Shown here in pieces: positions 1-64,000 of a DNA stretch of 64,000 nucleotides. Origin of the DNA: a virus; the IMG/VR virus record IMGVR_UViG_3300044846_004348, positions 1 through 64,000 of that record. One strand, 5' to 3'. The notes beneath the pieces are model-generated. The model saw nothing but the letters and a program-made list of their open reading frames with translations. It made no database searches and had not been told where the DNA came from. Each line of letters starts with the position of its first letter. Position 1 is the stretch's first letter. Position numbers and translations under genes: made by a program.

Positions 1-1
1 C

Positions 2-3000
2 ACTACTGAATCAGAAGATTTATTTGAACCAATTGCAACTTGGTCTGGTACAGGTCCAATGTTGGATACTTCTGGAATTCTTGGAGAACCTAGGACTCCT
101 ATTGATGAGCCTAATGCTCGTCTTCCTGGAAGACTACCTGCTTTAACTGCTCAGAGTGTAAATACACTTTTAAACGATTACCCTTCTTGGGTCGCTGGTC
201 AAAGATTAGAAGCAGAAGCTGCACCAACTCTTACTAGAGATGGTTTTACTCCGAAAAGTTCTGACACATTTGAAAAGTGGAATCCTTTAGTTGCCCCTAA
301 TGCTTATAACAATCCTTGGTTAAGAACTTGGTTAGATGCTGGTGCGCAAAATAGATTTTGGTACAACCCAATAGTTCCAGAAGGAACTATTGAGGCTAAA
401 AAATCTGCTCAGGAAGTTGGTCCAGAGCCAAAAATAAACTCAACTACGACTGGTAAATCTTCATCTTCTGGTGGTGGTGTTACATACACTCCAAGAAGTT
501 TTGGTGACCCAAAGCAATATGTACAAAAAGCTAAGCAAAGAGTTTATGCTCCACAATTTGCTACTAGTATTACTGCTGCTGCAGATGTAAATGCTCTCAC
601 ACCAGAAACTTCTGATGTTCCTCCTATTTATATGGCAATCGTTGCTAGTGATGACCCTCAAGCAGTTATGGATTTAGTTTCATTAGTACCTGCTAATAAA
701 GAATCAAGCACTCCAACAACTTTTACAAGACAAAATGGTGAGTGGGTTAAAGAAGAGCAAGTTTTAAGAGATTTAAACAGTCCAACACCTCCACCTGTAG
801 TTGTGTTAGATAATGAAACACTTGCAGATGTGGTTCAACAAGTTGACGCAAATGCTCAGACTGCTTCTGCGTGGATGGAAAACTTTTTTGAAGACAGAAT
901 GCTTCAAATTGTTTGGGGTCCAAAGAATGAAATTCTTTCTTTAGTTGCTGCTGGTGGTTTGGATAGAAATCGTGGTAACGCTGAAGAACTTCGCCGTTAC
1001 TGGACAGTTGGTAGAGGTGGCGCAAAAATTCGTTGGAATACTCCAGGAGACTGGACTCGTTGCAACAGATATTTGTCTAAATATTTAGGTCCTCGTGCTA
1101 AGGGTTATTGCTCTCTTCGTCATAAAGAAATGACTGGTGTATGGCCTGGAAGTAAATACAATGTCGGGAAGAAAAAATCTTTAGTATCTTCAGTATTTTC
1201 TGAAGAGGATTTTGAGAATTCAGTTATTGAGAAGGCTAAACTTCGTGCTCAAATTGCTTCTATTAAAGCAAGAGTAATTGTTGCATCTGTAGATGAAAAC
1301 CAAGAGGGTTCTAGTTTCACTATTCCTTTGGTTATCCCAGAGGGAGTTGATTCTGGCGATGGAAGATACTTTGAAAAAGGCGCTATTGAAATGCGCGAAC
1401 TTCCACTACCTCTTTTGTGGCAAATAAAAACTGCAGAGGGTCACTCTGGCTCAGTTGTAGTTGGAAAAATTACTAATATGGATAGAACTGATGACGGTAT
1501 TGGTAATGCTAAAGGTGTTTTTGATACTGGTGAGTATGGAAAAGAAGCTGAGCGACTAGTCCGAGGAGGATTTATTCGCGGAGTTTCAGCAGATATGGAT
1601 AAGTTTGAAGCCAACGAAGAAGAATCAGAAGCTTCAGAAGAATCAGATAACAAGAAGGTTAGCGCTGGTAGAATGAAAATAACGAAAGCCCGCGTAATGG
1701 CGGTTACTATCGTTCCAAAACCAGCATTTCAAGAATGCAGAATTATTCTTGATGAAATGGTTTCCTATAAGGAGGAAGACGTGGTTCCAGACGGCGTATA
1801 CGTCGAAGGTATAGATGAGTTGGAAGCTTCAGCTTTAGTTGCTTGCGGTGTAGTTGCTGGTGCAATTCCAGTTAATCCCCCAATGAACTGGTTTGACAAT
1901 CCAAAACTTAAAAAACCAACAGGTTTAACTGTTACAGACGAAGGTCAAGTTTTCGGTCACATTGCTGCTTGGCATGTAGATCATATTGGTATGTCTTTTG
2001 GTACTAGACCACCAAGAAGTAAAAGTAATTATTCATACTTTCATACAGGATTAGTTAAGACAGATTCGGGAGAAGATGTTCCAGTTGGTCAATTGACTTT
2101 AGCTGGTGGACATGCTCCATTAGAAGCATCTGCTCACGAGGCAGTTCGTCACTACGATGACACGGCATCTGCTGTAGCAGACGTTCATGCTGGTGAAGAT
2201 TCTTACGGTATTTGGGTTGCTGGAGCACTTCGTCCAGGAACTAGTCCAGAGCAAGTTCGCGCACTTCGTGCATCTGCACCTTCTGGTGATTGGCGTCCAA
2301 TTAAAGGTTCTCTTGAACTTGTTGCAGTTTGTCAAGTAAATGTTCCAGGATTCCCAATTGCTCGTGCTCGTGTTGCATCAGGTCAGGTAATGGCTTTGGT
2401 TGCAGCAGGTGCAAGTACCCTTGCAAAATTAAAAAATGATCCTTTAAAAGAATTAAATACAAGAATTCAAAAATTAGAACAAGCAGAGAAAGCCCCACTA
2501 GTTGCTGCCGCTCAAGAAGTTGCAGACAGATTTAAAACTATGGAAGCTTCAATTAAAGCTGAAGAACTTTCTGCTCGTTTTGCTGAAATTAAAAAAGATT
2601 CAGATCCAGACTGGACTTACATGGAGCAGACTTTGGATGATAATCCAGAGGCAGAACTAGCAGTAGTTTCTAGAAGAATTAGAGAGCGTCTAGCAAAAGA
2701 AGGTAAGGCTCTCAAAGATGGTTCTTACCCTATTAGAAATGTTGCAGATCTTAAGAATGCAATTCAAGCCTATGGAAGAGCAAAAGAAGGCAAGCGTGCA
2801 TTGGTTAAAAAGCACATTATGCGTCGTGCTCGTGGTTTAGAAAGAGCAGACTTAATTCCAGATAAGTGGAAAGAAGCAGCTCTTTTAAACTACTTAGGCG
2901 AATCTGAAGAACTTTTTGAAAATTCTGAAGCAGTTTTTCAAAAGTCCCCAATTGAAGATGCTATTGATATTGAGGGTTTAACAGATGAAGAGATTGATCA

Positions 3001-3559
3001 ACTAAAAAAAGAAGTTAAGGCCGAGAAAAAAGTAGACGAGGCGACTCGAGCCAAATACACCCCTGATACGCAGCCTCGTGACTCTGCAGGAAAATTCCGT
3101 CAAATATTAGCCCGAATCAAATTTGATGCTGGAATATCTGGTCTTGATAGAGTTTTGGAAAAAGTAGAAGAAACAGAAAATTTTGATAGCGCTGGGAACT
3201 ATGCTGGTGCAGCAAAAGCTGCTGGAGACTTAATTAGCATCATAGACAGATTAGATGCAAAAGCCTTAAACCCAGAATCACTAGAAAATGTAAGAAACAG
3301 TGCTGGAGAACTTGGAAAGGTTATCGCTAACCTCCCATTTGCCTTCGGTGAAGACGCTCAGAAGATTAGATTTAGCGATGTCCCACCAGCGCTAAGGGAT
3401 CTTATTGAAGACATGATTACTCGTGTAGAGGCAAAAATTGGTCCAGAAGATGCCGATATTGCCACAGCAGATTTAAAGAAATTTATGTCTGGTTCAGAAC
3501 TTTATAATCAGAGCGAAATTTCCTCTGAAATGAGTAAATTACTGAGGCTTTTAACTTAA
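2..3559 (+). CDS. Capsid maturation protease fusion protein (5' end cut by window edge)
   Basis: The frame is open to the left edge, so the first ATG at 59 is probably internal. Numbering from that Met, residues about 200-380 hold an actinophage-type segment (PPPVVVLDNETL, RGNAEELRRYW, PRAKGYCSLRHKEMTG), as found in minor head proteins. Residues about 405-565 look like a prohead protease (RYFEKGAIEMRELPLPLLWQ, GHSGSVVVGKI, RGVSADMD). Residues about 600-770 carry the block typical of actinophage proteases (VFGHIAAWHVDHIG, GIWVAGALRP, SGDWRPIKGSLELV). The last 350 residues are charged and helical and include RDSAGKFRQILARIK. The protease would cleave the scaffold-like part of the capsid protein encoded next. 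At over 1166 residues it is long for a prohead protease, which fits a multi-domain fusion. The protease call is strong; the role of the N-terminal part is inferred. Confidence 0.82.
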   Translation, partial: TTESEDLFEPIATWSGTGPMLDTSGILGEPRTPIDEPNARLPGRLPALTAQSVNTLLNDYPSWVAGQRLEAEAAPTLTRDGFTPKSSDTFEKWNPLVAPNAYNNPWLRTWLDAGAQNRFWYNPIVPEGTIEAKKSAQEVGPEPKINSTTTGKSSSSGGGVTYTPRSFGDPKQYVQKAKQRVYAPQFATSITAAADVNALTPETSDVPPIYMAIVASDDPQAVMDLVSLVPANKESSTPTTFTRQNGEWVKEEQVLRDLNSPTPPPVVVLDNETLADVVQQVDANAQTASAWMENFFEDRMLQIVWGPKNEILSLVAAGGLDRNRGNAEELRRYWTVGRGGAKIRWNTPGDWTRCNRYLSKYLGPRAKGYCSLRHKEMTGVWPGSKYNVGKKKSLVSSVFSEEDFENSVIEKAKLRAQIASIKARVIVASVDENQEGSSFTIPLVIPEGVDSGDGRYFEKGAIEMRELPLPLLWQIKTAEGHSGSVVVGKITNMDRTDDGIGNAKGVFDTGEYGKEAERLVRGGFIRGVSADMDKFEANEEESEASEESDNKKVSAGRMKITKARVMAVTIVPKPAFQECRIILDEMVSYKEEDVVPDGVYVEGIDELEASALVACGVVAGAIPVNPPMNWFDNPKLKKPTGLTVTDEGQVFGHIAAWHVDHIGMSFGTRPPRSKSNYSYFHTGLVKTDSGEDVPVGQLTLAGGHAPLEASAHEAVRHYDDTASAVADVHAGEDSYGIWVAGALRPGTSPEQVRALRASAPSGDWRPIKGSLELVAVCQVNVPGFPIARARVASGQVMALVAAGASTLAKLKNDPLKELNTRIQKLEQAEKAPLVAAAQEVADRFKTMEASIKAEELSARFAEIKKDSDPDWTYMEQTLDDNPEAELAVVSRRIRERLAKEGKALKDGSYPIRNVADLKNAIQAYGRAKEGKRALVKKHIMRRARGLERADLIPDKWKEAALLNYLGESEELFENSEAVFQKSPIEDAIDIEGLTDEEIDQLKKEVKAEKKVDEATRAKYTPDTQPRDSAGKFRQILARIKFDAGISGLDRVLEKVEETENFDSAGNYAGAAKAAGDLISIIDRLDAKALNPESLENVRNSAGELGKVIANLPFAFGEDAQKIRFSDVPPALRDLIEDMITRVEAKIGPEDADIATADLKKFMSGSELYNQSEISSEMSKLLRLLT

Positions 3560-3747
3560 TTTATAAAGAGCCTAAATAGGTGTTTATTCGTACAGAACGA
3601 GCAAATTGACCTTTTAAAAGTAATGTAATATTTAGTAATAGGTGGAGTGCCTCCGCGCATACTTGCGTTTCGGAGTCCCTCGGCCCCGACTGATTAAGCG
3701 GATATTTAGGAAGTTCCTTTATATCACTAACTGCCCGAGGAGGGACA
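3560..3747 (+). promoter_or_regulatory. Structured leader upstream of the capsid gene
   Basis: This 188-base stretch has no gene. It holds a hairpin with CTCCG at 3651-3655 pairing with CGGAG at 3671-3675, and CGC 3656-3658 pairing with GCG 3665-3667 inside it. Downstream, GTCCCTCGG (3675-3683) can pair with CCGAGG-AGGGAC (3735-3746) with a three-base bulge. That second pairing would cover the capsid Shine-Dalgarno sequence. The pairings are read directly from the sequence; a role in translation control is inference. The stretch is visibly more GC-rich than its surroundings. Confidence 0.4.
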
Positions 3748-5886
3748 GTGGATCAACTCAAAGAAAAGCTAGATGTTCTTGCTGATCTTGACGACTCACA
3801 GGTTGCCGAGTTTCAAAAAGAAATCATTAGCCAGTTCGAGTCAGTTGAGAAAGAAGATCCTACTCCCCAAACAGTTGACGCGATGACGTCGCTTGCCGAC
3901 ATGCTTGACTCTGTTCGTTCAGAGGTTAAGCGCCGCGAGGCACAAGCAATTGAGCTTTCACAAAAAGCTGCAGAAGCTGCTTCTCGTGTTTACGGTCAAG
4001 ATGGCGACACAGAAGAAGAAATGGATTCAACAGAAGCAATGCCTTCTGAAGACACTCCAATGAAAAAACCTTCTGAAGAAACAGAAGAAATTATGGACAC
4101 AGCTGAAGAAGCAAAGCCAAAACCTGATACCGAAGCAGCAATGCATGAGGATAAGAAGGAAGAAGTTGTTGCTGAAGAAGAAGAAGATGTCCAAGAAGAC
4201 AAGGAGAAAAAGTCCATGACTGAAGCGTCGACCGATGCGGATAAGACCGTAGAACTCTCGACTGAGACAGAAATTGTAACTGAGACTGCACCCGCAGTTG
4301 AAGAAACAGTTGTTGCTTCTGCAGAAGAAATTGCAGAAGTAAAAGAAGAAGAAGCAGTAGTTGCGTCTGCTGAAGATGATAAACCATCTGAAGAAGAAGT
4401 AGCACCTGCAGAAGAAGAAGTAGTTGCTGAAGAAGCACCTGCAACTGAAGAAGCCGTAGCAGAAGAAGTTGCTGAAGAAGCAACTGAAGCTGATGCCGCT
4501 GCAGAAGTTGAAGATGGTTCCGAAGCTGCTGCAAAAGAAACCCAAACCGCACAAACCGTGCAGGAAGATAACATGGAGGCACCTGTGACCGCTGCTGCAG
4601 ATAAAGCAGACAACCTCAATATTGAGGTCCCAGCTGACCGTCGTCCAACCTCTCGGACATCTGCCGCTCCTGTGGCAATCACAGCAGGCGCAGATATCCC
4701 AGGTTATACCGCTGGCAGTCCGCTAGAAGATATGAAAACCGTTGCTGAAGCAATGTCAAAGCGTTTACACACACTACGTCGTGTAAATGGTGGAGACGGA
4801 GAGCAACACATCGTTGCATCTTTTGCAACACAGTACCCAGAAGAAAGAACTCTGACAACAGATCCAGAGTCTAACTGGGTAAAAATCAATGCTGTAACTT
4901 CTCCAGAAGCACTTGTTGCTTCAGGTGGACACGTTGCACCATTTGAAACTAAGTACGATATTTTCGGACTTGGTACCACAGTACGTCCAGTTCGTGACGC
5001 ACTACCTCGTTTCCAAGCAGATCGTGGCGGTATCCGCTTCGTTACTCCACCAGTACTTAGCGATTACGCTAACGCTGTTGGTGTATGGACTGCTGCAAAC
5101 GATTCAGCAGTAACACCAGATCCAGCCGCAAAAACTAGCTTGACAGTTACATCAGCCGCAGAAAACTCTGTAGCAACTGATGCTGTAACTCTTCAACTAC
5201 AATTCGGTAACTTGATGACTCGTGCATACCCAGAACTAATTGCACGTCACAACGAGTTAGGTCTGATCCAACATGCACGCGAAGCTGAACAATACTTGCT
5301 TAGCAAGGTTGCTGCAGGTTCAACAGCAGTTACAACCACTTCCCTAATCGGTTTTGGTCGTGACTTCTTAGTACAAGTTGGTCGTGCCGCTGCTGCTTAT
5401 CGTTCACGTCACCGTATGGAAGCAGACGCACCAATCCGCGTTATTGCTCCATCATGGGTACGCGACGCAATGCAAGCCGATCTAGCTCTATCTATGCCTG
5501 GCGATGGCTCTCTTGCCGTCTCAGCAAGTGAGATTGATGGCTACCTAGCAGCTCGCAACATTGTTGCAAGCTACTCACTAGATCAGAACGTGTTTGGATC
5601 TCAAGGCGTCTCAGCATTAGTTGAGTTCGCAGATTCATTCACATGGTACCTATTCGCTGAAGGAACATTCTTGTTCCTAGACGGTGGTACTTTGGATCTA
5701 GGCATCATCCGTGACAGCTCTCTAGTTGGAACCAACGATTACAAAATGTTCGTTGAGACCTTCGAAGGTGTTGCCAAAGTTGGTGTTGAAGGCTTAGTTA
5801 TCACTTCAACCATCTCTGTGAACGGTGTAGCTGCTGCTCTCCGTGATACAACAGGTGGCGCAACTGCTGCGGCAATTGAGTACTAA
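3748..5886 (+). CDS. Major capsid protein with fused acidic scaffold-like N-terminal region
   Basis: GTG start preceded by a strong GAGGAGGGA site. Residues 1-85 are helical and charged. Residues about 85-280 are extremely rich in Glu, Ala and Val (runs such as EEEVVAEEAPATEE). Residues about 310-712 look like an HK97-fold capsid protein of the actinophage type (GHVAPFETKYDIFGLGTTVRPVRD in part, RGGIRFVTPPVL, IRVIAPSWVRDAMQADL, FLFLDGGTLDLGIIRD). HK97-type capsid proteins often carry an N-terminal delta domain that acts as scaffold and is removed by the prohead protease encoded just upstream. Here the domain is unusually long and acidic. The C-terminal half uses more C-ending codons than nearby genes, as expected of a highly expressed protein. 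Capsid identity is confident; the scaffold role is inferred. Confidence 0.88.
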   Translation: MDQLKEKLDVLADLDDSQVAEFQKEIISQFESVEKEDPTPQTVDAMTSLADMLDSVRSEVKRREAQAIELSQKAAEAASRVYGQDGDTEEEMDSTEAMPSEDTPMKKPSEETEEIMDTAEEAKPKPDTEAAMHEDKKEEVVAEEEEDVQEDKEKKSMTEASTDADKTVELSTETEIVTETAPAVEETVVASAEEIAEVKEEEAVVASAEDDKPSEEEVAPAEEEVVAEEAPATEEAVAEEVAEEATEADAAAEVEDGSEAAAKETQTAQTVQEDNMEAPVTAAADKADNLNIEVPADRRPTSRTSAAPVAITAGADIPGYTAGSPLEDMKTVAEAMSKRLHTLRRVNGGDGEQHIVASFATQYPEERTLTTDPESNWVKINAVTSPEALVASGGHVAPFETKYDIFGLGTTVRPVRDALPRFQADRGGIRFVTPPVLSDYANAVGVWTAANDSAVTPDPAAKTSLTVTSAAENSVATDAVTLQLQFGNLMTRAYPELIARHNELGLIQHAREAEQYLLSKVAAGSTAVTTTSLIGFGRDFLVQVGRAAAAYRSRHRMEADAPIRVIAPSWVRDAMQADLALSMPGDGSLAVSASEIDGYLAARNIVASYSLDQNVFGSQGVSALVEFADSFTWYLFAEGTFLFLDGGTLDLGIIRDSSLVGTNDYKMFVETFEGVAKVGVEGLVITSTISVNGVAAALRDTTGGATAAAIEY

Positions 5887-5949
5887 ACCAACCCATAAGT
5901 AATAAGTAACAACGAGTCAGCGCTCAAGAATCTAAAGGAGAAGTAGAAG

Positions 5950-6822
5950 ATGGCATTTCGTGGAGTTTATTCAGCACCCGATTTGGTACCTGCCCCCTGC
6001 GGAGTCTTGAGCGTTGCTCGTGTTATGACACACACCGCTCGTAACTACGATGAGCGTTGGATTAGAGGTTTTTCTTATGAATTTGAATCTAATCCAACTG
6101 TAAATTTATTAGATGAAACTGGCGCAAGCGCCGAATTAATTTTTGACGGAACCGTTGCTGAGAGATATCAAGACTATAAACCATTTTTTATTGAAGTTGA
6201 AGATTTTACTTCGACATTTGGTTTACCTGGTGAAGATCGTATGGCTCAAGTTAAAAACCAACTTGAAGCTGCAACACAAAAAGCTGTAGAACGCGAACTA
6301 TGGGATGGTCCAGTAGCCACAGCAGATACAAATGGAAATAATTTCCTAACAAAAACTTCCGCATCCACAGTGGTTGCGGCAGGGGCACACCCAGCAGATA
6401 AAGCATTGTTCCATTTAGAGCAAGCATTAGCTAATTCTCCAGTAGGAGCAAAAGGTGTGATCCACATGACCAGAGATGTAGCTTCAATACTTGGCTCCAG
6501 ACTGGTTTATGTAAATACAAATGAAGGTAAATCAGGAAGAGCTATGACTCGTTTGGGAACAGATGTAGTTATTGGTTCTGGATACACAGGAAACGGTCCA
6601 ATTGGAACTGCAAATGCAACAGCATCTGCAACTAATCGTTGGATGTTTGCTACTGGTCCACTAGACATACATTTAGGAAAAGTTGAAGTAATAAACGACA
6701 ACTTGGCACAAGGTGTAGATGCTAGTATTAATGATATGCGTATTAAAGCAGTGAGACCAGCTGCGGTTTATTTTGACCCATCTTGTCACTACACAATGCG
6801 CGTAGCAGTACCTTCAATATAA
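5950..6822 (+). CDS. Phage structural protein, probably capsid-associated
   Basis: 290 residues; ATG start with an AAGGAGAAG site nine bases upstream. No transmembrane segment or signal. The pattern of a helix (MAQVKNQLEAATQKAVEREL) followed by WDGPVATADTNGNNFL, GVIHMTRDVASILGSRLVYV, GTDVVIGSGYTGNGP and RWMFATGPLDIHLGKVEVI reads like a capsid-lattice or decoration protein. I cannot name the family. It lies between the capsid and tail tube genes and upstream of the terminator at 7926-7979, in the section expected to be most strongly expressed. It could be a minor capsid, vertex or decoration protein. Confidence 0.6.
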   Translation: MAFRGVYSAPDLVPAPCGVLSVARVMTHTARNYDERWIRGFSYEFESNPTVNLLDETGASAELIFDGTVAERYQDYKPFFIEVEDFTSTFGLPGEDRMAQVKNQLEAATQKAVERELWDGPVATADTNGNNFLTKTSASTVVAAGAHPADKALFHLEQALANSPVGAKGVIHMTRDVASILGSRLVYVNTNEGKSGRAMTRLGTDVVIGSGYTGNGPIGTANATASATNRWMFATGPLDIHLGKVEVINDNLAQGVDASINDMRIKAVRPAAVYFDPSCHYTMRVAVPSI

Positions 6823-6866
6823 AAAGTTAGAACAACCAAAGCCACTAAAACAAGGAGAACTAAGGA

Positions 6867-7913
6867 ATGGCCACTCAGGACTATGCGGCTAGCGTTCAAG
6901 GTGTGTCGATCCGAGTCACTAGACTGGACGCCGCTGGAAACTTGCTCAACGGAGCAGGAGACAGCTACACAACTTCGGCGTTCCTCCGCACATCATTCAC
7001 CCCAGAGTACGAAGAGGGTGACGAAATTGTAGAGAAGTCAGCAGACGGCACAGTATGTGTATCATACAAAGCCCCTGACACACTCAAAAGAATAACAATG
7101 GAATTGGCTATTTGTGAGCCAGATCCAGAACTAACTGCACTTATTTCTGGCGGTTTGTTGCTTCGTAGAAACGAAGGAACATTCAGCTCCCCAGATAATA
7201 AATCCGTTGGTTGGGCAGCACCTTCAGTTGGAGATGATCCAACAGGAAATGGTGTTGCATTAGAATGCTGGTCATTTGCTGTTAAAGATGGTCGCCGTGC
7301 TTCTGAACAACCATACTTTCACTGGATTTTCCCATACGCAAAACTTCGCCAAAGCGGAGATCGCGTAATCGAAAATGGAATGCTTGCAACCACATTTGAA
7401 GGTTACGGACTTGGAAACGTTCTATTCGGAGCTGGACTAGATGGCCGTTGGGAATACCCAATTGCTTCAGAACGCTCATACGCTTATGCTCGCTCATACT
7501 GGGCGCCACAGGGACTAAAAGGTTTCTACACATGGCACCCTAATTTAGCAGCAAATGTTAACAACAAATCTTTAACAAGCAACATTGCTACATTGACAAC
7601 TTCAGCTGCTCATGGTTTTGAAGTTGGTCAAAGTGTGACCGTTGCTGGTGTTGATTCAACATTTAACGGTACTTACACAATTACTGCTGTTCCAACTACT
7701 ACAACATTCCGTTATGCAAAGACTGCAACAAATGTTGAGTCTACTGCTGTATCTCCAGTAGGAACTGCTGTACGTAATGCTGGTTATGTTGCTGTGACAG
7801 ATTTTGCTTCACAGACTTCAACAACAAGTTTCAACGTCCCAGGTAGCGAAGAATATAATGCCGATCTACCAATCGACTTTATTATTGCTTCAACCGAGGA
7901 TCCAACTTCGTAA
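6867..7913 (+). CDS. Major tail tube protein with one C-terminal beta-repeat domain
   Basis: 348 residues with an AAGGAGAAC site. Residues 1-225 look like an actinophage major tail protein (FLRTSFTPEYEEGDEIVEKS, ISGGLLLRRN, YFHWIFPYAKLRQSGDRVIE, GMLATTFEGYGLGN). Residues about 230-295 are a single copy of a beta-rich repeat (AAHGFEVGQSVTVAGVD, FNGTYTITAVPTTTTFRY). The same repeat recurs in the distal tail, tail tip and leftward adhesin genes. On a tail tube such a domain would sit on the outer surface. The gene lies upstream of the connector genes rather than directly before the chaperones, which seems an uncommon order. A strong terminator follows. Confidence 0.8.
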   Translation: MATQDYAASVQGVSIRVTRLDAAGNLLNGAGDSYTTSAFLRTSFTPEYEEGDEIVEKSADGTVCVSYKAPDTLKRITMELAICEPDPELTALISGGLLLRRNEGTFSSPDNKSVGWAAPSVGDDPTGNGVALECWSFAVKDGRRASEQPYFHWIFPYAKLRQSGDRVIENGMLATTFEGYGLGNVLFGAGLDGRWEYPIASERSYAYARSYWAPQGLKGFYTWHPNLAANVNNKSLTSNIATLTTSAAHGFEVGQSVTVAGVDSTFNGTYTITAVPTTTTFRYAKTATNVESTAVSPVGTAVRNAGYVAVTDFASQTSTTSFNVPGSEEYNADLPIDFIIASTEDPTS

Positions 7914-7925
7914 ATTAGATTACAA

Positions 7926-7979
7926 AGTGGGCGATGTGCTGCATGTGTGTATAGTACACGCAGTCATCGCCCCCTTTTA
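7926..7979 (+). terminator. Strong intrinsic terminator after the tail tube gene
   Basis: GGGCGATG (7929-7936) pairs perfectly with CATCGCCC (7965-7972). The intervening bases extend the stem (CTGC with GCAG, TGTGT with ACAC), and TTTT follows at 7975-7978. It separates capsid and tail tube genes from the connector and tape measure genes. Confidence 0.85.
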
Positions 7980-7999
7980 ATTTATAGAGGATGTGAGAT

Positions 8000-9145
8000 A
8001 TGACCACAAATTTATGGACTAACGTAGAAGAGTTAGATGACTATGCTAACTCTGATTACGCATATGATGCTGTAAAAACTGCATCCTATCTTTTGTGGGC
8101 TTTATCTGGAAGAAAATTTAGCGGTACTACAACAGTTACCGAAAGATATACATGTACTTATGATCCATATCTTAGAACTGGTGGGTCTTCTCTTAACTAT
8201 TGGCCAGCATTAATCGATGGCTCTGTTTACAATGTCCCTGCTGGTGGTGGCGTTGATAGAGGTTCAGCTCATGATTTAATGGCTGACGGTACTTCGGTAC
8301 ACACAAAACTTCGCCTTAGAGGACGTAAAGTTTTAAAAGTTCATACAGTTAGAAATATAGATGGAACTATTGTTCCTCCAAGTCAGTATTTTCTACAGGA
8401 TCATTCAATTCTTCAAGGAACACCCAACGCTAGTTGGTTAGCGTGCAATATTGAAGTTACTTATACATATGGAACACCACCACCAAGTGCTGGTCGATCC
8501 GCTGCAAGAGTTCTTGCAAAAGAGTTAGTAAAACTTTACGAGGGTGATGACACTTGTGCTTTACCTCAAAGAGTTACTTCTATTGCTCGTCAAGGTGTTT
8601 CTTATACAGTTTTAGATAATCAAGATTTTATTGATGAACTAAAAACTGGTATTTACGCCGTTGACCTCTTTCTAAGAGCATCTAACCCAGACAAAGCAAG
8701 AGCAAGAGCAAGAGTATTTACCCCAGATGTGCCTAGAGCAAGAAGAACTGTTCCAGAAGCTCCTATGGTTCCAACAAGTTCTTTTGATTTAGTAGTTAAT
8801 GCAGATGGAGGAGCCGTTCTTCTTTATCTTGATGAGTTAGGTGCAGGTTTCCTAACTGAAGATAATTCTTGGACAGTGCACTCAGAAGTTTCTAATTATG
8901 ACAACACCACTACAGAAACTCTAACTGCATCTACTACTTTAGATAGAAGTTTGGAAACAATAACAGTTTCTACATCTTACAATGACATATTAAATATTTT
9001 AGGTCCACGTAATCCTGGTCTTTTAACAGTTATTGCAACACGACCAAGCCTAGGTAACCCTGCGGTAGATGAAATAATTAATTTGGTTGAGAGTAACGCT
9101 ATTATCCAACTCGGAGACCGATTAACACCTATAAGACTTATATAA
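8000..9145 (+). CDS. Head-to-tail adaptor protein with C-terminal extension
   Basis: 381 residues; AGAGGATG site before ATG. Residues 1-240 have the layout of an HK97 gp6/gp15-like adaptor: an early helix (YAYDAVKTASYLLWALSGRK), beta segments around KLRLRGRKVLKVHTVRNIDG, VPPSQYFLQDHSILQ and NIEVTYTYGTPPPSAGRSA, then helices (AARVLAKELVKLY). The remaining 140 residues are an extension with Thr- and Ser-rich beta sequence that I do not recognise. The gene begins the connector group that follows the terminator. The adaptor role comes from sequence pattern and position. Confidence 0.65.
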   Translation: MTTNLWTNVEELDDYANSDYAYDAVKTASYLLWALSGRKFSGTTTVTERYTCTYDPYLRTGGSSLNYWPALIDGSVYNVPAGGGVDRGSAHDLMADGTSVHTKLRLRGRKVLKVHTVRNIDGTIVPPSQYFLQDHSILQGTPNASWLACNIEVTYTYGTPPPSAGRSAARVLAKELVKLYEGDDTCALPQRVTSIARQGVSYTVLDNQDFIDELKTGIYAVDLFLRASNPDKARARARVFTPDVPRARRTVPEAPMVPTSSFDLVVNADGGAVLLYLDELGAGFLTEDNSWTVHSEVSNYDNTTTETLTASTTLDRSLETITVSTSYNDILNILGPRNPGLLTVIATRPSLGNPAVDEIINLVESNAIIQLGDRLTPIRLI

Positions 9146-9171
9146 AACAAAAACGATAAAAGGAGAAAAAG

Positions 9172-9678
9172 ATGTCTACATTGCCAGATTTATCAGGCGT
9201 TAGTCAGGAAGCTAAGGCTTTATCGGAGTTAATGCAATTAGTTTTAGATAAATTAGAAAATGTTTATGATTCATACAGCATGCCTCTACCTGCTCGTAGG
9301 TATTGGACTTTTGGCACACCTTCAGTTGATTGCGAACAAGTAGTAGTTTCTTTTAATCAGTTGTATTTAGGTCCTCCAGGAGATGAGGCAACTGAGCCTC
9401 GTCGTTGTAGAGATCCTAGAACTGCTGTATTAAATATTTCTGTATCTAGACCAGTTCCAGTAGTTGGTCCAAGTGGTGCACCTCCAACAGCAAATGCAAT
9501 TATTGAGGGCTCTCTAGCTGCAGCATATGACGCATGGATTCTTATGGAAAACGCTGCTCAACTAGATACTTGGGAGACTTCAGGTTTCGGTTTAGGTGTT
9601 ATTGCAACTGTATCTGCAATTCAACCAGAGGGTGGATTTCAAACAGTAGTGCTTACTCTAACTCTGGCAGTTCCGTAA
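9172..9678 (+). CDS. Tail terminator / head-tail joining protein (probable)
   Basis: 168 residues; AAAGGAGAAAAAG site before ATG. The segments RRYWTFGTPSVDCEQVVVSF, NQLYLGPPGDEA, RRCRDPRTAVLNISVSRPVP and the ending FQTVVLTLTLAVP form a pattern I associate with actinophage head-tail joining or tail terminator proteins. The stop codon overlaps the start of the next gene (TAATG), suggesting coupled translation. It could instead be a head completion (stopper) protein. Confidence 0.55.
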   Translation: MSTLPDLSGVSQEAKALSELMQLVLDKLENVYDSYSMPLPARRYWTFGTPSVDCEQVVVSFNQLYLGPPGDEATEPRRCRDPRTAVLNISVSRPVPVVGPSGAPPTANAIIEGSLAAAYDAWILMENAAQLDTWETSGFGLGVIATVSAIQPEGGFQTVVLTLTLAVP

Positions 9679-10070
9679 TGGTTTTTGTACAAAATAAAGT
9701 AGGTTACGAAGCTACATTTGATTCAACTAGCGGGCTAATTGGGGTTTGGTCTCGCGCCAAAGCCGAGCAAATAAGGAGTCTTGCAAAAGTTCAAGTTGGA
9801 AAAAAGACTGGTCTTCTTCAAGGATCTATAAGAGTTAGTCATCGTAAGAATAGAAACCCTGGTTTACGGGGTCACACTCTTACTATCGAGTCTGAAGTTC
9901 CATACGCTTATCTACATCATGAAGGCACTAAACCTCATGTTATTAGACCTAATACTCAAAGGGTTTTAAGATTTAGAGCTAGTGGAAGAACTATATTTAC
10001 CGAAAGAGTTTTTCACCCTGGGACACAGCCAAACAGATATCTTTCAGATCAATTAAGGAAGGTCTTTTAG
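9678..10070 (+). CDS. HK97 gp10-like neck / tail completion protein
   Basis: 130 residues from the ATG at 9678, which overlaps the upstream stop by one base. The frame is open further upstream to an ATG at 9534, but that stretch lies inside the previous gene in another frame and reads as low-quality sequence. The protein is basic, with AKVQVGKKTGLLQGSIRVSH, YAYLHHEGTKPHVIRP and a C-terminal HPGTQPNRYLSDQL. These are the hallmarks of HK97 gp10-type neck proteins, which complete the head-tail joint. Confidence 0.7.
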   Translation: MVFVQNKVGYEATFDSTSGLIGVWSRAKAEQIRSLAKVQVGKKTGLLQGSIRVSHRKNRNPGLRGHTLTIESEVPYAYLHHEGTKPHVIRPNTQRVLRFRASGRTIFTERVFHPGTQPNRYLSDQLRKVF

Positions 10071-10140
10071 TGATATTATTTATTAATAGTGGCTTAAAAT
10101 CCATTAAGTCAAAGACACAAACTAAAAGAAAGTAGTTAAC

Positions 10141-10491
10141 ATGACAACACGATTTAAAGATTTTGGCGGTGCAGATTCTCAGCCAAAGGAAGCAATAAAA
10201 TTTAAACTACATGAAGAAGAGTTTTTATGTAAATCAGCAATTCAGGGTAAAACTCTTCTTAATTTAGTTGCTAAAACAGAGAATAATGAGCCATCTGAAC
10301 TTGCTAAAGTAATTGACGAGTTTTTTAGTCAAGTACTAGAGAAAGAAAGTTTGACTAGATTCGACAATCTTTTGAAACACGATAAAAAAATTGTTTCACT
10401 AGAAACTCTTGGTGAAATTACCTCATGGCTTATGGAGCAGTACTCAGATCGCCCTTTAACGGAGCCAGAGCCTTCCTCGAATGGGCAGTAG
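10141..10491 (+). CDS. Tail assembly chaperone, short form (G)
   Basis: 116 residues; acidic and helical. It lies directly upstream of the tape measure gene, the standard place for the lambda G/GT-type chaperone pair. These chaperones bind the tape measure protein before tail polymerisation. The in-frame heptamer CCCTTTA at 10452-10458 allows a fraction of ribosomes to slip back one base and make a longer product. The short product ends EPEPSSNGQ. Confidence 0.8.
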   Translation: MTTRFKDFGGADSQPKEAIKFKLHEEEFLCKSAIQGKTLLNLVAKTENNEPSELAKVIDEFFSQVLEKESLTRFDNLLKHDKKIVSLETLGEITSWLMEQYSDRPLTEPEPSSNGQ

Positions 10492-10874
10492 GACTCTGGC
10501 CTTATGTTAACGGTAAAGCATTAATGAACGGTATAAAACTAGAAGAGTTAAATTCTGTCGATATGATTGATATTTTACATTACATGTTTGAAGAAGATAT
10601 GAATGTTCAAAGTCAAGAACAGATGGACGCAAAAACTGCAGTAAGAGATGTAATTTATAAAGATTTTTACAGTTCTTACTATCCTTTTGGTGGTACCAGA
10701 AAGACAAATAGTAATTTAAATGCTGCTGGTGAGCCCGTTTCTAACTTTACTGATGATATTAAACCTTTTGATCCAGGAGTATCTCCAATTAGAAAAGGTT
10801 ACATACCGCCAACAAAGTTTGACCCAAATTCTACCAAGCCCTTTGGTAATAATTTAGATTCCCCACTTAATTAG
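10425..10874 (+). CDS. Tail assembly chaperone, T part reached by -1 frameshift
   Basis: This frame lies -1 relative to the preceding gene and overlaps its 3' end. The ATG at 10425 has no Shine-Dalgarno sequence, so independent initiation is unlikely. Slippage on C CCT TTA at 10452-10458 would join residues 1-106 of the short form to the sequence starting NGARAFLEWAVGLWPYVNG, giving a fusion of about 244 residues ending at 10874. The T part has an amphipathic helix near its start and a Pro-rich end. This is the usual arrangement for long-tailed phages. Confidence 0.8.
   Translation: MAYGAVLRSPFNGARAFLEWAVGLWPYVNGKALMNGIKLEELNSVDMIDILHYMFEEDMNVQSQEQMDAKTAVRDVIYKDFYSSYYPFGGTRKTNSNLNAAGEPVSNFTDDIKPFDPGVSPIRKGYIPPTKFDPNSTKPFGNNLDSPLN
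10452..10458 (+). promoter_or_regulatory. -1 ribosomal frameshift slippery heptamer
   Basis: CCCTTTA fits X-XXY-YYZ and sits in the correct phase (zero-frame codons CCT TTA). It lies 33 bases before the short-form stop codon and inside the overlap with the -1 frame. I did not find an obvious strong downstream stem by eye. Confidence 0.78.
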
Positions 10875-10896
10875 TAGAAATTGGAGGTGATGATGT

Positions 10897-13800
10897 ATGG
10901 CAGTAGTAGGTAGTGCAAGTGTTGTCGTTAACGTCATCACCTCTGGGGTAGACAAGCAACTATCAGGTGCTTTTAGTGGCGGAGATAGAATCGGTAGAGA
11001 CGCTGGTAAGAAAGCTTCTGCTGGTTTTTCTAAAGGTTTTGCTGGTGGTGGCGGTGGAAGAAGACTTTTCTCTGATCAATTTTTTAAAGAAGCAGACAGA
11101 GCAAGAAAAACATTTCAAAGATTACTAAGAGTAGGTTATGCTTTAACTCCAGCTTTAGCAGCATTGGCTGGTATTTTAGGTAATGCCGCTGGAGCTTTGT
11201 TTTTACTTGCAACTGCGGCAGGTACTGCTGCTCCAGCACTTATTGTTTTGCCAGCTTCTCTTTTTGCCATAGCTCAGGCTGCAGTTGTAGCAAAAGTTGC
11301 TTTAATGGGCGTAGGTAAGGCTATTCAGGCAGGACTTAAGCCTTTAAAAAGTGGTGCCGCAGAAAATAAGGCTCTAGAAAATGCTCTTGAAAGATTAGAA
11401 GAAGCACGTATAAGACTTGCTCGTGCTGAAGAAGATAGAGCCGAAATTATTGCTGATGCAAATAAAAAAATTGTAGATGCTGAAGAAGATTATATTGATT
11501 CACAATATGAGTCAGAAAAAGCTGCTAAAGCTCTTTCTAAGGCTAGAGAAGAAGCTACAGAAGATTTACAACAACTTAGATTTGAAACTGAAGATGCTGC
11601 AATTTCTGAACAAAAAGCAAGACTTGAATTTGAGCGTTCTCGTGAATCGTTACAGCGTGTTCAAGATCTTCCACCTAACTCTCGTGCTAGACGTGAAGCA
11701 GAACTTGCATTTGCTGAAGCAGATTTAAATTTAAGAAGGTCTATTGATAAAAATTCTGATTTAAAGAAGGCAGAAGCAGAGGCTACTGCTGCTGGTGTTG
11801 ATGGATCAGAAAAAGTATTAGATGCTTCAGAAGCCTTAGCTGAGGCTAAAGAAAGAGAGCAAAAGGCATATGAAGCTGTTGGTGAAGCAGCATTGGATGC
11901 TGCTAGGGCTCAAAGAGATGCAAATAGGGCTGTAGCAGATGCAGAAAGAGCACTTGCAGAAGCAAAAGAAGATGTTGCTGACGCTGCTAAAGGCGCTAAA
12001 GATTCTGTAGATCAATTTGCTGAGGCAATGAAAAGATTGTCTCCCGAAGCTCAAGATTTTGTTAGATATATGTTATCTCTTAAAGATTCTTTCCAAGAAC
12101 TTAGAGCTGCTGCTGGTAGAGAATTTTTTCCTAAGTTAACACTTGCTATAGATAATTTAGTTACAAACTTACTTCCTAAATTAAATCCTCTTTTTGAAAG
12201 AACTGGCTCTATTCTTGGTGACGTAGCAATGGATATATCTAACGTTGTTACATCTACAGAAAACATTGGCAGACTTGAGAGAATTTGGTCTACAAACGAT
12301 CAGTTAATTGGTAATTTCGGAAGATCTGTTGGAAATCTTTATGAAGTTCTTTTAATTTTACTAGATGCCGCTGAACCTCTTATTAGGGAGTTTGGTGAGT
12401 GGATTGAGACTATTACTGAAGGTTGGCAACAAACTTTAAATGCTGAAGGTGCTTTCGATAGACTTAGAGGTTCTTTTGAAAGAGCAGGGGAAGTAGCAAA
12501 ACTTTTAGGTGAAATACTTGGTAATATTTTTACTGGAGTTCTTAATTTAGGTAAGGCTGCTAATTCTGGTGGTGCTTTAGATCTTTTCTTAACAAGAATG
12601 AGAGATGCAACTGAAAGTTTTGAAAACTTTACTGGAAGTGAAGCAGGAAGAAAGAAAGCTGAAGAATACTTTTTAACTACCGCAGAGAATGCTTTAACTT
12701 TAGGAAGAATTGTTGGAAAGTTACTTAAACCTTTTGGGGAAATAGGTGCAAGTCAAGATTTTGGTAATTTTCTTGGATCTTTAGAAAGAGCTGTTGAAAC
12801 TCTCACTGGCACATTGGATGACTTACTTGCTGATGGAATTTTAACATCGTTTGGTCTTTTTATTGAAGAATTTGCTACAACCATTGCTGGTTTTACAGTA
12901 GGTGGGGGTATTACAGTATTTTTTGATACTTTAACAGGGATTCTTGAAGTTATAAATAATATTATAACTTCCGATGCAGGTAAAGCATTTATAACAACAT
13001 TTGCTCCTATACTAGCTTTTTTTAGTGCTTTAGGTTTTGCTGGCGGCATTGCAAAGTTTTTTGGTAAAGTTATTGTTGGAACTTTAGGTTCAGCCTTTGG
13101 TGTACTGACTGGAATTTTTGGTGCTTTCTCTACAGCATTCAGATTCCTTATGACTTTTTTTAGAAATCCAGCAATTATTGTTAGGTTTATATCAATAGCT
13201 ATAGCTCCCTTAGCAAGTGCTGTTGGTTTAGCAGTTGGTCCATTTTTGTTAATAGTAGGGGCAATTGCTTTATTAGTAGGAGTACTTGTTGGTGCTTATC
13301 AGGCAAGTGAAGATTTTAGAACTGCTGTCTCTGAACTTTTTGCAGTTGTTAAAGAGTCAATTGTTGGTGCTTTAGATCAGGTAAAAGCTTCCTTTGAAGA
13401 TGCTTTTGGACCGATAGATGATATTAAAACTAAAATTATGGATGGCTTTAAAGTAATTGGAGACTTTATAGCAACATATGTAATTCCAATTTTTAAAGTA
13501 ATTATTCCTGCTGCCATAGGTTACTTAGGTGGAATAATTTCTGGATTGATCTATGTTGTAAAAGCTGTTTGGGACTATTTTACATTTGCATTTAATATGA
13601 TAAAAGGAATATTTAAACTATTTACTGGGGATACCGAAGGGGCTGTAGCAGCTTTTAAAAAGGCTTGGGAAGGTTTAAAAAGTTTCTTTAAAAATATAGT
13701 TAAAGCAATATATGCTCCTTTTGCTGGATTAGTTAACGGAATAATTAGAGGAATAAATTCAATAATTAGAGCTAAAAACAAACTTACTGATAACCAGACT

Positions 13801-14100
13801 TCCGAGTTAAGTCTTCTACCTACGGTATTAGATTTCGCTGAGGGTGGAACCGTATACCCAAGATCTGGTGGAGTTATTGCAAGAGTTGCAGAAGCTGGCA
13901 GACCAGAAAGAATTGAACCTTTAGATCCTAATGGTTTATCTGAAAGAGATAAAGCAATAGTAAAAATGTTTGCTGGTGGTAGTGGTGCTGGTACTGGTCC
14001 GACTATAAATGTGTACCCATCTCAGGGGATGGATGAGAGACAACTTGCTGAAATAGTTTCAAGAAAACTTGCTTTTCAGATGCGTAAAGGCGGAATTTAA
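10897..14100 (+). CDS. Tape measure protein
   Basis: 1067 residues; GGAGGTGATG site before ATG. The N-terminus is basic and Gly-rich. Hydrophobic segments lie at about 80-150 (LTPALAALAGILGNAAGALF) and about 690-800. A long charged coiled-coil region spans about 165-380. A C-terminal segment after 970 is typical of tape measure ends (FAEGGTVYPRSGGVIARVAEAG). At roughly 0.15 nm per residue the tail would be about 160 nm long, which is inference from length. No lytic transglycosylase or peptidase motif was seen. The stop overlaps the next start (TAATG). Confidence 0.92.
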   Translation: MAVVGSASVVVNVITSGVDKQLSGAFSGGDRIGRDAGKKASAGFSKGFAGGGGGRRLFSDQFFKEADRARKTFQRLLRVGYALTPALAALAGILGNAAGALFLLATAAGTAAPALIVLPASLFAIAQAAVVAKVALMGVGKAIQAGLKPLKSGAAENKALENALERLEEARIRLARAEEDRAEIIADANKKIVDAEEDYIDSQYESEKAAKALSKAREEATEDLQQLRFETEDAAISEQKARLEFERSRESLQRVQDLPPNSRARREAELAFAEADLNLRRSIDKNSDLKKAEAEATAAGVDGSEKVLDASEALAEAKEREQKAYEAVGEAALDAARAQRDANRAVADAERALAEAKEDVADAAKGAKDSVDQFAEAMKRLSPEAQDFVRYMLSLKDSFQELRAAAGREFFPKLTLAIDNLVTNLLPKLNPLFERTGSILGDVAMDISNVVTSTENIGRLERIWSTNDQLIGNFGRSVGNLYEVLLILLDAAEPLIREFGEWIETITEGWQQTLNAEGAFDRLRGSFERAGEVAKLLGEILGNIFTGVLNLGKAANSGGALDLFLTRMRDATESFENFTGSEAGRKKAEEYFLTTAENALTLGRIVGKLLKPFGEIGASQDFGNFLGSLERAVETLTGTLDDLLADGILTSFGLFIEEFATTIAGFTVGGGITVFFDTLTGILEVINNIITSDAGKAFITTFAPILAFFSALGFAGGIAKFFGKVIVGTLGSAFGVLTGIFGAFSTAFRFLMTFFRNPAIIVRFISIAIAPLASAVGLAVGPFLLIVGAIALLVGVLVGAYQASEDFRTAVSELFAVVKESIVGALDQVKASFEDAFGPIDDIKTKIMDGFKVIGDFIATYVIPIFKVIIPAAIGYLGGIISGLIYVVKAVWDYFTFAFNMIKGIFKLFTGDTEGAVAAFKKAWEGLKSFFKNIVKAIYAPFAGLVNGIIRGINSIIRAKNKLTDNQTSELSLLPTVLDFAEGGTVYPRSGGVIARVAEAGRPERIEPLDPNGLSERDKAIVKMFAGGSGAGTGPTINVYPSQGMDERQLAEIVSRKLAFQMRKGGI

Positions 14101-16466
14101 TGACATTACTTAATCAAGGTAAAGAATTTGAATTAGTAAACAAAAGTTTAACTCCTGTTGAAGAACCTATTAAAACTGGTCTTAAACTCCCTGGAGATAT
14201 AGTTTTAGGTAGTTTTGTTTTTAACACTGTCGATGAGTATGACGTTATTTGGGTTGTGACTGATATTGGTGGTTGGTGGAATCCACCAGAAGCAGAGATG
14301 CCAGACATAACTAGAGGTTACGGTGATGGCTCTTACGATTTTCAAGGAAGGTATGTAGCAAGAGAGTTAACTTTAGAAGGTGTATTTTTAACCAAAGACC
14401 CTTCACTAGTTGAAGCTGCTAGGGATCGACTTATCGAGGCAACTAATCTTGTTTACAAAGGTGCTTGGTTAATTACTGGTACTGATCCAAAAAGAGCTTC
14501 TTTTGTTCGTCTTTCTGGTCAAGTAGAAATTGAAACAACTAATGCGAGAGGTAGAACTGAGTTTTCTATTGGTCTTCGTGCTGCTGATCCTATTAAATAT
14601 GAGTGGAATGATTCCGAACCAGATGGTTATACGGTTATAGAGATACCTGCTAAAAACTTTATTAATGGAGATTCTGGCGTACAGACTATTACAAATATAG
14701 GTAATTATGATGTGCCTGTTTATTTGGAAGTAGTCGGTCCAGTTACATCTCCAGCAACTATTTTTAATAGAACTAGAGAAGAACTTGTATTAATGGTTTC
14801 TGGTATTAGAGGAAGACTTGGTTCTGTAATTGATAATAAAGAGCTTACTTTAGTTGAGTCTAGTTTAAAAGATGTGGCCACTCTTACTACACGTACAGCT
14901 CATAATTTTCAAGTAGGAGATGAAATTTTAGTTGAGGGAGTTGATAATATATTTGATGGACTATATATAATATCTTCTGTCCCTAGTGCAACAACATTTA
15001 CATATGAAATTGAAAATATCTCTAGTACATTACCAATTGTTCAAAAAAGTTTATTTAACAATATTGCCACTATCGAAACATCTGAAAATCATTCTTTTGA
15101 AGTAAACGATTCTATTTTTATATCTGGAGTGGATTCTGTATTTAATGGTACTAGCAGGATAACTGCAAAAACACTAAACACATTTTCTTTTGCAAAAACT
15201 AGAAATACTTCTACCTCTATAACTGGTGCAAGTATTATCTCAAATCAAGCAAATATTATTACTTTAGACCCCCACGAATTTATTCTCGGTGAAACTGTAA
15301 CTATTTCTGGTCTAGGGGGTAACTATAACGGCTCTTACATTATAACTTCTATTCCATCTTCTACAACATTTACTTATGCCGTAACTAGAACTAATGCTAG
15401 AAGTATTTTGAATAGGGTTTTAACTTCAAATGTTGCAACAATAACTTTAGACAATAATCATAATTTTCTTAGTGGAGAAAGTGTGCTTATTTCTGGAATA
15501 AATGATGCCTTTGATGGTGTTTATCAAATATCTTCTATTCCAACAACTACTACTTTTACATACAACCGTGAGAGATCTACTTCAAAAACAGTTACGGTTA
15601 AATCTAGAAATTCAAATACATCCATAATAACAACTGGTAGCGCCCACGGTTTATCTGCTACCGAGCAAGTTACTATCTCGGATGTAGAAGGCTTTAATGG
15701 AACATTTACTGTAACTTCAATTTTAAGTTCTAATAGTTTTAGTTTTGCCCAAACTGGCTCTAATCTAAACCCGACTGCAGTTTCTAATGGAAAACTAGTT
15801 GTAAATAAAAGACTAGTTTCTAAAAGAAAAAGACAAGGAAATGTTGCAACTATTACTACAGCAACCTCTCACGGGTTATTTGTAGGTGAAACTGTTAATA
15901 TTGAAGGAGTAGAAGCTAGTTATAACGGTGCAGGTAAAACTGTTACTGCTATACCTACAAGTAATTCTTTTACCTATTCTTCTACTGGTTCAGATGAAGC
16001 AGAACTTAACTCTGGAGGGTTAGTATCACTACTAGGAAACTACGCGGTATTACCAAGTAGCGCCTCGGTTGTGGGATTTGCCACAGTTTCTGGAAGTCTG
16101 CCTTTTACTTCAGTCCCTGGAACTGCAGTAGTTAATAATTATGTAGGCACCCCTATCTCTGGTGGAGTGACTCCACTAGTTACTGGCGGTAGGGCAACTA
16201 AAAAGAATGAAGTTCCTTTTACCCCTGGAGTTTCTATCTCTACAACAGCTACTGCAACTTATGGTCCAGATTTGTTAGAAATAGATACTCTTAACAGAGA
16301 TGTATTTTTAAACGGAGAAGTTGAAGGGGCTAGGGCAAAAATAGATATTCTTGCTGATTTTATAAAACTATCCCCTGGTGAAAATATTATTGAGTTTGAA
16401 GATTCTGGTAATCCAAATAGCGACGCGCTGTTAAAAATTTACTATAGATCTGGATGGTTAGGTTAG
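14100..16466 (+). CDS. Distal tail (Dit-like) minor tail protein carrying six inserted beta repeats
   Basis: 788 residues. Residues 1-190 match the Dit pattern (GGWWNPPEAEMPDITRGYGD, GRYVARELTLEGVF, ASFVRLSGQVEIETTNARGR, FSIGLRAADPIKYEW). The C-terminal 70 residues (LLEIDTLNRDVFLNGEVEGA and ENIIEFEDSGNPNSDALLKI) match the end of Dit-type proteins. Between them, about residues 255-640 hold six copies of a roughly 65-residue beta repeat of the form HxFxxGExVxISGVxxxYNGxYxITSIPSxTTFTY. Dit forms the hub between tail tube and tip. The repeats interrupt it and probably project outward. The first repeat follows a second beta segment (VPVYLEVVGPVTSPATIFN). Confidence 0.8.
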   Translation: MTLLNQGKEFELVNKSLTPVEEPIKTGLKLPGDIVLGSFVFNTVDEYDVIWVVTDIGGWWNPPEAEMPDITRGYGDGSYDFQGRYVARELTLEGVFLTKDPSLVEAARDRLIEATNLVYKGAWLITGTDPKRASFVRLSGQVEIETTNARGRTEFSIGLRAADPIKYEWNDSEPDGYTVIEIPAKNFINGDSGVQTITNIGNYDVPVYLEVVGPVTSPATIFNRTREELVLMVSGIRGRLGSVIDNKELTLVESSLKDVATLTTRTAHNFQVGDEILVEGVDNIFDGLYIISSVPSATTFTYEIENISSTLPIVQKSLFNNIATIETSENHSFEVNDSIFISGVDSVFNGTSRITAKTLNTFSFAKTRNTSTSITGASIISNQANIITLDPHEFILGETVTISGLGGNYNGSYIITSIPSSTTFTYAVTRTNARSILNRVLTSNVATITLDNNHNFLSGESVLISGINDAFDGVYQISSIPTTTTFTYNRERSTSKTVTVKSRNSNTSIITTGSAHGLSATEQVTISDVEGFNGTFTVTSILSSNSFSFAQTGSNLNPTAVSNGKLVVNKRLVSKRKRQGNVATITTATSHGLFVGETVNIEGVEASYNGAGKTVTAIPTSNSFTYSSTGSDEAELNSGGLVSLLGNYAVLPSSASVVGFATVSGSLPFTSVPGTAVVNNYVGTPISGGVTPLVTGGRATKKNEVPFTPGVSISTTATATYGPDLLEIDTLNRDVFLNGEVEGARAKIDILADFIKLSPGENIIEFEDSGNPNSDALLKIYYRSGWLG
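14865..16020 (+). repeat. Six tandem copies of a beta-rich protein repeat within the Dit gene
   Basis: The copies are marked by IFDGLYIISSVPSATTFTY, VFNGTSRITAKTLNTFSF, NYNGSYIITSIPSSTTFTY, AFDGVYQISSIPTTTTFTY, GFNGTFTVTSILSSNSFSF and SYNGAGKTVTAIPTSNSFTY, about 55-70 residues apart. They are protein-level repeats; the DNA copies have diverged. Confidence 0.8.
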
Positions 16467-16514
16467 TATTTACATGTATAACACGACGACACGACGAAAT
16501 ATAAAGGTGCTGTA

Positions 16515-18539
16515 ATGGCTATAGAAGAAAGCATTGAATATAGATTCTTTCTTACGGATCTTTTAAGTAATGAAATTATCTCTGAAGTACCTTTTAAAGA
16601 TGTAAGTTTTAGTAGACAAATTCGTCGTGCTGGCGAGTTTTCAGGAAAAATTTCATTTATACCTCAGACTAGCGGTTTAAATCTTTACGAATCGACAATG
16701 CCAGGCAGAACTGGGCTATATGTAATGAGGAATGGAGTTTGTGTTTGGGGCGGAATTATATGGTCTAGATCTTATGATGTTTTGTCAAAAGAGTTAGATG
16801 TTTCTGCTGCAGAATTTATTAGTTATTTCTATCACAGGCATGTTTGGCAAACTTTAGTTTATGGTTCTAAATTTATTGGTATAGCTTCATACTCAATCAC
16901 TTCTGGTGTTGCAACTGTTGTGACAGAAGAACCTCACGGATTTGAGACTGGTGATAAAGTTGCAATTACTTTTACTAGTCCTTTAGTAGACGGTGTTAGG
17001 ACTATATCTTCAGTAAATTCGGCTAATCAATTCACTTTTAATGTGGCTTCTGCAAACGTACTATCTACGTCAATAAATAGTGGTGCAGTTAGAGGCTTAG
17101 TAGATACTTTTGATTTTGTTAGAGACATACTAAATTTAACTGCTACAGATCTTTCAGGTATAAACTTTGCAAATGAAGAGATAGAGCCTTCTCAAACTTT
17201 TGAAGTCGCTATTATCTCAAAACAAAGATTTAATAATTTAGTTACTTTAGTTACCTCTTCTGCACATAATTTAGTTATTGGTCAAGAAGTGTTAGTTTAT
17301 GAAGTTGACACTGCATTAAATGGTTCTCATGTCGTTACTAGTACCCCAGACGATACTACTTTTACATACGATTTACCTGGACCAAACATTACTAAAAGCA
17401 CTCTTCCTGGGTTAAAAACAATAAACATATCTACAAAAACTCTTACTGCTTCTCCTAGTGCAACTACTATAGATAGTCCAGCAACAGCCACAATTGTCCT
17501 CGCTGAGCCTCATGGAGCTGGGACAGGTCAAAGAGTTTTACTTCAAGGTGTTGATTCATTTTTTGTAGATAGACTCGATAAAAGATATGACGGATTTTTT
17601 GAGATTATAAATGTTCCTAATTCTACAACTTTTGAATACACCACTACAGGTATTTTAAGTGAGACTACCGCCTCAGTTATAGGTGGTACTGCAACTTTTG
17701 GTAGCAAAATAGTTTATGGTTCTTATGGAAGTTTTTCTTATAATGCAGACATCGATATAAGAGTATCTAATGAAACTAGCGGTCTGTTTCAGGAACAAAA
17801 AATTTATAGAGGTTATGAGTTAAAAACTATTGGTGAAATATTAGAAGAGTACTCAGAAAATATAAACGGTTTTGAGTATAGAATTGATTGTGACTACGAT
17901 TACGATACAGCTTCATTTACTAGAACATTTGTGTTGTTAGATTTATCTGGTCCTCCTGAATTAGAGGAGGGTGGTTTGCCAGATATATCAAGGTTTGGTG
18001 CAAATCAATTTGTTTTTGAATATCCAGGAAACATCTCAAAATTTACTGTTGAAGAGTCAGCAGAAAACGCTGCTACCAGAATGTTTACTATGGGTAAAAT
18101 TGACGATATATCTGGTGACTCAAGTCAACCTTACTCTGCTGACTCGGCTACTCAGCTACTAAACAATTTAAATGGTAGAAGTTGGCCACTACTTGATCAA
18201 GCAGAATCTGTAGATGGGGTATCAAGTGAGCAAGAACTCTATTCTTACGCTAAAGACTATCTTTATGAGTCACTACCACCAATTAGTGAGTTTTCATTGT
18301 CTGTAAATGGGTCTTTATCTCCTATTGTTGGTAGCTATAAACCAGGTGATTTTTGTTCAATAATAGTTAATGACGAGTTTGTTCGTGAAAGGTTGGCTAG
18401 TGATTCTGAGCCAAGAAGCGACATCATCATTAGAAAAATTGTTAGTTATTCTGTAACTGTGCCTGATAGTCCTCACTACCCAGAGGATGTTTCATTAGAA
18501 CTTATTACTGATTGGAAGGTAGAAGATAGTGGCAACTAG
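16515..18539 (+). CDS. Tail tip / tail-associated protein (ReqiPepy6 Gp37-like) with beta repeats
   Basis: 674 residues; AAAGG site before ATG. The N-terminus (VSFSRQIRRAGEFSGKISFI, GLYVMRNGVCVWGGIIWSRS, KELDVSAAEFISYFYHRHVW) and the segment RIDCDYDYDTASFTRTFVLL match the Gp37-like tail proteins that follow Dit in actinophages. Three copies of the beta repeat seen in Dit interrupt it at about residues 120-195, 235-295 and 310-400. The C-terminus returns to a tail-hub fold (SLSVNGSLSPIVGSYKPGD, IIRKIVSYSVTVPD). It probably closes the tail tube and carries the fibres. Confidence 0.72.
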   Translation: MAIEESIEYRFFLTDLLSNEIISEVPFKDVSFSRQIRRAGEFSGKISFIPQTSGLNLYESTMPGRTGLYVMRNGVCVWGGIIWSRSYDVLSKELDVSAAEFISYFYHRHVWQTLVYGSKFIGIASYSITSGVATVVTEEPHGFETGDKVAITFTSPLVDGVRTISSVNSANQFTFNVASANVLSTSINSGAVRGLVDTFDFVRDILNLTATDLSGINFANEEIEPSQTFEVAIISKQRFNNLVTLVTSSAHNLVIGQEVLVYEVDTALNGSHVVTSTPDDTTFTYDLPGPNITKSTLPGLKTINISTKTLTASPSATTIDSPATATIVLAEPHGAGTGQRVLLQGVDSFFVDRLDKRYDGFFEIINVPNSTTFEYTTTGILSETTASVIGGTATFGSKIVYGSYGSFSYNADIDIRVSNETSGLFQEQKIYRGYELKTIGEILEEYSENINGFEYRIDCDYDYDTASFTRTFVLLDLSGPPELEEGGLPDISRFGANQFVFEYPGNISKFTVEESAENAATRMFTMGKIDDISGDSSQPYSADSATQLLNNLNGRSWPLLDQAESVDGVSSEQELYSYAKDYLYESLPPISEFSLSVNGSLSPIVGSYKPGDFCSIIVNDEFVRERLASDSEPRSDIIIRKIVSYSVTVPDSPHYPEDVSLELITDWKVEDSGN

Positions 18540-19668
18540 AAGACGTGCTCGTAGAAAAAGTTTAACTGCTAACATTACAGATATTCAAAGAAGACTCCGT
18601 TATGTTGAGTCTAAACCAAATCCATCTAGGTTAACTAATCAGGTGGTTAATCGTAGTGCAATTCAGTTTAATGCTGTTGCAACCGATCAGATTGCTCCAA
18701 ATGCTGTCACTACTAGTGAAATAGCACCAGATGCAGTAACAAATGATCAACTCGCATCTAACTCTGTTACAAATGATAATTTAGCAGATGATTCAGTTAA
18801 TAATTCTAATATTTTAAATGGTTCGGTAGGTACTGACGAACTTGCAAATGGTGCTGTAACTAATGACAAGTTAGCAAATAATTCTGTAACTAGTGACAAA
18901 ATTGTTAATGGGACAATTGTCGGTGCAGATATTGCAAGTAACACCATAGGTGGATCTAGAAGTGGTACTACATCAAAATTTATAGCAAATTCAATAGGTC
19001 AACTAGATATCGATGACGCAGCTATAGGATCTAACGAATTAATAAATCTTGCAGTTACAACAGGAAAACTTGCTGCTGGTGCAGTTACGACTTCTAAAAT
19101 TTTAGATAGTCAAGTTACTGTAAATAAACTTAACTTTGCTCCAATTACAAATATTACTTCTGGTTCTGGGATATCAGTAACTACCACTGGTCCAACATCT
19201 GTTGTTGGTACTCTTGGGAGAACTATCTCTGCAAGTTTTGGAACTGGAAGTACTAACGTAGCAAGAGGAAACCACACTCATAGCGTTTCTGGCAGTACAA
19301 GCCGTAATTTAAACCATAGCCACTCTATCAGTGGAACTGCCGCCTCTTCAAAAAAGTTTAAAAAAGATATAGAACTTTACGAGCTTTCTGAAGAAGATGT
19401 TAGTAATATTCTAAATTTAAAACTTTCTAAATTTAAATACAGAAATGAAGTAAAAGATTTTTCTTCAAATAGGGAGTGGAATTACGGATATATTGCTGAA
19501 GATGTTGAAGAAAATGCATTAGAGCAAATTGTTTCTTATAATAATGAAAAAGAACCCATTGCTATTGACTATGGTTTGTTGTCTGCATTTGTATTGGAGA
19601 TAGTTAAACAACAAAAAGAAGAAATTGAGTCTCTAAAGAAGAGATTATCTGAACTGGAAGGTGCGTAA
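18529..19668 (+). CDS. Tail fibre with C-terminal S74 self-cleaving chaperone domain
   Basis: 379 residues; GTG start overlapping the previous gene by 11 bases. A basic N-terminus (MATRRRARRKSL) is followed at about 60-210 by short beta-helix-like repeats of the form NAVTxxxIAxxAVTNDxLAx. HTH and HSH motifs (GNHTHSVSG, NHSHSISG; about 246-267) resemble metal-binding sites near fibre tips. Residues about 272-379 match the intramolecular chaperone domain (SSKKFKKDIELYELSEED, YGYIAEDVEENAL, AIDYGLLSAFVLEIVKQQ). That domain assists trimer folding and then cleaves itself, most likely at the Ser near residue 275. This is the likely main receptor fibre of the tail tip. Confidence 0.82.
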   Translation: MATRRRARRKSLTANITDIQRRLRYVESKPNPSRLTNQVVNRSAIQFNAVATDQIAPNAVTTSEIAPDAVTNDQLASNSVTNDNLADDSVNNSNILNGSVGTDELANGAVTNDKLANNSVTSDKIVNGTIVGADIASNTIGGSRSGTTSKFIANSIGQLDIDDAAIGSNELINLAVTTGKLAAGAVTTSKILDSQVTVNKLNFAPITNITSGSGISVTTTGPTSVVGTLGRTISASFGTGSTNVARGNHTHSVSGSTSRNLNHSHSISGTAASSKKFKKDIELYELSEEDVSNILNLKLSKFKYRNEVKDFSSNREWNYGYIAEDVEENALEQIVSYNNEKEPIAIDYGLLSAFVLEIVKQQKEEIESLKKRLSELEGA

Positions 19669-20054
19669 TGATAGAGTACACAGCGGAATATGATGAAGAT
19701 GTAAAACCTTTTTTATGTAAAAAAATTACTCTTGGTGGCGAAGTTATTCGTACAGAAATAAGTATTCATAATAAAACTGAATTAGATAATCTAACAGATG
19801 AAGTTATTTATGAACATTTAAACAATTTAGTTTTATATATGAAAAACGATTTATCCCCTCAACTAGAGGTTACACCTTATCGACAAGCACTGACTAGCCC
19901 GTGGCCTTTAATTAAATGGCACGAACTTTCACACATTAATGATGAAATATCTGAGTGGCATCAGTTTGTTTACTATAGAACTGAGGTAATCTTTGAAGAA
20001 GACTATGTTGAACCTACTGAACCTGTTGAACCCACCGAGGAGACCCCAGAATAA
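19668..20054 (+). CDS. Hypothetical protein, acidic
   Basis: 128 residues; ATG overlapping the upstream stop by one base. It is acidic overall, with a Glu/Pro/Thr tail (EPTEPVEPTEETPE), and contains PYRQALTSPWPLIKWHELSH. I do not recognise a family. Its position directly after the S74 fibre and the coupled start suggest a fibre-associated or fibre-assembly role, but this is inference. Confidence 0.6.
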   Translation: MIEYTAEYDEDVKPFLCKKITLGGEVIRTEISIHNKTELDNLTDEVIYEHLNNLVLYMKNDLSPQLEVTPYRQALTSPWPLIKWHELSHINDEISEWHQFVYYRTEVIFEEDYVEPTEPVEPTEETPE

Positions 20055-20524
20055 TGTATGAGGTTAAAGATGGTTCAAGAACTCTTCAATTCAATGGAAA
20101 ACTTTTAGGAGAGTCTTCTTCACACCGTAGGGGGTCGACTCGTTGGATCGAGTTCTCTCTTTATAAGACTGAAAATGGCTCTTATGTTCTATCTAGAGTC
20201 GGTGTTTCTTTAGTATTTCATGGGGCAGCATGTCCTTTAGTTAAAAGATATGGACTTGTAGAGGCTTCTCCAAAAGAATTAAGTAAAGATGCTATACCTT
20301 GCGAAGAATGTGATCCTTCTATAAAATTACCTATTGTTTTTCCCGAAAAATATAGAAATTGGGCTCAAGTGTCGGATGAGCCAGAAGCAGTTTTGGATGC
20401 TTTGTACAAGTATGATCAGGGTGGAGCTAGATATTTAACAAATGTTGCTGAAAGATTGTTGGATGTCGCCTCTGACAATGATGCTGGAATTGAGTCTATA
20501 TATAGAATAGAAATGATTCCTTAA
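20054..20524 (+). CDS. Hypothetical protein with possible metal-binding Cys/His
   Basis: 156 residues; the start overlaps the preceding stop (AATAATG). It has a beta-rich first half (RTLQFNGKLLGESSSHRRGS) followed by VFHGAACPLVKRYGL and IPCEECDPS. The His, Cys and CxxC arrangement could bind zinc. It is the last gene of the structural block; a likely promoter for the replication genes follows. Function unknown. Confidence 0.55.
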   Translation: MYEVKDGSRTLQFNGKLLGESSSHRRGSTRWIEFSLYKTENGSYVLSRVGVSLVFHGAACPLVKRYGLVEASPKELSKDAIPCEECDPSIKLPIVFPEKYRNWAQVSDEPEAVLDALYKYDQGGARYLTNVAERLLDVASDNDAGIESIYRIEMIP

Positions 20525-20528
20525 CTTC

Positions 20529-20557
20529 TTGCAATAAGTATAAATTCTTTATAAACT
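20529..20557 (+). promoter_or_regulatory. Candidate sigma70-type promoter for the replication genes
   Basis: TTGCAA (20529-20534), a 17-base spacer, then TAAACT (20552-20557). It lies in the only gap (20525-20580) between the structural and replication genes, 23 bases before the polymerase start. TATAAA at 20550-20555 is an alternative -10. Confidence 0.45.
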
Positions 20558-20580
20558 ACAAAAGACGACAAAGGATGTAA

Positions 20581-22416
20581 ATGACGGAAACACAGGCAAA
20601 AGATCTATCTAATGTAAAACTACATTTAGTTGATTCTGTTGAAAAAGCTCAAGAATTTCTTACTTGGTTAAGTGAGAGACGCCCTCATGATGCAATAGCA
20701 ATAGACACTGAAACTGGAGAGAAGTTAGGTGGCGAGCGTTCCGATGCCCTATCTCCTTGGCATGGAAATTTAAGATTAGTTCAAGTTGGAGATGGGGAGC
20801 AGGGCTGGTCTATTCCTTGGGAAGAATGGGCTGGTGTTTTTTATCAGGCTATGGATAAGTTTGATGGTCCAATTGTGTGCCACAATATTGCTTTTGAGGC
20901 TAGATGGTTTGCAATTAAATCTAAATGGGAACTTCCGTGGCATCGTGCTCACGACACAATGATTATGGCTCATATTATTGATCCACTTGGATCTGGTGCT
21001 CTTAAAAAACTTGCTTCTTACTATGTAGATGGAAAAGCGGTTGCTCTTCAAGATACTTTAGATGTATCTCTAGCAACAAATGGTTGGACTTGGGGAACTG
21101 TCCCAACTAATTTTGAGCCTTACTGGTCTTATGGTGCTTTAGATACTGTTTTAACTATGAGAATATGGGAACAGTTTTACCAAAAGTGTGGTCCTGATGG
21201 TCCGTATAACCGTGCTTATGAGTTAGAGATGACTACGAGAAAAATTGTTACTCGTATGGAAATTAACGGTGCTCGTGTTGATTTAGATTATTCTAAGAAA
21301 AAATATCAAGAACTTCTTTCTTATGCAGAGTCTGTTAAGAGCTGGGCATCTAGTACTTATAGTGGAACAAGTATAACTAGCAACATTCAGTTAGTGCGCC
21401 TTTTAGAAAAATTAGGAGCCAATATTACTGAAACTACCCCCACTGGTCAGAAGTCTGCAAGTAAGGATCAGTTACAACTTTTGATGATTGAGGGTAATGA
21501 AGAAGTTAGATATCTTGCAGAAAATGTTTTAAAGCAGAGAAAAGCAGACAAACTTGCTAACACTTATTTTTTAAATTTTTTAAATAAATCTGTAAATGGT
21601 TTAGTTCACCCTTCCGTTAAAACTCTTGGTGCTCGTACATCTCGTATGTCAATCACAGACCCAGCACTACAGACTCTTCCAAAGGGAGATGACACTGTCA
21701 GAACTGCATTTATCCCAAGAGATGATGACCATGTAATTATCACTTCTGATTTAGATCAGGTTGAGTTTAGAATGTTTGCTTCTATGTCTGAAGATTCTAA
21801 TTTAATTTCTTTGTTCCATAAAGCAGATGCCACTGGCTCTGATCCGTTTACTGAGATTGGTCGTCAGGTTTATCAAGACCCTAATATGACTAAATCTGAC
21901 AAGCGCCGTAATTTAATTAAAGGTGTGGTTTACGGTCGTCTATATGGCGCTGGAGTGGCTAAACAAGCCCTTACAGCGGGTGTTCCAGAGGCTCAGATGC
22001 GTTCTGTGTCCGATTCTTTTGATATTAACTATCCAGGAATGATTAATTTTCAAAAAACTATTGAAGACATCGGTATGAGAAGACTTAAATCTGAGGGTCA
22101 GGGTTATGTTCATACATGGACTGGTAGAAGGCTTCCTTGTGATGAGGATCGTGTTTACACTTTAGTAAATTATCTAATTCAAGGTGGTGCTGCGGAAGTT
22201 TTTAAAAGTAATTTGGTAAAACTAGATAAAGCAGATTTAACTGAATACTTAATTGTTCCAGTTCATGATGAAATTGTTCTTCAAGCCCCAAGGGATGAGG
22301 CACAAGAGATTATGAAAGTTGTTCAAGAGTGTATGACTACTACTGAGGGTTGGTCTGTACCTCTTACTTCTGGTATTGATGGTCCTATGGAAAACTGGGG
22401 AGAAAAATATAAATGA
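20581..22416 (+). CDS. DNA polymerase, family A, with 3'-5' exonuclease domain
   Basis: 611 residues. Residues 1-200 are a DnaQ/Pol I-type 3'-5' exonuclease (IDTETGEK near 40, NIAFEARWFA near 102, YGALDTVLTM near 185). The polymerase domain has motif A SDLDQVEFRMF (near 390), motif B KRRNLIKGVVYGRLYG (441-456) and motif C PVHDEIV (near 560). No 5'-3' exonuclease domain is present, as usual in phage enzymes. Tyr451 occupies the position of E. coli Pol I Phe762 and T7 Tyr526. It replicates the phage genome with the nuclease, helicase and recombination genes that follow. The next gene overlaps the stop (ATGA). Confidence 0.95.
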   Translation: MTETQAKDLSNVKLHLVDSVEKAQEFLTWLSERRPHDAIAIDTETGEKLGGERSDALSPWHGNLRLVQVGDGEQGWSIPWEEWAGVFYQAMDKFDGPIVCHNIAFEARWFAIKSKWELPWHRAHDTMIMAHIIDPLGSGALKKLASYYVDGKAVALQDTLDVSLATNGWTWGTVPTNFEPYWSYGALDTVLTMRIWEQFYQKCGPDGPYNRAYELEMTTRKIVTRMEINGARVDLDYSKKKYQELLSYAESVKSWASSTYSGTSITSNIQLVRLLEKLGANITETTPTGQKSASKDQLQLLMIEGNEEVRYLAENVLKQRKADKLANTYFLNFLNKSVNGLVHPSVKTLGARTSRMSITDPALQTLPKGDDTVRTAFIPRDDDHVIITSDLDQVEFRMFASMSEDSNLISLFHKADATGSDPFTEIGRQVYQDPNMTKSDKRRNLIKGVVYGRLYGAGVAKQALTAGVPEAQMRSVSDSFDINYPGMINFQKTIEDIGMRRLKSEGQGYVHTWTGRRLPCDEDRVYTLVNYLIQGGAAEVFKSNLVKLDKADLTEYLIVPVHDEIVLQAPRDEAQEIMKVVQECMTTTEGWSVPLTSGIDGPMENWGEKYK

Positions 22417-22880
22417 AATACGTTTTATCTGTTGATCCAGGAAAAGCTAGTGGTATTTGTGTAGTTAAGTGGTCTGGAGATAGTGACGAACTTCCAGAAG
22501 TTCAATTTTCAAATGAGTCTCAACCTGAAGAGTTTTCATATTTTATAGAACTAGCTTTGTCGCAGTGGAAAAGCCTTGACAATTTTTCTGTAGTATGTGA
22601 AAGATTTGTAATAAATGCTCAAACTGTTCGTAACTCTCAGGCTCCTTATAGTTTAGAGCAAATAGGGGTATTGAAACATCTATGTAGACAATATAAATAC
22701 GATGTTGATAGTATTGCCTTTCAAGCTCCAGTTGATGCAAAAACTATGTTTCCTAATGAAAAGTTAAAAATTATTGGCACATGGCATAAAGGTGGAGAAG
22801 GTCATGCTAATGATGCAATAAGACACGCCTTACTACGACTTACTAGACTTGGCTGGATTCCAAGAGTACTATTGTCTTAG
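22413..22880 (+). CDS. RuvC-like Holliday junction resolvase
   Basis: 155 residues overlapping the polymerase gene by four bases. RNase H-fold acidic residues are visible: Asp8 in SVDPGKASG, Glu63 in VVCERFVI and Asp134 in GHANDAIRHALL. The length fits a RuvC-like phage endonuclease. The likely role is resolving branched DNA from recombination or before packaging. An inverted repeat follows the stop. Confidence 0.78.
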   Translation: MKYVLSVDPGKASGICVVKWSGDSDELPEVQFSNESQPEEFSYFIELALSQWKSLDNFSVVCERFVINAQTVRNSQAPYSLEQIGVLKHLCRQYKYDVDSIAFQAPVDAKTMFPNEKLKIIGTWHKGGEGHANDAIRHALLRLTRLGWIPRVLLS

Positions 22881-22931
22881 AAATTCATACTATTTAAAAA
22901 TTTAGTGTAAATATTTTGAATAGTATAATTT
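22881..22931. repeat. Long AT-rich inverted repeat in the gap before the helicase gene
   Basis: The left arm 22881-22901 and right arm 22913-22931 are near-perfect reverse complements (core ATACTATT and AATAGTAT) around an 11-base loop. It may be a transcription terminator lacking a GC stem, an operator, or part of a promoter: TAGTATAATT at the right arm resembles a -10 element. Confidence 0.6.
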
Positions 22932-22960
22932 AATTTATATAGTGACATAGAGGAGAGGGT

Positions 22961-24760
22961 TTGTCAGTTTTAGCTGAATTAGATGTAACTAGTTCACACA
23001 TTCTTATTAATGCAGAGTGGAGATTTAAGGAACTTTGCAAAAGTATTCCTGGCTCCGCTTGGTCAGCAACCGATCAGGTGTGGAGAATACCTTTAAGTTG
23101 GACTTCTTGTTTAGCACTGAGATCCACTTTTAGAGATAATTTAGTTATCGGTGAAAACCTGCAACTGTGGGCAAATAATGAATTAGCAACAAGAATTAAT
23201 CCATCTAACGAACTAAGAGAATTAGAAACTCATGATGGTGATGAAAAACTATTTCCTCATCAGAGGGCTGGGGTTAAATTTTTAGCAACAGCTAAGCGTG
23301 CACTTTTAGCAGATGAACCTGGTCTAGGAAAAACTGCGCAGGCTATTAGAGCCTTAAAAGAGATTCAAAATAATGGTCAAGATGTTTTCCCACTTTTAAT
23401 TGTTTGCCCCAACACACTAAAGAAAAACTGGGCAAGAGAATTTACTATGTGGTGGCCAGAAATTAGTACTCAGGTAGTAAAAGGCTCTTCGGCACAAAGA
23501 AATAAGCAACTATCTAACGAATCAGATGTTTATATTATTAATTGGGAATCTTTAAGGTCTCACTCGAGGCTTGCCCCTTATGGCTCAGTATCATTGGCTA
23601 GATGTATTGAGTGTGGCGGTCACAATGAAAAAGTTTCTCTTAATAAGTGTGAAGTACATAAAAGAGAACTAAACAACATTGATTTTAAATCTGTTATCGC
23701 AGATGAGATACACCGTTCTAAAGACCCTAAGAGTAAGCAGAGTAGGGCTCTTTGGGCCGCTACAGGCGATGCTGAAATTAGATTTGCTTTAACTGGAACT
23801 CCTATAGCAAACAATGTTGTTGACCTTTGGGCAATCCTTCATTGGATTTCACCTAAAGACTGGCCTAGCAAAACAAAATGGATTGATCGAATGGTTGACA
23901 TTATGTTAAATGCTTTTGGTGGAATGATAGTTATTGGTGTGAAACCTACTATGCAAGATGAGTTTTATAAATCAGTTAATCCAGTAATGAGAAGAATGCT
24001 TAAAAAAGTTGTGCTTCCTCATCTACCTCCAATTATGAAAGAGCGTAGAGATGTAGAGATGTCTACAAAACAGAAAAAAGCATATGAGCAAATGCGTGAC
24101 ACTATGATTGCTGAACTTACTGACGGTAGCGCAGTTACGGCTCCTAGCGTTTTAACTCAAACTATTCGTTTGCTTCAATTTTCTAGTTCTTTTGCTGAGG
24201 TATCAGTTGATGAAACTACTGGAGAGTCAAAAGTTACTTTAACTGACCCTTCTTGCAAAGTAGATGCTTTGATGGATGACATTAAAAATGGAGACTTTGG
24301 TGATGATTCAGTTGCAGTTTGTGCGGTGTCTCGTCAATTAATTAATATCCTCAGCGCTGCTATGACTAAAGCAAAAATACCTCACGGATTGATTACTGGC
24401 GATCAAGATGAAGATCAAAGACAGCAAGCAATTGATGATTTTCAGTCAGAGAAAATTAAGTGGATTTTATTTACAGCTCAGGCTGGTGGAGTTGGTGTTA
24501 CCTTAACTGCTGCTCGTCGTTTAGTTATGTTGCAAAGACCTTGGTCTCTAGTTGACTACAAACAAGCGTTAGATAGAGTTCATCGTATTGGTAGCGAAAT
24601 ACATGATTCTATCGTGATTACTGATTATGTGACCGATGGAACTATTGAAGAAAGAGTTATACAAGTTTTAGAAACTAAAGCAGACAATTTTGAACAAATT
24701 GTTCGCGATAGGGATCAACTGATTAAGTTATTACAAGATGATAAGGAAGGAAAACTGTGA
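22961..24760 (+). CDS. SNF2-family DEAD/H helicase with zinc-binding insert
   Basis: 599 residues; TTG start with an AGGAGAGG site just upstream. Superfamily 2 motifs: HQRAGVKFLATAKRALLADE with PGLGKT (Walker A, about 117-125), VIADEIHRSKDPKS (about 245), LTGTPIANN (about 275), and in the C-terminal RecA lobe AQAGGVGVTLTAARRLV and ALDRVHRIG (about 540). A Cys/His insert (CIECGGHN, then KCEVH) lies at about 214-232. SNF2-type phage helicases translocate on DNA and take part in replication or recombination. The stop overlaps the next start (GTGA). Confidence 0.9.
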   Translation: MSVLAELDVTSSHILINAEWRFKELCKSIPGSAWSATDQVWRIPLSWTSCLALRSTFRDNLVIGENLQLWANNELATRINPSNELRELETHDGDEKLFPHQRAGVKFLATAKRALLADEPGLGKTAQAIRALKEIQNNGQDVFPLLIVCPNTLKKNWAREFTMWWPEISTQVVKGSSAQRNKQLSNESDVYIINWESLRSHSRLAPYGSVSLARCIECGGHNEKVSLNKCEVHKRELNNIDFKSVIADEIHRSKDPKSKQSRALWAATGDAEIRFALTGTPIANNVVDLWAILHWISPKDWPSKTKWIDRMVDIMLNAFGGMIVIGVKPTMQDEFYKSVNPVMRRMLKKVVLPHLPPIMKERRDVEMSTKQKKAYEQMRDTMIAELTDGSAVTAPSVLTQTIRLLQFSSSFAEVSVDETTGESKVTLTDPSCKVDALMDDIKNGDFGDDSVAVCAVSRQLINILSAAMTKAKIPHGLITGDQDEDQRQQAIDDFQSEKIKWILFTAQAGGVGVTLTAARRLVMLQRPWSLVDYKQALDRVHRIGSEIHDSIVITDYVTDGTIEERVIQVLETKADNFEQIVRDRDQLIKLLQDDKEGKL

Positions 24761-25686
24761 GCGAAGTTATTAGATTATCTAACTCTGAACTACAAGTTTT
24801 TAAAGATTGTAGAAGGAAGTGGTGGCTTCAGTACTATAGAAGGCTCCAACCAAAAAGCAAAGATATGACTGGTGCTTTGGCTTTAGGTTCTCGTATCCAT
24901 GCTGCTTTGGATGATCATTACGCAAATAATACTCCCTTATTAGAAGCTCACTCAAAACTAGTAGAAACTGATAGGCAAATACTTCTTGCTGATTTTAGAG
25001 ACACTCAGGATTTAGATAATGAAGCCGACTTAGGTCGCATCATGCTTGAGGGGTACGAAGAGTGGGTTCAGGAAAACGGTATTGATGCCGAACTAGAAAT
25101 GATTTCAACTGAAGAAAAAATTATTGCTCCTCTATTTAATGGTGCCGTAGAACTTCAAGGAAAACTTGATATGCGTGTTCGCAGGAAAGGTGACGGAGCA
25201 AGAATGTTTCGTGACTTTAAAACCGTTGGTGGGTCATTAAGTGATTTTGCAAATCTTGCACCAATGAATGAGCAAATTCTAACTTACATGCTTCTTGAAT
25301 CAACAAAGGTTGATGAGAAAGAAAGAAGTGATGGTGGAATTTTTACTATGATTAAAAAAGTAAAAAGAACTGCTTCTGCTAGGCCACCTTTTTATGACCA
25401 AATAGAAGTTCGTCATAATATTTTTACTCTCAGATCTTTTTGGGACAGAATACACGGCACTATTGCAGATTTGATGAGAGTTAGAACTGCTTTAGACGAA
25501 GGTGAGAAACATCAATATGTTGCTTACCCAAAGCCAAGCCGTGACTGTAAATGGAAATGCCAATTTTTCACTATATGCACACTCATAGATGACGGAAGTT
25601 CATCAGAGCAGGCAATTAGTGAAATGTATGAGGTCGCAGACCCATACGCATATTACGAAACAAACGAAAACAAAGGAAGCGAGTGA
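24757..25686 (+). CDS. Cas4/RecB-like PD-(D/E)XK exonuclease with iron-sulfur cysteines
   Basis: 309 residues; GTG start overlapping the helicase by four bases. Cys18 (FKDCRRKWW) plus three C-terminal cysteines in RDCKWKCQFFTIC (about 264-274) form the 1+3 cysteine layout that binds a 4Fe-4S cluster in Cas4 and AddB. Nuclease residues: His in GSRIHAALDDHY, Asp in GKLDMRVRR (about 137), and Asp-x-Lys in RDFKTVGG (about 153-155). It probably resects DNA ends for the Sak4-like recombinase encoded next. No CRISPR genes are present, so a recombination role is preferred over adaptation. Confidence 0.88.
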   Translation: MSEVIRLSNSELQVFKDCRRKWWLQYYRRLQPKSKDMTGALALGSRIHAALDDHYANNTPLLEAHSKLVETDRQILLADFRDTQDLDNEADLGRIMLEGYEEWVQENGIDAELEMISTEEKIIAPLFNGAVELQGKLDMRVRRKGDGARMFRDFKTVGGSLSDFANLAPMNEQILTYMLLESTKVDEKERSDGGIFTMIKKVKRTASARPPFYDQIEVRHNIFTLRSFWDRIHGTIADLMRVRTALDEGEKHQYVAYPKPSRDCKWKCQFFTICTLIDDGSSSEQAISEMYEVADPYAYYETNENKGSE

Positions 25687-26453
25687 CGATGGGCGTTCAA
25701 CGTTCACTAACGGTAATGGTTTATGGAGAAAGTAAAGTTGGTAAATCCAGTTTTGCTGTAACAGCTCCTTACCCTCGTCTAATGCTTGATGTCGAAGGCG
25801 GTCACAGATTTTTGCCTATCGTTGTTAAGTATTGGGATCCGCTTCGTGAGGAGCCACCAATTGCTGATGGTACTTGGGACACATGTGTGGTCACAGTTCG
25901 TGACTACGACACAGTCTTAAAAACTTATCAATGGTTGCAACTCGGGAAGCATCATTTCAAGAGTCTAATTATTGACTCAGTATCTGAACTTCAAGTTAAA
26001 TGCTTGGAAAACATTGCTGGTGTTAATCAAATGACTCAACAGCAGTGGGGTGAATTGCTTCGTCACATGGGTGGTCTTCTAAGAGATCTTCGTGACTTGA
26101 CAATGCATGCTACTAATCCATTAGAAGCAGTTGTTTTAACTGCTATGGCTCGTACAAGTCAAGACGGAAGATATCGTCCTTACTTGCAGGGTCAATTAGC
26201 AATTCAAGCACCTTACTTCTATGACATTTTGGGAGCTCTAACTGTAGAAGAGAGAGCAAACCCAGATCCTACTCAACCTAACTACAAAGTAAGACGTATG
26301 TATGTTGAGCGCACAAACAACTATGAAGCAGGAGAACGTGTTCAAGGTCGCCTTGGTTCAATAGTTGAACAAGAAAACTTGTCTATCGAGAGGATGCTTG
26401 ACATCGTCTTTGGAGAAAGACAAGATGAAGCAAGTAAAAGTAAAAGTAAGTAA
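25683..26453 (+). CDS. Sak4-like RecA-fold ATPase (AAA_24 type)
   Basis: 256 residues; GTG at 25683 overlaps the previous stop, with an alternative ATG two codons later. Walker A GESKVGKSS (15-23), LDVEGG (35-40) and Walker B SLIIDSVSEL (about 95) define a compact RecA-like core. The C-terminus is charged (DEASKSKSK). Phage Sak4 proteins are single-strand annealing or strand exchange recombinases. They typically lie beside an exonuclease and an SSB, exactly as here. Confidence 0.82.
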   Translation: MTMGVQRSLTVMVYGESKVGKSSFAVTAPYPRLMLDVEGGHRFLPIVVKYWDPLREEPPIADGTWDTCVVTVRDYDTVLKTYQWLQLGKHHFKSLIIDSVSELQVKCLENIAGVNQMTQQQWGELLRHMGGLLRDLRDLTMHATNPLEAVVLTAMARTSQDGRYRPYLQGQLAIQAPYFYDILGALTVEERANPDPTQPNYKVRRMYVERTNNYEAGERVQGRLGSIVEQENLSIERMLDIVFGERQDEASKSKSK

Positions 26454-26479
26454 CTACGAGGTAAGGAAAAAACAAAACC

Positions 26480-27004
26480 ATGAGTACTCTTAACTGGAGT
26501 GATCTGATTAAAGAAGCTGGCGAAACAGGAAACTATGAGCCACTTCCAGACGGTGATTACGACTTAGCAGTTCTTGAAGCAACTGCAAAAGTTACACAAT
26601 CGGGAAAAACTATGTTCTCGATTAAAGCACAAGTACAAACTGGTGCACATTCAAAGCGTTTAGTTTGGGATAATTTGGTGGTTTCACCAGATAGCCCAAG
26701 TGCGCTTGGAATCTTCTTCCGTAAAATGCATGCAATGGGTATAGATAGATCATTTTTTGATAATGGTCCATCAAATGCTCAGATTGAGCAATCATTAATT
26801 GGAAAGAAGTTCCGTGGACAAGTAGGAACTCGTACTTGGAATGGTAATAAGAAGAATGAAATTAAGAACTATTACCCAGTAACTGCAACAGCGACGGCAC
26901 CTGTAGTTTCTGCAGCAGCACCTGCTCCAGCACCTGCACCAGCGCCAGCGCCTGCTCCAGCAGCAGCACCTGCGCCTGGATCAGCACCAGCAGCACCTTT
27001 CTAA
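26480..27004 (+). CDS. ssDNA-binding-like protein (DUF669 type) with Pro-Ala tail
   Basis: 174 residues; ATG 27 bases after the ATPase stop. Residues 1-130 match the DUF669 pattern (LPDGDYDLAVLEATAKVTQS, KRLVWDNLVVSPDSPSALGI, KKFRGQVGTRTW). Family members are common beside Sak4 genes and are thought to bind ssDNA. Residues about 135-174 are a low-complexity Ala-Pro tail ending APF. Bacterial SSBs end in an acidic tip finishing PF; here the PF is kept but the acidic residues are missing. A terminator follows. Confidence 0.72.
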   Translation: MSTLNWSDLIKEAGETGNYEPLPDGDYDLAVLEATAKVTQSGKTMFSIKAQVQTGAHSKRLVWDNLVVSPDSPSALGIFFRKMHAMGIDRSFFDNGPSNAQIEQSLIGKKFRGQVGTRTWNGNKKNEIKNYYPVTATATAPVVSAAAPAPAPAPAPAPAPAAAPAPGSAPAAPF

Positions 27005-27023
27005 AGGCTGCTTTAAAAATTAT

Positions 27024-27059
27024 TGGATTGCCGTTCAGCAAAGGTTGGACGGCAATCCA
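27024..27059 (+). terminator. Intrinsic terminator after the recombination genes
   Basis: TGGATTGCCGT (27024-27034) pairs perfectly over 11 bases with ACGGCAATCCA (27049-27059) around a 14-base loop. The sequence after it is AT-rich (TTAAATTTATTT) rather than a pure T run. Confidence 0.72.
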
Positions 27060-27088
27060 TTAAATTTATTTAAATAGAAGAGGAGTAT

Positions 27089-28111
27089 ATGAAAATACTT
27101 ATTACTGGATCTACGTCATCTCAGTATTCATCTAGGTCTAATGAAAGAATTCCTACTTTTACAGGTTTTGTTAATACTTCTTTGTTAGAAACAGGTCATT
27201 CTGTATTGTGGCAAGAGCCGTCTTTAGAGATGAGTAAAGATTGGTTAGATCAATTCGATAAAATTATTGTTGGAGTCTCCTCTCCTTCTAGTCTTTCAGC
27301 AAATAGAATTTATGGTGCTCTATCTGTAATAAATTATGCAAAAGAGTTAGGTAAACTCATATTATTATTGGATGCACCAGAGCCATATAAGCTTTGGTCT
27401 GGGATTAGAGCTATCTACAACAAACCGTCTGAGTTAGTGAAGCCTTTTTATATTAAAAGATACGAATACTTAGATGTAGTTAATAACGATGAGGCGCATA
27501 GGTTGGTTAATACTGTTGCTGATTTATATAAAAATGAATGGCCTACTACTCTGTATCCATCCAATCCTTGGATCACATCCGATGTTTTAACAAAAAATAT
27601 ACCTAATCTAGATGCCGATAATGCTCATGGTCTATGTTTTGACTCTTTTATTTTGCAAGATATACCTAGATTAAATTTAAACTACGAAGACTATTGGTGC
27701 GTGGATCAGCAGAACACTAAGTGGTCTAAAGACATATCAAAAACTTTGGCTAAACCAGTTATACCTATAAGGGATCACAAATGGCAGAGCCATAATGACG
27801 CTTTAGCAAGGCTTGATTCATCTTTAGGGATGATTATTAGCGTTTATAAAAACTCTGAGCCTTGGTGGTCTGTGATGCTTTCTCATGCTCTTTTACTAGA
27901 GATACCAGTGGTAACGGAGTGGCGTAATACTTCATTTTTAGGGAGTGAGTGGGCTTTTATTCCTGCAGAAATAGAAGACATGAGTCCTGTTGAAAGAAAT
28001 AGTCTTGCTAAAAGACAAAAAAATATATACATAGAATCGATGCCTGATGCAAATGAGGTATTAAAAAAGTTAGAAAACTCCATATTAAACGCCATAAAAA
28101 CTAGTGTTTAA
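27089..28111 (+). CDS. Putative GT-B-type glycosyltransferase-like protein
   Basis: 340 residues; AGAGGAGTAT site before ATG. It starts with a Rossmann-like strand (MKILITGSTS) and contains GKLILLLDAPEPYKLW in mid-protein. Near the C-terminus, EPWWSVMLSHALLLEIPVVT and LGSEWAFIPAEIEDMSPVER resemble the nucleotide-sugar half of GT-B enzymes (a Glu, then an alpha helix, then a Pro-Val strand). I am not certain of the family. A glycosyltransferase in the replication block could modify phage DNA or a virion protein. It follows a terminator, so it probably has its own promoter. Confidence 0.45.
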   Translation: MKILITGSTSSQYSSRSNERIPTFTGFVNTSLLETGHSVLWQEPSLEMSKDWLDQFDKIIVGVSSPSSLSANRIYGALSVINYAKELGKLILLLDAPEPYKLWSGIRAIYNKPSELVKPFYIKRYEYLDVVNNDEAHRLVNTVADLYKNEWPTTLYPSNPWITSDVLTKNIPNLDADNAHGLCFDSFILQDIPRLNLNYEDYWCVDQQNTKWSKDISKTLAKPVIPIRDHKWQSHNDALARLDSSLGMIISVYKNSEPWWSVMLSHALLLEIPVVTEWRNTSFLGSEWAFIPAEIEDMSPVERNSLAKRQKNIYIESMPDANEVLKKLENSILNAIKTSV

Positions 28112-28145
28112 TTGGTAAAATAAACAAACAAAGGAAGGATAAATT

Positions 28146-28565
28146 ATGGCAGATGTAGATATAGAGTGGGTTAAATCCCAACTCGAGGCTGTAAAAGTAA
28201 GAAAAATGGTTGGCGATGCAGTTATAAAACTTATTGATACATGGGCAGATGTAGCTATAACTGATAAATTATCTGAAGAAGCTTTAGATATTTTTAATAA
28301 ACTGTCCCGCAATCAACCTTTAATTGAAATAGATAAAAACGAAGTCTGGGTTCCAGTAACTCCTGGTCAAATAAAAGTTGCAGATGAAGTAAGAGTTAAA
28401 AGTGATGCCTACTCTGGAGATCTTGGTCGTCTGCACAATGGTCGAAGGGGTCGAGTAGTTGGTGTACGTTACGGAGATGTAATTGTTAAATCTACTGACA
28501 ACAAAAAACCAGTACTAGATGGTGCCCACTACAGTCCATATATTTTGGAAAAGTTAGTTAAGTAG
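28146..28565 (+). CDS. Hypothetical protein with KOW-like C-terminal segment
   Basis: 139 residues; AAGGAAGGAT site before ATG. The N-terminal 75 residues are helical (VEWVKSQ-type start, KMVGDAVIKLIDTWADVAI). Residues about 85-120 (VADEVRVKSDAYSGDLGRLH, GRRGRVVGVRYGDVIVK) resemble a KOW-like small beta barrel as in ribosome- and transcription-associated proteins. The stop overlaps the next start by one base. Function unknown. Confidence 0.6.
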   Translation: MADVDIEWVKSQLEAVKVRKMVGDAVIKLIDTWADVAITDKLSEEALDIFNKLSRNQPLIEIDKNEVWVPVTPGQIKVADEVRVKSDAYSGDLGRLHNGRRGRVVGVRYGDVIVKSTDNKKPVLDGAHYSPYILEKLVK

Positions 28566-28780
28566 TGAAATCAGTAGTTCTAAATTTAGAAATACGTGGT
28601 GACTCTTACGCTGATTTAATTTACATAGCTGAAGAGTGTCTTTCTAATTTTTTAGAGGTTGACATAGATGAAATTAACAGGTATGTTCAGTACGAGTTAC
28701 AAGTTTTAGAAGATTTAGATGAAGAAACAGAAACTAAATACGTTGCAGAACTGATAGCGAGGATAAAAGATGGAAATTAA
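28565..28780 (+). CDS. Small acidic hypothetical protein
   Basis: 71 residues; GTG start overlapping the preceding stop (TAGTG), so translation is probably coupled. It is acidic and mostly helical (YADLIYIAEECLSNFLEVDI). No recognised domain. Its end overlaps the next gene by 11 bases. Confidence 0.55.
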   Translation: MKSVVLNLEIRGDSYADLIYIAEECLSNFLEVDIDEINRYVQYELQVLEDLDEETETKYVAELIARIKDGN

Positions 28781-29111
28781 TGAGCAGGCGCAAAAATATA
28801 ACGAGCAAGTAGTTACTCCTCCCGCTAAAGTTTCTGTAAGAGTAGAGGCTTTAAGAGAAGCTGCAAAAATTATTGATGGAGATAGAAACAATCAGTACGG
28901 AAGTCCTGAAGATAATTTTGACAGAACTGCAAAAATTTGGTCTGTAATTTTAGATCATAATGTGACAGCAGAAGATGTAGCAATGATGATGGTTGGGTTA
29001 AAAATGGCACGGTTTGCTGCAAAATCTGGTTTTCAAGGAGATACTTGGATTGATATAGCAGGTTATGCAGGCTGTGGTTATGAAGTAGGAAAGAAAAACA
29101 GTAACTCTTAA
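28770..29111 (+). CDS. DUF6378-type protein
   Basis: 113 residues. The core REAAKIIDGDRNNQYGSPED, NFDRTAKIWSVIL, TAEDVAMMMVGLKMARFA and DTWIDIAGYAGCG is the characteristic pattern of DUF6378, a small helical family widespread in phages. Its function is not established; an all-alpha nucleotide-related fold has been considered for similar sequences. It overlaps the preceding gene by 11 bases. Confidence 0.75.
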   Translation: MEINEQAQKYNEQVVTPPAKVSVRVEALREAAKIIDGDRNNQYGSPEDNFDRTAKIWSVILDHNVTAEDVAMMMVGLKMARFAAKSGFQGDTWIDIAGYAGCGYEVGKKNSNS

Positions 29112-29133
29112 ACTATAAAAAGAAAGAAGTAAA

Positions 29134-29430
29134 GTGGGCAGCCTAAGAAAACCTTCAGAATACGAACGCCCTCTCTGCGCTGAAATAGGTGGAGATCTAT
29201 TTTTTAGCGACGATGTCGACACTAGAAGTACAGATAGTTTAAGAAGATTTAGAATGGCTAAAAAAATTTGTAATAGTTGTGAGCATATCGAAGAGTGCGC
29301 TAGGTGGGGTTTAGAAAATGAAGTTTATGGGATATGGGGTGGGACATCTCCCACTGATAGAAGAGAAACTAGACATAAAAGAAACATAAAACCCCCTGTA
29401 GAAACCCTCTATAACTTAAATATCATATAA
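29134..29430 (+). CDS. WhiB-like iron-sulfur transcription factor
   Basis: 98 residues; GTG start with an AAAGAAAGAAG site. Cys15, Cys46, Cys49 and Cys55 (LCAEIGG, then ICNSCEHIEEC) are the four ligands of a 4Fe-4S cluster, followed by the WhiB turn GIWGG (66-70) and a basic stretch (RRETRHKRN). WhiB proteins occur in Actinobacteria and their phages and bind the sigma factor region 4 and DNA. This is the best single indicator of an actinobacterial host. It may repress or redirect host transcription. Confidence 0.88.
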   Translation: MGSLRKPSEYERPLCAEIGGDLFFSDDVDTRSTDSLRRFRMAKKICNSCEHIEECARWGLENEVYGIWGGTSPTDRRETRHKRNIKPPVETLYNLNII

Positions 29431-29467
29431 AATATACACATAGATATTTAATAGTTGGGAGCGATTT

Positions 29468-29800
29468 ATGTCAGATAAGTTGGCTATGGTTCCTTTTGCT
29501 ACATGTGAAGAGTGTTGGCTATCTGCTCATTCTAAATGGGAGCCACAAAGTATAGATCAGACTGGTAACATAATGATGAAACTAGTTGGTATAGAGGTTC
29601 CTCAAAAAACTAATACGGGTGCTGTTGAAGTCTGCTGTACCTGTGGTTCTGTGACTATTGCTGGTATATATGAGATGAAAAATCCAGAGACTGTTAATTT
29701 TACTAGGGAAGAAGAAGCAGATAAATATGAGTACGACTTAACTCATAGTTTTTTAGAGGCAGACGATGATGATGATTTTAATGAAGATAATCCCTTTTAA
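29468..29800 (+). CDS. Zinc-ribbon-like protein with SSB-like acidic C-terminal tip
   Basis: 110 residues. CEEC (about 13-16) and CCTCG (about 57-61) supply two cysteine pairs for a zinc ribbon. The C-terminus is strongly acidic and ends DDDDDFNEDNPF. That ending resembles the tip of bacterial SSB, which recruits replication proteins. The protein may bind replication partners or mimic SSB, but that is inference. Family not recognised. Confidence 0.6.
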   Translation: MSDKLAMVPFATCEECWLSAHSKWEPQSIDQTGNIMMKLVGIEVPQKTNTGAVEVCCTCGSVTIAGIYEMKNPETVNFTREEEADKYEYDLTHSFLEADDDDDFNEDNPF

Positions 29801-29805
29801 TTAAT

Positions 29806-30144
29806 ATGAAAGATACTAGATTTGGTGACGACTTGTGGCAAGAGTGGGACGGGTTAGAACTCTCTTTTAACAAGTATTCAGAGTCTACTGTTTATTATAC
29901 AAAAGACCACACTAATATTAAAAATGATTTAGTTAGAAGAGCTTTGGCATCGGCTTTACAGAAAGACGGAGTTGCTATCTCTTTAGGTGAAGGTTTTAAA
30001 ATAATAGAAAACTCTAGAGTTGAGTACGGTTGGTCTGGATGTTTAGAAGATGAAGATGTTTTATCTAAATGTGATGAGAATGGTGAGACAGATTACGGTG
30101 ATTTAGTTGTTAACATTGTTCCAATTACTTGGATAGTTTTATAG
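29806..30144 (+). CDS. Hypothetical protein
   Basis: 112 residues; ATG five bases after the previous stop, with only a weak ribosome binding site visible. Mixed alpha/beta composition (NDLVRRALASALQKDGVAIS), ending in a hydrophobic strand (LVVNIVPITWIVL). No domain recognised. Confidence 0.5.
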   Translation: MKDTRFGDDLWQEWDGLELSFNKYSESTVYYTKDHTNIKNDLVRRALASALQKDGVAISLGEGFKIIENSRVEYGWSGCLEDEDVLSKCDENGETDYGDLVVNIVPITWIVL

Positions 30145-30189
30145 TGTGTTTAGTGTATAGTTTATAGTTTTTAGTCTTATGATTGTTGT

Positions 30190-30711
30190 ATGTGGAAACC
30201 TGCTAACAATCTTGAGTGGCAAAGGGATGCGCTGTGCGCAAAACCAAAAAATCGTAACTACATAAATTGGTTTTTTTCTAACAATACTTCCGAAAAATAC
30301 GGGGCAAAGAATATATGTTTTTCTTGCCCTGTAAGAAAAGAATGTCTTCAGTGGGGTTTAGAGCATCGTCAAATCTGGGGTATTTGGGGCGGTAAAGATG
30401 AAGTTGAGATACGAAGGGCTTTATCAGTTTCATATAAAGGTGAAGAGACTAGAAGAAGACGCTACCCAAACTGCCCATACTGTACTGCAAGACCCTCTAA
30501 ATTAAGAACCTCAACCGAGCAGTTGCCTAATGGTGGTAGATGGACAACAGCAAAGGTTGTGACTTGTGACGAGTGTGGTTTTTCTTGGAGAAGTAGAACT
30601 AGTGCAAATGCTGTTGAGGCATACAAAATAGACAGACAAGACAAAATAACTAAAAGATTAAAAGAAAAAGAAAAGTTATCTAAGAAGAAGAGGGGTCGGA
30701 AGAAGAAATAG
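30190..30711 (+). CDS. WhiB-like protein fused to a zinc ribbon and basic tail
   Basis: 173 residues. Residues 10-75 are a WhiB domain with Cys16, Cys43, Cys46 and Cys52 and GIWGG at 64-68. Residues 90-135 add a second cysteine module (CPYC at 95-98, CDECG at 126-130) spaced like a zinc ribbon. The C-terminus is strongly basic and ends KKKRGRKKK, similar to an AT-hook. Typical WhiB proteins are around 80-130 residues and lack the ribbon. The gene converges with the glycosyltransferase gene on the other strand and overlaps it by 32 bases. The role is inferred as a DNA-binding transcription regulator. Confidence 0.82.
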   Translation: MWKPANNLEWQRDALCAKPKNRNYINWFFSNNTSEKYGAKNICFSCPVRKECLQWGLEHRQIWGIWGGKDEVEIRRALSVSYKGEETRRRRYPNCPYCTARPSKLRTSTEQLPNGGRWTTAKVVTCDECGFSWRSRTSANAVEAYKIDRQDKITKRLKEKEKLSKKKRGRKKK

Positions 30712-31768
30712 TTTTTCCACCTATTTCATAGAAAGTTAAGTTTTTTTGTAGTCTCTCATCATTTGGATTTATCTCTACAGCTTTCTTCCCGTACTCTAAT
30801 GCTTCAGAGTACTTACCTAATCTATAGCAAGATATTGCGGCAAAATCGTATGGAGATTCCCCCCAAGCGTCTGCTTCGCAAAGATACTCTAAAGGTTTTT
30901 CTTTAATACTTAAAGTTTCTATGGAGCACTCTAGACAGTTTTTCCAGTCTTGTTTTGAGTAGTAATATTTTGCTAAATCTAGCCAAGGCTCTCTTCTACC
31001 AGGGGCTTGCTCTATTGCTTGTCTAAACCAGTACTCTGCTTTGTCTGTTTCAATTTTACCTAAGTAACGCATTGAAGCCGCACGTTCTGGTGGCCATTGT
31101 GCTCTTGGTAGTTCTAAATGACGTTTAAATTCTTTTGATGCTTCCTCATATCTACCATAAAAATATAACTCTCTAGCGTAATAAAAAGCATTTCTATCAT
31201 CAGATAAATCTTCTTGCACTGCTTGAGCAAGTAGTGGAAGATATTGTGATCTTGGTTTTGTATTATCTGCGTGATGGTGTATTTCTAAATCTACCCATCC
31301 TTGTAGTTCTGGGCTATCACCGTATCTAACTAGAACTTCGTGTACTGGGTGTTTCCAGCGATACCCCCATCTGGTGTGGATTTTATCGCCTCCATATTGT
31401 AATCCTGGTGTTCCATCTTCATTCCAATTCCATGTGTACTGGTATCTAGGACGAGTCCAATTATTTTTTAGTGCTTTTTCTAAGCACTCTCTCCAGCCAG
31501 GTAGTAATACTTCATCCATATCTAAAGCTATGCAGTAGTCTATATCTGTTGGTAGAGATGCAAGACTAGCGTTTCTTGCTACATCGAATCTCCAAGGTTT
31601 TACATATATAGGTAAAACATTTATGCCTAAAGACTTTGCGTGCTGTACAGTTCCATCTGTTGAACCAGTATCTGCAATTAGTAGATAGTCTGCTTCTTTT
31701 GCTGACTCGTACCAAGCGTCTACAAACTGTCTCTCATTTAAAGCTATGGTGTATATCGCTATTTTCAT
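30680..31768 (-). CDS. Family 2 glycosyltransferase with C-terminal TPR-like repeats
   Basis: 362 residues. Residues 1-100 are a GT2 fold: IAIYTIALNER, IADTGSTDGT (31-40), VARNASL (63-69) and the DxD-type motif ALDMDEVLLPGW (81-92). Residues about 200-350 form TPR-like helices (YFYGRYEEASKEFKRHLEL, CYRLGKYSEALEYGKKAVEI). It is the third gene of an operon with the membrane protein (four-base gap) and halogenase. Probable role: transfer of sugar to a glycan, surface structure or virion component. Its 3' end overlaps the convergent WhiB gene. Confidence 0.85.
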   Translation of the reverse strand: MKIAIYTIALNERQFVDAWYESAKEADYLLIADTGSTDGTVQHAKSLGINVLPIYVKPWRFDVARNASLASLPTDIDYCIALDMDEVLLPGWRECLEKALKNNWTRPRYQYTWNWNEDGTPGLQYGGDKIHTRWGYRWKHPVHEVLVRYGDSPELQGWVDLEIHHHADNTKPRSQYLPLLAQAVQEDLSDDRNAFYYARELYFYGRYEEASKEFKRHLELPRAQWPPERAASMRYLGKIETDKAEYWFRQAIEQAPGRREPWLDLAKYYYSKQDWKNCLECSIETLSIKEKPLEYLCEADAWGESPYDFAAISCYRLGKYSEALEYGKKAVEINPNDERLQKNLTFYEIGGKTISSSDPSSS

Positions 31769-31772
31769 ATAT

Positions 31773-32063
31773 TTACCCTATCAGAAAATGTCTTACTATT
31801 GCGGCTATAGCCAAAAAAGACCACAGTATGTTGAACCATATAAGTGTAGGTAGTGTTTTTACTGTAGAAGACCATATTAGCATTAAACTTGATATTAAAG
31901 CAAGTACGTAAAGCCACCATATTTGTATATTAAAAAGTAATCCAGGTATAATTATGACTGCTTTTACTACAAAAGCAAAAAATTCCACACTGTTTTCTCT
32001 ATTCCAATATTTTTTATGGGTCATAGTTTTTAAGGCTACAAACCACTCTTTTTTTATATTCAA
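31773..32063 (-). CDS. Small membrane protein, three predicted transmembrane segments
   Basis: 96 residues. A basic N-terminus (MNIKKEWFVALKTMTHKKYW) is followed by hydrophobic stretches at about 26-45, 47-65 and 72-91. The start overlaps the halogenase stop by four bases (ATGA), so it is translationally coupled. It lies between halogenase and glycosyltransferase genes. It could anchor those enzymes at the membrane, or act in superinfection exclusion or lysis. None of these is shown by sequence. Confidence 0.65.
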   Translation of the reverse strand: MNIKKEWFVALKTMTHKKYWNRENSVEFFAFVVKAVIIIPGLLFNIQIWWLYVLALISSLMLIWSSTVKTLPTLIWFNILWSFLAIAAIVRHFLIG

Positions 32064-33610
32064 GACTTTAGATCCTCTATAAAATCTTTATGTGACATAC
32101 ATTTTTCTACAACTTCATCTTGATTTTTTATAAAAACCTCATAACTATCTGAAATAAAATCATATAGTTTATTAGATTCGTATGTATCTTTGTATGTTTT
32201 TTTATTTATTAAATCTAATCCTTCGCCTACAGAAATCCAACTCTCTAATGGAAACATTTTTGAAGAGAAATCTGTATAGTCCCAGACTCTATAATCTAAA
32301 ATATCTATATAATTTTTTAGTTCTTTAGAGTATGTATCTTTATTGTTAAATTTTTTCCAGAATTCAGTGTCTTTTCTTTTTGTTAAATAATGTAAATGAA
32401 TAAAATCTACAATTTCTTCATTTGCTTTTATAAATTTTTTATTGAATTCCTCTATAACATCATCATTTATATTTATTATACTGTTAAGATTTGACATAGA
32501 ATTTGTTATATTTATTATTGAAACCCATATTGAAGTTGCCTCTAGTGGTTCTATAAAACCAGAAGAAAGTCCTACTGCAATACAATTTTTTACCCATGGT
32601 TTTTTATAGTATCCAGCATTAAATTTAAAAGTTTTAGGAGAGTCTATTTTAAAACCTAAATATTCTTCAATCTCTTTTTTAGCATCTTCTTCAGATACTA
32701 AACTAGAATCAAAAACATACCCGCACCCATACCTGTTTTGAAGTGGTATTTTCCACATCCAACCATATTTCATAGCTATTGACTCGGTGTATGAAGGAAT
32801 ATCTTTATCTATAGGTAGGAAAAAAGGTATGGCAGTGTCTACTGGAAGTTTTTCTTTGTGACTTTTCCACTCAGATTTATAAATTTTTTCAATTATTAAT
32901 CTTTTAAAACCAGAGCAATCAAAAATAAAATCAACTTCTATTTCTTCTTTTGTATCTAAAACTAGTTTAGAAATATTTCCTTCTTTGTCTTGCTTAATAT
33001 CTAGTACTATGCCTTCTACTACATTAATGCCTCTTTCAATTCCTATGCTTTCTAGTGTCTTAGCAAAACTGACTGCATTAAAATGTAAAGCAAAGTAAGA
33101 ATTCATTACATATTTATGTATTGGATCTTGTATAATTTGATTATCGTAATCTGGATGTAAAGTAAATCCTACTTTATCCTTTTCTCCAATTTTTTCAACA
33201 AAATTTACCTGACTTAAAGGTTTGTCTAGTTCTTTAGTTACAACATGTAGAACATTTGTTTTTGGTAAAATTTCTGGGTTGTCAAAAGAAGATAATCCTA
33301 CATTTTCATTAGACAAAAAGCCGTGGTAATAGTAAGAATTATCGCCATTCCAATTTGTAAATTTAATTCCGTTTTTAATAGTGGCATCTGCATCTTTTAT
33401 AATTCTTGATGCTGGTATGTTTAGGTAGTCTAAAAAACTAATTATGCTAGGGGTAGTTCCCTCTCCAGCTCCCAGCACACCAATATCATCAGATTTAACT
33501 AATGTAACATTTGAGTCATAAAATTTTTTCTTAGCGTATAGAGCGGTAAGCCACCCAGCGGTGCCTCCACCTAAAATGACAATTTCATTAAATGATTTGT
33601 TTTTTGACAT
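32060..33610 (-). CDS. Flavin-dependent (tryptophan halogenase family) halogenase
   Basis: 516 residues, full length for the family. Residues 10-20 carry the FAD-binding GGGTAGW. Lys79 in DADATIKNGIKF aligns with the catalytic Lys79 of PrnA/RebH. The family signature WxWxIP is present as WMWKIP (284-289). Glu357 in GFIEPLEATS matches the second catalytic acid. The enzyme would use reduced flavin from a partner reductase, oxygen and halide to halogenate an electron-rich substrate; no reductase gene is visible here. It is the first gene of an operon with a membrane protein and a glycosyltransferase. The substrate is unknown. Confidence 0.9.
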   Translation of the reverse strand: MSKNKSFNEIVILGGGTAGWLTALYAKKKFYDSNVTLVKSDDIGVLGAGEGTTPSIISFLDYLNIPASRIIKDADATIKNGIKFTNWNGDNSYYYHGFLSNENVGLSSFDNPEILPKTNVLHVVTKELDKPLSQVNFVEKIGEKDKVGFTLHPDYDNQIIQDPIHKYVMNSYFALHFNAVSFAKTLESIGIERGINVVEGIVLDIKQDKEGNISKLVLDTKEEIEVDFIFDCSGFKRLIIEKIYKSEWKSHKEKLPVDTAIPFFLPIDKDIPSYTESIAMKYGWMWKIPLQNRYGCGYVFDSSLVSEEDAKKEIEEYLGFKIDSPKTFKFNAGYYKKPWVKNCIAVGLSSGFIEPLEATSIWVSIINITNSMSNLNSIININDDVIEEFNKKFIKANEEIVDFIHLHYLTKRKDTEFWKKFNNKDTYSKELKNYIDILDYRVWDYTDFSSKMFPLESWISVGEGLDLINKKTYKDTYESNKLYDFISDSYEVFIKNQDEVVEKCMSHKDFIEDLKS

Positions 33611-33612
33611 AT

Positions 33613-33624
33613 AGGTATATACCT
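33613..33624. promoter_or_regulatory. Perfect 12-base palindrome before the halogenase start
   Basis: AGGTATATACCT lies three bases upstream of the halogenase ATG and overlaps its AGAGAGG ribosome binding region. It could be an operator half-site pair or a small hairpin affecting initiation. Confidence 0.4.
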
Positions 33625-33661
33625 CTCTGAATCTCTCTGTTATATACTACACTAAACTATT

Positions 33662-34279
33662 TTAATATGGTGTTTTTCCACTAAAACTGTTGTGTGGTGT
33701 TAGTGCCCAAAAAGAGTCCTCTGAGTCCCCATCAAAATAGTTTTCTAAAGAGTTTGTTTTCTGTAGCATAACAGAATCTACAAAAAACACGTCTGTATCT
33801 GACGTTGATCCTGTGACTACTCTTATAATTACATAATTTGCAGAAGCATTTTTTGTAAAAGAGGCAGAAAGTCTAGTCCATTGACCTATTGTTGGTGTGG
33901 TGCTTCCAATATTTGACGCTACAATTGTTGATCCGCCAAGGGTATCGGTTTGTATAACTCTAAAAAAGTTTGTTGCAGTGGTATTACCTTCTTGTTGTTT
34001 TACCCATGCGCTTACAAAATAAGTACCCGCTGTTTCTAGAGGAACTGCTGAATGTGCTACAGCAGAACCACTTACATTGTAAACTTTTAAACAAGCAGAT
34101 CCATTTACAGAGTCTGTAGTAACTCTTTCAAAAGTAGCTCCTGCCACACCAGACCAGTTACCTGTACCTACCTCAAAGGATGGGTTCTGTATATAGTTAA
34201 CTTTGTAACCAAGTAATCTAGGTTCCTGAGTATTCTTTAAGTTACCTGCTGCCCCTACTATACCTACCGTTGATGGCAT
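33662..34279 (-). CDS. Carbohydrate-binding-module-like virion protein
   Basis: 205 residues. The middle has the jelly-roll pattern of CBM4/9-type domains: NYIQNPSFEVGTGNWSG, ACLKVYNVSGSAV, YFVSAWVKQQEG, GQWTRLSASFTKNASANYVI and VFFVDSVMLQK. The C-terminus YFDGDSEDSFWALTPHNSFS is a pattern often seen at the end of such domains in phage structural proteins. It lies at the end of the fibre gene cluster, one base after the collagen-like gene upstream of it, and probably binds surface glycans. Confidence 0.7.
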   Translation of the reverse strand: MPSTVGIVGAAGNLKNTQEPRLLGYKVNYIQNPSFEVGTGNWSGVAGATFERVTTDSVNGSACLKVYNVSGSAVAHSAVPLETAGTYFVSAWVKQQEGNTTATNFFRVIQTDTLGGSTIVASNIGSTTPTIGQWTRLSASFTKNASANYVIIRVVTGSTSDTDVFFVDSVMLQKTNSLENYFDGDSEDSFWALTPHNSFSGKTPY

Positions 34280-34280
34280 A

Positions 34281-36221
34281 CTAAACCAATGCTAAATCTC
34301 CAGTAATCAGCCACTCATCAGTACCAATTTTAATTGCTGATGCGACTGAGTACTGAGTTCTTAAACTAGTAGTTGGTGTTGATCTTACAGTTACCCCACT
34401 AGCACCTACAAAAGTAACTTGACCAGTTCCATATTGAACAAAATCTATTCTTTGACCAGTTCCAAAAGCTACGGCAGCTTCTGTTGGAATTGTTATTTGA
34501 ACTGTTGTTGATTTATTAATTTTTAATAATTTTCCAGTATCGGTTAGTGACAAAGTGTAGTTATCTACTTGTTCTTCTATAGATTGAGCAGTTGCCCAGT
34601 CACCTTGCGGTCCAGTAGGTCCAGTTACAGTACTTGCCGCACCCGTCGGACCTGTCGCACCCGTAGGTCCTTCAGATCCAGTCGGTCCAGTTACAGTACT
34701 TGCAGCACCAGTTGGCCCTGTCGGTCCCGTAGGTCCTGTCGGCCCTGTAGGACCTAAAATTGGACCCAAATCATCCCATGCTGCACCGTCCCAGAAATAA
34801 ACATCTCCAGTATCTAAAGTTAAATATGAATCATCTGCTGTAGGTCCTGTAGGTAGACCTGCAAAATTAGCAACACTACCTAAAAAGTTAACTGGGTAGG
34901 CTTGAGCACCCGTTGCACCCGTTGCACCAGTTGCACCCGTCGCACCCGTTGCACCTGTCGGACCTGTAGGTCCAGGAGCAGTAGATGTTGGTCCCGTAGG
35001 TCCAGTATCCCCTAAATCACCAGTTCTAGAAAATTCTATTGTATAACTGCTACTTGCTAATGGTATTGCCCCAGAAATATAAGAAATTGGAACTTTAAAA
35101 TAATCTCCAGAAACTACCACATCTGATGTAACTTTTAAAACCGTTCTTACTGCCCCAGGTGTAGTTGAGATAAATAAAGTTCCTCTATCTGAAGAAGTAG
35201 TTGAATCATCCCACGAAGAAATCCAACTAGAAAAATCAGCAGCAAATGTAAAACTTGTTTTATTTATAAACAATTGACTAGCACTAGCTACAGTTGAATT
35301 ATTTAATCTAAATTGACCAGTACCTGGATCTTCATCGACTGTGCTACTAGAAAACCTAAAAGTAGGAAATGATCTAGGCCCCGTTGCACCTGTCGGACCA
35401 GTGTCTCCTGTAGGTCCTGTAATACTTGCACCCGTCGGTCCCGTAGGTCCAGTTGGTCCACCTTCTGGTCCCGTAGGTCCAAGCGCACCTGTTGCACCTG
35501 TAGGACCTGTCACACCTTGAATTCCTTGTGAACCAGTTGGTCCTATCGGTCCTACAAAAGGTCCGACGTTGTCCCATTCTTGGTTTAAATCATTCCAAAT
35601 ATATAATTCATTTTGGATAACATATGAGTCTCCAATATTTCCAACTGGACTATCGGCTTCTAAAAGTTCTAAAGTTGCATAACTTCCTAATACAGAAACT
35701 CCAGATCCCTGTGGTCCAGTTGATCCCGTTGGTCCAAGCAATCCTTGCGCACCTGTTGGTCCTGTTGGCCCTAAACCTACGTAAGCAAGTTCTAACCAAG
35801 CACTACCTGTATAGAAAGAAACTTCTCCATCACTTGGCTTTACCCAAATGTCACCTACTTCAGCAAAGCCTGGTTGATTTTCTACATAAGATATATTAGA
35901 TCTACCTTCAGTTTCATATAACAAATTTAGAGAAAAAGATATAGTTGCAGTATTGCTAGTAACGTAAACTATATCTCCTATATCTAGTGCAAATCTAAAA
36001 GTTTCAAAAGTTTGTCCTCCAGCTACTTCTAAATCATATGCAAGGTAGGCTCTATCTGTTGCGGAGTTAGTTCCAGAAGGCTGTATATAAACCTGTACTA
36101 AAGAAGATACGCTGCTTTTGTTAGTTACAATAACTGAGGCAACACCAGAAATAGTTAGTGTTGGAAAAGAATCTAAAACATTTGCTAAAGGATTTAATAC
36201 TCCAATTCTTTGAATAGCCAT
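34281..36221 (-). CDS. Collagen-like fibre protein
   Basis: 646 residues. The N-terminal 125 residues ([40 protein letters not shown]) are paralogous to the N-terminus of the gene at 36460-37980. GPTG-rich Gly-X-Y stretches alternate with short globular modules ([60 protein letters not shown]). The final 110 residues ([40 protein letters not shown]) are paralogous to the end of the gene at 51009-52661. Collagen-like stretches form trimeric rods in phage fibres. The start overlaps the stop of the next upstream gene by one base. Confidence 0.85.
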
Positions 36222-36459
36222 TACTCACCACCCTCTACTAAAGAAACTTTGCCTTCATAGCAGCAGTGATCTGCTCCTGCAAGAGTTTCTACTGCTGTGT
36301 TGTAGACACCTTCAAGAAAATCTTCACGTCCAGTAGCCCATACTACATCTGAAATTAAAACTGTTTTGTTCTCAGAGGTGTTTTTGATAGTTAGGTTAAG
36401 CAAAGGAGCGTTCTCACTTTCTTCTGCTTTCCATTCAAAGTTGCCTACAGTTTCCATTA

Positions 36460-36463
<4 letters not shown>
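36221..36463 (-). CDS. Hypothetical protein between two collagen-like fibre genes
   Basis: 80 residues, acidic. It overlaps the upstream fibre gene by four bases and the downstream one by one, so all three are probably co-translated. It includes [20 protein letters not shown] and [20 protein letters not shown]. No domain recognised. A small fibre-associated or assembly protein is plausible. Confidence 0.6.
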
Positions 36464-37980
<1,517 letters not shown>

Positions 37981-37989
37981 ATTATTCTC

Positions 37990-40900
37990 CTACGCCTGAG
38001 CTTCAGCCCACGACAATTTCGCTGATGTCAGTGTTTCTGAGCCAGTTAAACGTGCTACAGCAATTGTTATAATATCTGGACCATCTGGGAATACGCTGTT
38101 TCCACCTAAAATAGAGTTAGATAGTTCAAACAAATCACCGATGTCTACAGTAGTTCCTAATTCTTGACCATTTGCACCACTTGCACGGAAATTATAAACT
38201 TGAATACCACCAGAAATTGTGTCATTTGATGTGTGCTCAATTGTTTGAACTAGAGAAGGGGACTCTACTCCTACGAAATTTAAGTTATTTAGACGACCGT
38301 TGAGTAGTACTTTAACATCAATTAATTGATTAGTCTGTACACCAATTTCATTTAGACGAAGTTGCATTCTATTTATAATATCTCTATCACCTAATTGACC
38401 AGTTAATCCTTCGGAAACAGACGGACTTAAGCGAAGAGAAATTAGTGGCTGGTAGTTACCTCCAGAAGTGTTATTTAAACTTCCAGCAGGTGTAAATGAG
38501 TATGTTGATAAAGTATTACCTTGGTTGAAGAAGTTGACAACATTTTTTGAAACTAATGTTCCACCAGGAGGAGTTGCAGATCCTACATCTCTTCTATCAA
38601 CGAAAGCGTCGTAAGTAAATTGATTAGCAGCAGGTACAGTTGCAATTGTGTAGGATCCGTTAAATGAAGCAGCAAAAGCATCGGTGCTCATATTTACAAA
38701 TACACTATCCCCAACGTTGTATCCATGATTAGCACTCGTTGTTATTGTAACTCTGAAAGAGTTCTTTACTCTAGTAGTTACTGTAAATGTGGTTGCTTGT
38801 AAGTCGGCTAGTCTGTAATAAAGAATTATGTTATTAGTGTTTAGTGGTCTTATAAAATATGTTGCTTCGTTTTGAAGATTGTTAAAAGCATTTATTCCTG
38901 CAACTGTTTGTATAGCTGGGTTTTGGCTATTAGGTTGAAGGGAGCCAGAACCACTTATACCTTTAAATTGTAGTGGATCTCCTAAAGCAAAACCGTGTGA
39001 AGGTATGTTTATAATTTCGGTTTGAGTGTTAATTGCACTAGAACCAAAAGTTTTTGCGGTAGTTCCACCAATATTTAAAGAGGCACTAGATTTAGTGAAC
39101 AAATAGGCTCTATCATCATCAAATGTTCCATCCATCATTACCGAAGTTCCCCAGTGGAATAGGTATGGAATGTAGGTAGGGTTTTCAAATGTTACTACTT
39201 CGTATCGAGCAGGTAAGTTACCTGAGCGGAAGTATGATTCAAATTTTTGGTTGTTGTGAACAAACTCATGGACATAGCGAACTTGACCGTCTACTGTCTT
39301 AAATCCATAACGAATCTTACCTGCACCGTACCAAGAGTAATCCATATAAATCATTTGAATTTTAGATAGATCTAGGTTGTATCCAGTAATACCAGTGCCA
39401 TCGCAAGGATCTATTGACCATTGTGATTGAGGAACTCTTGTGTCTTCGGTAAGTGTTGCAATGATACCTGTTTTAGCGGAAACAAAAGAGTGTACAGTTC
39501 CCGATCCAACATCAGATAAGGTTACAAATTGCTCGGCAGTTGGACTTGCTTTTAACTTTAATGTGTTATTAGTTAGTACACTAATGTAGTAAGTTCTTCC
39601 ATTAATTAACCCGCCTATAGGGGTTCCATCAATTGAATTGTAAATTACTGGAAGGTTTTCAGTGTATCCATGATTTAATATAGTAATAACATTAGTTGAG
39701 GTATTTACTGCTGTACTTGGATTAAATTCTGTTTCATTACCAGAAGAACCTTTGTATTCAGGTTTAATAGAAATACGACTATCACTAGTTATTTCAGAAA
39801 CTTTATATGATTGACCTCTAAGAACAATGCTGTCTCCTACAGTTAGTTGAGCTTGGAACGCTGTATTTGTTCCAAAAATAAACTCTGATCCTTGTAAAGC
39901 AGCTATAGTTCCAGATATTTGTTGTGTTGAAGATCTACGCACACAGTAAAGTTCTTGTCCATCGAACTCAAAGAACATTCCGTTTTGATCATCGAACATT
40001 CCAGCGCGAAGGGCGCCATTTGTCCAAGCAGTAACGTGCATTCTTGGATATCCGTATGATCTGTTTTCTGTAATATTTACATTAGATATGTAGGTAAAGT
40101 TAAATGCGTCAATTACAGTAACTTGGAAAGTTCCGTTATAAATTTGACTTAACACATTTTGGGAATCAAAGGCATCATCAATTTTTACAAATAGACCGTT
40201 AATTAGTCCGTGAGGTCTTCTGGTCCTAACTGTGATAACGGAAGATGACCCTACTCTTCTCATATCTTCAACATCTATTGATGGTTTAAAGTTGATACCT
40301 GCAGATGTTTGAATACCTTTACCCGATTGATAACGGAAATATTTACGGGTTTGACGAATTATCTTTCCGTACCAGGTGCCGTATCCTGTAGACATTTCTA
40401 CTCCACCATCAAATGGACGATGTAGTGAGTATCCTTGAGGACGAACATATATGAATGTTGGGTACGAGTAACTTACATTTGTGTAGGCAGTGCTGTAAGG
40501 TCTGTCTACTGTAATTTGATCGTCTCCACCTATAGCAGCGATAGTTCTAATAATTGGTGTAGATGGTGTTATTTTAGATAGTTTTAAAGCAAAGCCAGTT
40601 CCCGCTGAAGAAATATCTACAGCGTTTGTATCGGCTGTTGCATCGGCTAGCGTGTTATAAAGTTTTACACTATTACTACTTAGTGGCGTTAGTGTTCCAG
40701 TTACTCCTGCTCCAGCTATATTACCCCCTGTAACTGTTGCAATAGCTTGTATTCTATTTGCAGCTGGCACATGAACTACAGTAAATGTACCGTTAAACAC
40801 TTCTGGATTTACACCAGTTATAGATGAGATAGTAAATCTATTACCAGCACGTAAGTTATGGTTTATTGATGTTGTGTAGTCTAGTATATTATCTGTTCTA

Positions 40901-43900
40901 TTTCTATTGTTTACTGTAAAAGTAGTTGAGTTGGGTATAGATCTTACAAAGTAGTAGTATCCGTCAATTAAAGGACTTGGTGATACCCCAGCAACACCTG
41001 ATGTTTGAGCAACACCAGTTGTCTGCACTTCATTAGTAAGAGTCGATCCTAATGAATTTGCACCTGTATATGTAAACTGAAAAGTATCTGGGGTTCCAGT
41101 AATTGTGTATGTTCCATTAAACTCAACAGCAGTTGTAGAACTTAGTCCACTAATAGTTACAATGTTACCAATTGTGTAACCATGGGCTTCTCTAGTTCTA
41201 ATTGTTCTACTAGTACCTGAACCAGAAATTTGGAAAATTTCTCTTCTAGGTCCACCAGTGCCTGGACTGAAAACAACTGAATCTTCTGTACTAAATTGGT
41301 GAGAGGCTAGAGTTATAACTTCTGTAGAAGTGTTTACATCTGAGGCAGCAAAAAATGCAGGTTGTTCTGTGTCTGGAGGGAATATTCTTAGTCTATCTCC
41401 CACTTTTAGAATTTTACTAAAGTTTGTTCCATCTCCATCTACTAGTACGGAGTTGACTGTAGTGTTTAGGGTTCCCGTTCCTGTAATATTTCCATTAATT
41501 TGAGAACTAGTTAAAGTGTGGGATAGACCTGCTCCAAAACTTGTAATGGAGATAGGAACACCTGATTGTGAGTTTGCTACAGTACTAGCCAGTCTTAACC
41601 AGTCTTTAGAAACTGCTATTACGTAATAATCATCACCGTCTGTTAGCCCGCCAATTGGTGTTTCTCCGCCGTCAGAGTATGTAACTTTTGTTCCAGTTAA
41701 AAATCCGTGTGAAGGTATTTTTATATAATTTTCTGATACGTCTACATTGAATCTTGGACTAAATGTTTTAACAATCTCTGGTACAGATCCTGAAGCAGTT
41801 ACTTCAAATTCGGTTGCACTAGTTACATCGCTAATTGAGTATGTACCATCTGGTGTTCTAATTAATGATTTTAATTTATGTCTACCGACTGGTGCTGGGG
41901 ATGCAATTAAATCTATTGCAGTTCCATTTGATGCATTAATACTACTTGTTGCTAGTTTTATTGTGTTTCCGTCTATTACAATTACATAATATGGAGTTGC
42001 ACTTACCAAACCATTTATATCAGTTTGACCTACCGTGTCATATTCTACTAGCTCACCTGTAGAAAAACCATGATTTGGGATTGTTAAAGTGTTTTCAACA
42101 AAATCTACAACGAATGTAGTTACCGAATGAGACCCTATACCTACTCCAATAATATTTTCTACTAAAGTAAGATTTTTGTCGTTGTACAGTCTAAGTGTGT
42201 TAGCATCTATTCTCTGTATAAAGTAAATTTTTTGATTTTGTAGTCCAAAAATATTTGTATTAGTGTCTATTTCTCCAACAACACCAGTAGCACCTACTTC
42301 TCTAAGTAGTGTGTTTCCAGTTGTTGCTGTTTGTATAGGTATAGTATTTAACGTAATTGTTGCACTAGCGTTGGCGGCTGGTACTTGATCTACAGTTAAA
42401 GCTCCAGAAACTGCTGCAGTAGTTACAGTTCCTGATGTTTGTGTAAAAAATTGAATTCTGTTAGCAGCAGGTATTGCCGTAATAGTGTGAGTTCCGTTGA
42501 ATATATTTGCATCTGCACCTGACATGCTGGATATAGTTACAGTATCGCCAACTTGTAAATTATGGGTTGTATTTAAGGTCACATCTGCTACGTTTACTGT
42601 TCTTAATCTATTAGTTACAGTAAATGTTGTAACGTTGGCTGCTTGAGGTCTGGTTACAGTGAATATTGTGCTTGAAGGAACGTTGTTAATTACAAATGTT
42701 CCATTAAATATGTTTGGATTATTTGCAGATATGCCAGAAATTGTTACTGTTGTTCCCACTTCAAGATGGTGAGGTAGGGTGGTTGTATATCTAGCCACCG
42801 TGTTTGAAATAAGTTCTCTATTGGATACAACTCTTGTGTATGTTGGAATGGTGTATCTTAGTTGATTTACACCAGCCATTGTTCCACCAACTACTTCATT
42901 TGATATGGTCCCACTAGTTGGTGTTGTAAAAGTTACTCTAGTGCTTGAAGGAATACTACTAATAACCCATTCGCCATTAAAGGTTTGAGGAACTGAACCT
43001 CCAATATTATTAATTCTTATTCTTTCACCCACTTCAAAACCGTGAGCTGCGCTTACAGTTACGTCAGCAACGTTTGCGCTTCTACTTCTTGCAGTAATAG
43101 TGAAAGCAGGTCTAGTCATGAGAGAAGCTCTTACAGTTGTTCCAGTAGTAGCACCGTTGGCAACAGTAATAGAAGTTGTACCTATATATGTAAATTGATT
43201 TGCAGAAGGGACACCATTTACTGTGAACTCTCCTATAAAACTGGAAGCATTTACTCCAGTCATATTTATAATTCTTATTCTGTCGCCAATAGCAAAGTAA
43301 TGAGGATTATCTGTGGTTATAGTTCTTGTAGTAGCTTCACTCTGTCTAGCAGTAATGTTTACTTGGTAATTCCAAAAATTACCATCGTTACCGCTGTTGT
43401 TTTCTAGGTATACGTAGTTATTAGTTTCTAAATTGTGTGGCGCTGCGGTGTTAACAACTAAGTTAGTGTTACTAAACAGTCTTCTAGTTGATAGTGTAGA
43501 TTTTTTTTCAGGACTATCAAACGTTATAACTGATGCAGAAGGAAGTGAAGTTACTCTATACTCTCCATTGAAAACATCTTGATTTGTATTAGTTATACCA
43601 GTTACAACAAATCTATCATTAACTTGAAGATCGTGGTTAGCATCAAAGTTTAAAGTTCCAACAGTTCTATTTGCTAGATTTCTGTTATTAATTCTTACAC
43701 CAATTTTTGAAGTTTTACCTATTGCTGTAGTTGTTGATAAAGTGTAGCTTGAAGGTGGCATCTGATATCTAAACTGAGTGGAGCTGCTTATAGTGTCTAC
43801 AATTGCATCTCTATAAACAAAACCAGCATTAGTTATGCCACCAGATCCAACATTTGTATTGCTAAAAGTAATATTTGGATCTAAGTTAGAACTTCCTACT

Positions 43901-46581
43901 GATTGAATTCTGTAGTCTTGATTTGCTGTATATGTAAATGTATTAGTTCCAGGTACAGAGGTTATAAAGTAGGTTCCATTAAAATATTCACCTATGTCTC
44001 CTTGAATACCTACAACACTTCCTGAAATATTTTTAACAACTACTGGAAAACCATTTGGTAGGTAGTGTGGCTCTGTTGTTACAATAGTTCTAGTAGTTCC
44101 TGAAGAAGATATACTTCTAATATTTGTTGTAAAAAGATGAGGTAGATAGTCTAAATCTGTTCTAGCTATAATATATGCTGCAACATCGGTATTAGTCTCT
44201 AAAGTTAAACTAAAACTTTCTTCAGCTGTATAAGTTATTTGGTTAGATGATGGTACACCAGTTACAACATATCTTCCATTAAATCTTGTGTTATTTGTGC
44301 CTGTGTTTCCTACAACTTGAAAATAGTTTCCAGTAGCTAAGTTATGGCTACTAGCAAGAGTGAGTGTTCTTGTTTGACCAGAACTTCCTCTTTGTGTTAT
44401 TAATATTTGAGGAGTGGCTATACCTGGTATTGAGAAGTTATCAAATGTTACTCTACTTCCGTTTTGTAAATTGTGAGGCTCTGTTGTTGTAATAAATCTA
44501 GAATTTCCGCTACTAGAAACGTTAGCTATAGTTAAGTCTCTACTCTTTTGATATCTTACTGTTTGTCCAGAAACATAACCGTGACTTGGTATGTAGATAC
44601 TGTCTTCTGAAATGTTTACAATATTCAAAATAAGACTGTGGTTTATTCCAGTGCCAGCAGCAGATAAGTCAATTACTGGACCCTGTAGCGATTGACTTAA
44701 TGTAAATCTATTTTCGTCTACCACTTCTTTTATATAATATGTAGAATTATTTTGTAAAGGTGTAATAGCTGTTCCAGTACCGACTGAATATCTTACTGGC
44801 TGATCCAGTAAAAATCCGTGATTACTTATAGTAATAATATTTAGAGCTGTATTAACAGTAACGTCTCTAAAACCCTCTACTGCATTGATACTAGATGGAC
44901 CAGTAATATTTAAAGTAGTAAAATTAGGATCTGGAGTGCTACTTAATCTATAACTAAAATCATCTACTAAATTTATATAGTAAACCGTGTTTTGTGCTAA
45001 ACCTATAGGAGCTGTACCGTTAGTGAAATAGTTTACAGCTTCCCCGTTAAAGAACCCGTGTGCAGTTTTTTGACTAATTATTTCTGTGTCTAAATCTATA
45101 GTTATTGGTACTAATGCGTGGAAAGAACTTCCAGCAGGGGCAATAGGAATTGCGTTTTCTTCATTGTTTGCATCTTCTGCAGTTGGGTGAAGTGTAAATC
45201 CAAACAAAGATCTTTCTACAAGAGTTACAGAAACTTCTCCTTCAACATCTCCTGTATTGTAAAGATTTAAGTTTTCAATTGGTTGACCTAGTAAAGTTGC
45301 AGATCCATCATATAAACCAGTAGATGTTGCAACATTTGTTGCTGTAGCAAATATGAATGAGCCACCACCACCACCAGTTAAACTTCCAATGCGATCGGTA
45401 GTTGCTCCACCACTGTAACCACCTGCTCCACCATTACCGCCCCAAGATTCGCCGTCTGAACCTGCTCCGCCGCCGAAACCACCTATTGCTGATGAGCCAC
45501 CAGCAGAAAAACCACCTACAAGACCATTGTTAAAGCCGCCGCCGCCGCCGCCTCGCTCAGAGTTTCCGCCTGCAGAGAAGAAACCTCCTCCACCACCACC
45601 AGCAGAACGTCCTGCTGCACCTTGACCGCCTTGACCACCAGTGTAACCTTGTTGCGATGTACCACCGATAGTTGTTAATACAGCATTAAAACCAAATTGT
45701 GTGTTAGATGAGGATGCTCCACCGCCAGCAACAAACAAAGGAATATTTCCAGCTTTTCTTACAACAAATGTTCCACCAGAAGATGCTGGCCATGTAATAT
45801 TATTAGGAGGTAGTTCTCCTCTTTGACCTATTGCAAAAGTAATAATTTCGCCTTTAATTAAGCGAACACGACCTCTTACAATTGCACCACCGCCACCAAG
45901 TGCTCTACCTTGACGACCAGGAGCACCTTTTACTGTAAATTCGTACAAACCATCTTCTGGAACTGTCCAGTCTTGGTATCCCTGAAAACTACCTAAATTT
46001 AAATATGTATTTTCCCAAGTTTCTGCAGCATAAGCTGATCTCATTTGTGCAAGATTTGGTCCTTGCCCTCCAGTAACCCCAGCGGATGTAAATGTGTGAT
46101 TATCAAATAGATATAAGGCAGAGCCACCAAGACCTGTTAAAAGATTTTTTACATAATATGTATTACCTGAAGTAAGACCTGTAATTGGGGTTGAGTCGGT
46201 AAGGTATTTTACTGCTTGAACATCATCGTATTTTACGTTAGTTATGTTTATAGAATTATCGTAAACAGATGGGAAGTTGAAAGTTACGGTTCCTGCTGAA
46301 TATTCAGTTAAATTTATATTAGTAGTAGAGGCTGCTGTAGTTGTAAAACCTATAGAAAAATTATCAGCAGTGTTTAGAAAATATACTTCACCACTGTCTA
46401 AACCATCTATAGTTCCTGTAGTTTCTCTTACTACCCAAGCGCTATCATTTACTAAATTTGTAGCTTTTGTGGTATTGATGTCTCTACCAGGAAAGTAAAT
46501 ATAATCTTCATCTAAGTTAACATTTACTTTTTGAAGAGTGTGTGTACCTGACCCACCTACAGCGGTAATATTAATAGTCAA
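37990..46581 (-). CDS. Giant multi-repeat virion protein / adhesin (2863 residues)
   Basis: This single open frame fills 8.6 kb. After an N-terminal domain comes WTVPEDGLYEFTVKGAPGRQ (about 210) and a glycine-rich domain (about 305-410, GGGGGGFFSAGGNSERGGGG) like those in fibre and ALK-type sequences. Most of the rest alternates two beta-rich repeats. One is the FNGTYxITxVPSxNxFTY type shared with the tail hub genes (about eleven copies). The other has the form SHGFxTGxxVxYxxGxxPIGGLxxGxxYYVI (about ten copies). A distinct module at about 2040-2110 contains LHRPFDGGVEMSTGYG and RQTRKYFRYQSGKGIQ, which I recall from structural proteins of T4-like marine phages. No signal peptide. It is probably a very long side or whisker fibre. 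Confidence 0.82.
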   Translation of the reverse strand: MTINITAVGGSGTHTLQKVNVNLDEDYIYFPGRDINTTKATNLVNDSAWVVRETTGTIDGLDSGEVYFLNTADNFSIGFTTTAASTTNINLTEYSAGTVTFNFPSVYDNSINITNVKYDDVQAVKYLTDSTPITGLTSGNTYYVKNLLTGLGGSALYLFDNHTFTSAGVTGGQGPNLAQMRSAYAAETWENTYLNLGSFQGYQDWTVPEDGLYEFTVKGAPGRQGRALGGGGAIVRGRVRLIKGEIITFAIGQRGELPPNNITWPASSGGTFVVRKAGNIPLFVAGGGASSSNTQFGFNAVLTTIGGTSQQGYTGGQGGQGAAGRSAGGGGGGFFSAGGNSERGGGGGGFNNGLVGGFSAGGSSAIGGFGGGAGSDGESWGGNGGAGGYSGGATTDRIGSLTGGGGGSFIFATATNVATSTGLYDGSATLLGQPIENLNLYNTGDVEGEVSVTLVERSLFGFTLHPTAEDANNEENAIPIAPAGSSFHALVPITIDLDTEIISQKTAHGFFNGEAVNYFTNGTAPIGLAQNTVYYINLVDDFSYRLSSTPDPNFTTLNITGPSSINAVEGFRDVTVNTALNIITISNHGFLLDQPVRYSVGTGTAITPLQNNSTYYIKEVVDENRFTLSQSLQGPVIDLSAAGTGINHSLILNIVNISEDSIYIPSHGYVSGQTVRYQKSRDLTIANVSSSGNSRFITTTEPHNLQNGSRVTFDNFSIPGIATPQILITQRGSSGQTRTLTLASSHNLATGNYFQVVGNTGTNNTRFNGRYVVTGVPSSNQITYTAEESFSLTLETNTDVAAYIIARTDLDYLPHLFTTNIRSISSSGTTRTIVTTEPHYLPNGFPVVVKNISGSVVGIQGDIGEYFNGTYFITSVPGTNTFTYTANQDYRIQSVGSSNLDPNITFSNTNVGSGGITNAGFVYRDAIVDTISSSTQFRYQMPPSSYTLSTTTAIGKTSKIGVRINNRNLANRTVGTLNFDANHDLQVNDRFVVTGITNTNQDVFNGEYRVTSLPSASVITFDSPEKKSTLSTRRLFSNTNLVVNTAAPHNLETNNYVYLENNSGNDGNFWNYQVNITARQSEATTRTITTDNPHYFAIGDRIRIINMTGVNASSFIGEFTVNGVPSANQFTYIGTTSITVANGATTGTTVRASLMTRPAFTITARSRSANVADVTVSAAHGFEVGERIRINNIGGSVPQTFNGEWVISSIPSSTRVTFTTPTSGTISNEVVGGTMAGVNQLRYTIPTYTRVVSNRELISNTVARYTTTLPHHLEVGTTVTISGISANNPNIFNGTFVINNVPSSTIFTVTRPQAANVTTFTVTNRLRTVNVADVTLNTTHNLQVGDTVTISSMSGADANIFNGTHTITAIPAANRIQFFTQTSGTVTTAAVSGALTVDQVPAANASATITLNTIPIQTATTGNTLLREVGATGVVGEIDTNTNIFGLQNQKIYFIQRIDANTLRLYNDKNLTLVENIIGVGIGSHSVTTFVVDFVENTLTIPNHGFSTGELVEYDTVGQTDINGLVSATPYYVIVIDGNTIKLATSSINASNGTAIDLIASPAPVGRHKLKSLIRTPDGTYSISDVTSATEFEVTASGSVPEIVKTFSPRFNVDVSENYIKIPSHGFLTGTKVTYSDGGETPIGGLTDGDDYYVIAVSKDWLRLASTVANSQSGVPISITSFGAGLSHTLTSSQINGNITGTGTLNTTVNSVLVDGDGTNFSKILKVGDRLRIFPPDTEQPAFFAASDVNTSTEVITLASHQFSTEDSVVFSPGTGGPRREIFQISGSGTSRTIRTREAHGYTIGNIVTISGLSSTTAVEFNGTYTITGTPDTFQFTYTGANSLGSTLTNEVQTTGVAQTSGVAGVSPSPLIDGYYYFVRSIPNSTTFTVNNRNRTDNILDYTTSINHNLRAGNRFTISSITGVNPEVFNGTFTVVHVPAANRIQAIATVTGGNIAGAGVTGTLTPLSSNSVKLYNTLADATADTNAVDISSAGTGFALKLSKITPSTPIIRTIAAIGGDDQITVDRPYSTAYTNVSYSYPTFIYVRPQGYSLHRPFDGGVEMSTGYGTWYGKIIRQTRKYFRYQSGKGIQTSAGINFKPSIDVEDMRRVGSSSVITVRTRRPHGLINGLFVKIDDAFDSQNVLSQIYNGTFQVTVIDAFNFTYISNVNITENRSYGYPRMHVTAWTNGALRAGMFDDQNGMFFEFDGQELYCVRRSSTQQISGTIAALQGSEFIFGTNTAFQAQLTVGDSIVLRGQSYKVSEITSDSRISIKPEYKGSSGNETEFNPSTAVNTSTNVITILNHGYTENLPVIYNSIDGTPIGGLINGRTYYISVLTNNTLKLKASPTAEQFVTLSDVGSGTVHSFVSAKTGIIATLTEDTRVPQSQWSIDPCDGTGITGYNLDLSKIQMIYMDYSWYGAGKIRYGFKTVDGQVRYVHEFVHNNQKFESYFRSGNLPARYEVVTFENPTYIPYLFHWGTSVMMDGTFDDDRAYLFTKSSASLNIGGTTAKTFGSSAINTQTEIINIPSHGFALGDPLQFKGISGSGSLQPNSQNPAIQTVAGINAFNNLQNEATYFIRPLNTNNIILYYRLADLQATTFTVTTRVKNSFRVTITTSANHGYNVGDSVFVNMSTDAFAASFNGSYTIATVPAANQFTYDAFVDRRDVGSATPPGGTLVSKNVVNFFNQGNTLSTYSFTPAGSLNNTSGGNYQPLISLRLSPSVSEGLTGQLGDRDIINRMQLRLNEIGVQTNQLIDVKVLLNGRLNNLNFVGVESPSLVQTIEHTSNDTISGGIQVYNFRASGANGQELGTTVDIGDLFELSNSILGGNSVFPDGPDIITIAVARLTGSETLTSAKLSWAEAQA
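38500..45150 (-). repeat. Extended array of two interleaved beta-repeat types in the giant gene
   Basis: Type A is marked by FNG followed by a VPS-like turn and FTY (for example RFNGRYVVTGVPSSNQITY, YFNGTYFITSVPGTNTFTY, IFNGTFVINNVPSSTIFTV, SFNGSYTIATVPAANQFTY). Type B is marked by a hydrophobic GL-loop and YYVI (for example INGLVSATPYYVIVIDGNTI, PIGGLTDGDDYYVIAVSKDW, PIGGLINGRTYYISVLTNNT). Copy numbers of about eleven and ten were counted by eye. Confidence 0.75.
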
Positions 46582-46643
46582 CTAAATTACCTCTTCCAAA
46601 TTATAAATATTATTAATACTTTTGTTTTTAATTTTACCAGAAA

Positions 46644-49124
46644 TCATCGGACGTAAACCGCCAAGTTTAGGAAAGTTCTGTTTGCTGCACCGTTGGAACT
46701 ATTTCCAAAGTTCCACCAGTGTCCGTGTGCTCTCCAGTGCGAGTTAGATGTGTATGTAAATCCAATACCACCGCCCCATCTATCAGACGTTGTTCCTGTA
46801 CCACCCATACCTATCATCGAGGCACCGTGACCAGTTACAAGGTTTGATGTTGCTGTGGTGTATCCGCCTGTCATGTATTGGTTTATATTTCCATAATTAT
46901 TTGCATAGTCAGATAAAACTTTAAATCCAAATCTTGCGCCAGTTTGTAGTAATTGTTGACGAACGCTAGTGTGGGTGCCTAAACGACGTACCATAGACCA
47001 CTCGTTTGGATCGTTTACATAAATAGATGGGAATAGCCAAGTATTTCCATATGTAGATTGATTTGTTCCACCAGTAACAGATCTCATATTTGGAATGGTG
47101 ACATTGTGTCTCCAACCAATTCTATTTGCAGTGTTTGTTATTTGAACTATCATCACATCGTTGAAAGGTAGTTTGTAGAATAGAGGACTAAATGCATCAA
47201 CATCGTTAAGATCTTGACTATTTGCAGAAGCAAATAAACTTGTAAATTGATTATCTGCATTCCAAGCCCAACCATCCCATATAGGACCAAATGTGTGGGA
47301 TGCTCCCGATTGAGGTGCATTACCACTAGGTAGCGAGTTAGTTAATAATGTGTTGCTAGATAACTTCATAATTTGAGTCCAACCACCGCCCTCAACTCCA
47401 AAGAAGCAGTGAGTTAAATGTGCTGTAGCAGAACCTGCTGGTTTAATCCAATAAGCACCAGTTGTAGATGCTGGTGCGGCTAAAAGAATAGCGGCAGCGC
47501 TTGTAGCGGCTCTTGCTTCAGTTGTTCCGTCTAATACAAAACCTTTATCTCTCGTTAAAGAAATATGTGTGCCGTCATATACTCTTTTAACAAAATAGTA
47601 ATTAGCTGGAGCTTCGACAGTTGTTATTGGTGCCCCTACTGGATATGAGTACTTGACCATATCTGCTTCTTCAAAATTATGACCAGGTACTGCAAGTATT
47701 TCTTTATCTATTGAAACAGATATTGCTTTTAATGTTTGAGTACCAGTTCCACCAGAAATAGCACTTAGAGCGGATCCTCCAGGTTCTGCAGATAAGTTGA
47801 CAATATTTGTCTGAGCATTAATGCCAGCAACAAAGTATGTAGTGTTATTAGTTAATCCAGTAGCAGCGGAACCAGAAGTTGAGTAAAGAAGCATCTGTCC
47901 ATTTGCCCAGTTTGTGTTTGAAGCTAAAGTAAAGTTAGTAATACCGCTTCCACTTATTGAACTAATAGTGTATGTTGATCCTTCTGAATTATCTCCATCA
48001 AACTCGTAACTTGTGCCTTGTATTAAAGTAGTAGAGATTTGGTTTGTAGTGTCTAAATTTCCTCCAGCAAAAGTTGCCACCAAGTCTGCTTTTTGAAATG
48101 TTCCAGTTATATTAGATGTAATATCTATAACTGTTCCATTAGGAATTTGACTGACTGTAAATGTAGAAGAACTAGTTCCTAAACTGTTGGCAGTTTTAAT
48201 AAACACGACACCGCGAGGGTTAGTTGCAAAAAAACCTTCAGCTGCACTAACACTATATTGAAGAGCAGACCCTACAATAAGATTTGAAAAATTTTCTGAA
48301 GTATGTGAGACAGTTATTGTGTCTGATTCAGTATTTACACCTGAAACTGTACTAGCAACGGATATAGGGCTACTTGATGCATTATTAGATAGACTTAATA
48401 AACTTTGTGAAGCTGTATTTGATCCATCAAAAATTCTAGCAGTTGCGTTATTTGAAGCATCAAAGGATTTTGATTCTGTGTTAGTTGAATCAAACTCTTG
48501 ACTAATAGTTGAGTTTAAGTTAATAAAATAGAAAGGAGTATTTGGTCCGAACCCATGAGGACTTTCTGTTTTTATAGTTAAAGTAGAAGTTGGCTCTGCG
48601 TCTGTAACGATACCTTCTGAGTCAGATATGCGAATTTGAGACCCTTGAAAAAATTCACCTGTAATAATAGATGTATACAAATCTTCAATACTTTTAGTTT
48701 GAAATTGATTCTCTCTCGCTAAATATGTAAAAGTTCTAGCATTAGGTATTGAGTTAATAATATAAGATCCATCAGCAGTTATTTCTTTAGTTCCACTAAC
48801 ACTTATAGGTATACCTGCAGCAAGACCGTGATCTAGGGCGGTAGTAATTGTAATTTCTCTTGAACCAACTATTGTAGTTATTGATTCTATGTTAGGGATA
48901 GTTGTATCACCAGATTTTGAAAAAAATGAAGGAATATTATTAATTAATTCTACTGTTTCCCATTTTGTTGGCTGTAAACCGTACTCAAAGTCTGTATCGA
49001 TTAAGTTTTCAGGTTGGGAAACCCTAAGTTTAGTTACTGGATCGATAAACTCTTTTGGAAAAGAAATTTCTCCGCCAGTAGTGCCGCCGCCGCCGCCGCT
49101 AGAGCCTCCTAGAAAACCTGGCAT
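46644..49124 (-). CDS. Adhesin with beta repeats and C-terminal fibrinogen/intelectin-like domain
   Basis: 826 residues. The N-terminus is Gly-rich and then reads KEFIDPVTKLRVSQPENLID and FEYGLQPTKWETVELINNIP, a segment I recall from T4-like marine phage structural proteins. One type A beta repeat (TADGSYIINSIPNARTFTYL) and two type B repeats follow. Residues about 553-826 resemble fibrinogen-related lectins: GAYWIKPAGSATAHLTHCFF, GVEGGGWTQIMKLSSN, DRWGGGIGFTYTSNSHWRAH, ending RTFLNLAVYVR. Intelectin-type domains bind exocyclic diols of microbial glycans, so a receptor-binding role is likely. Confidence 0.75.
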   Translation of the reverse strand: MPGFLGGSSGGGGGTTGGEISFPKEFIDPVTKLRVSQPENLIDTDFEYGLQPTKWETVELINNIPSFFSKSGDTTIPNIESITTIVGSREITITTALDHGLAAGIPISVSGTKEITADGSYIINSIPNARTFTYLARENQFQTKSIEDLYTSIITGEFFQGSQIRISDSEGIVTDAEPTSTLTIKTESPHGFGPNTPFYFINLNSTISQEFDSTNTESKSFDASNNATARIFDGSNTASQSLLSLSNNASSSPISVASTVSGVNTESDTITVSHTSENFSNLIVGSALQYSVSAAEGFFATNPRGVVFIKTANSLGTSSSTFTVSQIPNGTVIDITSNITGTFQKADLVATFAGGNLDTTNQISTTLIQGTSYEFDGDNSEGSTYTISSISGSGITNFTLASNTNWANGQMLLYSTSGSAATGLTNNTTYFVAGINAQTNIVNLSAEPGGSALSAISGGTGTQTLKAISVSIDKEILAVPGHNFEEADMVKYSYPVGAPITTVEAPANYYFVKRVYDGTHISLTRDKGFVLDGTTEARAATSAAAILLAAPASTTGAYWIKPAGSATAHLTHCFFGVEGGGWTQIMKLSSNTLLTNSLPSGNAPQSGASHTFGPIWDGWAWNADNQFTSLFASANSQDLNDVDAFSPLFYKLPFNDVMIVQITNTANRIGWRHNVTIPNMRSVTGGTNQSTYGNTWLFPSIYVNDPNEWSMVRRLGTHTSVRQQLLQTGARFGFKVLSDYANNYGNINQYMTGGYTTATSNLVTGHGASMIGMGGTGTTSDRWGGGIGFTYTSNSHWRAHGHWWNFGNSSNGAANRTFLNLAVYVR

Positions 49125-49196
49125 TAGCTGACACCTCTCTTAAAAAAGTTTGTAATCACAAGTTTAGACCAAAAAATATATAGTGAGTTTAATAAA

Positions 49197-49847
49197 TTAT
49201 ACACCTAACCACCAACTTGTAGTTATTTTAAAAGACCCAGGATTTCCTTGAGCCCCAGCTGGTCCTGTATTTCCTCCAGCAGTTTCTACAAAAACCCCAT
49301 CAAAAAATACATAAGTTTTTGCATTTGAAGTGTTAAACCAAGCGTCACCATTTGTAGAAGTTTCTGGATCTGGTTGCGTTGTACTAGCAGTAAATTTACC
49401 TGCAGGTCCCGTAGGTCCAAGTGGTCCAGGAACTTCAGACTGCGCACCCGTTGGTCCTGTTGGTCCAACAACACCTCTAGGTCCCGTAGGTCCTTGCGGT
49501 CCAGTTACTTGTGAATCTAAACCTTGCGCACCTGTAGGTCCTTGTGAACCTTGCGGTCCAGTTGGTCCTTGCGGTCCAGTTGGACCTTGCGGACCTAAAT
49601 CACCTGTCGGTCCAGTTGGTCCTGTTACTGTCGAATCTGGTCCTGTCGGTCCTACATCACCCTGCGGTCCTGTTGGTCCCGTATCACCTATTGGTCCTGT
49701 TGAGCCAGTTGGTCCAGCGGCACCTGTTGGTCCTATTGGAGCAGTTCTTTTTACTTCCCATTTGACGCCATCCCATATCCAAATATGACCATTAGCCTCG
49801 AACTCTTCATTGAGTTCTGGTGGTGATGGGAAATCGATGGCTGCCAC
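49197..49847 (-). CDS. Short collagen-like fibre protein
   Basis: 216 residues. The N-terminal module ([35 protein letters not shown]) is shared with the genes at 51009 and 52665. About 90 residues of GPTG/GPQG repeats follow. Then comes the module [20 protein letters not shown], also found in the genes at 51009 and 53403, and a short tail. An AAGGAGATAAG site precedes the ATG. It is probably a minor fibre or adaptor. Confidence 0.82.
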
Positions 49848-49873
49848 TTCGGCTTATCTCCTTAATCGGGTGG

Positions 49874-49903
49874 ATTTTATTATCTTTAACTATTCTAGTG
49901 CAA
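49874..49903 (-). promoter_or_regulatory. Candidate promoter inside the fibre cluster
   Basis: Reading leftward, TTGCAC (49903-49898), an 18-base spacer and TAAAAT (49879-49874) lie 27 bases before the fibre gene starting at 49847, in the 72-base gap after the 50-residue gene. Confidence 0.35.
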
Positions 49904-49919
49904 TTTTTAGTAAGTCAGA

Positions 49920-50072
49920 TTAATTTAATCCAGCATTTAATTTGTTTGTGTAGGCTTCAGCCCATAATTCTGCTGCTTCAGTAGACTCCCAAGGACCGCT
50001 GTGATCTATAACAGAGTCATTAAAAAGAACTTTACACATTGGTGGTGTTCCAACTATTTCATATGTGTACAT
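49920..50072 (-). CDS. Small 50-residue protein in the fibre cluster
   Basis: ATG at 50072-50070 is preceded by a near-perfect TAAGGAGGTAAT site; the stop TAA is at 49922-49920. The product starts MYTYEIVGTPPMCKVLFNDS and ends AELWAEAYTNKLNAGLN. The pattern GPWESTEAAELWAEAYTNKL resembles small proteins found among structural genes of marine phages. The strong ribosome binding site and the good fit in the gap between fibre genes support it being real. Function unknown. Confidence 0.72.
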   Translation of the reverse strand: MYTYEIVGTPPMCKVLFNDSVIDHSGPWESTEAAELWAEAYTNKLNAGLN

Positions 50073-50081
50073 ATTACCTCC

Positions 50082-51005
50082 TTAGATTGAGTAAGCTATT
50101 TTTCCTGAATTACCGACAGCTAGACCTAATTCATTTGTTACGTATAAATCATTTATAGTACTAGAACCAAATGATGAAACTCTTTGATCCCACGAAATAC
50201 CGTCGTATGATGTTGCTAGTTTTCCACTTGCTCCTGCTGCTATATAAGCAGCATCTTGTTCTTGTGCCACTGCTATGGTTCTAATTGTTGACGATCCAAA
50301 ACTCGTAAATGGAAATGCTATATCCCACGAAATACCATCGGTTGATATAGTTACTTTTCCTAACTCTCCTACTGCTACATATCTATTGTTTATGTTTGAA
50401 ACAACGTCAAATATAGATTCTGTAGAAAATCCAGATGTTCTTAAAGTCCAACTTGTACCGTTAGTTGATGTTGCAAGTTTTCCGTCATAACCAACTGCAA
50501 TTATTAAATTATCGTTAGCAAAAACTTTATTTGTATATGTGGTTCCTAGTGGAGGAGTTCTAAGAGTCCAAGATATTCCATCTGGTGATGTTCCTAGTTT
50601 TCCATCGGAAGCGACTGCTATCCAAAGATTTGCTGAAGATGAGTATGTTACAGATGTTATTGCAGCTGAACCAAATCCAGATGCTCTCTGTGTCCAATTT
50701 ATTCCATTAGTAGATGTTGCAAGTTTTCCTGAACTTCCAGTAGCTACATACAGTTCCTGACCAGCATCATAAGCAATTGAAAATATTTTGCTTGTACCAA
50801 AAGAAGAAGTTCTTATAGTCCATGTTAAAAAATCTATAGATGTTGCAAGTTTCCCTGAGTCTCCTACGGCAACATATTTATCTCCGCTATAAATAATTGA
50901 ATTTATGTTCGATACATTAAAAGAAGTATCTCCAGTTTGAGTCCACGATACTGGTGCAAATGGTATAAATAAGGTTGAATTAAATGCATGGGTTACTGTA
51001 AACAT
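50082..51005 (-). CDS. Seven-bladed beta-propeller (BNR/Asp-box-like) virion protein
   Basis: 307 residues made almost entirely of about 40-residue repeats of the form YVAVGxSGKLATSxDGIxWTxR. Six full units and a partial seventh at the C-terminus are visible. The N-terminal VSWTQTGDTSFN supplies the missing strand of the last blade, a typical velcro closure for a seven-bladed propeller. The SxDGxxW turns resemble Asp-boxes of sialidase-like propellers. No catalytic set was identified, so glycan binding is more likely than hydrolysis. The TAA stop at 50082 is followed by the 50-residue gene. Confidence 0.8.
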   Translation of the reverse strand: MFTVTHAFNSTLFIPFAPVSWTQTGDTSFNVSNINSIIYSGDKYVAVGDSGKLATSIDFLTWTIRTSSFGTSKIFSIAYDAGQELYVATGSSGKLATSTNGINWTQRASGFGSAAITSVTYSSSANLWIAVASDGKLGTSPDGISWTLRTPPLGTTYTNKVFANDNLIIAVGYDGKLATSTNGTSWTLRTSGFSTESIFDVVSNINNRYVAVGELGKVTISTDGISWDIAFPFTSFGSSTIRTIAVAQEQDAAYIAAGASGKLATSYDGISWDQRVSSFGSSTINDLYVTNELGLAVGNSGKIAYSI

Positions 51006-51008
51006 TAT

Positions 51009-52661
51009 TTATACTACTAAGTTTCCACTTAGTAACCATGTGTTTGATGAAAGTTTAATTAAAGAGGCTACAGCGTGTTGGGCTTTAGTTTTTAATCTTG
51101 TTCCTTCAGATCTTACAGTTACTCCTGCTGCTCCAGTAAATGTAATCTGTCCTAATCCATTTTGACTAACTAAAATTTGAGTGCCCACTGGAAAACTGTA
51201 CGTTGAGTCGGCTGGAATTGTTAGAGTTACTGCAGTACTTTTAGCTATTTGAACTAATTTACCTATATCTACTGCACTCAATATGTAGTTTTCAGTAGCT
51301 ATAGAAAATTCTAAGTTATAAAAAGGAGGTCCAGGCACTGTACTTGCTGCACCAGTTGGTCCTGTTGGTCCTTGCGCACCTGTAGGACCCGTAACATTTG
51401 AAGCAGCACCTTGCGGTCCCGAAGGTCCTGTAGGTCCTGTTGACCCCGTAGGTCCTGTTACAGTTGATGCAGGTCCCGTTGCACCCGTTGGTCCTGTAGG
51501 TCCTACTGATCCAGTAATACCAAATTTCCAACTAGAAAATGTTCCAGATCCATTCACTATATCTACGTTTACTAAAATATCTAAAGAACTTATAGTTAAA
51601 ATAGTTCCTTCAACGTAAATAGTTGGGGAACCAACGACAAATACTCTTACTCTATTTCCTACAGCATAAGCTCGTATAGAGTTAACTGTAAATAATAAGT
51701 TTCCTAAAGACATAGTTCTAGATGTACTAGAAGTGGTGTTGTCGTAGTCACTTCCTGTTAATCCTGTTGCACCAGTTGGTCCCGTGGGTCCTTGTGCACC
51801 CGTTGGTCCTGGAGTAGTTGATGCCGCACCAGTCGGTCCCGTAGGTCCAGTTGTACCTCTAAGACCTGTCTCTCCTTGTGAGCCTGTAGCACCAGTCGGA
51901 CCTGTTGCACCTGTAGGTCCAGTTGGTCCACCTGAAGGTCCCGTAGGTCCTGTTACACCTGTTGCACCCGTAGGTCCTGTAATACTTGCACCAGTAGGTC
52001 CTTGTGGTCCTGAAGGTCCAATAAATCCTCTAGGTCCCGTAGGTCCTTGCGGTCCTTGTGATCCAGTAGCACCCGTAGGTCCTAAAGGTCCTGTCTCTCC
52101 TATATCTCCAGTATCACCTTTATCACCCTTTGGTCCAGTTGACCCTCTCTCACCTGTTATACCTATTAATCCTTGCGGTCCTGTAGGTCCTTGCGGTCCA
52201 GTTGGTCCCGTTGGTCCAGTTACTGTATTTCCTTGAGGTCCTGTTTGACCTCTTGCACCTGTAGGACCTGTTTGACCTATCGGACCAGTTGGTCCTGTTA
52301 CAGTTGAATTAGCACCTTGAGGTCCAGTCGGACCAGTTGGTCCTGGTAATCCTGTGTTGCTAGAAGCAGATTCAACCCAAAAACCGTCATAATAAACATA
52401 AATTTGACCTGTTTCAGCATTGAACCAAGCATCACCTAAATCTGGAGATGCTGGAGGAGTTGCTGAGGATGTACTAAAATTACCTGTTGGTCCTGTAGGA
52501 CCCGTAACATTTGAAGCAGAACCTTGTGCACCTGTTGGACCAGTAGGTCCTACTACTTCAGAAACTACAAGTTGCCATGCAACGCCATCCCATTCCCATG
52601 TGTTTATTCCTGAAGTAAATTGTTGTGCTACTGATGGTGTATCTGGAAAATTAATTGCCAT
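51009..52661 (-). CDS. Collagen-like fibre protein
   Basis: 550 residues. N-terminal module [20 protein letters not shown] as in the genes at 49197 and 52665; then [20 protein letters not shown]. Long GPTG repeats span about 100-320, with a globular module ([40 protein letters not shown]) and a second repeat block. The C-terminal 110 residues ([28 protein letters not shown]-type region, [13 protein letters not shown]) are paralogous to the end of the gene at 34281. It starts three bases after the stop of its upstream neighbour and probably forms a trimeric rod with a terminal knob. Confidence 0.85.
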
Positions 52662-52664
52662 TTA

Positions 52665-53357
52665 CTATACCGTCGCTTCGTATTGAAAATGGATAAGAAT
52701 TCTATCACTGCTACTAAATAAAAATGGTGTATCAAAAGCTACTGGGAAACCTTCGTCATAAGAAGAAGATTGTCCATGAACCCACATCTCGACTCTACTA
52801 TCATTATTTTCATTAAAAATTGCTGTACCAAAGTATGTTAAACCTGGACCCTCGTCTCTAATAACTACTTGACCCATTGGCTGATAGTTTTCTGCAATAC
52901 CTGTTGCTGGTAGAGAGAAAAAATATTTACCAGTTCCTCTATTGAATCCAACAGTTCCAGCAACCATTCTTATTTCACCAACAATAGTTGCACCTAAAGC
53001 GACATACCTTCCTGTAATACTTCCATTTCCTATTGCTGGCTGTGTAGCACCACTTGAAGTCCATGTTGGTGTGTAAGTAGTCCATGCAGTAAAACCAAAA
53101 GTACCTGCAGGTCCAGTTGCACCTGTTGGTCCCGTTACTGTACTTGCAGGTCCTGTCGGTCCAGTAGGTCCAAACGGTCCTGTAGGTCCTGTTGAACCAA
53201 TTGCTGTTGAATCTAAACCTGGGGCACCAGTTGGTCCTGTTGGTCCAACGGCGCTAGTACGAACTAGACGCCATGCGGTTCCATTCCAAATATAAGTTTG
53301 AGTACCAAAGGTGTAAGTATCATTTACTGTAGGTGTACTTGGAAAATCAATAGGCAT
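52665..53357 (-). CDS. Short collagen-like fibre protein with C-terminal beta domain
   Basis: 230 residues; AAGGAGGTAAGT site before ATG. N-terminal module [20 protein letters not shown] shared with two other fibre genes, then about 50 residues of GPTG repeats. The C-terminal 130 residues ([50 protein letters not shown]) match a common phage fibre-end beta domain and are distantly paralogous to the end of the gene at 53403. Confidence 0.82.
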
Positions 53358-53402
53358 TACTTACCTCCTTTGTTTGTGTATTTAAATTCTATACTTAGTT
53401 TG

Positions 53403-57971
<4,569 letters not shown>

Positions 57972-57980
57972 TTACACTCC

Positions 57981-58025
57981 ATAAAAATTAAATGAGAAAA
58001 CAACTGAGGTGCAATCAGTTTTCTC
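57981..58025 (-). terminator. Terminator-like hairpin downstream of the phosphoesterase gene
   Basis: Bases 57994-57998 plus 58002-58007 pair with 58015-58025 (11 pairs, three-base bulge, seven-base loop TTGCACC on the minus strand). On the minus strand the stem is followed by ATTTAATTTTTA. It lies between the phosphoesterase stop and the long fibre start, so it may terminate or attenuate. Confidence 0.55.
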
Positions 58026-58090
58026 GACCATCTATATATTACAGGTGTTTCTATACCTATTATTTGGATTAAGTACACATTTTTGTGTAG

Positions 58091-59296
58091 CTATCTAACC
58101 GTTCCGATAATACTTATGTCTTTTCTAGGGTCGTGACCAGAGCCTATTACCATACTTAATACCCCTGGAGGTGATTCTAAACCACTTTTTTCACGAAACC
58201 AGGAGGACCCAGGATCGGTGGTCGGGGCCTGCACCCAAAAACGAGATCCAATATCCATACTTTTAAAATTATGATAATGCCCAGAAATCCACACGTCGCA
58301 ACCCCCGATTGGAGTTTGTCCCGCTGCTTGTCCTGATAAGTACTTAAGAACGTCTCTTCCTGCTTGATGACCATGAAAAATGCCTAACATTGTTCCACAA
58401 ATATTTACTGAAACAGTGTTTGTGTCTTTTGCTGGAAATCTAAACTCTACATGAGATAAATTTTCGTTTTCTGCGCAAGCATCTTGTACAGCACTAGCAA
58501 TCTCAACATTCCATCCATCTGATGGGTCAGCCGTTACTTGGCGAGTAGATTCGTCGTGATTTCCATTAACTACTGGGACAATTAAATTTTCACACAGTGG
58601 TGCAAATGCTTTGATTTGTGCTAGTAAAAGTCTTCTGGCAACTCTAGTTTGCTCGGTGATGCCTAAATCTGATGCTGCTTGTCCTTGAAGTCTTCCGTGT
58701 TGAGAAACATTTCCTTCTACGTGATCCCCAGGAAGAGCCAGAACTATCGTCCCAATTTTTCTTCCAATTTTTCTTAATTCTTGAAGTCTGTGTATTCCAC
58801 CTTCTGTAGTTTCTAAAATTCTTTTTACAGATCCAGCTGTTCCATCGTCTCCAGATTTTTTACCAATTTGTTGATCGCTGGGGGCAAATATGTATGCTAA
58901 CTCTCCAGTTTCTTGTTTTTGTCCTTTTGAAGGTTTCCATTTTTTAATTTCATCTACTAAAGCCTCTACATCTAAATCAGAAGATTCTCTATTTACTAAC
59001 GGTATTAAATTTAATCTGTAGGCTTCTAACCACTCGCCATCAAATTTTTGCCACCTTGATCTTCTAACAGATGTGACGCACCATGTGTTTGGATCTAAGT
59101 CAAACTCTTTAAGTAGTTGTTCGGAGTCTGGAGTCTGTCCTGCTGGTCTTGGGGTTGATACTAAAAATCCACCGCTATCATCTATTTCCATTCTTGGCTT
59201 CCAAGATTCTGGGGTGTTGCTTGCTTTTGTGTCAGAGACGCTTGGACCTGGACTAACTAAAGCGTAAAATTTTTCTGTAAGAGTTTCGTCAGACAT
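58091..59296 (-). CDS. Calcineurin-like metallophosphoesterase
   Basis: 401 residues. The metal-binding motifs are in order: APSDQQIGK (about 147), LPGDHVEG (about 191), VNGNHDES (about 244), FHGHQAG (about 310) and SGHYHNF (about 335). The N-terminal 130 residues are a separate domain of unknown function (LTEKFYALVSPGPSVSDTKA). Similar proteins occur in many actinophages. A phosphodiesterase or nuclease activity is likely; an SbcD/Mre11-type role has not been shown by sequence alone. It overlaps the preceding HTH gene by eight bases. Confidence 0.82.
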   Translation of the reverse strand: MSDETLTEKFYALVSPGPSVSDTKASNTPESWKPRMEIDDSGGFLVSTPRPAGQTPDSEQLLKEFDLDPNTWCVTSVRRSRWQKFDGEWLEAYRLNLIPLVNRESSDLDVEALVDEIKKWKPSKGQKQETGELAYIFAPSDQQIGKKSGDDGTAGSVKRILETTEGGIHRLQELRKIGRKIGTIVLALPGDHVEGNVSQHGRLQGQAASDLGITEQTRVARRLLLAQIKAFAPLCENLIVPVVNGNHDESTRQVTADPSDGWNVEIASAVQDACAENENLSHVEFRFPAKDTNTVSVNICGTMLGIFHGHQAGRDVLKYLSGQAAGQTPIGGCDVWISGHYHNFKSMDIGSRFWVQAPTTDPGSSWFREKSGLESPPGVLSMVIGSGHDPRKDISIIGTVR

Positions 59297-59582
59297 TAAT
59301 TTCCTCTGAGTGTGTAGATCTTGTGGATTTACCTACAAAGCATCTGCATTGTTTTCTTCTATGTAGGGCGATAGACGCATAGGCTATGTCATACCCCTCG
59401 CTTAAAAGAACATTTTGAATTTGTCTATTTGAGATTCTTCGAGAATCTGATGTTTTAACGGCTAGAACTGCCTCTAATGCTTTTACATCTTTATCTGGCA
59501 TATCTTTTAATATTTTTGCAATTCCGCAAGGTAAGCCTGATTCTGATGGAGCAATGTCAGAAAATCTATCTGAAAGACTCAT
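59289..59582 (-). CDS. Small HTH-like DNA-binding protein of actinophage type
   Basis: 97 residues; GAGAGGAT site before ATG. SGLPCGIAKILKDMPDKDVK, RRISNRQIQNVLLSEGYDIA and ASIALHRRKQCRC follow a pattern common in actinophages: a short CG-I-L-x-LP start, a helix-turn-helix and a terminal HRR-x2-C-x-C. It overlaps the phosphoesterase gene, suggesting co-expression. A role as a transcription regulator or in genome end recognition is plausible. Confidence 0.68.
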   Translation of the reverse strand: MSLSDRFSDIAPSESGLPCGIAKILKDMPDKDVKALEAVLAVKTSDSRRISNRQIQNVLLSEGYDIAYASIALHRRKQCRCFVGKSTRSTHSEEINV

Positions 59583-59744
59583 TGAAAGATCCTCTCTACT
59601 GTTGTAGTAATGTTTGTTATCTCTCAGTTAACAAATTTAACAGAAGTAAGTCAATAAGTCCCTTATTCAGTAGATTTTGAGTACAGCGTGTCGGAACTGT
59701 TTTGGAAAGAGAAAATGCTCTAAAACTCGACTTATTTGGTCAGA
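59583..59744 (-). promoter_or_regulatory. Leader with candidate promoter and two hairpins
   Basis: This 162-base gap has no gene. On the minus strand TTGACT (59654-59649), a 17-base spacer and TTAACT (59631-59626) form a weak promoter. AATAAG (59653-59658) pairs with CTTATT (59662-59667) around a three-base loop. A longer imperfect stem spans 59690-59731 (GTCG with CGAC, GTTTT with AAAAC, AGAG with CTCT). The function of these structures is unknown. Confidence 0.4.
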
Positions 59745-60110
59745 TTATGCTGATTTATTGGATTTAGTTTTTTTAACTTTTGCGGTTTCTTTCTTTATAA
59801 TGTGTGTCACTAATAAATCTTTTAGCTCTAGATTCTCTGACTTAATGTGCTTAAGAGTGTTTTCAATTTCATTTACTTTTCTAGCTACATCTGGAAGACT
59901 TAGGCCTCCATTAGCGCTTGGGTGTATTGGGGCAGTTGCTTCACCAATTTCCTCTTTTATTACGCTTCTAAGTTGTCTCATCCACCATCTCGAGAACCCT
60001 CTAGCAACAGTATAAAAAGTTATAATAAAAACTAAGATTGCCGTGGCATCACCAATGTCAAAACCTACTGTGCCAGGTTCCCACCAAGTGTTGCTTATAA
60101 TAAAATCCAC
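59745..60110 (-). CDS. Membrane protein with one transmembrane segment and coiled coil
   Basis: 121 residues. A hydrophobic stretch at about 22-40 (DATAILVFIITFYTVARGFS) is followed by a basic/aromatic segment (RWWMRQLRSVIKEEI) and a coiled coil (VARKVNEIENTLKHIKSENL), with a Lys-rich end. Length and layout allow a holin-like or membrane-anchor role. The M23 endolysin lies 3 kb away on the other strand. No second candidate for a holin is obvious except the three-segment protein at 31773. Confidence 0.62.
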   Translation of the reverse strand: MDFIISNTWWEPGTVGFDIGDATAILVFIITFYTVARGFSRWWMRQLRSVIKEEIGEATAPIHPSANGGLSLPDVARKVNEIENTLKHIKSENLELKDLLVTHIIKKETAKVKKTKSNKSA

Positions 60111-60122
60111 TTAATACCAATC

Positions 60123-60150
60123 TTGACTATAAATAACTAATATCTATAAA
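60123..60150 (+). promoter_or_regulatory. Candidate sigma70-type promoter for the primase operon
   Basis: TTGACT (60123-60128), a 16-base spacer and TATAAA (60145-60150) lie in the 161-base gap between divergent genes. A second weaker pair, TTGTAA (60193-60198) with TATACT (60214-60219), has a 15-base spacer. No gene was seen in the gap. Confidence 0.5.
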
Positions 60151-60271
60151 ATATACCATGAAACACGCGACTCGCTTATACGACTCTAGTTCTTGTAAAT
60201 GAGCTTTAGTTTGTATACTCTTAATTCTTAACATACTGAATAAACTAAACAAAATGACAAAGAGGGTCTAA

Positions 60272-60493
60272 GTGTTTGACACGCAAAAGAGGGTTAGTGC
60301 AAGGGCAATAGCTCTTCATTATGGTTTACCTCAAAATGTGGTTTATAGAGCAATTAGCTCAGGAGAACTTCCAGCGGCTTCAATAAAAACTAAAAACAAA
60401 ACAAGAGCATATATTCTTCCGCAAGATGCAGAAGTTTGGTTTAACTCTTTACTAGAAAACAAAAATTTTAAATCTTTAATGGAGACAAAATGA
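60272..60493 (+). CDS. Excisionase-like helix-turn-helix protein
   Basis: 73 residues; GTG start with an AGAGGG site. VSARAIALHYGLPQNVVYRA is a MerR/excisionase-type winged helix, followed by ELPAASIKTKNKTRAYILPQ and DAEVWFNSLL. Such small proteins bind DNA as recombination directionality factors or as regulators. No integrase is visible here, so a regulatory or origin-binding role is more likely. The stop overlaps the primase start (ATGA). Confidence 0.72.
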   Translation: MFDTQKRVSARAIALHYGLPQNVVYRAISSGELPAASIKTKNKTRAYILPQDAEVWFNSLLENKNFKSLMETK

Positions 60494-63153
60494 GTAACCA
60501 TAAAGATGCAAATGGAAGACTAGCTAGTGCTGCTACTTGGTATGCAAACATAGATTGGAAAATTCTTCCGTGCTACGGAATTATTGATGGCAGATGTACT
60601 TGTAGTCAGCCTCACGCTGAGCCAAAAGATATGGGAAAGCATCCAAGTATTGACCAGTGGAATACACGAGCCACGTCTGATGTAAATCAAATATCAAATT
60701 GGTGGAACTCTAATCCAGAAAATAATATTGGTGTTTACTGTGCTCCTAGCGGTTTTTTTGTAATCGACATTGACCCTAGATCTGGTGGCGTTGAATCTTT
60801 TGACAAATTTGAATCTTATGTAGATGGTGCACTTCCTCCAACAGTAGAAGCCTTTACTGGTGAATACAACGTTCAAGGAAAAATTGTTAGAGGTAGACAT
60901 CTTTTCTATAAGTGTGATCCAACAGAAGAGTTAGTTGGAAACTTAATTAAAGCTGGATTTAAAGGCGTAGATATTAAACATAATGGATATGTTCTTATCT
61001 CTCCTTCTCGTCATTTTTCTGGGAATTGCTACGACTGGAAGAGTGGTCATGCCCCTTGGGAAATTGAAATGGCAGAGGCCCCAGAAGAACTTCTATCTGT
61101 AATCAGAAAACGTTCAAGAAAAATTGGTAGTAGAACTTCTTTAGGTACCACCGATTGGGACGAAATATTTGGAGATCTTGATTACGAAAAAGATCGAGTA
61201 GATATTGAAAGAATGATGAAAGAGGGTATAGATGAAGGCTCTCGTGCTGTAGATATTTACAAGTTAACTTGTGCTCTTGCTAATAAATATGGAGTAGAAG
61301 ATGATCTAAAGAAAAAAGCTATTGAAGTTTTAATGATGGAGTTTAATCACACTAAAGTTAGACCTCCTCTTCCATTAGAAGGAACTAACGGTTTACTTCA
61401 CCATGTCCGTAGAGCAATAGATTTTGTTTCTGCTAATCCAATAATTGGAAAAATTGCACCTAAAACTCTTGAGTGGTTACAAACTACTGGAAGAAAAATA
61501 TCTGAAAATTCAGGAACTGAAACTAAAACTGTAGAAAGATCTCTACAACCTTTAACTGGTGTAGTTAGACCTCAGATAGTAACAACTAATGCTGCTCTAC
61601 CAGGAACTATTGCTGGGTCAATTGCTGAGTCTATTGAAAATGGTGACTCTATTTCATTTGCAACTTCTCTACATAACATGGATGTTCCTTTAGATCCAGA
61701 TGCTGTATCTGAAAATGACGGTGGAGAAATAGGTGGTCGTTCTATGACAGACACTGGTAATGGTCGTAGATTGATAGATACCTTTGGTCAAATTATTCGT
61801 TACTCGGAAGGTTTGGGTTGGTTTCAATGGGATGGAACTTGTTGGTTACCAGACAAGGAAGCACTTGGAGTTCAAGAACTAGCAAAAAACTTAGCGTCAA
61901 TAATTAGTCAAGAAACTAAAAATTACGAAAGTAATACCGATAAGCAAATGGAAATTATAAAATTTGCACACTCTTCTAAATCAAATGCAAGAATTGACGC
62001 TTCAATTAAAAGTGCTAACTCTGATCCAAGAATTATGGTTCCAGTTGAAAAGTGGGATTCTGATGAGAATTTGATAGGTGTTGCAAACGGAGTTATAGAT
62101 TTAAAAACTGGAGAACTTCTAAAAGGTCGTCCAGATTTGTACATCAGCAAAAGAGCTCCAGTTTCTTACAGCCCAGGTATAAGAAATATTAGGTGGGAAC
62201 AATTTATTGATTTTGCTACTGGAGGAGATAAAGAACTTCAAGACTGGATCCAACGCGCTGCTGGTTATACATTAACTGGCTCTCGCAAGTACGACGTTAT
62301 GTTTTTAGTTTATGGCCCTGCTGGCTCTGGTAAAAATACATTAGTTGAAGCAATAGTTAAAGCTTTAGGTACAGATCAATATGCTTTTCCTTTTGATTCA
62401 ACAATTTTGGCTCAGGGAGACGGTAAAGCAAATAGTTCTGATTTATACCATTGGGCAGAACTTCGTGGTAAAAGAATGATTTGGGTCGACGAATTACCTG
62501 ATTCAGAAAGACTCAAAGAAAACTCTGTTAAAAAATTAACTGGTTCATCTGAAATTTCTGCTCGTTCTCCTGGTGGTAGACCTTTCAGTTTTTCTTCTAG
62601 AGCAAAGCTTTGGATTACAACTAACCACAGACCAATTATCAATGATGATGCTATGTGGCGTCGTATTAGAGCAATACCTTTAACAAAGGTGCCAGAAACA
62701 TCTGACCCTGATCTAAAAGAATATATTTTTAGTCCAGAGGGTGCTTTGCCAGCAGTCCTTGCTTGGGCTGTTGAAGGTGCTGTAAAAATTCTTAGTTCAA
62801 GTTCTAGAGATGCTTTAGGAATGTGTACTGCTGTTAAAGAAGCATCAGAAATGTATCGTAAAACTGAAGACAGAATTGGTATGTTCCTTGATGAGGAAAC
62901 TAATGCTGTTGATGGAGCAGTAGTTAGTATTAAAGAACTTTATGGTACTTACCAAATTTGGAGTGATTCTCGTGGTGAGAGGGCTATGACACAAATTGCT
63001 TTCGACAAAAAACTTCGTGAAAGAGGTTTTGACGTTGTAGGAAATGGTAGTCAAGCAATTATAAATAACCTTTCTCAAAAGCCAAGGGCAGTTAGAAGTC
63101 CTGAAGAAAACTGGTCTCATCTAACAAGAAGTGCTTCATTTAACAAATACTAA
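60490..63153 (+). CDS. PrimPol primase - SF3 (D5-like) helicase
   Basis: 887 residues. The N-terminal PrimPol domain has GRCTCSQPHAEP, MGKHPSIDQWNTRATSDV, NIGVYCAPSGFFVIDIDPRS (catalytic DxD at about 92-94) and HYNGYV-like downstream strands. The C-terminal half is a D5/SF3 helicase with VYGPAGSGKNTLVEAIVKAL (about 605-620), RMIWVDELPDSERLKENSV (about 660-680) and WITTNHRPIINDDAMWRRIR (sensor region). It primes and unwinds DNA for the family A polymerase encoded on the far side of the window. The helicase is the strongest part of the call. Confidence 0.88.
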   Translation: MSNHKDANGRLASAATWYANIDWKILPCYGIIDGRCTCSQPHAEPKDMGKHPSIDQWNTRATSDVNQISNWWNSNPENNIGVYCAPSGFFVIDIDPRSGGVESFDKFESYVDGALPPTVEAFTGEYNVQGKIVRGRHLFYKCDPTEELVGNLIKAGFKGVDIKHNGYVLISPSRHFSGNCYDWKSGHAPWEIEMAEAPEELLSVIRKRSRKIGSRTSLGTTDWDEIFGDLDYEKDRVDIERMMKEGIDEGSRAVDIYKLTCALANKYGVEDDLKKKAIEVLMMEFNHTKVRPPLPLEGTNGLLHHVRRAIDFVSANPIIGKIAPKTLEWLQTTGRKISENSGTETKTVERSLQPLTGVVRPQIVTTNAALPGTIAGSIAESIENGDSISFATSLHNMDVPLDPDAVSENDGGEIGGRSMTDTGNGRRLIDTFGQIIRYSEGLGWFQWDGTCWLPDKEALGVQELAKNLASIISQETKNYESNTDKQMEIIKFAHSSKSNARIDASIKSANSDPRIMVPVEKWDSDENLIGVANGVIDLKTGELLKGRPDLYISKRAPVSYSPGIRNIRWEQFIDFATGGDKELQDWIQRAAGYTLTGSRKYDVMFLVYGPAGSGKNTLVEAIVKALGTDQYAFPFDSTILAQGDGKANSSDLYHWAELRGKRMIWVDELPDSERLKENSVKKLTGSSEISARSPGGRPFSFSSRAKLWITTNHRPIINDDAMWRRIRAIPLTKVPETSDPDLKEYIFSPEGALPAVLAWAVEGAVKILSSSSRDALGMCTAVKEASEMYRKTEDRIGMFLDEETNAVDGAVVSIKELYGTYQIWSDSRGERAMTQIAFDKKLRERGFDVVGNGSQAIINNLSQKPRAVRSPEENWSHLTRSASFNKY

Positions 63154-63213
63154 AAATCACCTCTTAAAAAATAAGGTATTTTATAGGTATCTAATTTTTA
63201 AGGAAGGTAATAA

Positions 63214-63873
63214 ATGGTCTGGCCTGTACCAAAAAACTATAAAATCACGACTGCTTTTGCAAAACCAGGAAAAATGTGGACAACAGGACGCCACGAAGGA
63301 GTAGATTTTGCTGCTCCAGTTGGAACTCCTGTTTATGCTGCTGGAGATGGCAAAGTAATTGGAACTGGTATTTGGGGAAGTGCTTACGGAAGTAAGTCTC
63401 TTGTAATTCAACACGGAAAACTTTATGTTATGTACGCTCATATGAGCGAGTTATTTGTTAAAAAAGGTGACACCGTTAAAGGTGGACAAGAAGTTGGAAA
63501 AGTTGGTAAAGAAGGAAATGTTACGGGTCCTCATCTTCACTTAGAGGCTCAAGCAAAACCAACTTGGACTCGTGGTGGTGGAATTGATCCAGCAGAACTT
63601 CTTGCAAGTGGCGGAGGTTCGGCTCCAGTTGCCGCTGCTCCAGTTGCCGCTGCTCCAGTTGCAAATCCAAAAGCATACCCTGGTAATCCAGTAAAACTTG
63701 GAGATAAGGGTCCTCACATTGCTGAACTACGTAAAGCATTGGGTCTTAGTGCTGGTACTACTTATGATGCTAAAGCTGTCGAGGCTGTTAAAAAAATTCA
63801 AGCAGCAAATAAAGCTTTGGGTACTCCAGATGGAGTTATTGGTCCAAAGAGTTGGAAAGCAATCGTAAAATAA
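63214..63873 (+). CDS. Endolysin: M23 peptidase with peptidoglycan-binding domain
   Basis: 219 residues; AAGGAAGG site before ATG. Residues 1-130 are an M23 lysostaphin-type peptidase with His27-x3-Asp31 (RHEGVDFAAP), His76 (YAHMS) and the His107-x-His109 pair (GPHLHLEA), the full zinc and catalytic set. A Pro/Ala linker (about 136-155) leads to a PG_binding_1-type domain (VKLGDKGPHIAELRKALGLS, VIGPKSWKAI). No signal peptide, so a holin or other release route would be needed. It would cleave peptide cross-links of host peptidoglycan. Confidence 0.88.
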   Translation: MVWPVPKNYKITTAFAKPGKMWTTGRHEGVDFAAPVGTPVYAAGDGKVIGTGIWGSAYGSKSLVIQHGKLYVMYAHMSELFVKKGDTVKGGQEVGKVGKEGNVTGPHLHLEAQAKPTWTRGGGIDPAELLASGGGSAPVAAAPVAAAPVANPKAYPGNPVKLGDKGPHIAELRKALGLSAGTTYDAKAVEAVKKIQAANKALGTPDGVIGPKSWKAIVK

Positions 63874-64000
63874 TTAAGGATTAATAATCCTTGCACCGCG
63901 GCTGCCAGTTGAACTTCTAAAATTAGGAATTCTTCTGGCAGCTGGTGATTTTGCAGTAATTCTTCCACCCATAAATCCTTGTGGTGGTTTAATTAATAAC
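63874..64000 (-). CDS. C-terminal fragment of a leftward gene cut by the window edge
   Basis: The frame is open from the right edge to a TAA at 63876-63874, giving 41 residues. They are basic and Gly/Arg-rich, including GFMGGRITAKSPAARRIPNF and ending SRGARIINP. It abuts the endolysin stop with no gap. No family recognised from this fragment. Confidence 0.55.
   Translation of the reverse strand, partial: LLIKPPQGFMGGRITAKSPAARRIPNFRSSTGSRGARIINP

Follow-up and report, generated by a model that had tools for sequence, protein, structure and literature searches.

Distal tail proteins (Dits) with one or two added binding modules are described in a review (PMC7291167), and insertions in the galectin loops of lactic-phage Dits bind hosts or aid adsorption (PMC7291167, PMC10688798). 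In these evolved Dits (evoDit; J-1, skunaviruses and S. thermophilus phages) the domains sit in galectin loops, the belt and galectin domains are kept and insertless relatives exist (PMC7291167, PMC9437275, PMC10688798); what is added there is one or two carbohydrate-binding modules, with a length of some 250 aa for S. thermophilus phages and with inserts of 168 and 319 aa in the skunaviruses described. In phage p2 the receptor-binding protein is carried by an "arm and hand" of the Dit (PMC7291167), and a preprint describes three additional CTE-like domains in the Dit of mycobacteriophage Bxb1 (PMC13252515). A sequence-only reading of the DNA analysed here had stated that Dits usually carry at most one or two added carbohydrate-binding domains, which matches the review but is out of date because of the three domains described for Bxb1. 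In phage Douge, mycobacterial glycans are bound by surface domains on the capsid, the tail tube and the baseplate (PMC13033339). No six- or seven-module Dit in print was found in the literature searched, which covered few subscription papers, and we make no claim of absence.

The window (the whole stretch of 64,000 nucleotides analysed, from an IMG/VR virus record) encodes a Dit that is probably an unusually long version of this known phage strategy of inserted adhesion modules. It resembles the lactic evoDits in its loop insertion, kept belt and galectin domains and insertless relatives, but has six barrels (seven in relatives) of about 60 aa, with a putative binding role, and a "return" segment of about 80 aa. 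This would carry the "evolved Dit" idea, developed on the one- and two-module proteins of dairy phages, over to uncultured phages, probably of actinobacteria, in which the modules number six or seven. The features of the gene are as follows (all on the + strand).

14100..16466, +, predicted distal tail protein (Dit) with internal module array, 788 aa (open reading frame, profile and model evidence)
14181..14603, +, Dit belt (N-terminal) domain, residues about 28-168 (alignment to SPP1 Dit, a ring-only Dit and tube proteins)
14631..14822, +, galectin domain, first part, residues about 178-241, followed by the insertion (alignment to zero-module orthologue L100; strands of the AF2 model)
14856..15035, +, module 1, residues about 253-312 (module profile)
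15045..15230, +, module 2, residues about 316-377 (module profile)
15228..15413, +, module 3, residues about 377-438, positionally best conserved (module profile; array comparison)
15414..15599, +, module 4, residues about 439-500 (module profile)
15600..15785, +, module 5, residues about 501-562 (module profile; endosialidase/FCCH fold match, model 493-573)
15825..16013, +, module 6, residues about 576-638 (module profile; Pfam End_beta_barrel E 2e-4, below cut-off)
16014..16259, +, non-repeat return segment, residues about 639-720 (found with six- and seven-module arrays)
16260..16463, +, galectin domain, C-terminal part, residues about 721-788 (Pfam SPP1_Dit; alignment to L100 and one-module Dits)

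Computation on the predicted model identifies this open frame, which begins with ATG, as a siphophage Dit of the SPP1 type. It directly adjoins the upstream tape measure gene (10897-14100; phrog_4197, E 9e-75) and is followed by a further tail gene (16515-18539; phrog_1885 minor tail protein), an order also seen in DSL-LC01, Cece and Popper, which are annotated relatives. The N side matches the minor tail protein family phrog_5577 (residues 28-266, E 2e-17) and, below the cut-off of 24.2 bits, Pfam Sipho_tail (residues 76-152, E 0.01, 16.5 bits), while SPP1_Dit is found above its cut-off of 25 at residues 724-786 (28.3 bits). The AF2 monomer model (pLDDT 88, pTM 0.52) aligned with SPP1 Dit across the insert (Z 16.8, 236/243 residues, rmsd 4.7 A) and with the DTP of mycobacteriophage Douge (Z 16.3, 254/290 residues), and in these alignments both SPP1-type domains, the N-terminal belt and the C-terminal galectin domain, are present, so that the N- and C-terminal Dit parts recognised by the sequence-only reading are borne out. 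Its proviso that the C-terminal segment might be another repeat was checked too: the last 65 or so residues complete the galectin domain instead, and a seventh repeat is ruled out by the SPP1_Dit match together with a fold alignment that runs across the insert. The best Foldseek match was PDB 9d93 chains M (670-671 residues, E 1.3e-12), which we read as the Bxb1 Dit; the core aligned as far as chain residue 680, and the likeness covers the core, the Bxb1 protein having three additional domains as against six small barrels. That the protein is a tail fibre with Dit-like ends would fit its length, 788 aa being far above the 250-300 aa or so of classical Dits, and the annotation of its relatives in named phages as "minor tail protein" only; this reading is largely contradicted by the belt and galectin fold, by the gene order and by orthologues of about 312-414 aa with no or one module at the same gene position, and we regard it as scarcely credible. 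Many of the 50 BFVD fold matches listed are uncharacterised or fibre proteins, but they also include several tail, Dit or minor tail proteins with lengths of 437-1042 aa, so that long Dits are not rare.

The six modules of about 60 aa occupy Dit residues of about 253-638, where they replace a single galectin-domain loop. When the window Dit was scanned with a profile made from 39 distinct modules, each the sole module of a Dit from another phage (six- and seven-module arrays excluded), six domains scored 37.7-56.4 bits, as against 8.4 bits for the best domain over 1000 shuffles of the protein; the six inserted repeats proposed from the sequence are recovered. The proposal that the repeats split the Dit holds as far as the insertion is concerned, but the array lies inside the C-terminal galectin domain, replacing one loop, and not between two halves. 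Nor are the repeats the whole insert, since the sixth is followed by a non-repeat segment of about 80 aa (residues about 639-720) that matched neither the repeat profile nor Pfam at E<=1. This return segment measures 68-84 aa in all 34 six- and seven-module Dits as against 3-10 aa in 43/43 one-module Dits. An artefact of assembly or repeat collapse is unlikely because the window agrees with a further IMG/VR contig, L033, at 99.98% of positions over 12,762 bp (2 mismatches, 0 gaps) and because the modules have diverged from each other (modules 2-6 share just 19-42% identity with module 1). Rfam and tRNA scans of the 64,000-nt window gave no match.

Structural alignment of the model shows that the modules are predicted to fold like the beta-barrel of endosialidases and the FCCH domain of E1 enzymes (phi92 endosialidase: Z 10.6, 78 residues, 1.9 A; Uba6 FCCH: Z 10.3; endosialidase NF: Z 9.3; 74-78 residues and 1.9-2.3 A over the three). 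In phi92, in K1F/endosialidase NF and in E1 the barrel occurs singly, as a domain of a tailspike or an enzyme, whereas here it is repeated in tandem within a tail hub protein. We say "fold like" and do not assign the modules to the two Pfam families, because the window Dit stays below the curated cut-offs (E1_FCCH 28.4 vs 29.5 bits; End_beta_barrel 17 vs 35, the best single Dit module reaching 21.6). These relationships were found by fold search and not by sequence search: against solved structures, nothing convincing came up for a ten-module profile (lowest E 0.03, BsmI; E1 FCCH chain 2lzj E 0.57), and the Dit alignment had no match at E<=0.1. A ubiquitin-related function was considered and rejected, as only the small beta-barrel is common to both and no other E1 domain was found in the Dit by the Pfam scan. 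The fold alone is no proof of sugar binding, because it is shared by the FCCH domain of E1 enzymes in eukaryotes, which is not known as a lectin. The beta-barrel of the K1F tailspike contains one of the protein's three polysialic-acid sites and is a host-discrimination hotspot, according to a preprint (PMC12632334), and the fold match to this barrel with a sialic-acid site suggests that the inserted domain may be a carbohydrate-binding module.

Relatives were collected from viral contigs with the window Dit as query (19/19 loci), with a 1-7-module alignment headed by the window Dit (best 80 of 210) and with the N-terminal core (best 80 of 287). Among the 83 distinct complete Dits obtained, 4 have no module, 43 have one, 17 have six, 17 have seven and 2 (L014, L029) carry an insert of about 80 aa below the module threshold, which was counted as diverged and placed with the one-module rows in trees; none of the 83, drawn from these 19 loci and the best 80 of 210 and best 80 of 287, has two to five. 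Excluded from the 83 were Dits truncated where their contig ends (L049, L055, L095, L107, L116, L120, L129, L134, L171), two with a short C-terminal match only (L089, L093) and the distant Dit of Popper (L030, 59 bits). The insertion point, which the sequence-only reading had hoped to locate by means of relatives lacking the repeats, is given by the zero-module orthologues (L100, L154, L158, L159), in which the same N and C galectin parts are directly joined and one of which is 58% identical to the window Dit core; in 79/83 Dits the insert occupies this same galectin-loop site. The Dits of DSL-LC01 and of the IMG/VR contigs share the orthologous core, the insertion site and the module, and differ in having one module without return segment (43/83) or no insert (4/83). 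The six- and seven-module Dits form one clade (support 100/98) with a one-module sister group, so that the array would most simply have arisen once, and the comparison supports the view that it has since stayed at six or seven modules. This natural series of none, one, six and seven modules on the same core may serve as a test bed for what is gained by multiplying an adhesion module. Most of the window Dit query is also matched in the Microbacterium phages Cece, Zooman and Big4. The Cece Dit has a diverged insert, plus one clear module behind the galectin domain.

The module is spread over five virion or putative virion proteins of the phage, among them the following.

7566..7745, +, one module copy in the major tail protein (ORF 6867-7913; module profile; phrog_792 major tail protein)
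16890-17069, 17220-17399 and 17475-17669, +, three module copies in the Tal-like ORF 16515-18539 (module profile; phrog_1885)
37990..46581, -, putative virion/fibre protein of 2863 aa with 11 clear module copies and one partial copy (module profile)

One copy is present in 42/43 of the major tail proteins found, and the 2863-aa protein passes the E1_FCCH cut-off (36.7 bits vs 29.5). The model of the Tal-like protein (pLDDT 58.5) was too poor for a fold search. Several collagen-like and other putative fibre proteins are encoded on the minus strand of the record. That tail tube, hub and putative fibre protein share a module type suggests that these phages have a general adhesive coat, and the explanation that we favour, with reasonable though by no means full confidence, is that the carrier is a siphovirus-like phage in which the arms of an evolved Dit attach to glycans on the host surface. 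As is usual for Dits, six copies would make up a ring under the tail tube, and six arms with 36 modules would project from the galectin domains, the return segment leading the chain from module 6 back to its galectin domain. Together with the one-module major tail protein and the three-module next tail protein, the arms would coat the tail with one kind of module; the modules would bind actinobacterial cell-surface glycans weakly singly and strongly together, so that the tail would stick and its tip would be held on the wall while dedicated receptor-binding proteins act.

Comparison of the arrays supports clear positional identity for modules 1-3 and a less clear one for modules 4-6: window modules 1-6 have their best partner at the corresponding place in 10, 8, 12, 2, 9 and 6 of 13 other arrays, respectively, and module 3 has it there in 136/136 six-vs-six array pairs. 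Such constancy of module 3 is expected of specific protein contacts, and the array could be a docking scaffold that holds tail fibres or the baseplate periphery, with no host contact by the arms, for which the p2 Dit gives a precedent (PMC7291167) and for which the minus-strand collagen-like and other putative fibre proteins, the 2863-aa one with the same module, would need an attachment point. The module is, however, also present in the major tail protein (42/43) and hence in every tube ring, where fibre docking is unexpected, and the modules diverge faster than the Dit core in 151/153 pairs (mean identity 48.9% vs 64.1%; the pairs come from 18 arrays, near-copies L006/L007 and L042/L044/L045 included); we consider docking a serious competitor, but an unlikely one. 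Host-facing parts often diverge fast, and the divergence of the modules therefore counts in favour of the adhesion reading. Recent tandem duplication was rejected, since the modules of the window array resemble one another weakly (normalised scores 0.20-0.43), their scores being no higher than those of the best partners in arrays of other phages (0.31-0.62).

A lower probability still, such that we doubt it, is given to a heterovalent lectin arm that arose by one jump from one to six modules, with different tasks fixed by position and a rigid out-and-back course by way of the clade-specific return segment; the weak positional identity of window module 4 (2/13) lowers its odds. If it were true, every Dit ring would display several kinds of binding barrel, each of them six times, and one structural ring protein would read a composite glycan pattern of the host surface. 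Modules that are neutral spacers or generic surface decoration without specific binding, like the Ig-like domains of many phages, would account for the scatter over five virion or putative virion proteins, for a clade with zero modules in its Dit and for the poor positional identity of window modules 4-6, but hardly for six or seven modules in 34/34 Dits of the six- and seven-module clade with no intermediate among the 83 examined, nor for a dN/dS of about 0.04 (dN 0.021, dS 0.564) in L039/L041, the single informative close pair, which indicates purifying selection on the modules; we hold this to be improbable. For the favoured adhesive arms the host is probably a member of the Actinomycetota. 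When 84,980 species, each represented by one genome, were searched by pattern for a host, 51 stretches fitted a pattern but none of them encoded a relative; an actinobacterial host is supported by two WhiB genes in the virus record.

The open reading frame at 14100-16466, read as a distal tail protein (Dit) from sequence alone, was confirmed as such. Pfam SPP1_Dit scored above its cut-off in the C-terminal part, and the N-terminal part matched a minor-tail PHROG. SPP1 Dit aligned to the AlphaFold2 monomer model (33 sequences; mean pLDDT 88, pTM 0.52) with Z 16.8 and 236 of 243 residues, spanning model residues 29-787, i.e., bridging the insert; chains of monocin, Douge, 80alpha and p2 gave Z 13.9 to 16.7. 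Foldseek ranked first a chain of 670-671 residues from the tail tip of mycobacteriophage Bxb1; we read this chain as the Bxb1 Dit. The tail module is standard, and its order (major tail protein, tape measure, Dit, second minor tail protein) is matched in the annotated relatives DSL-LC01, Cece and Popper.

Features in the window, the first 64 kb of a record of 92,642 bases
6867-7913: major tail protein (phrog_792)
10897-14100: tape measure, 1067 aa (phrog_4197, E 9e-75)
14100-16466, + strand: Dit, 788 aa
16014-16259, + strand: return segment, non-repeat, about 80 aa after module 6
16515-18539: second minor tail protein, the next tail protein (phrog_1885)
29164-29367 and 30217-30417 (the latter also given as 30190-30711), + strand: two WhiB-family genes

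WhiB-family genes are typical of actinobacteria and their phages. The Dit matched 26 named phage records (17 Arthrobacter, 7 Microbacterium, 1 Glutamicibacter and 1 'Actinomycetia', the host of the last being a prediction according to the accessible part of PMC10611076).

A profile built from single modules of other phages (n=39) found six domains in the Dit (37.7 to 56.4 bits; best score in 1000 shuffles of the same protein, 8.4 bits), so the proposed count of six repeats holds. That they are inserted is supported by four orthologues without any insert among the matches listed (L100, L154, L158 and L159), and comparison with such repeat-free relatives fixes the insertion point. In L100 (58% identity to the window core, i.e., the belt and galectin domains minus the insert), the strand ending at window residue ~241 is joined by a short turn to the strand starting at ~725; thus, the array replaces one loop within the galectin domain. 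The sequence-only reading of a Dit split by repeats was therefore right about the insertion, but by the L100 alignment the array lies inside the galectin domain and does not part two domains. One-module relatives such as L009, L012 and DSL-LC01 carry their single module in the same loop.

The insert also contains more than the six repeats that had been claimed, namely the return segment, for which no Pfam match was found. Among the matches listed, this segment measured 68-84 aa in all 34 six- or seven-module Dits, against only 3-10 aa at the same place in 43 of 43 one-module Dits, and hence it belongs to the array. As a guess, it might lead the chain from the arm end back to the galectin domain.

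The 83 distinct Dits found complete among the matches listed (IMG/VR and named phages) carried no module (4), one (43), a diverged insert (2), six (17) or seven (17), and none (0/83) carried two to five; the set takes in a scan with the N-terminal core only, a query without bias to long arrays. In a midpoint-rooted tree of 80 distinct cores, the 31 six- and seven-module rows formed one clade (100/98; recovered in all 200 bootstrap trees), with 11 one-module rows as its sister group, and the four zero-module rows formed a separate clade (99/98). This is most simply explained by a single expansion, from one module to six or seven, together with a single loss. Within the six-/seven-module clade, well-supported branches force at least three label changes, and the seventh module has been gained or lost multiple times. 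In 151 of 153 pairs (18 arrays, near-copies included), the module region had diverged more than the core (mean identity 48.9% vs 64.1%), and the sole informative close pair (L039/L041) gave a module dN/dS of 0.021/0.564.

Best partners in place, among the matches listed, numbered 121, 130, 136, 87, 102 and 77 for modules 1-6 in six-vs-six comparisons (n=136), 189, 234, 284, 89, 104 and 96 in six-vs-seven comparisons (n=289; module 3 was frequently the best partner of modules 4-6), and 108, 112, 136, 65, 52, 63 and 94 for modules 1-7 in seven-vs-seven comparisons (n=136). The window array scored 10, 8, 12, 2, 9 and 6 against 13 other arrays. Taken together, the all-array and window counts indicate that modules tend to hold position, firmly for modules 1-3, moderately for 5 and 6 and weakly for 4. 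The fixed place of module 3 would fit an array docking a partner protein as well. A heterovalent arm, in which one jump to six modules was followed by distinct, position-fixed binding tasks with the return segment rigidifying the arm, seems improbable to us, the more so as module 4 holds its position poorly.

The same module recurs in other virion or putative virion proteins. The major tail protein has a single copy and the next tail protein has three; a 2863-aa putative virion/fibre protein (37990-46581, - strand) bears 11 clear copies and one partial, besides matching PHROGs for virion structural, baseplate wedge and tail fibre proteins; and its 826-aa neighbour (46644-49124; 831 aa stop to stop) has one. 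Across 59 distinct Dits examined, 42 of the 43 major tail proteins found had one module. The next tail protein had three beside six-module Dits (11/11) and seven-module Dits (6/7; in the seventh case, L045, the best-matching frame was only 102 aa), and none to six beside one-module Dits, most commonly two (19/38). Many one-module Dits (L012, L059, L063, L066, L073 and others) have a frame that stays open for ~170-356 aa ahead of the belt domain; this extension carries two additional modules in L059-type Dits and lies within the annotated gene in Cece, and the L066 frame runs on to 1698 aa.

In fold, the module resembles two endosialidase beta-barrels, that of phi92 (Z 10.6, 78 residues, 1.9 A) and that of endosialidase NF (Z 9.3), as well as the FCCH domain of the E1 enzyme Uba6 (Z 10.3). 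Single modules matched Pfam End_beta_barrel (E 2e-4 for module 6, 0.003 for module 5) and E1_FCCH (E 0.03-0.04 for modules 2 and 5), each time with a score under the curated cut-off; modules 1, 3 and 4 had no Pfam match at E<=1. In the accessible text of the sources, galectin-loop insertions in 'evolved Dits' of lactic phages bind the host or aid adsorption (PMC7291167, PMC9437275, PMC10688798), domains on the surface of the phage Douge capsid, tail tube and baseplate attach to mycobacterial glycans (PMC13033339), and the K1F tailspike beta-barrel holds a polysialic-acid site and is a host-discrimination hotspot (preprint PMC12632334). From these analogies we infer that the six modules are probably individually weak glycan binders acting together; a fold shared with E1 enzymes, the fixed place of module 3 and the loose positional identity of modules 4-6 speak against this. 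A hexameric Dit ring would then bear six arms with 36 modules, and the tail tube one further module per major tail protein subunit. Tails usually measure about 0.15 nm per tape-measure residue and 4 nm per ring, so the 1067-aa tape measure would give ~160 nm and ~40 rings, and an estimated ~240 further modules on the tube.

Like the evolved Dits of lactic phages, the window Dit has extra domains in the galectin loop and is a variant of that type; evolved Tals and major tail proteins bearing modules are likewise on record in the accessible part of PMC7291167. Its length alone is not new, since the Bxb1 Dit is described with three additional domains (accessible part of preprint PMC13252515), against six modules here, and other long Dits are present in BFVD among the matches listed. 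The module count of the window Dit is the highest among the cases found in the literature accessible to search.

Five collagen-like proteins on the - strand (34281-36221, 36460-37980, 49197-49847, 51009-52661 and 53403-57971) flank the 2863-aa protein and are likely a set of fibres. Adjoining this cluster, a 205-aa protein (33662-34279, -) contains a CBM_4_9 carbohydrate-binding domain. A tryptophan halogenase gene lies at 32060-33610 (-; Pfam E 2e-106), and a tryptophan 7-halogenase homologue is reported for DSL-LC01 in the accessible part of PMC10611076.
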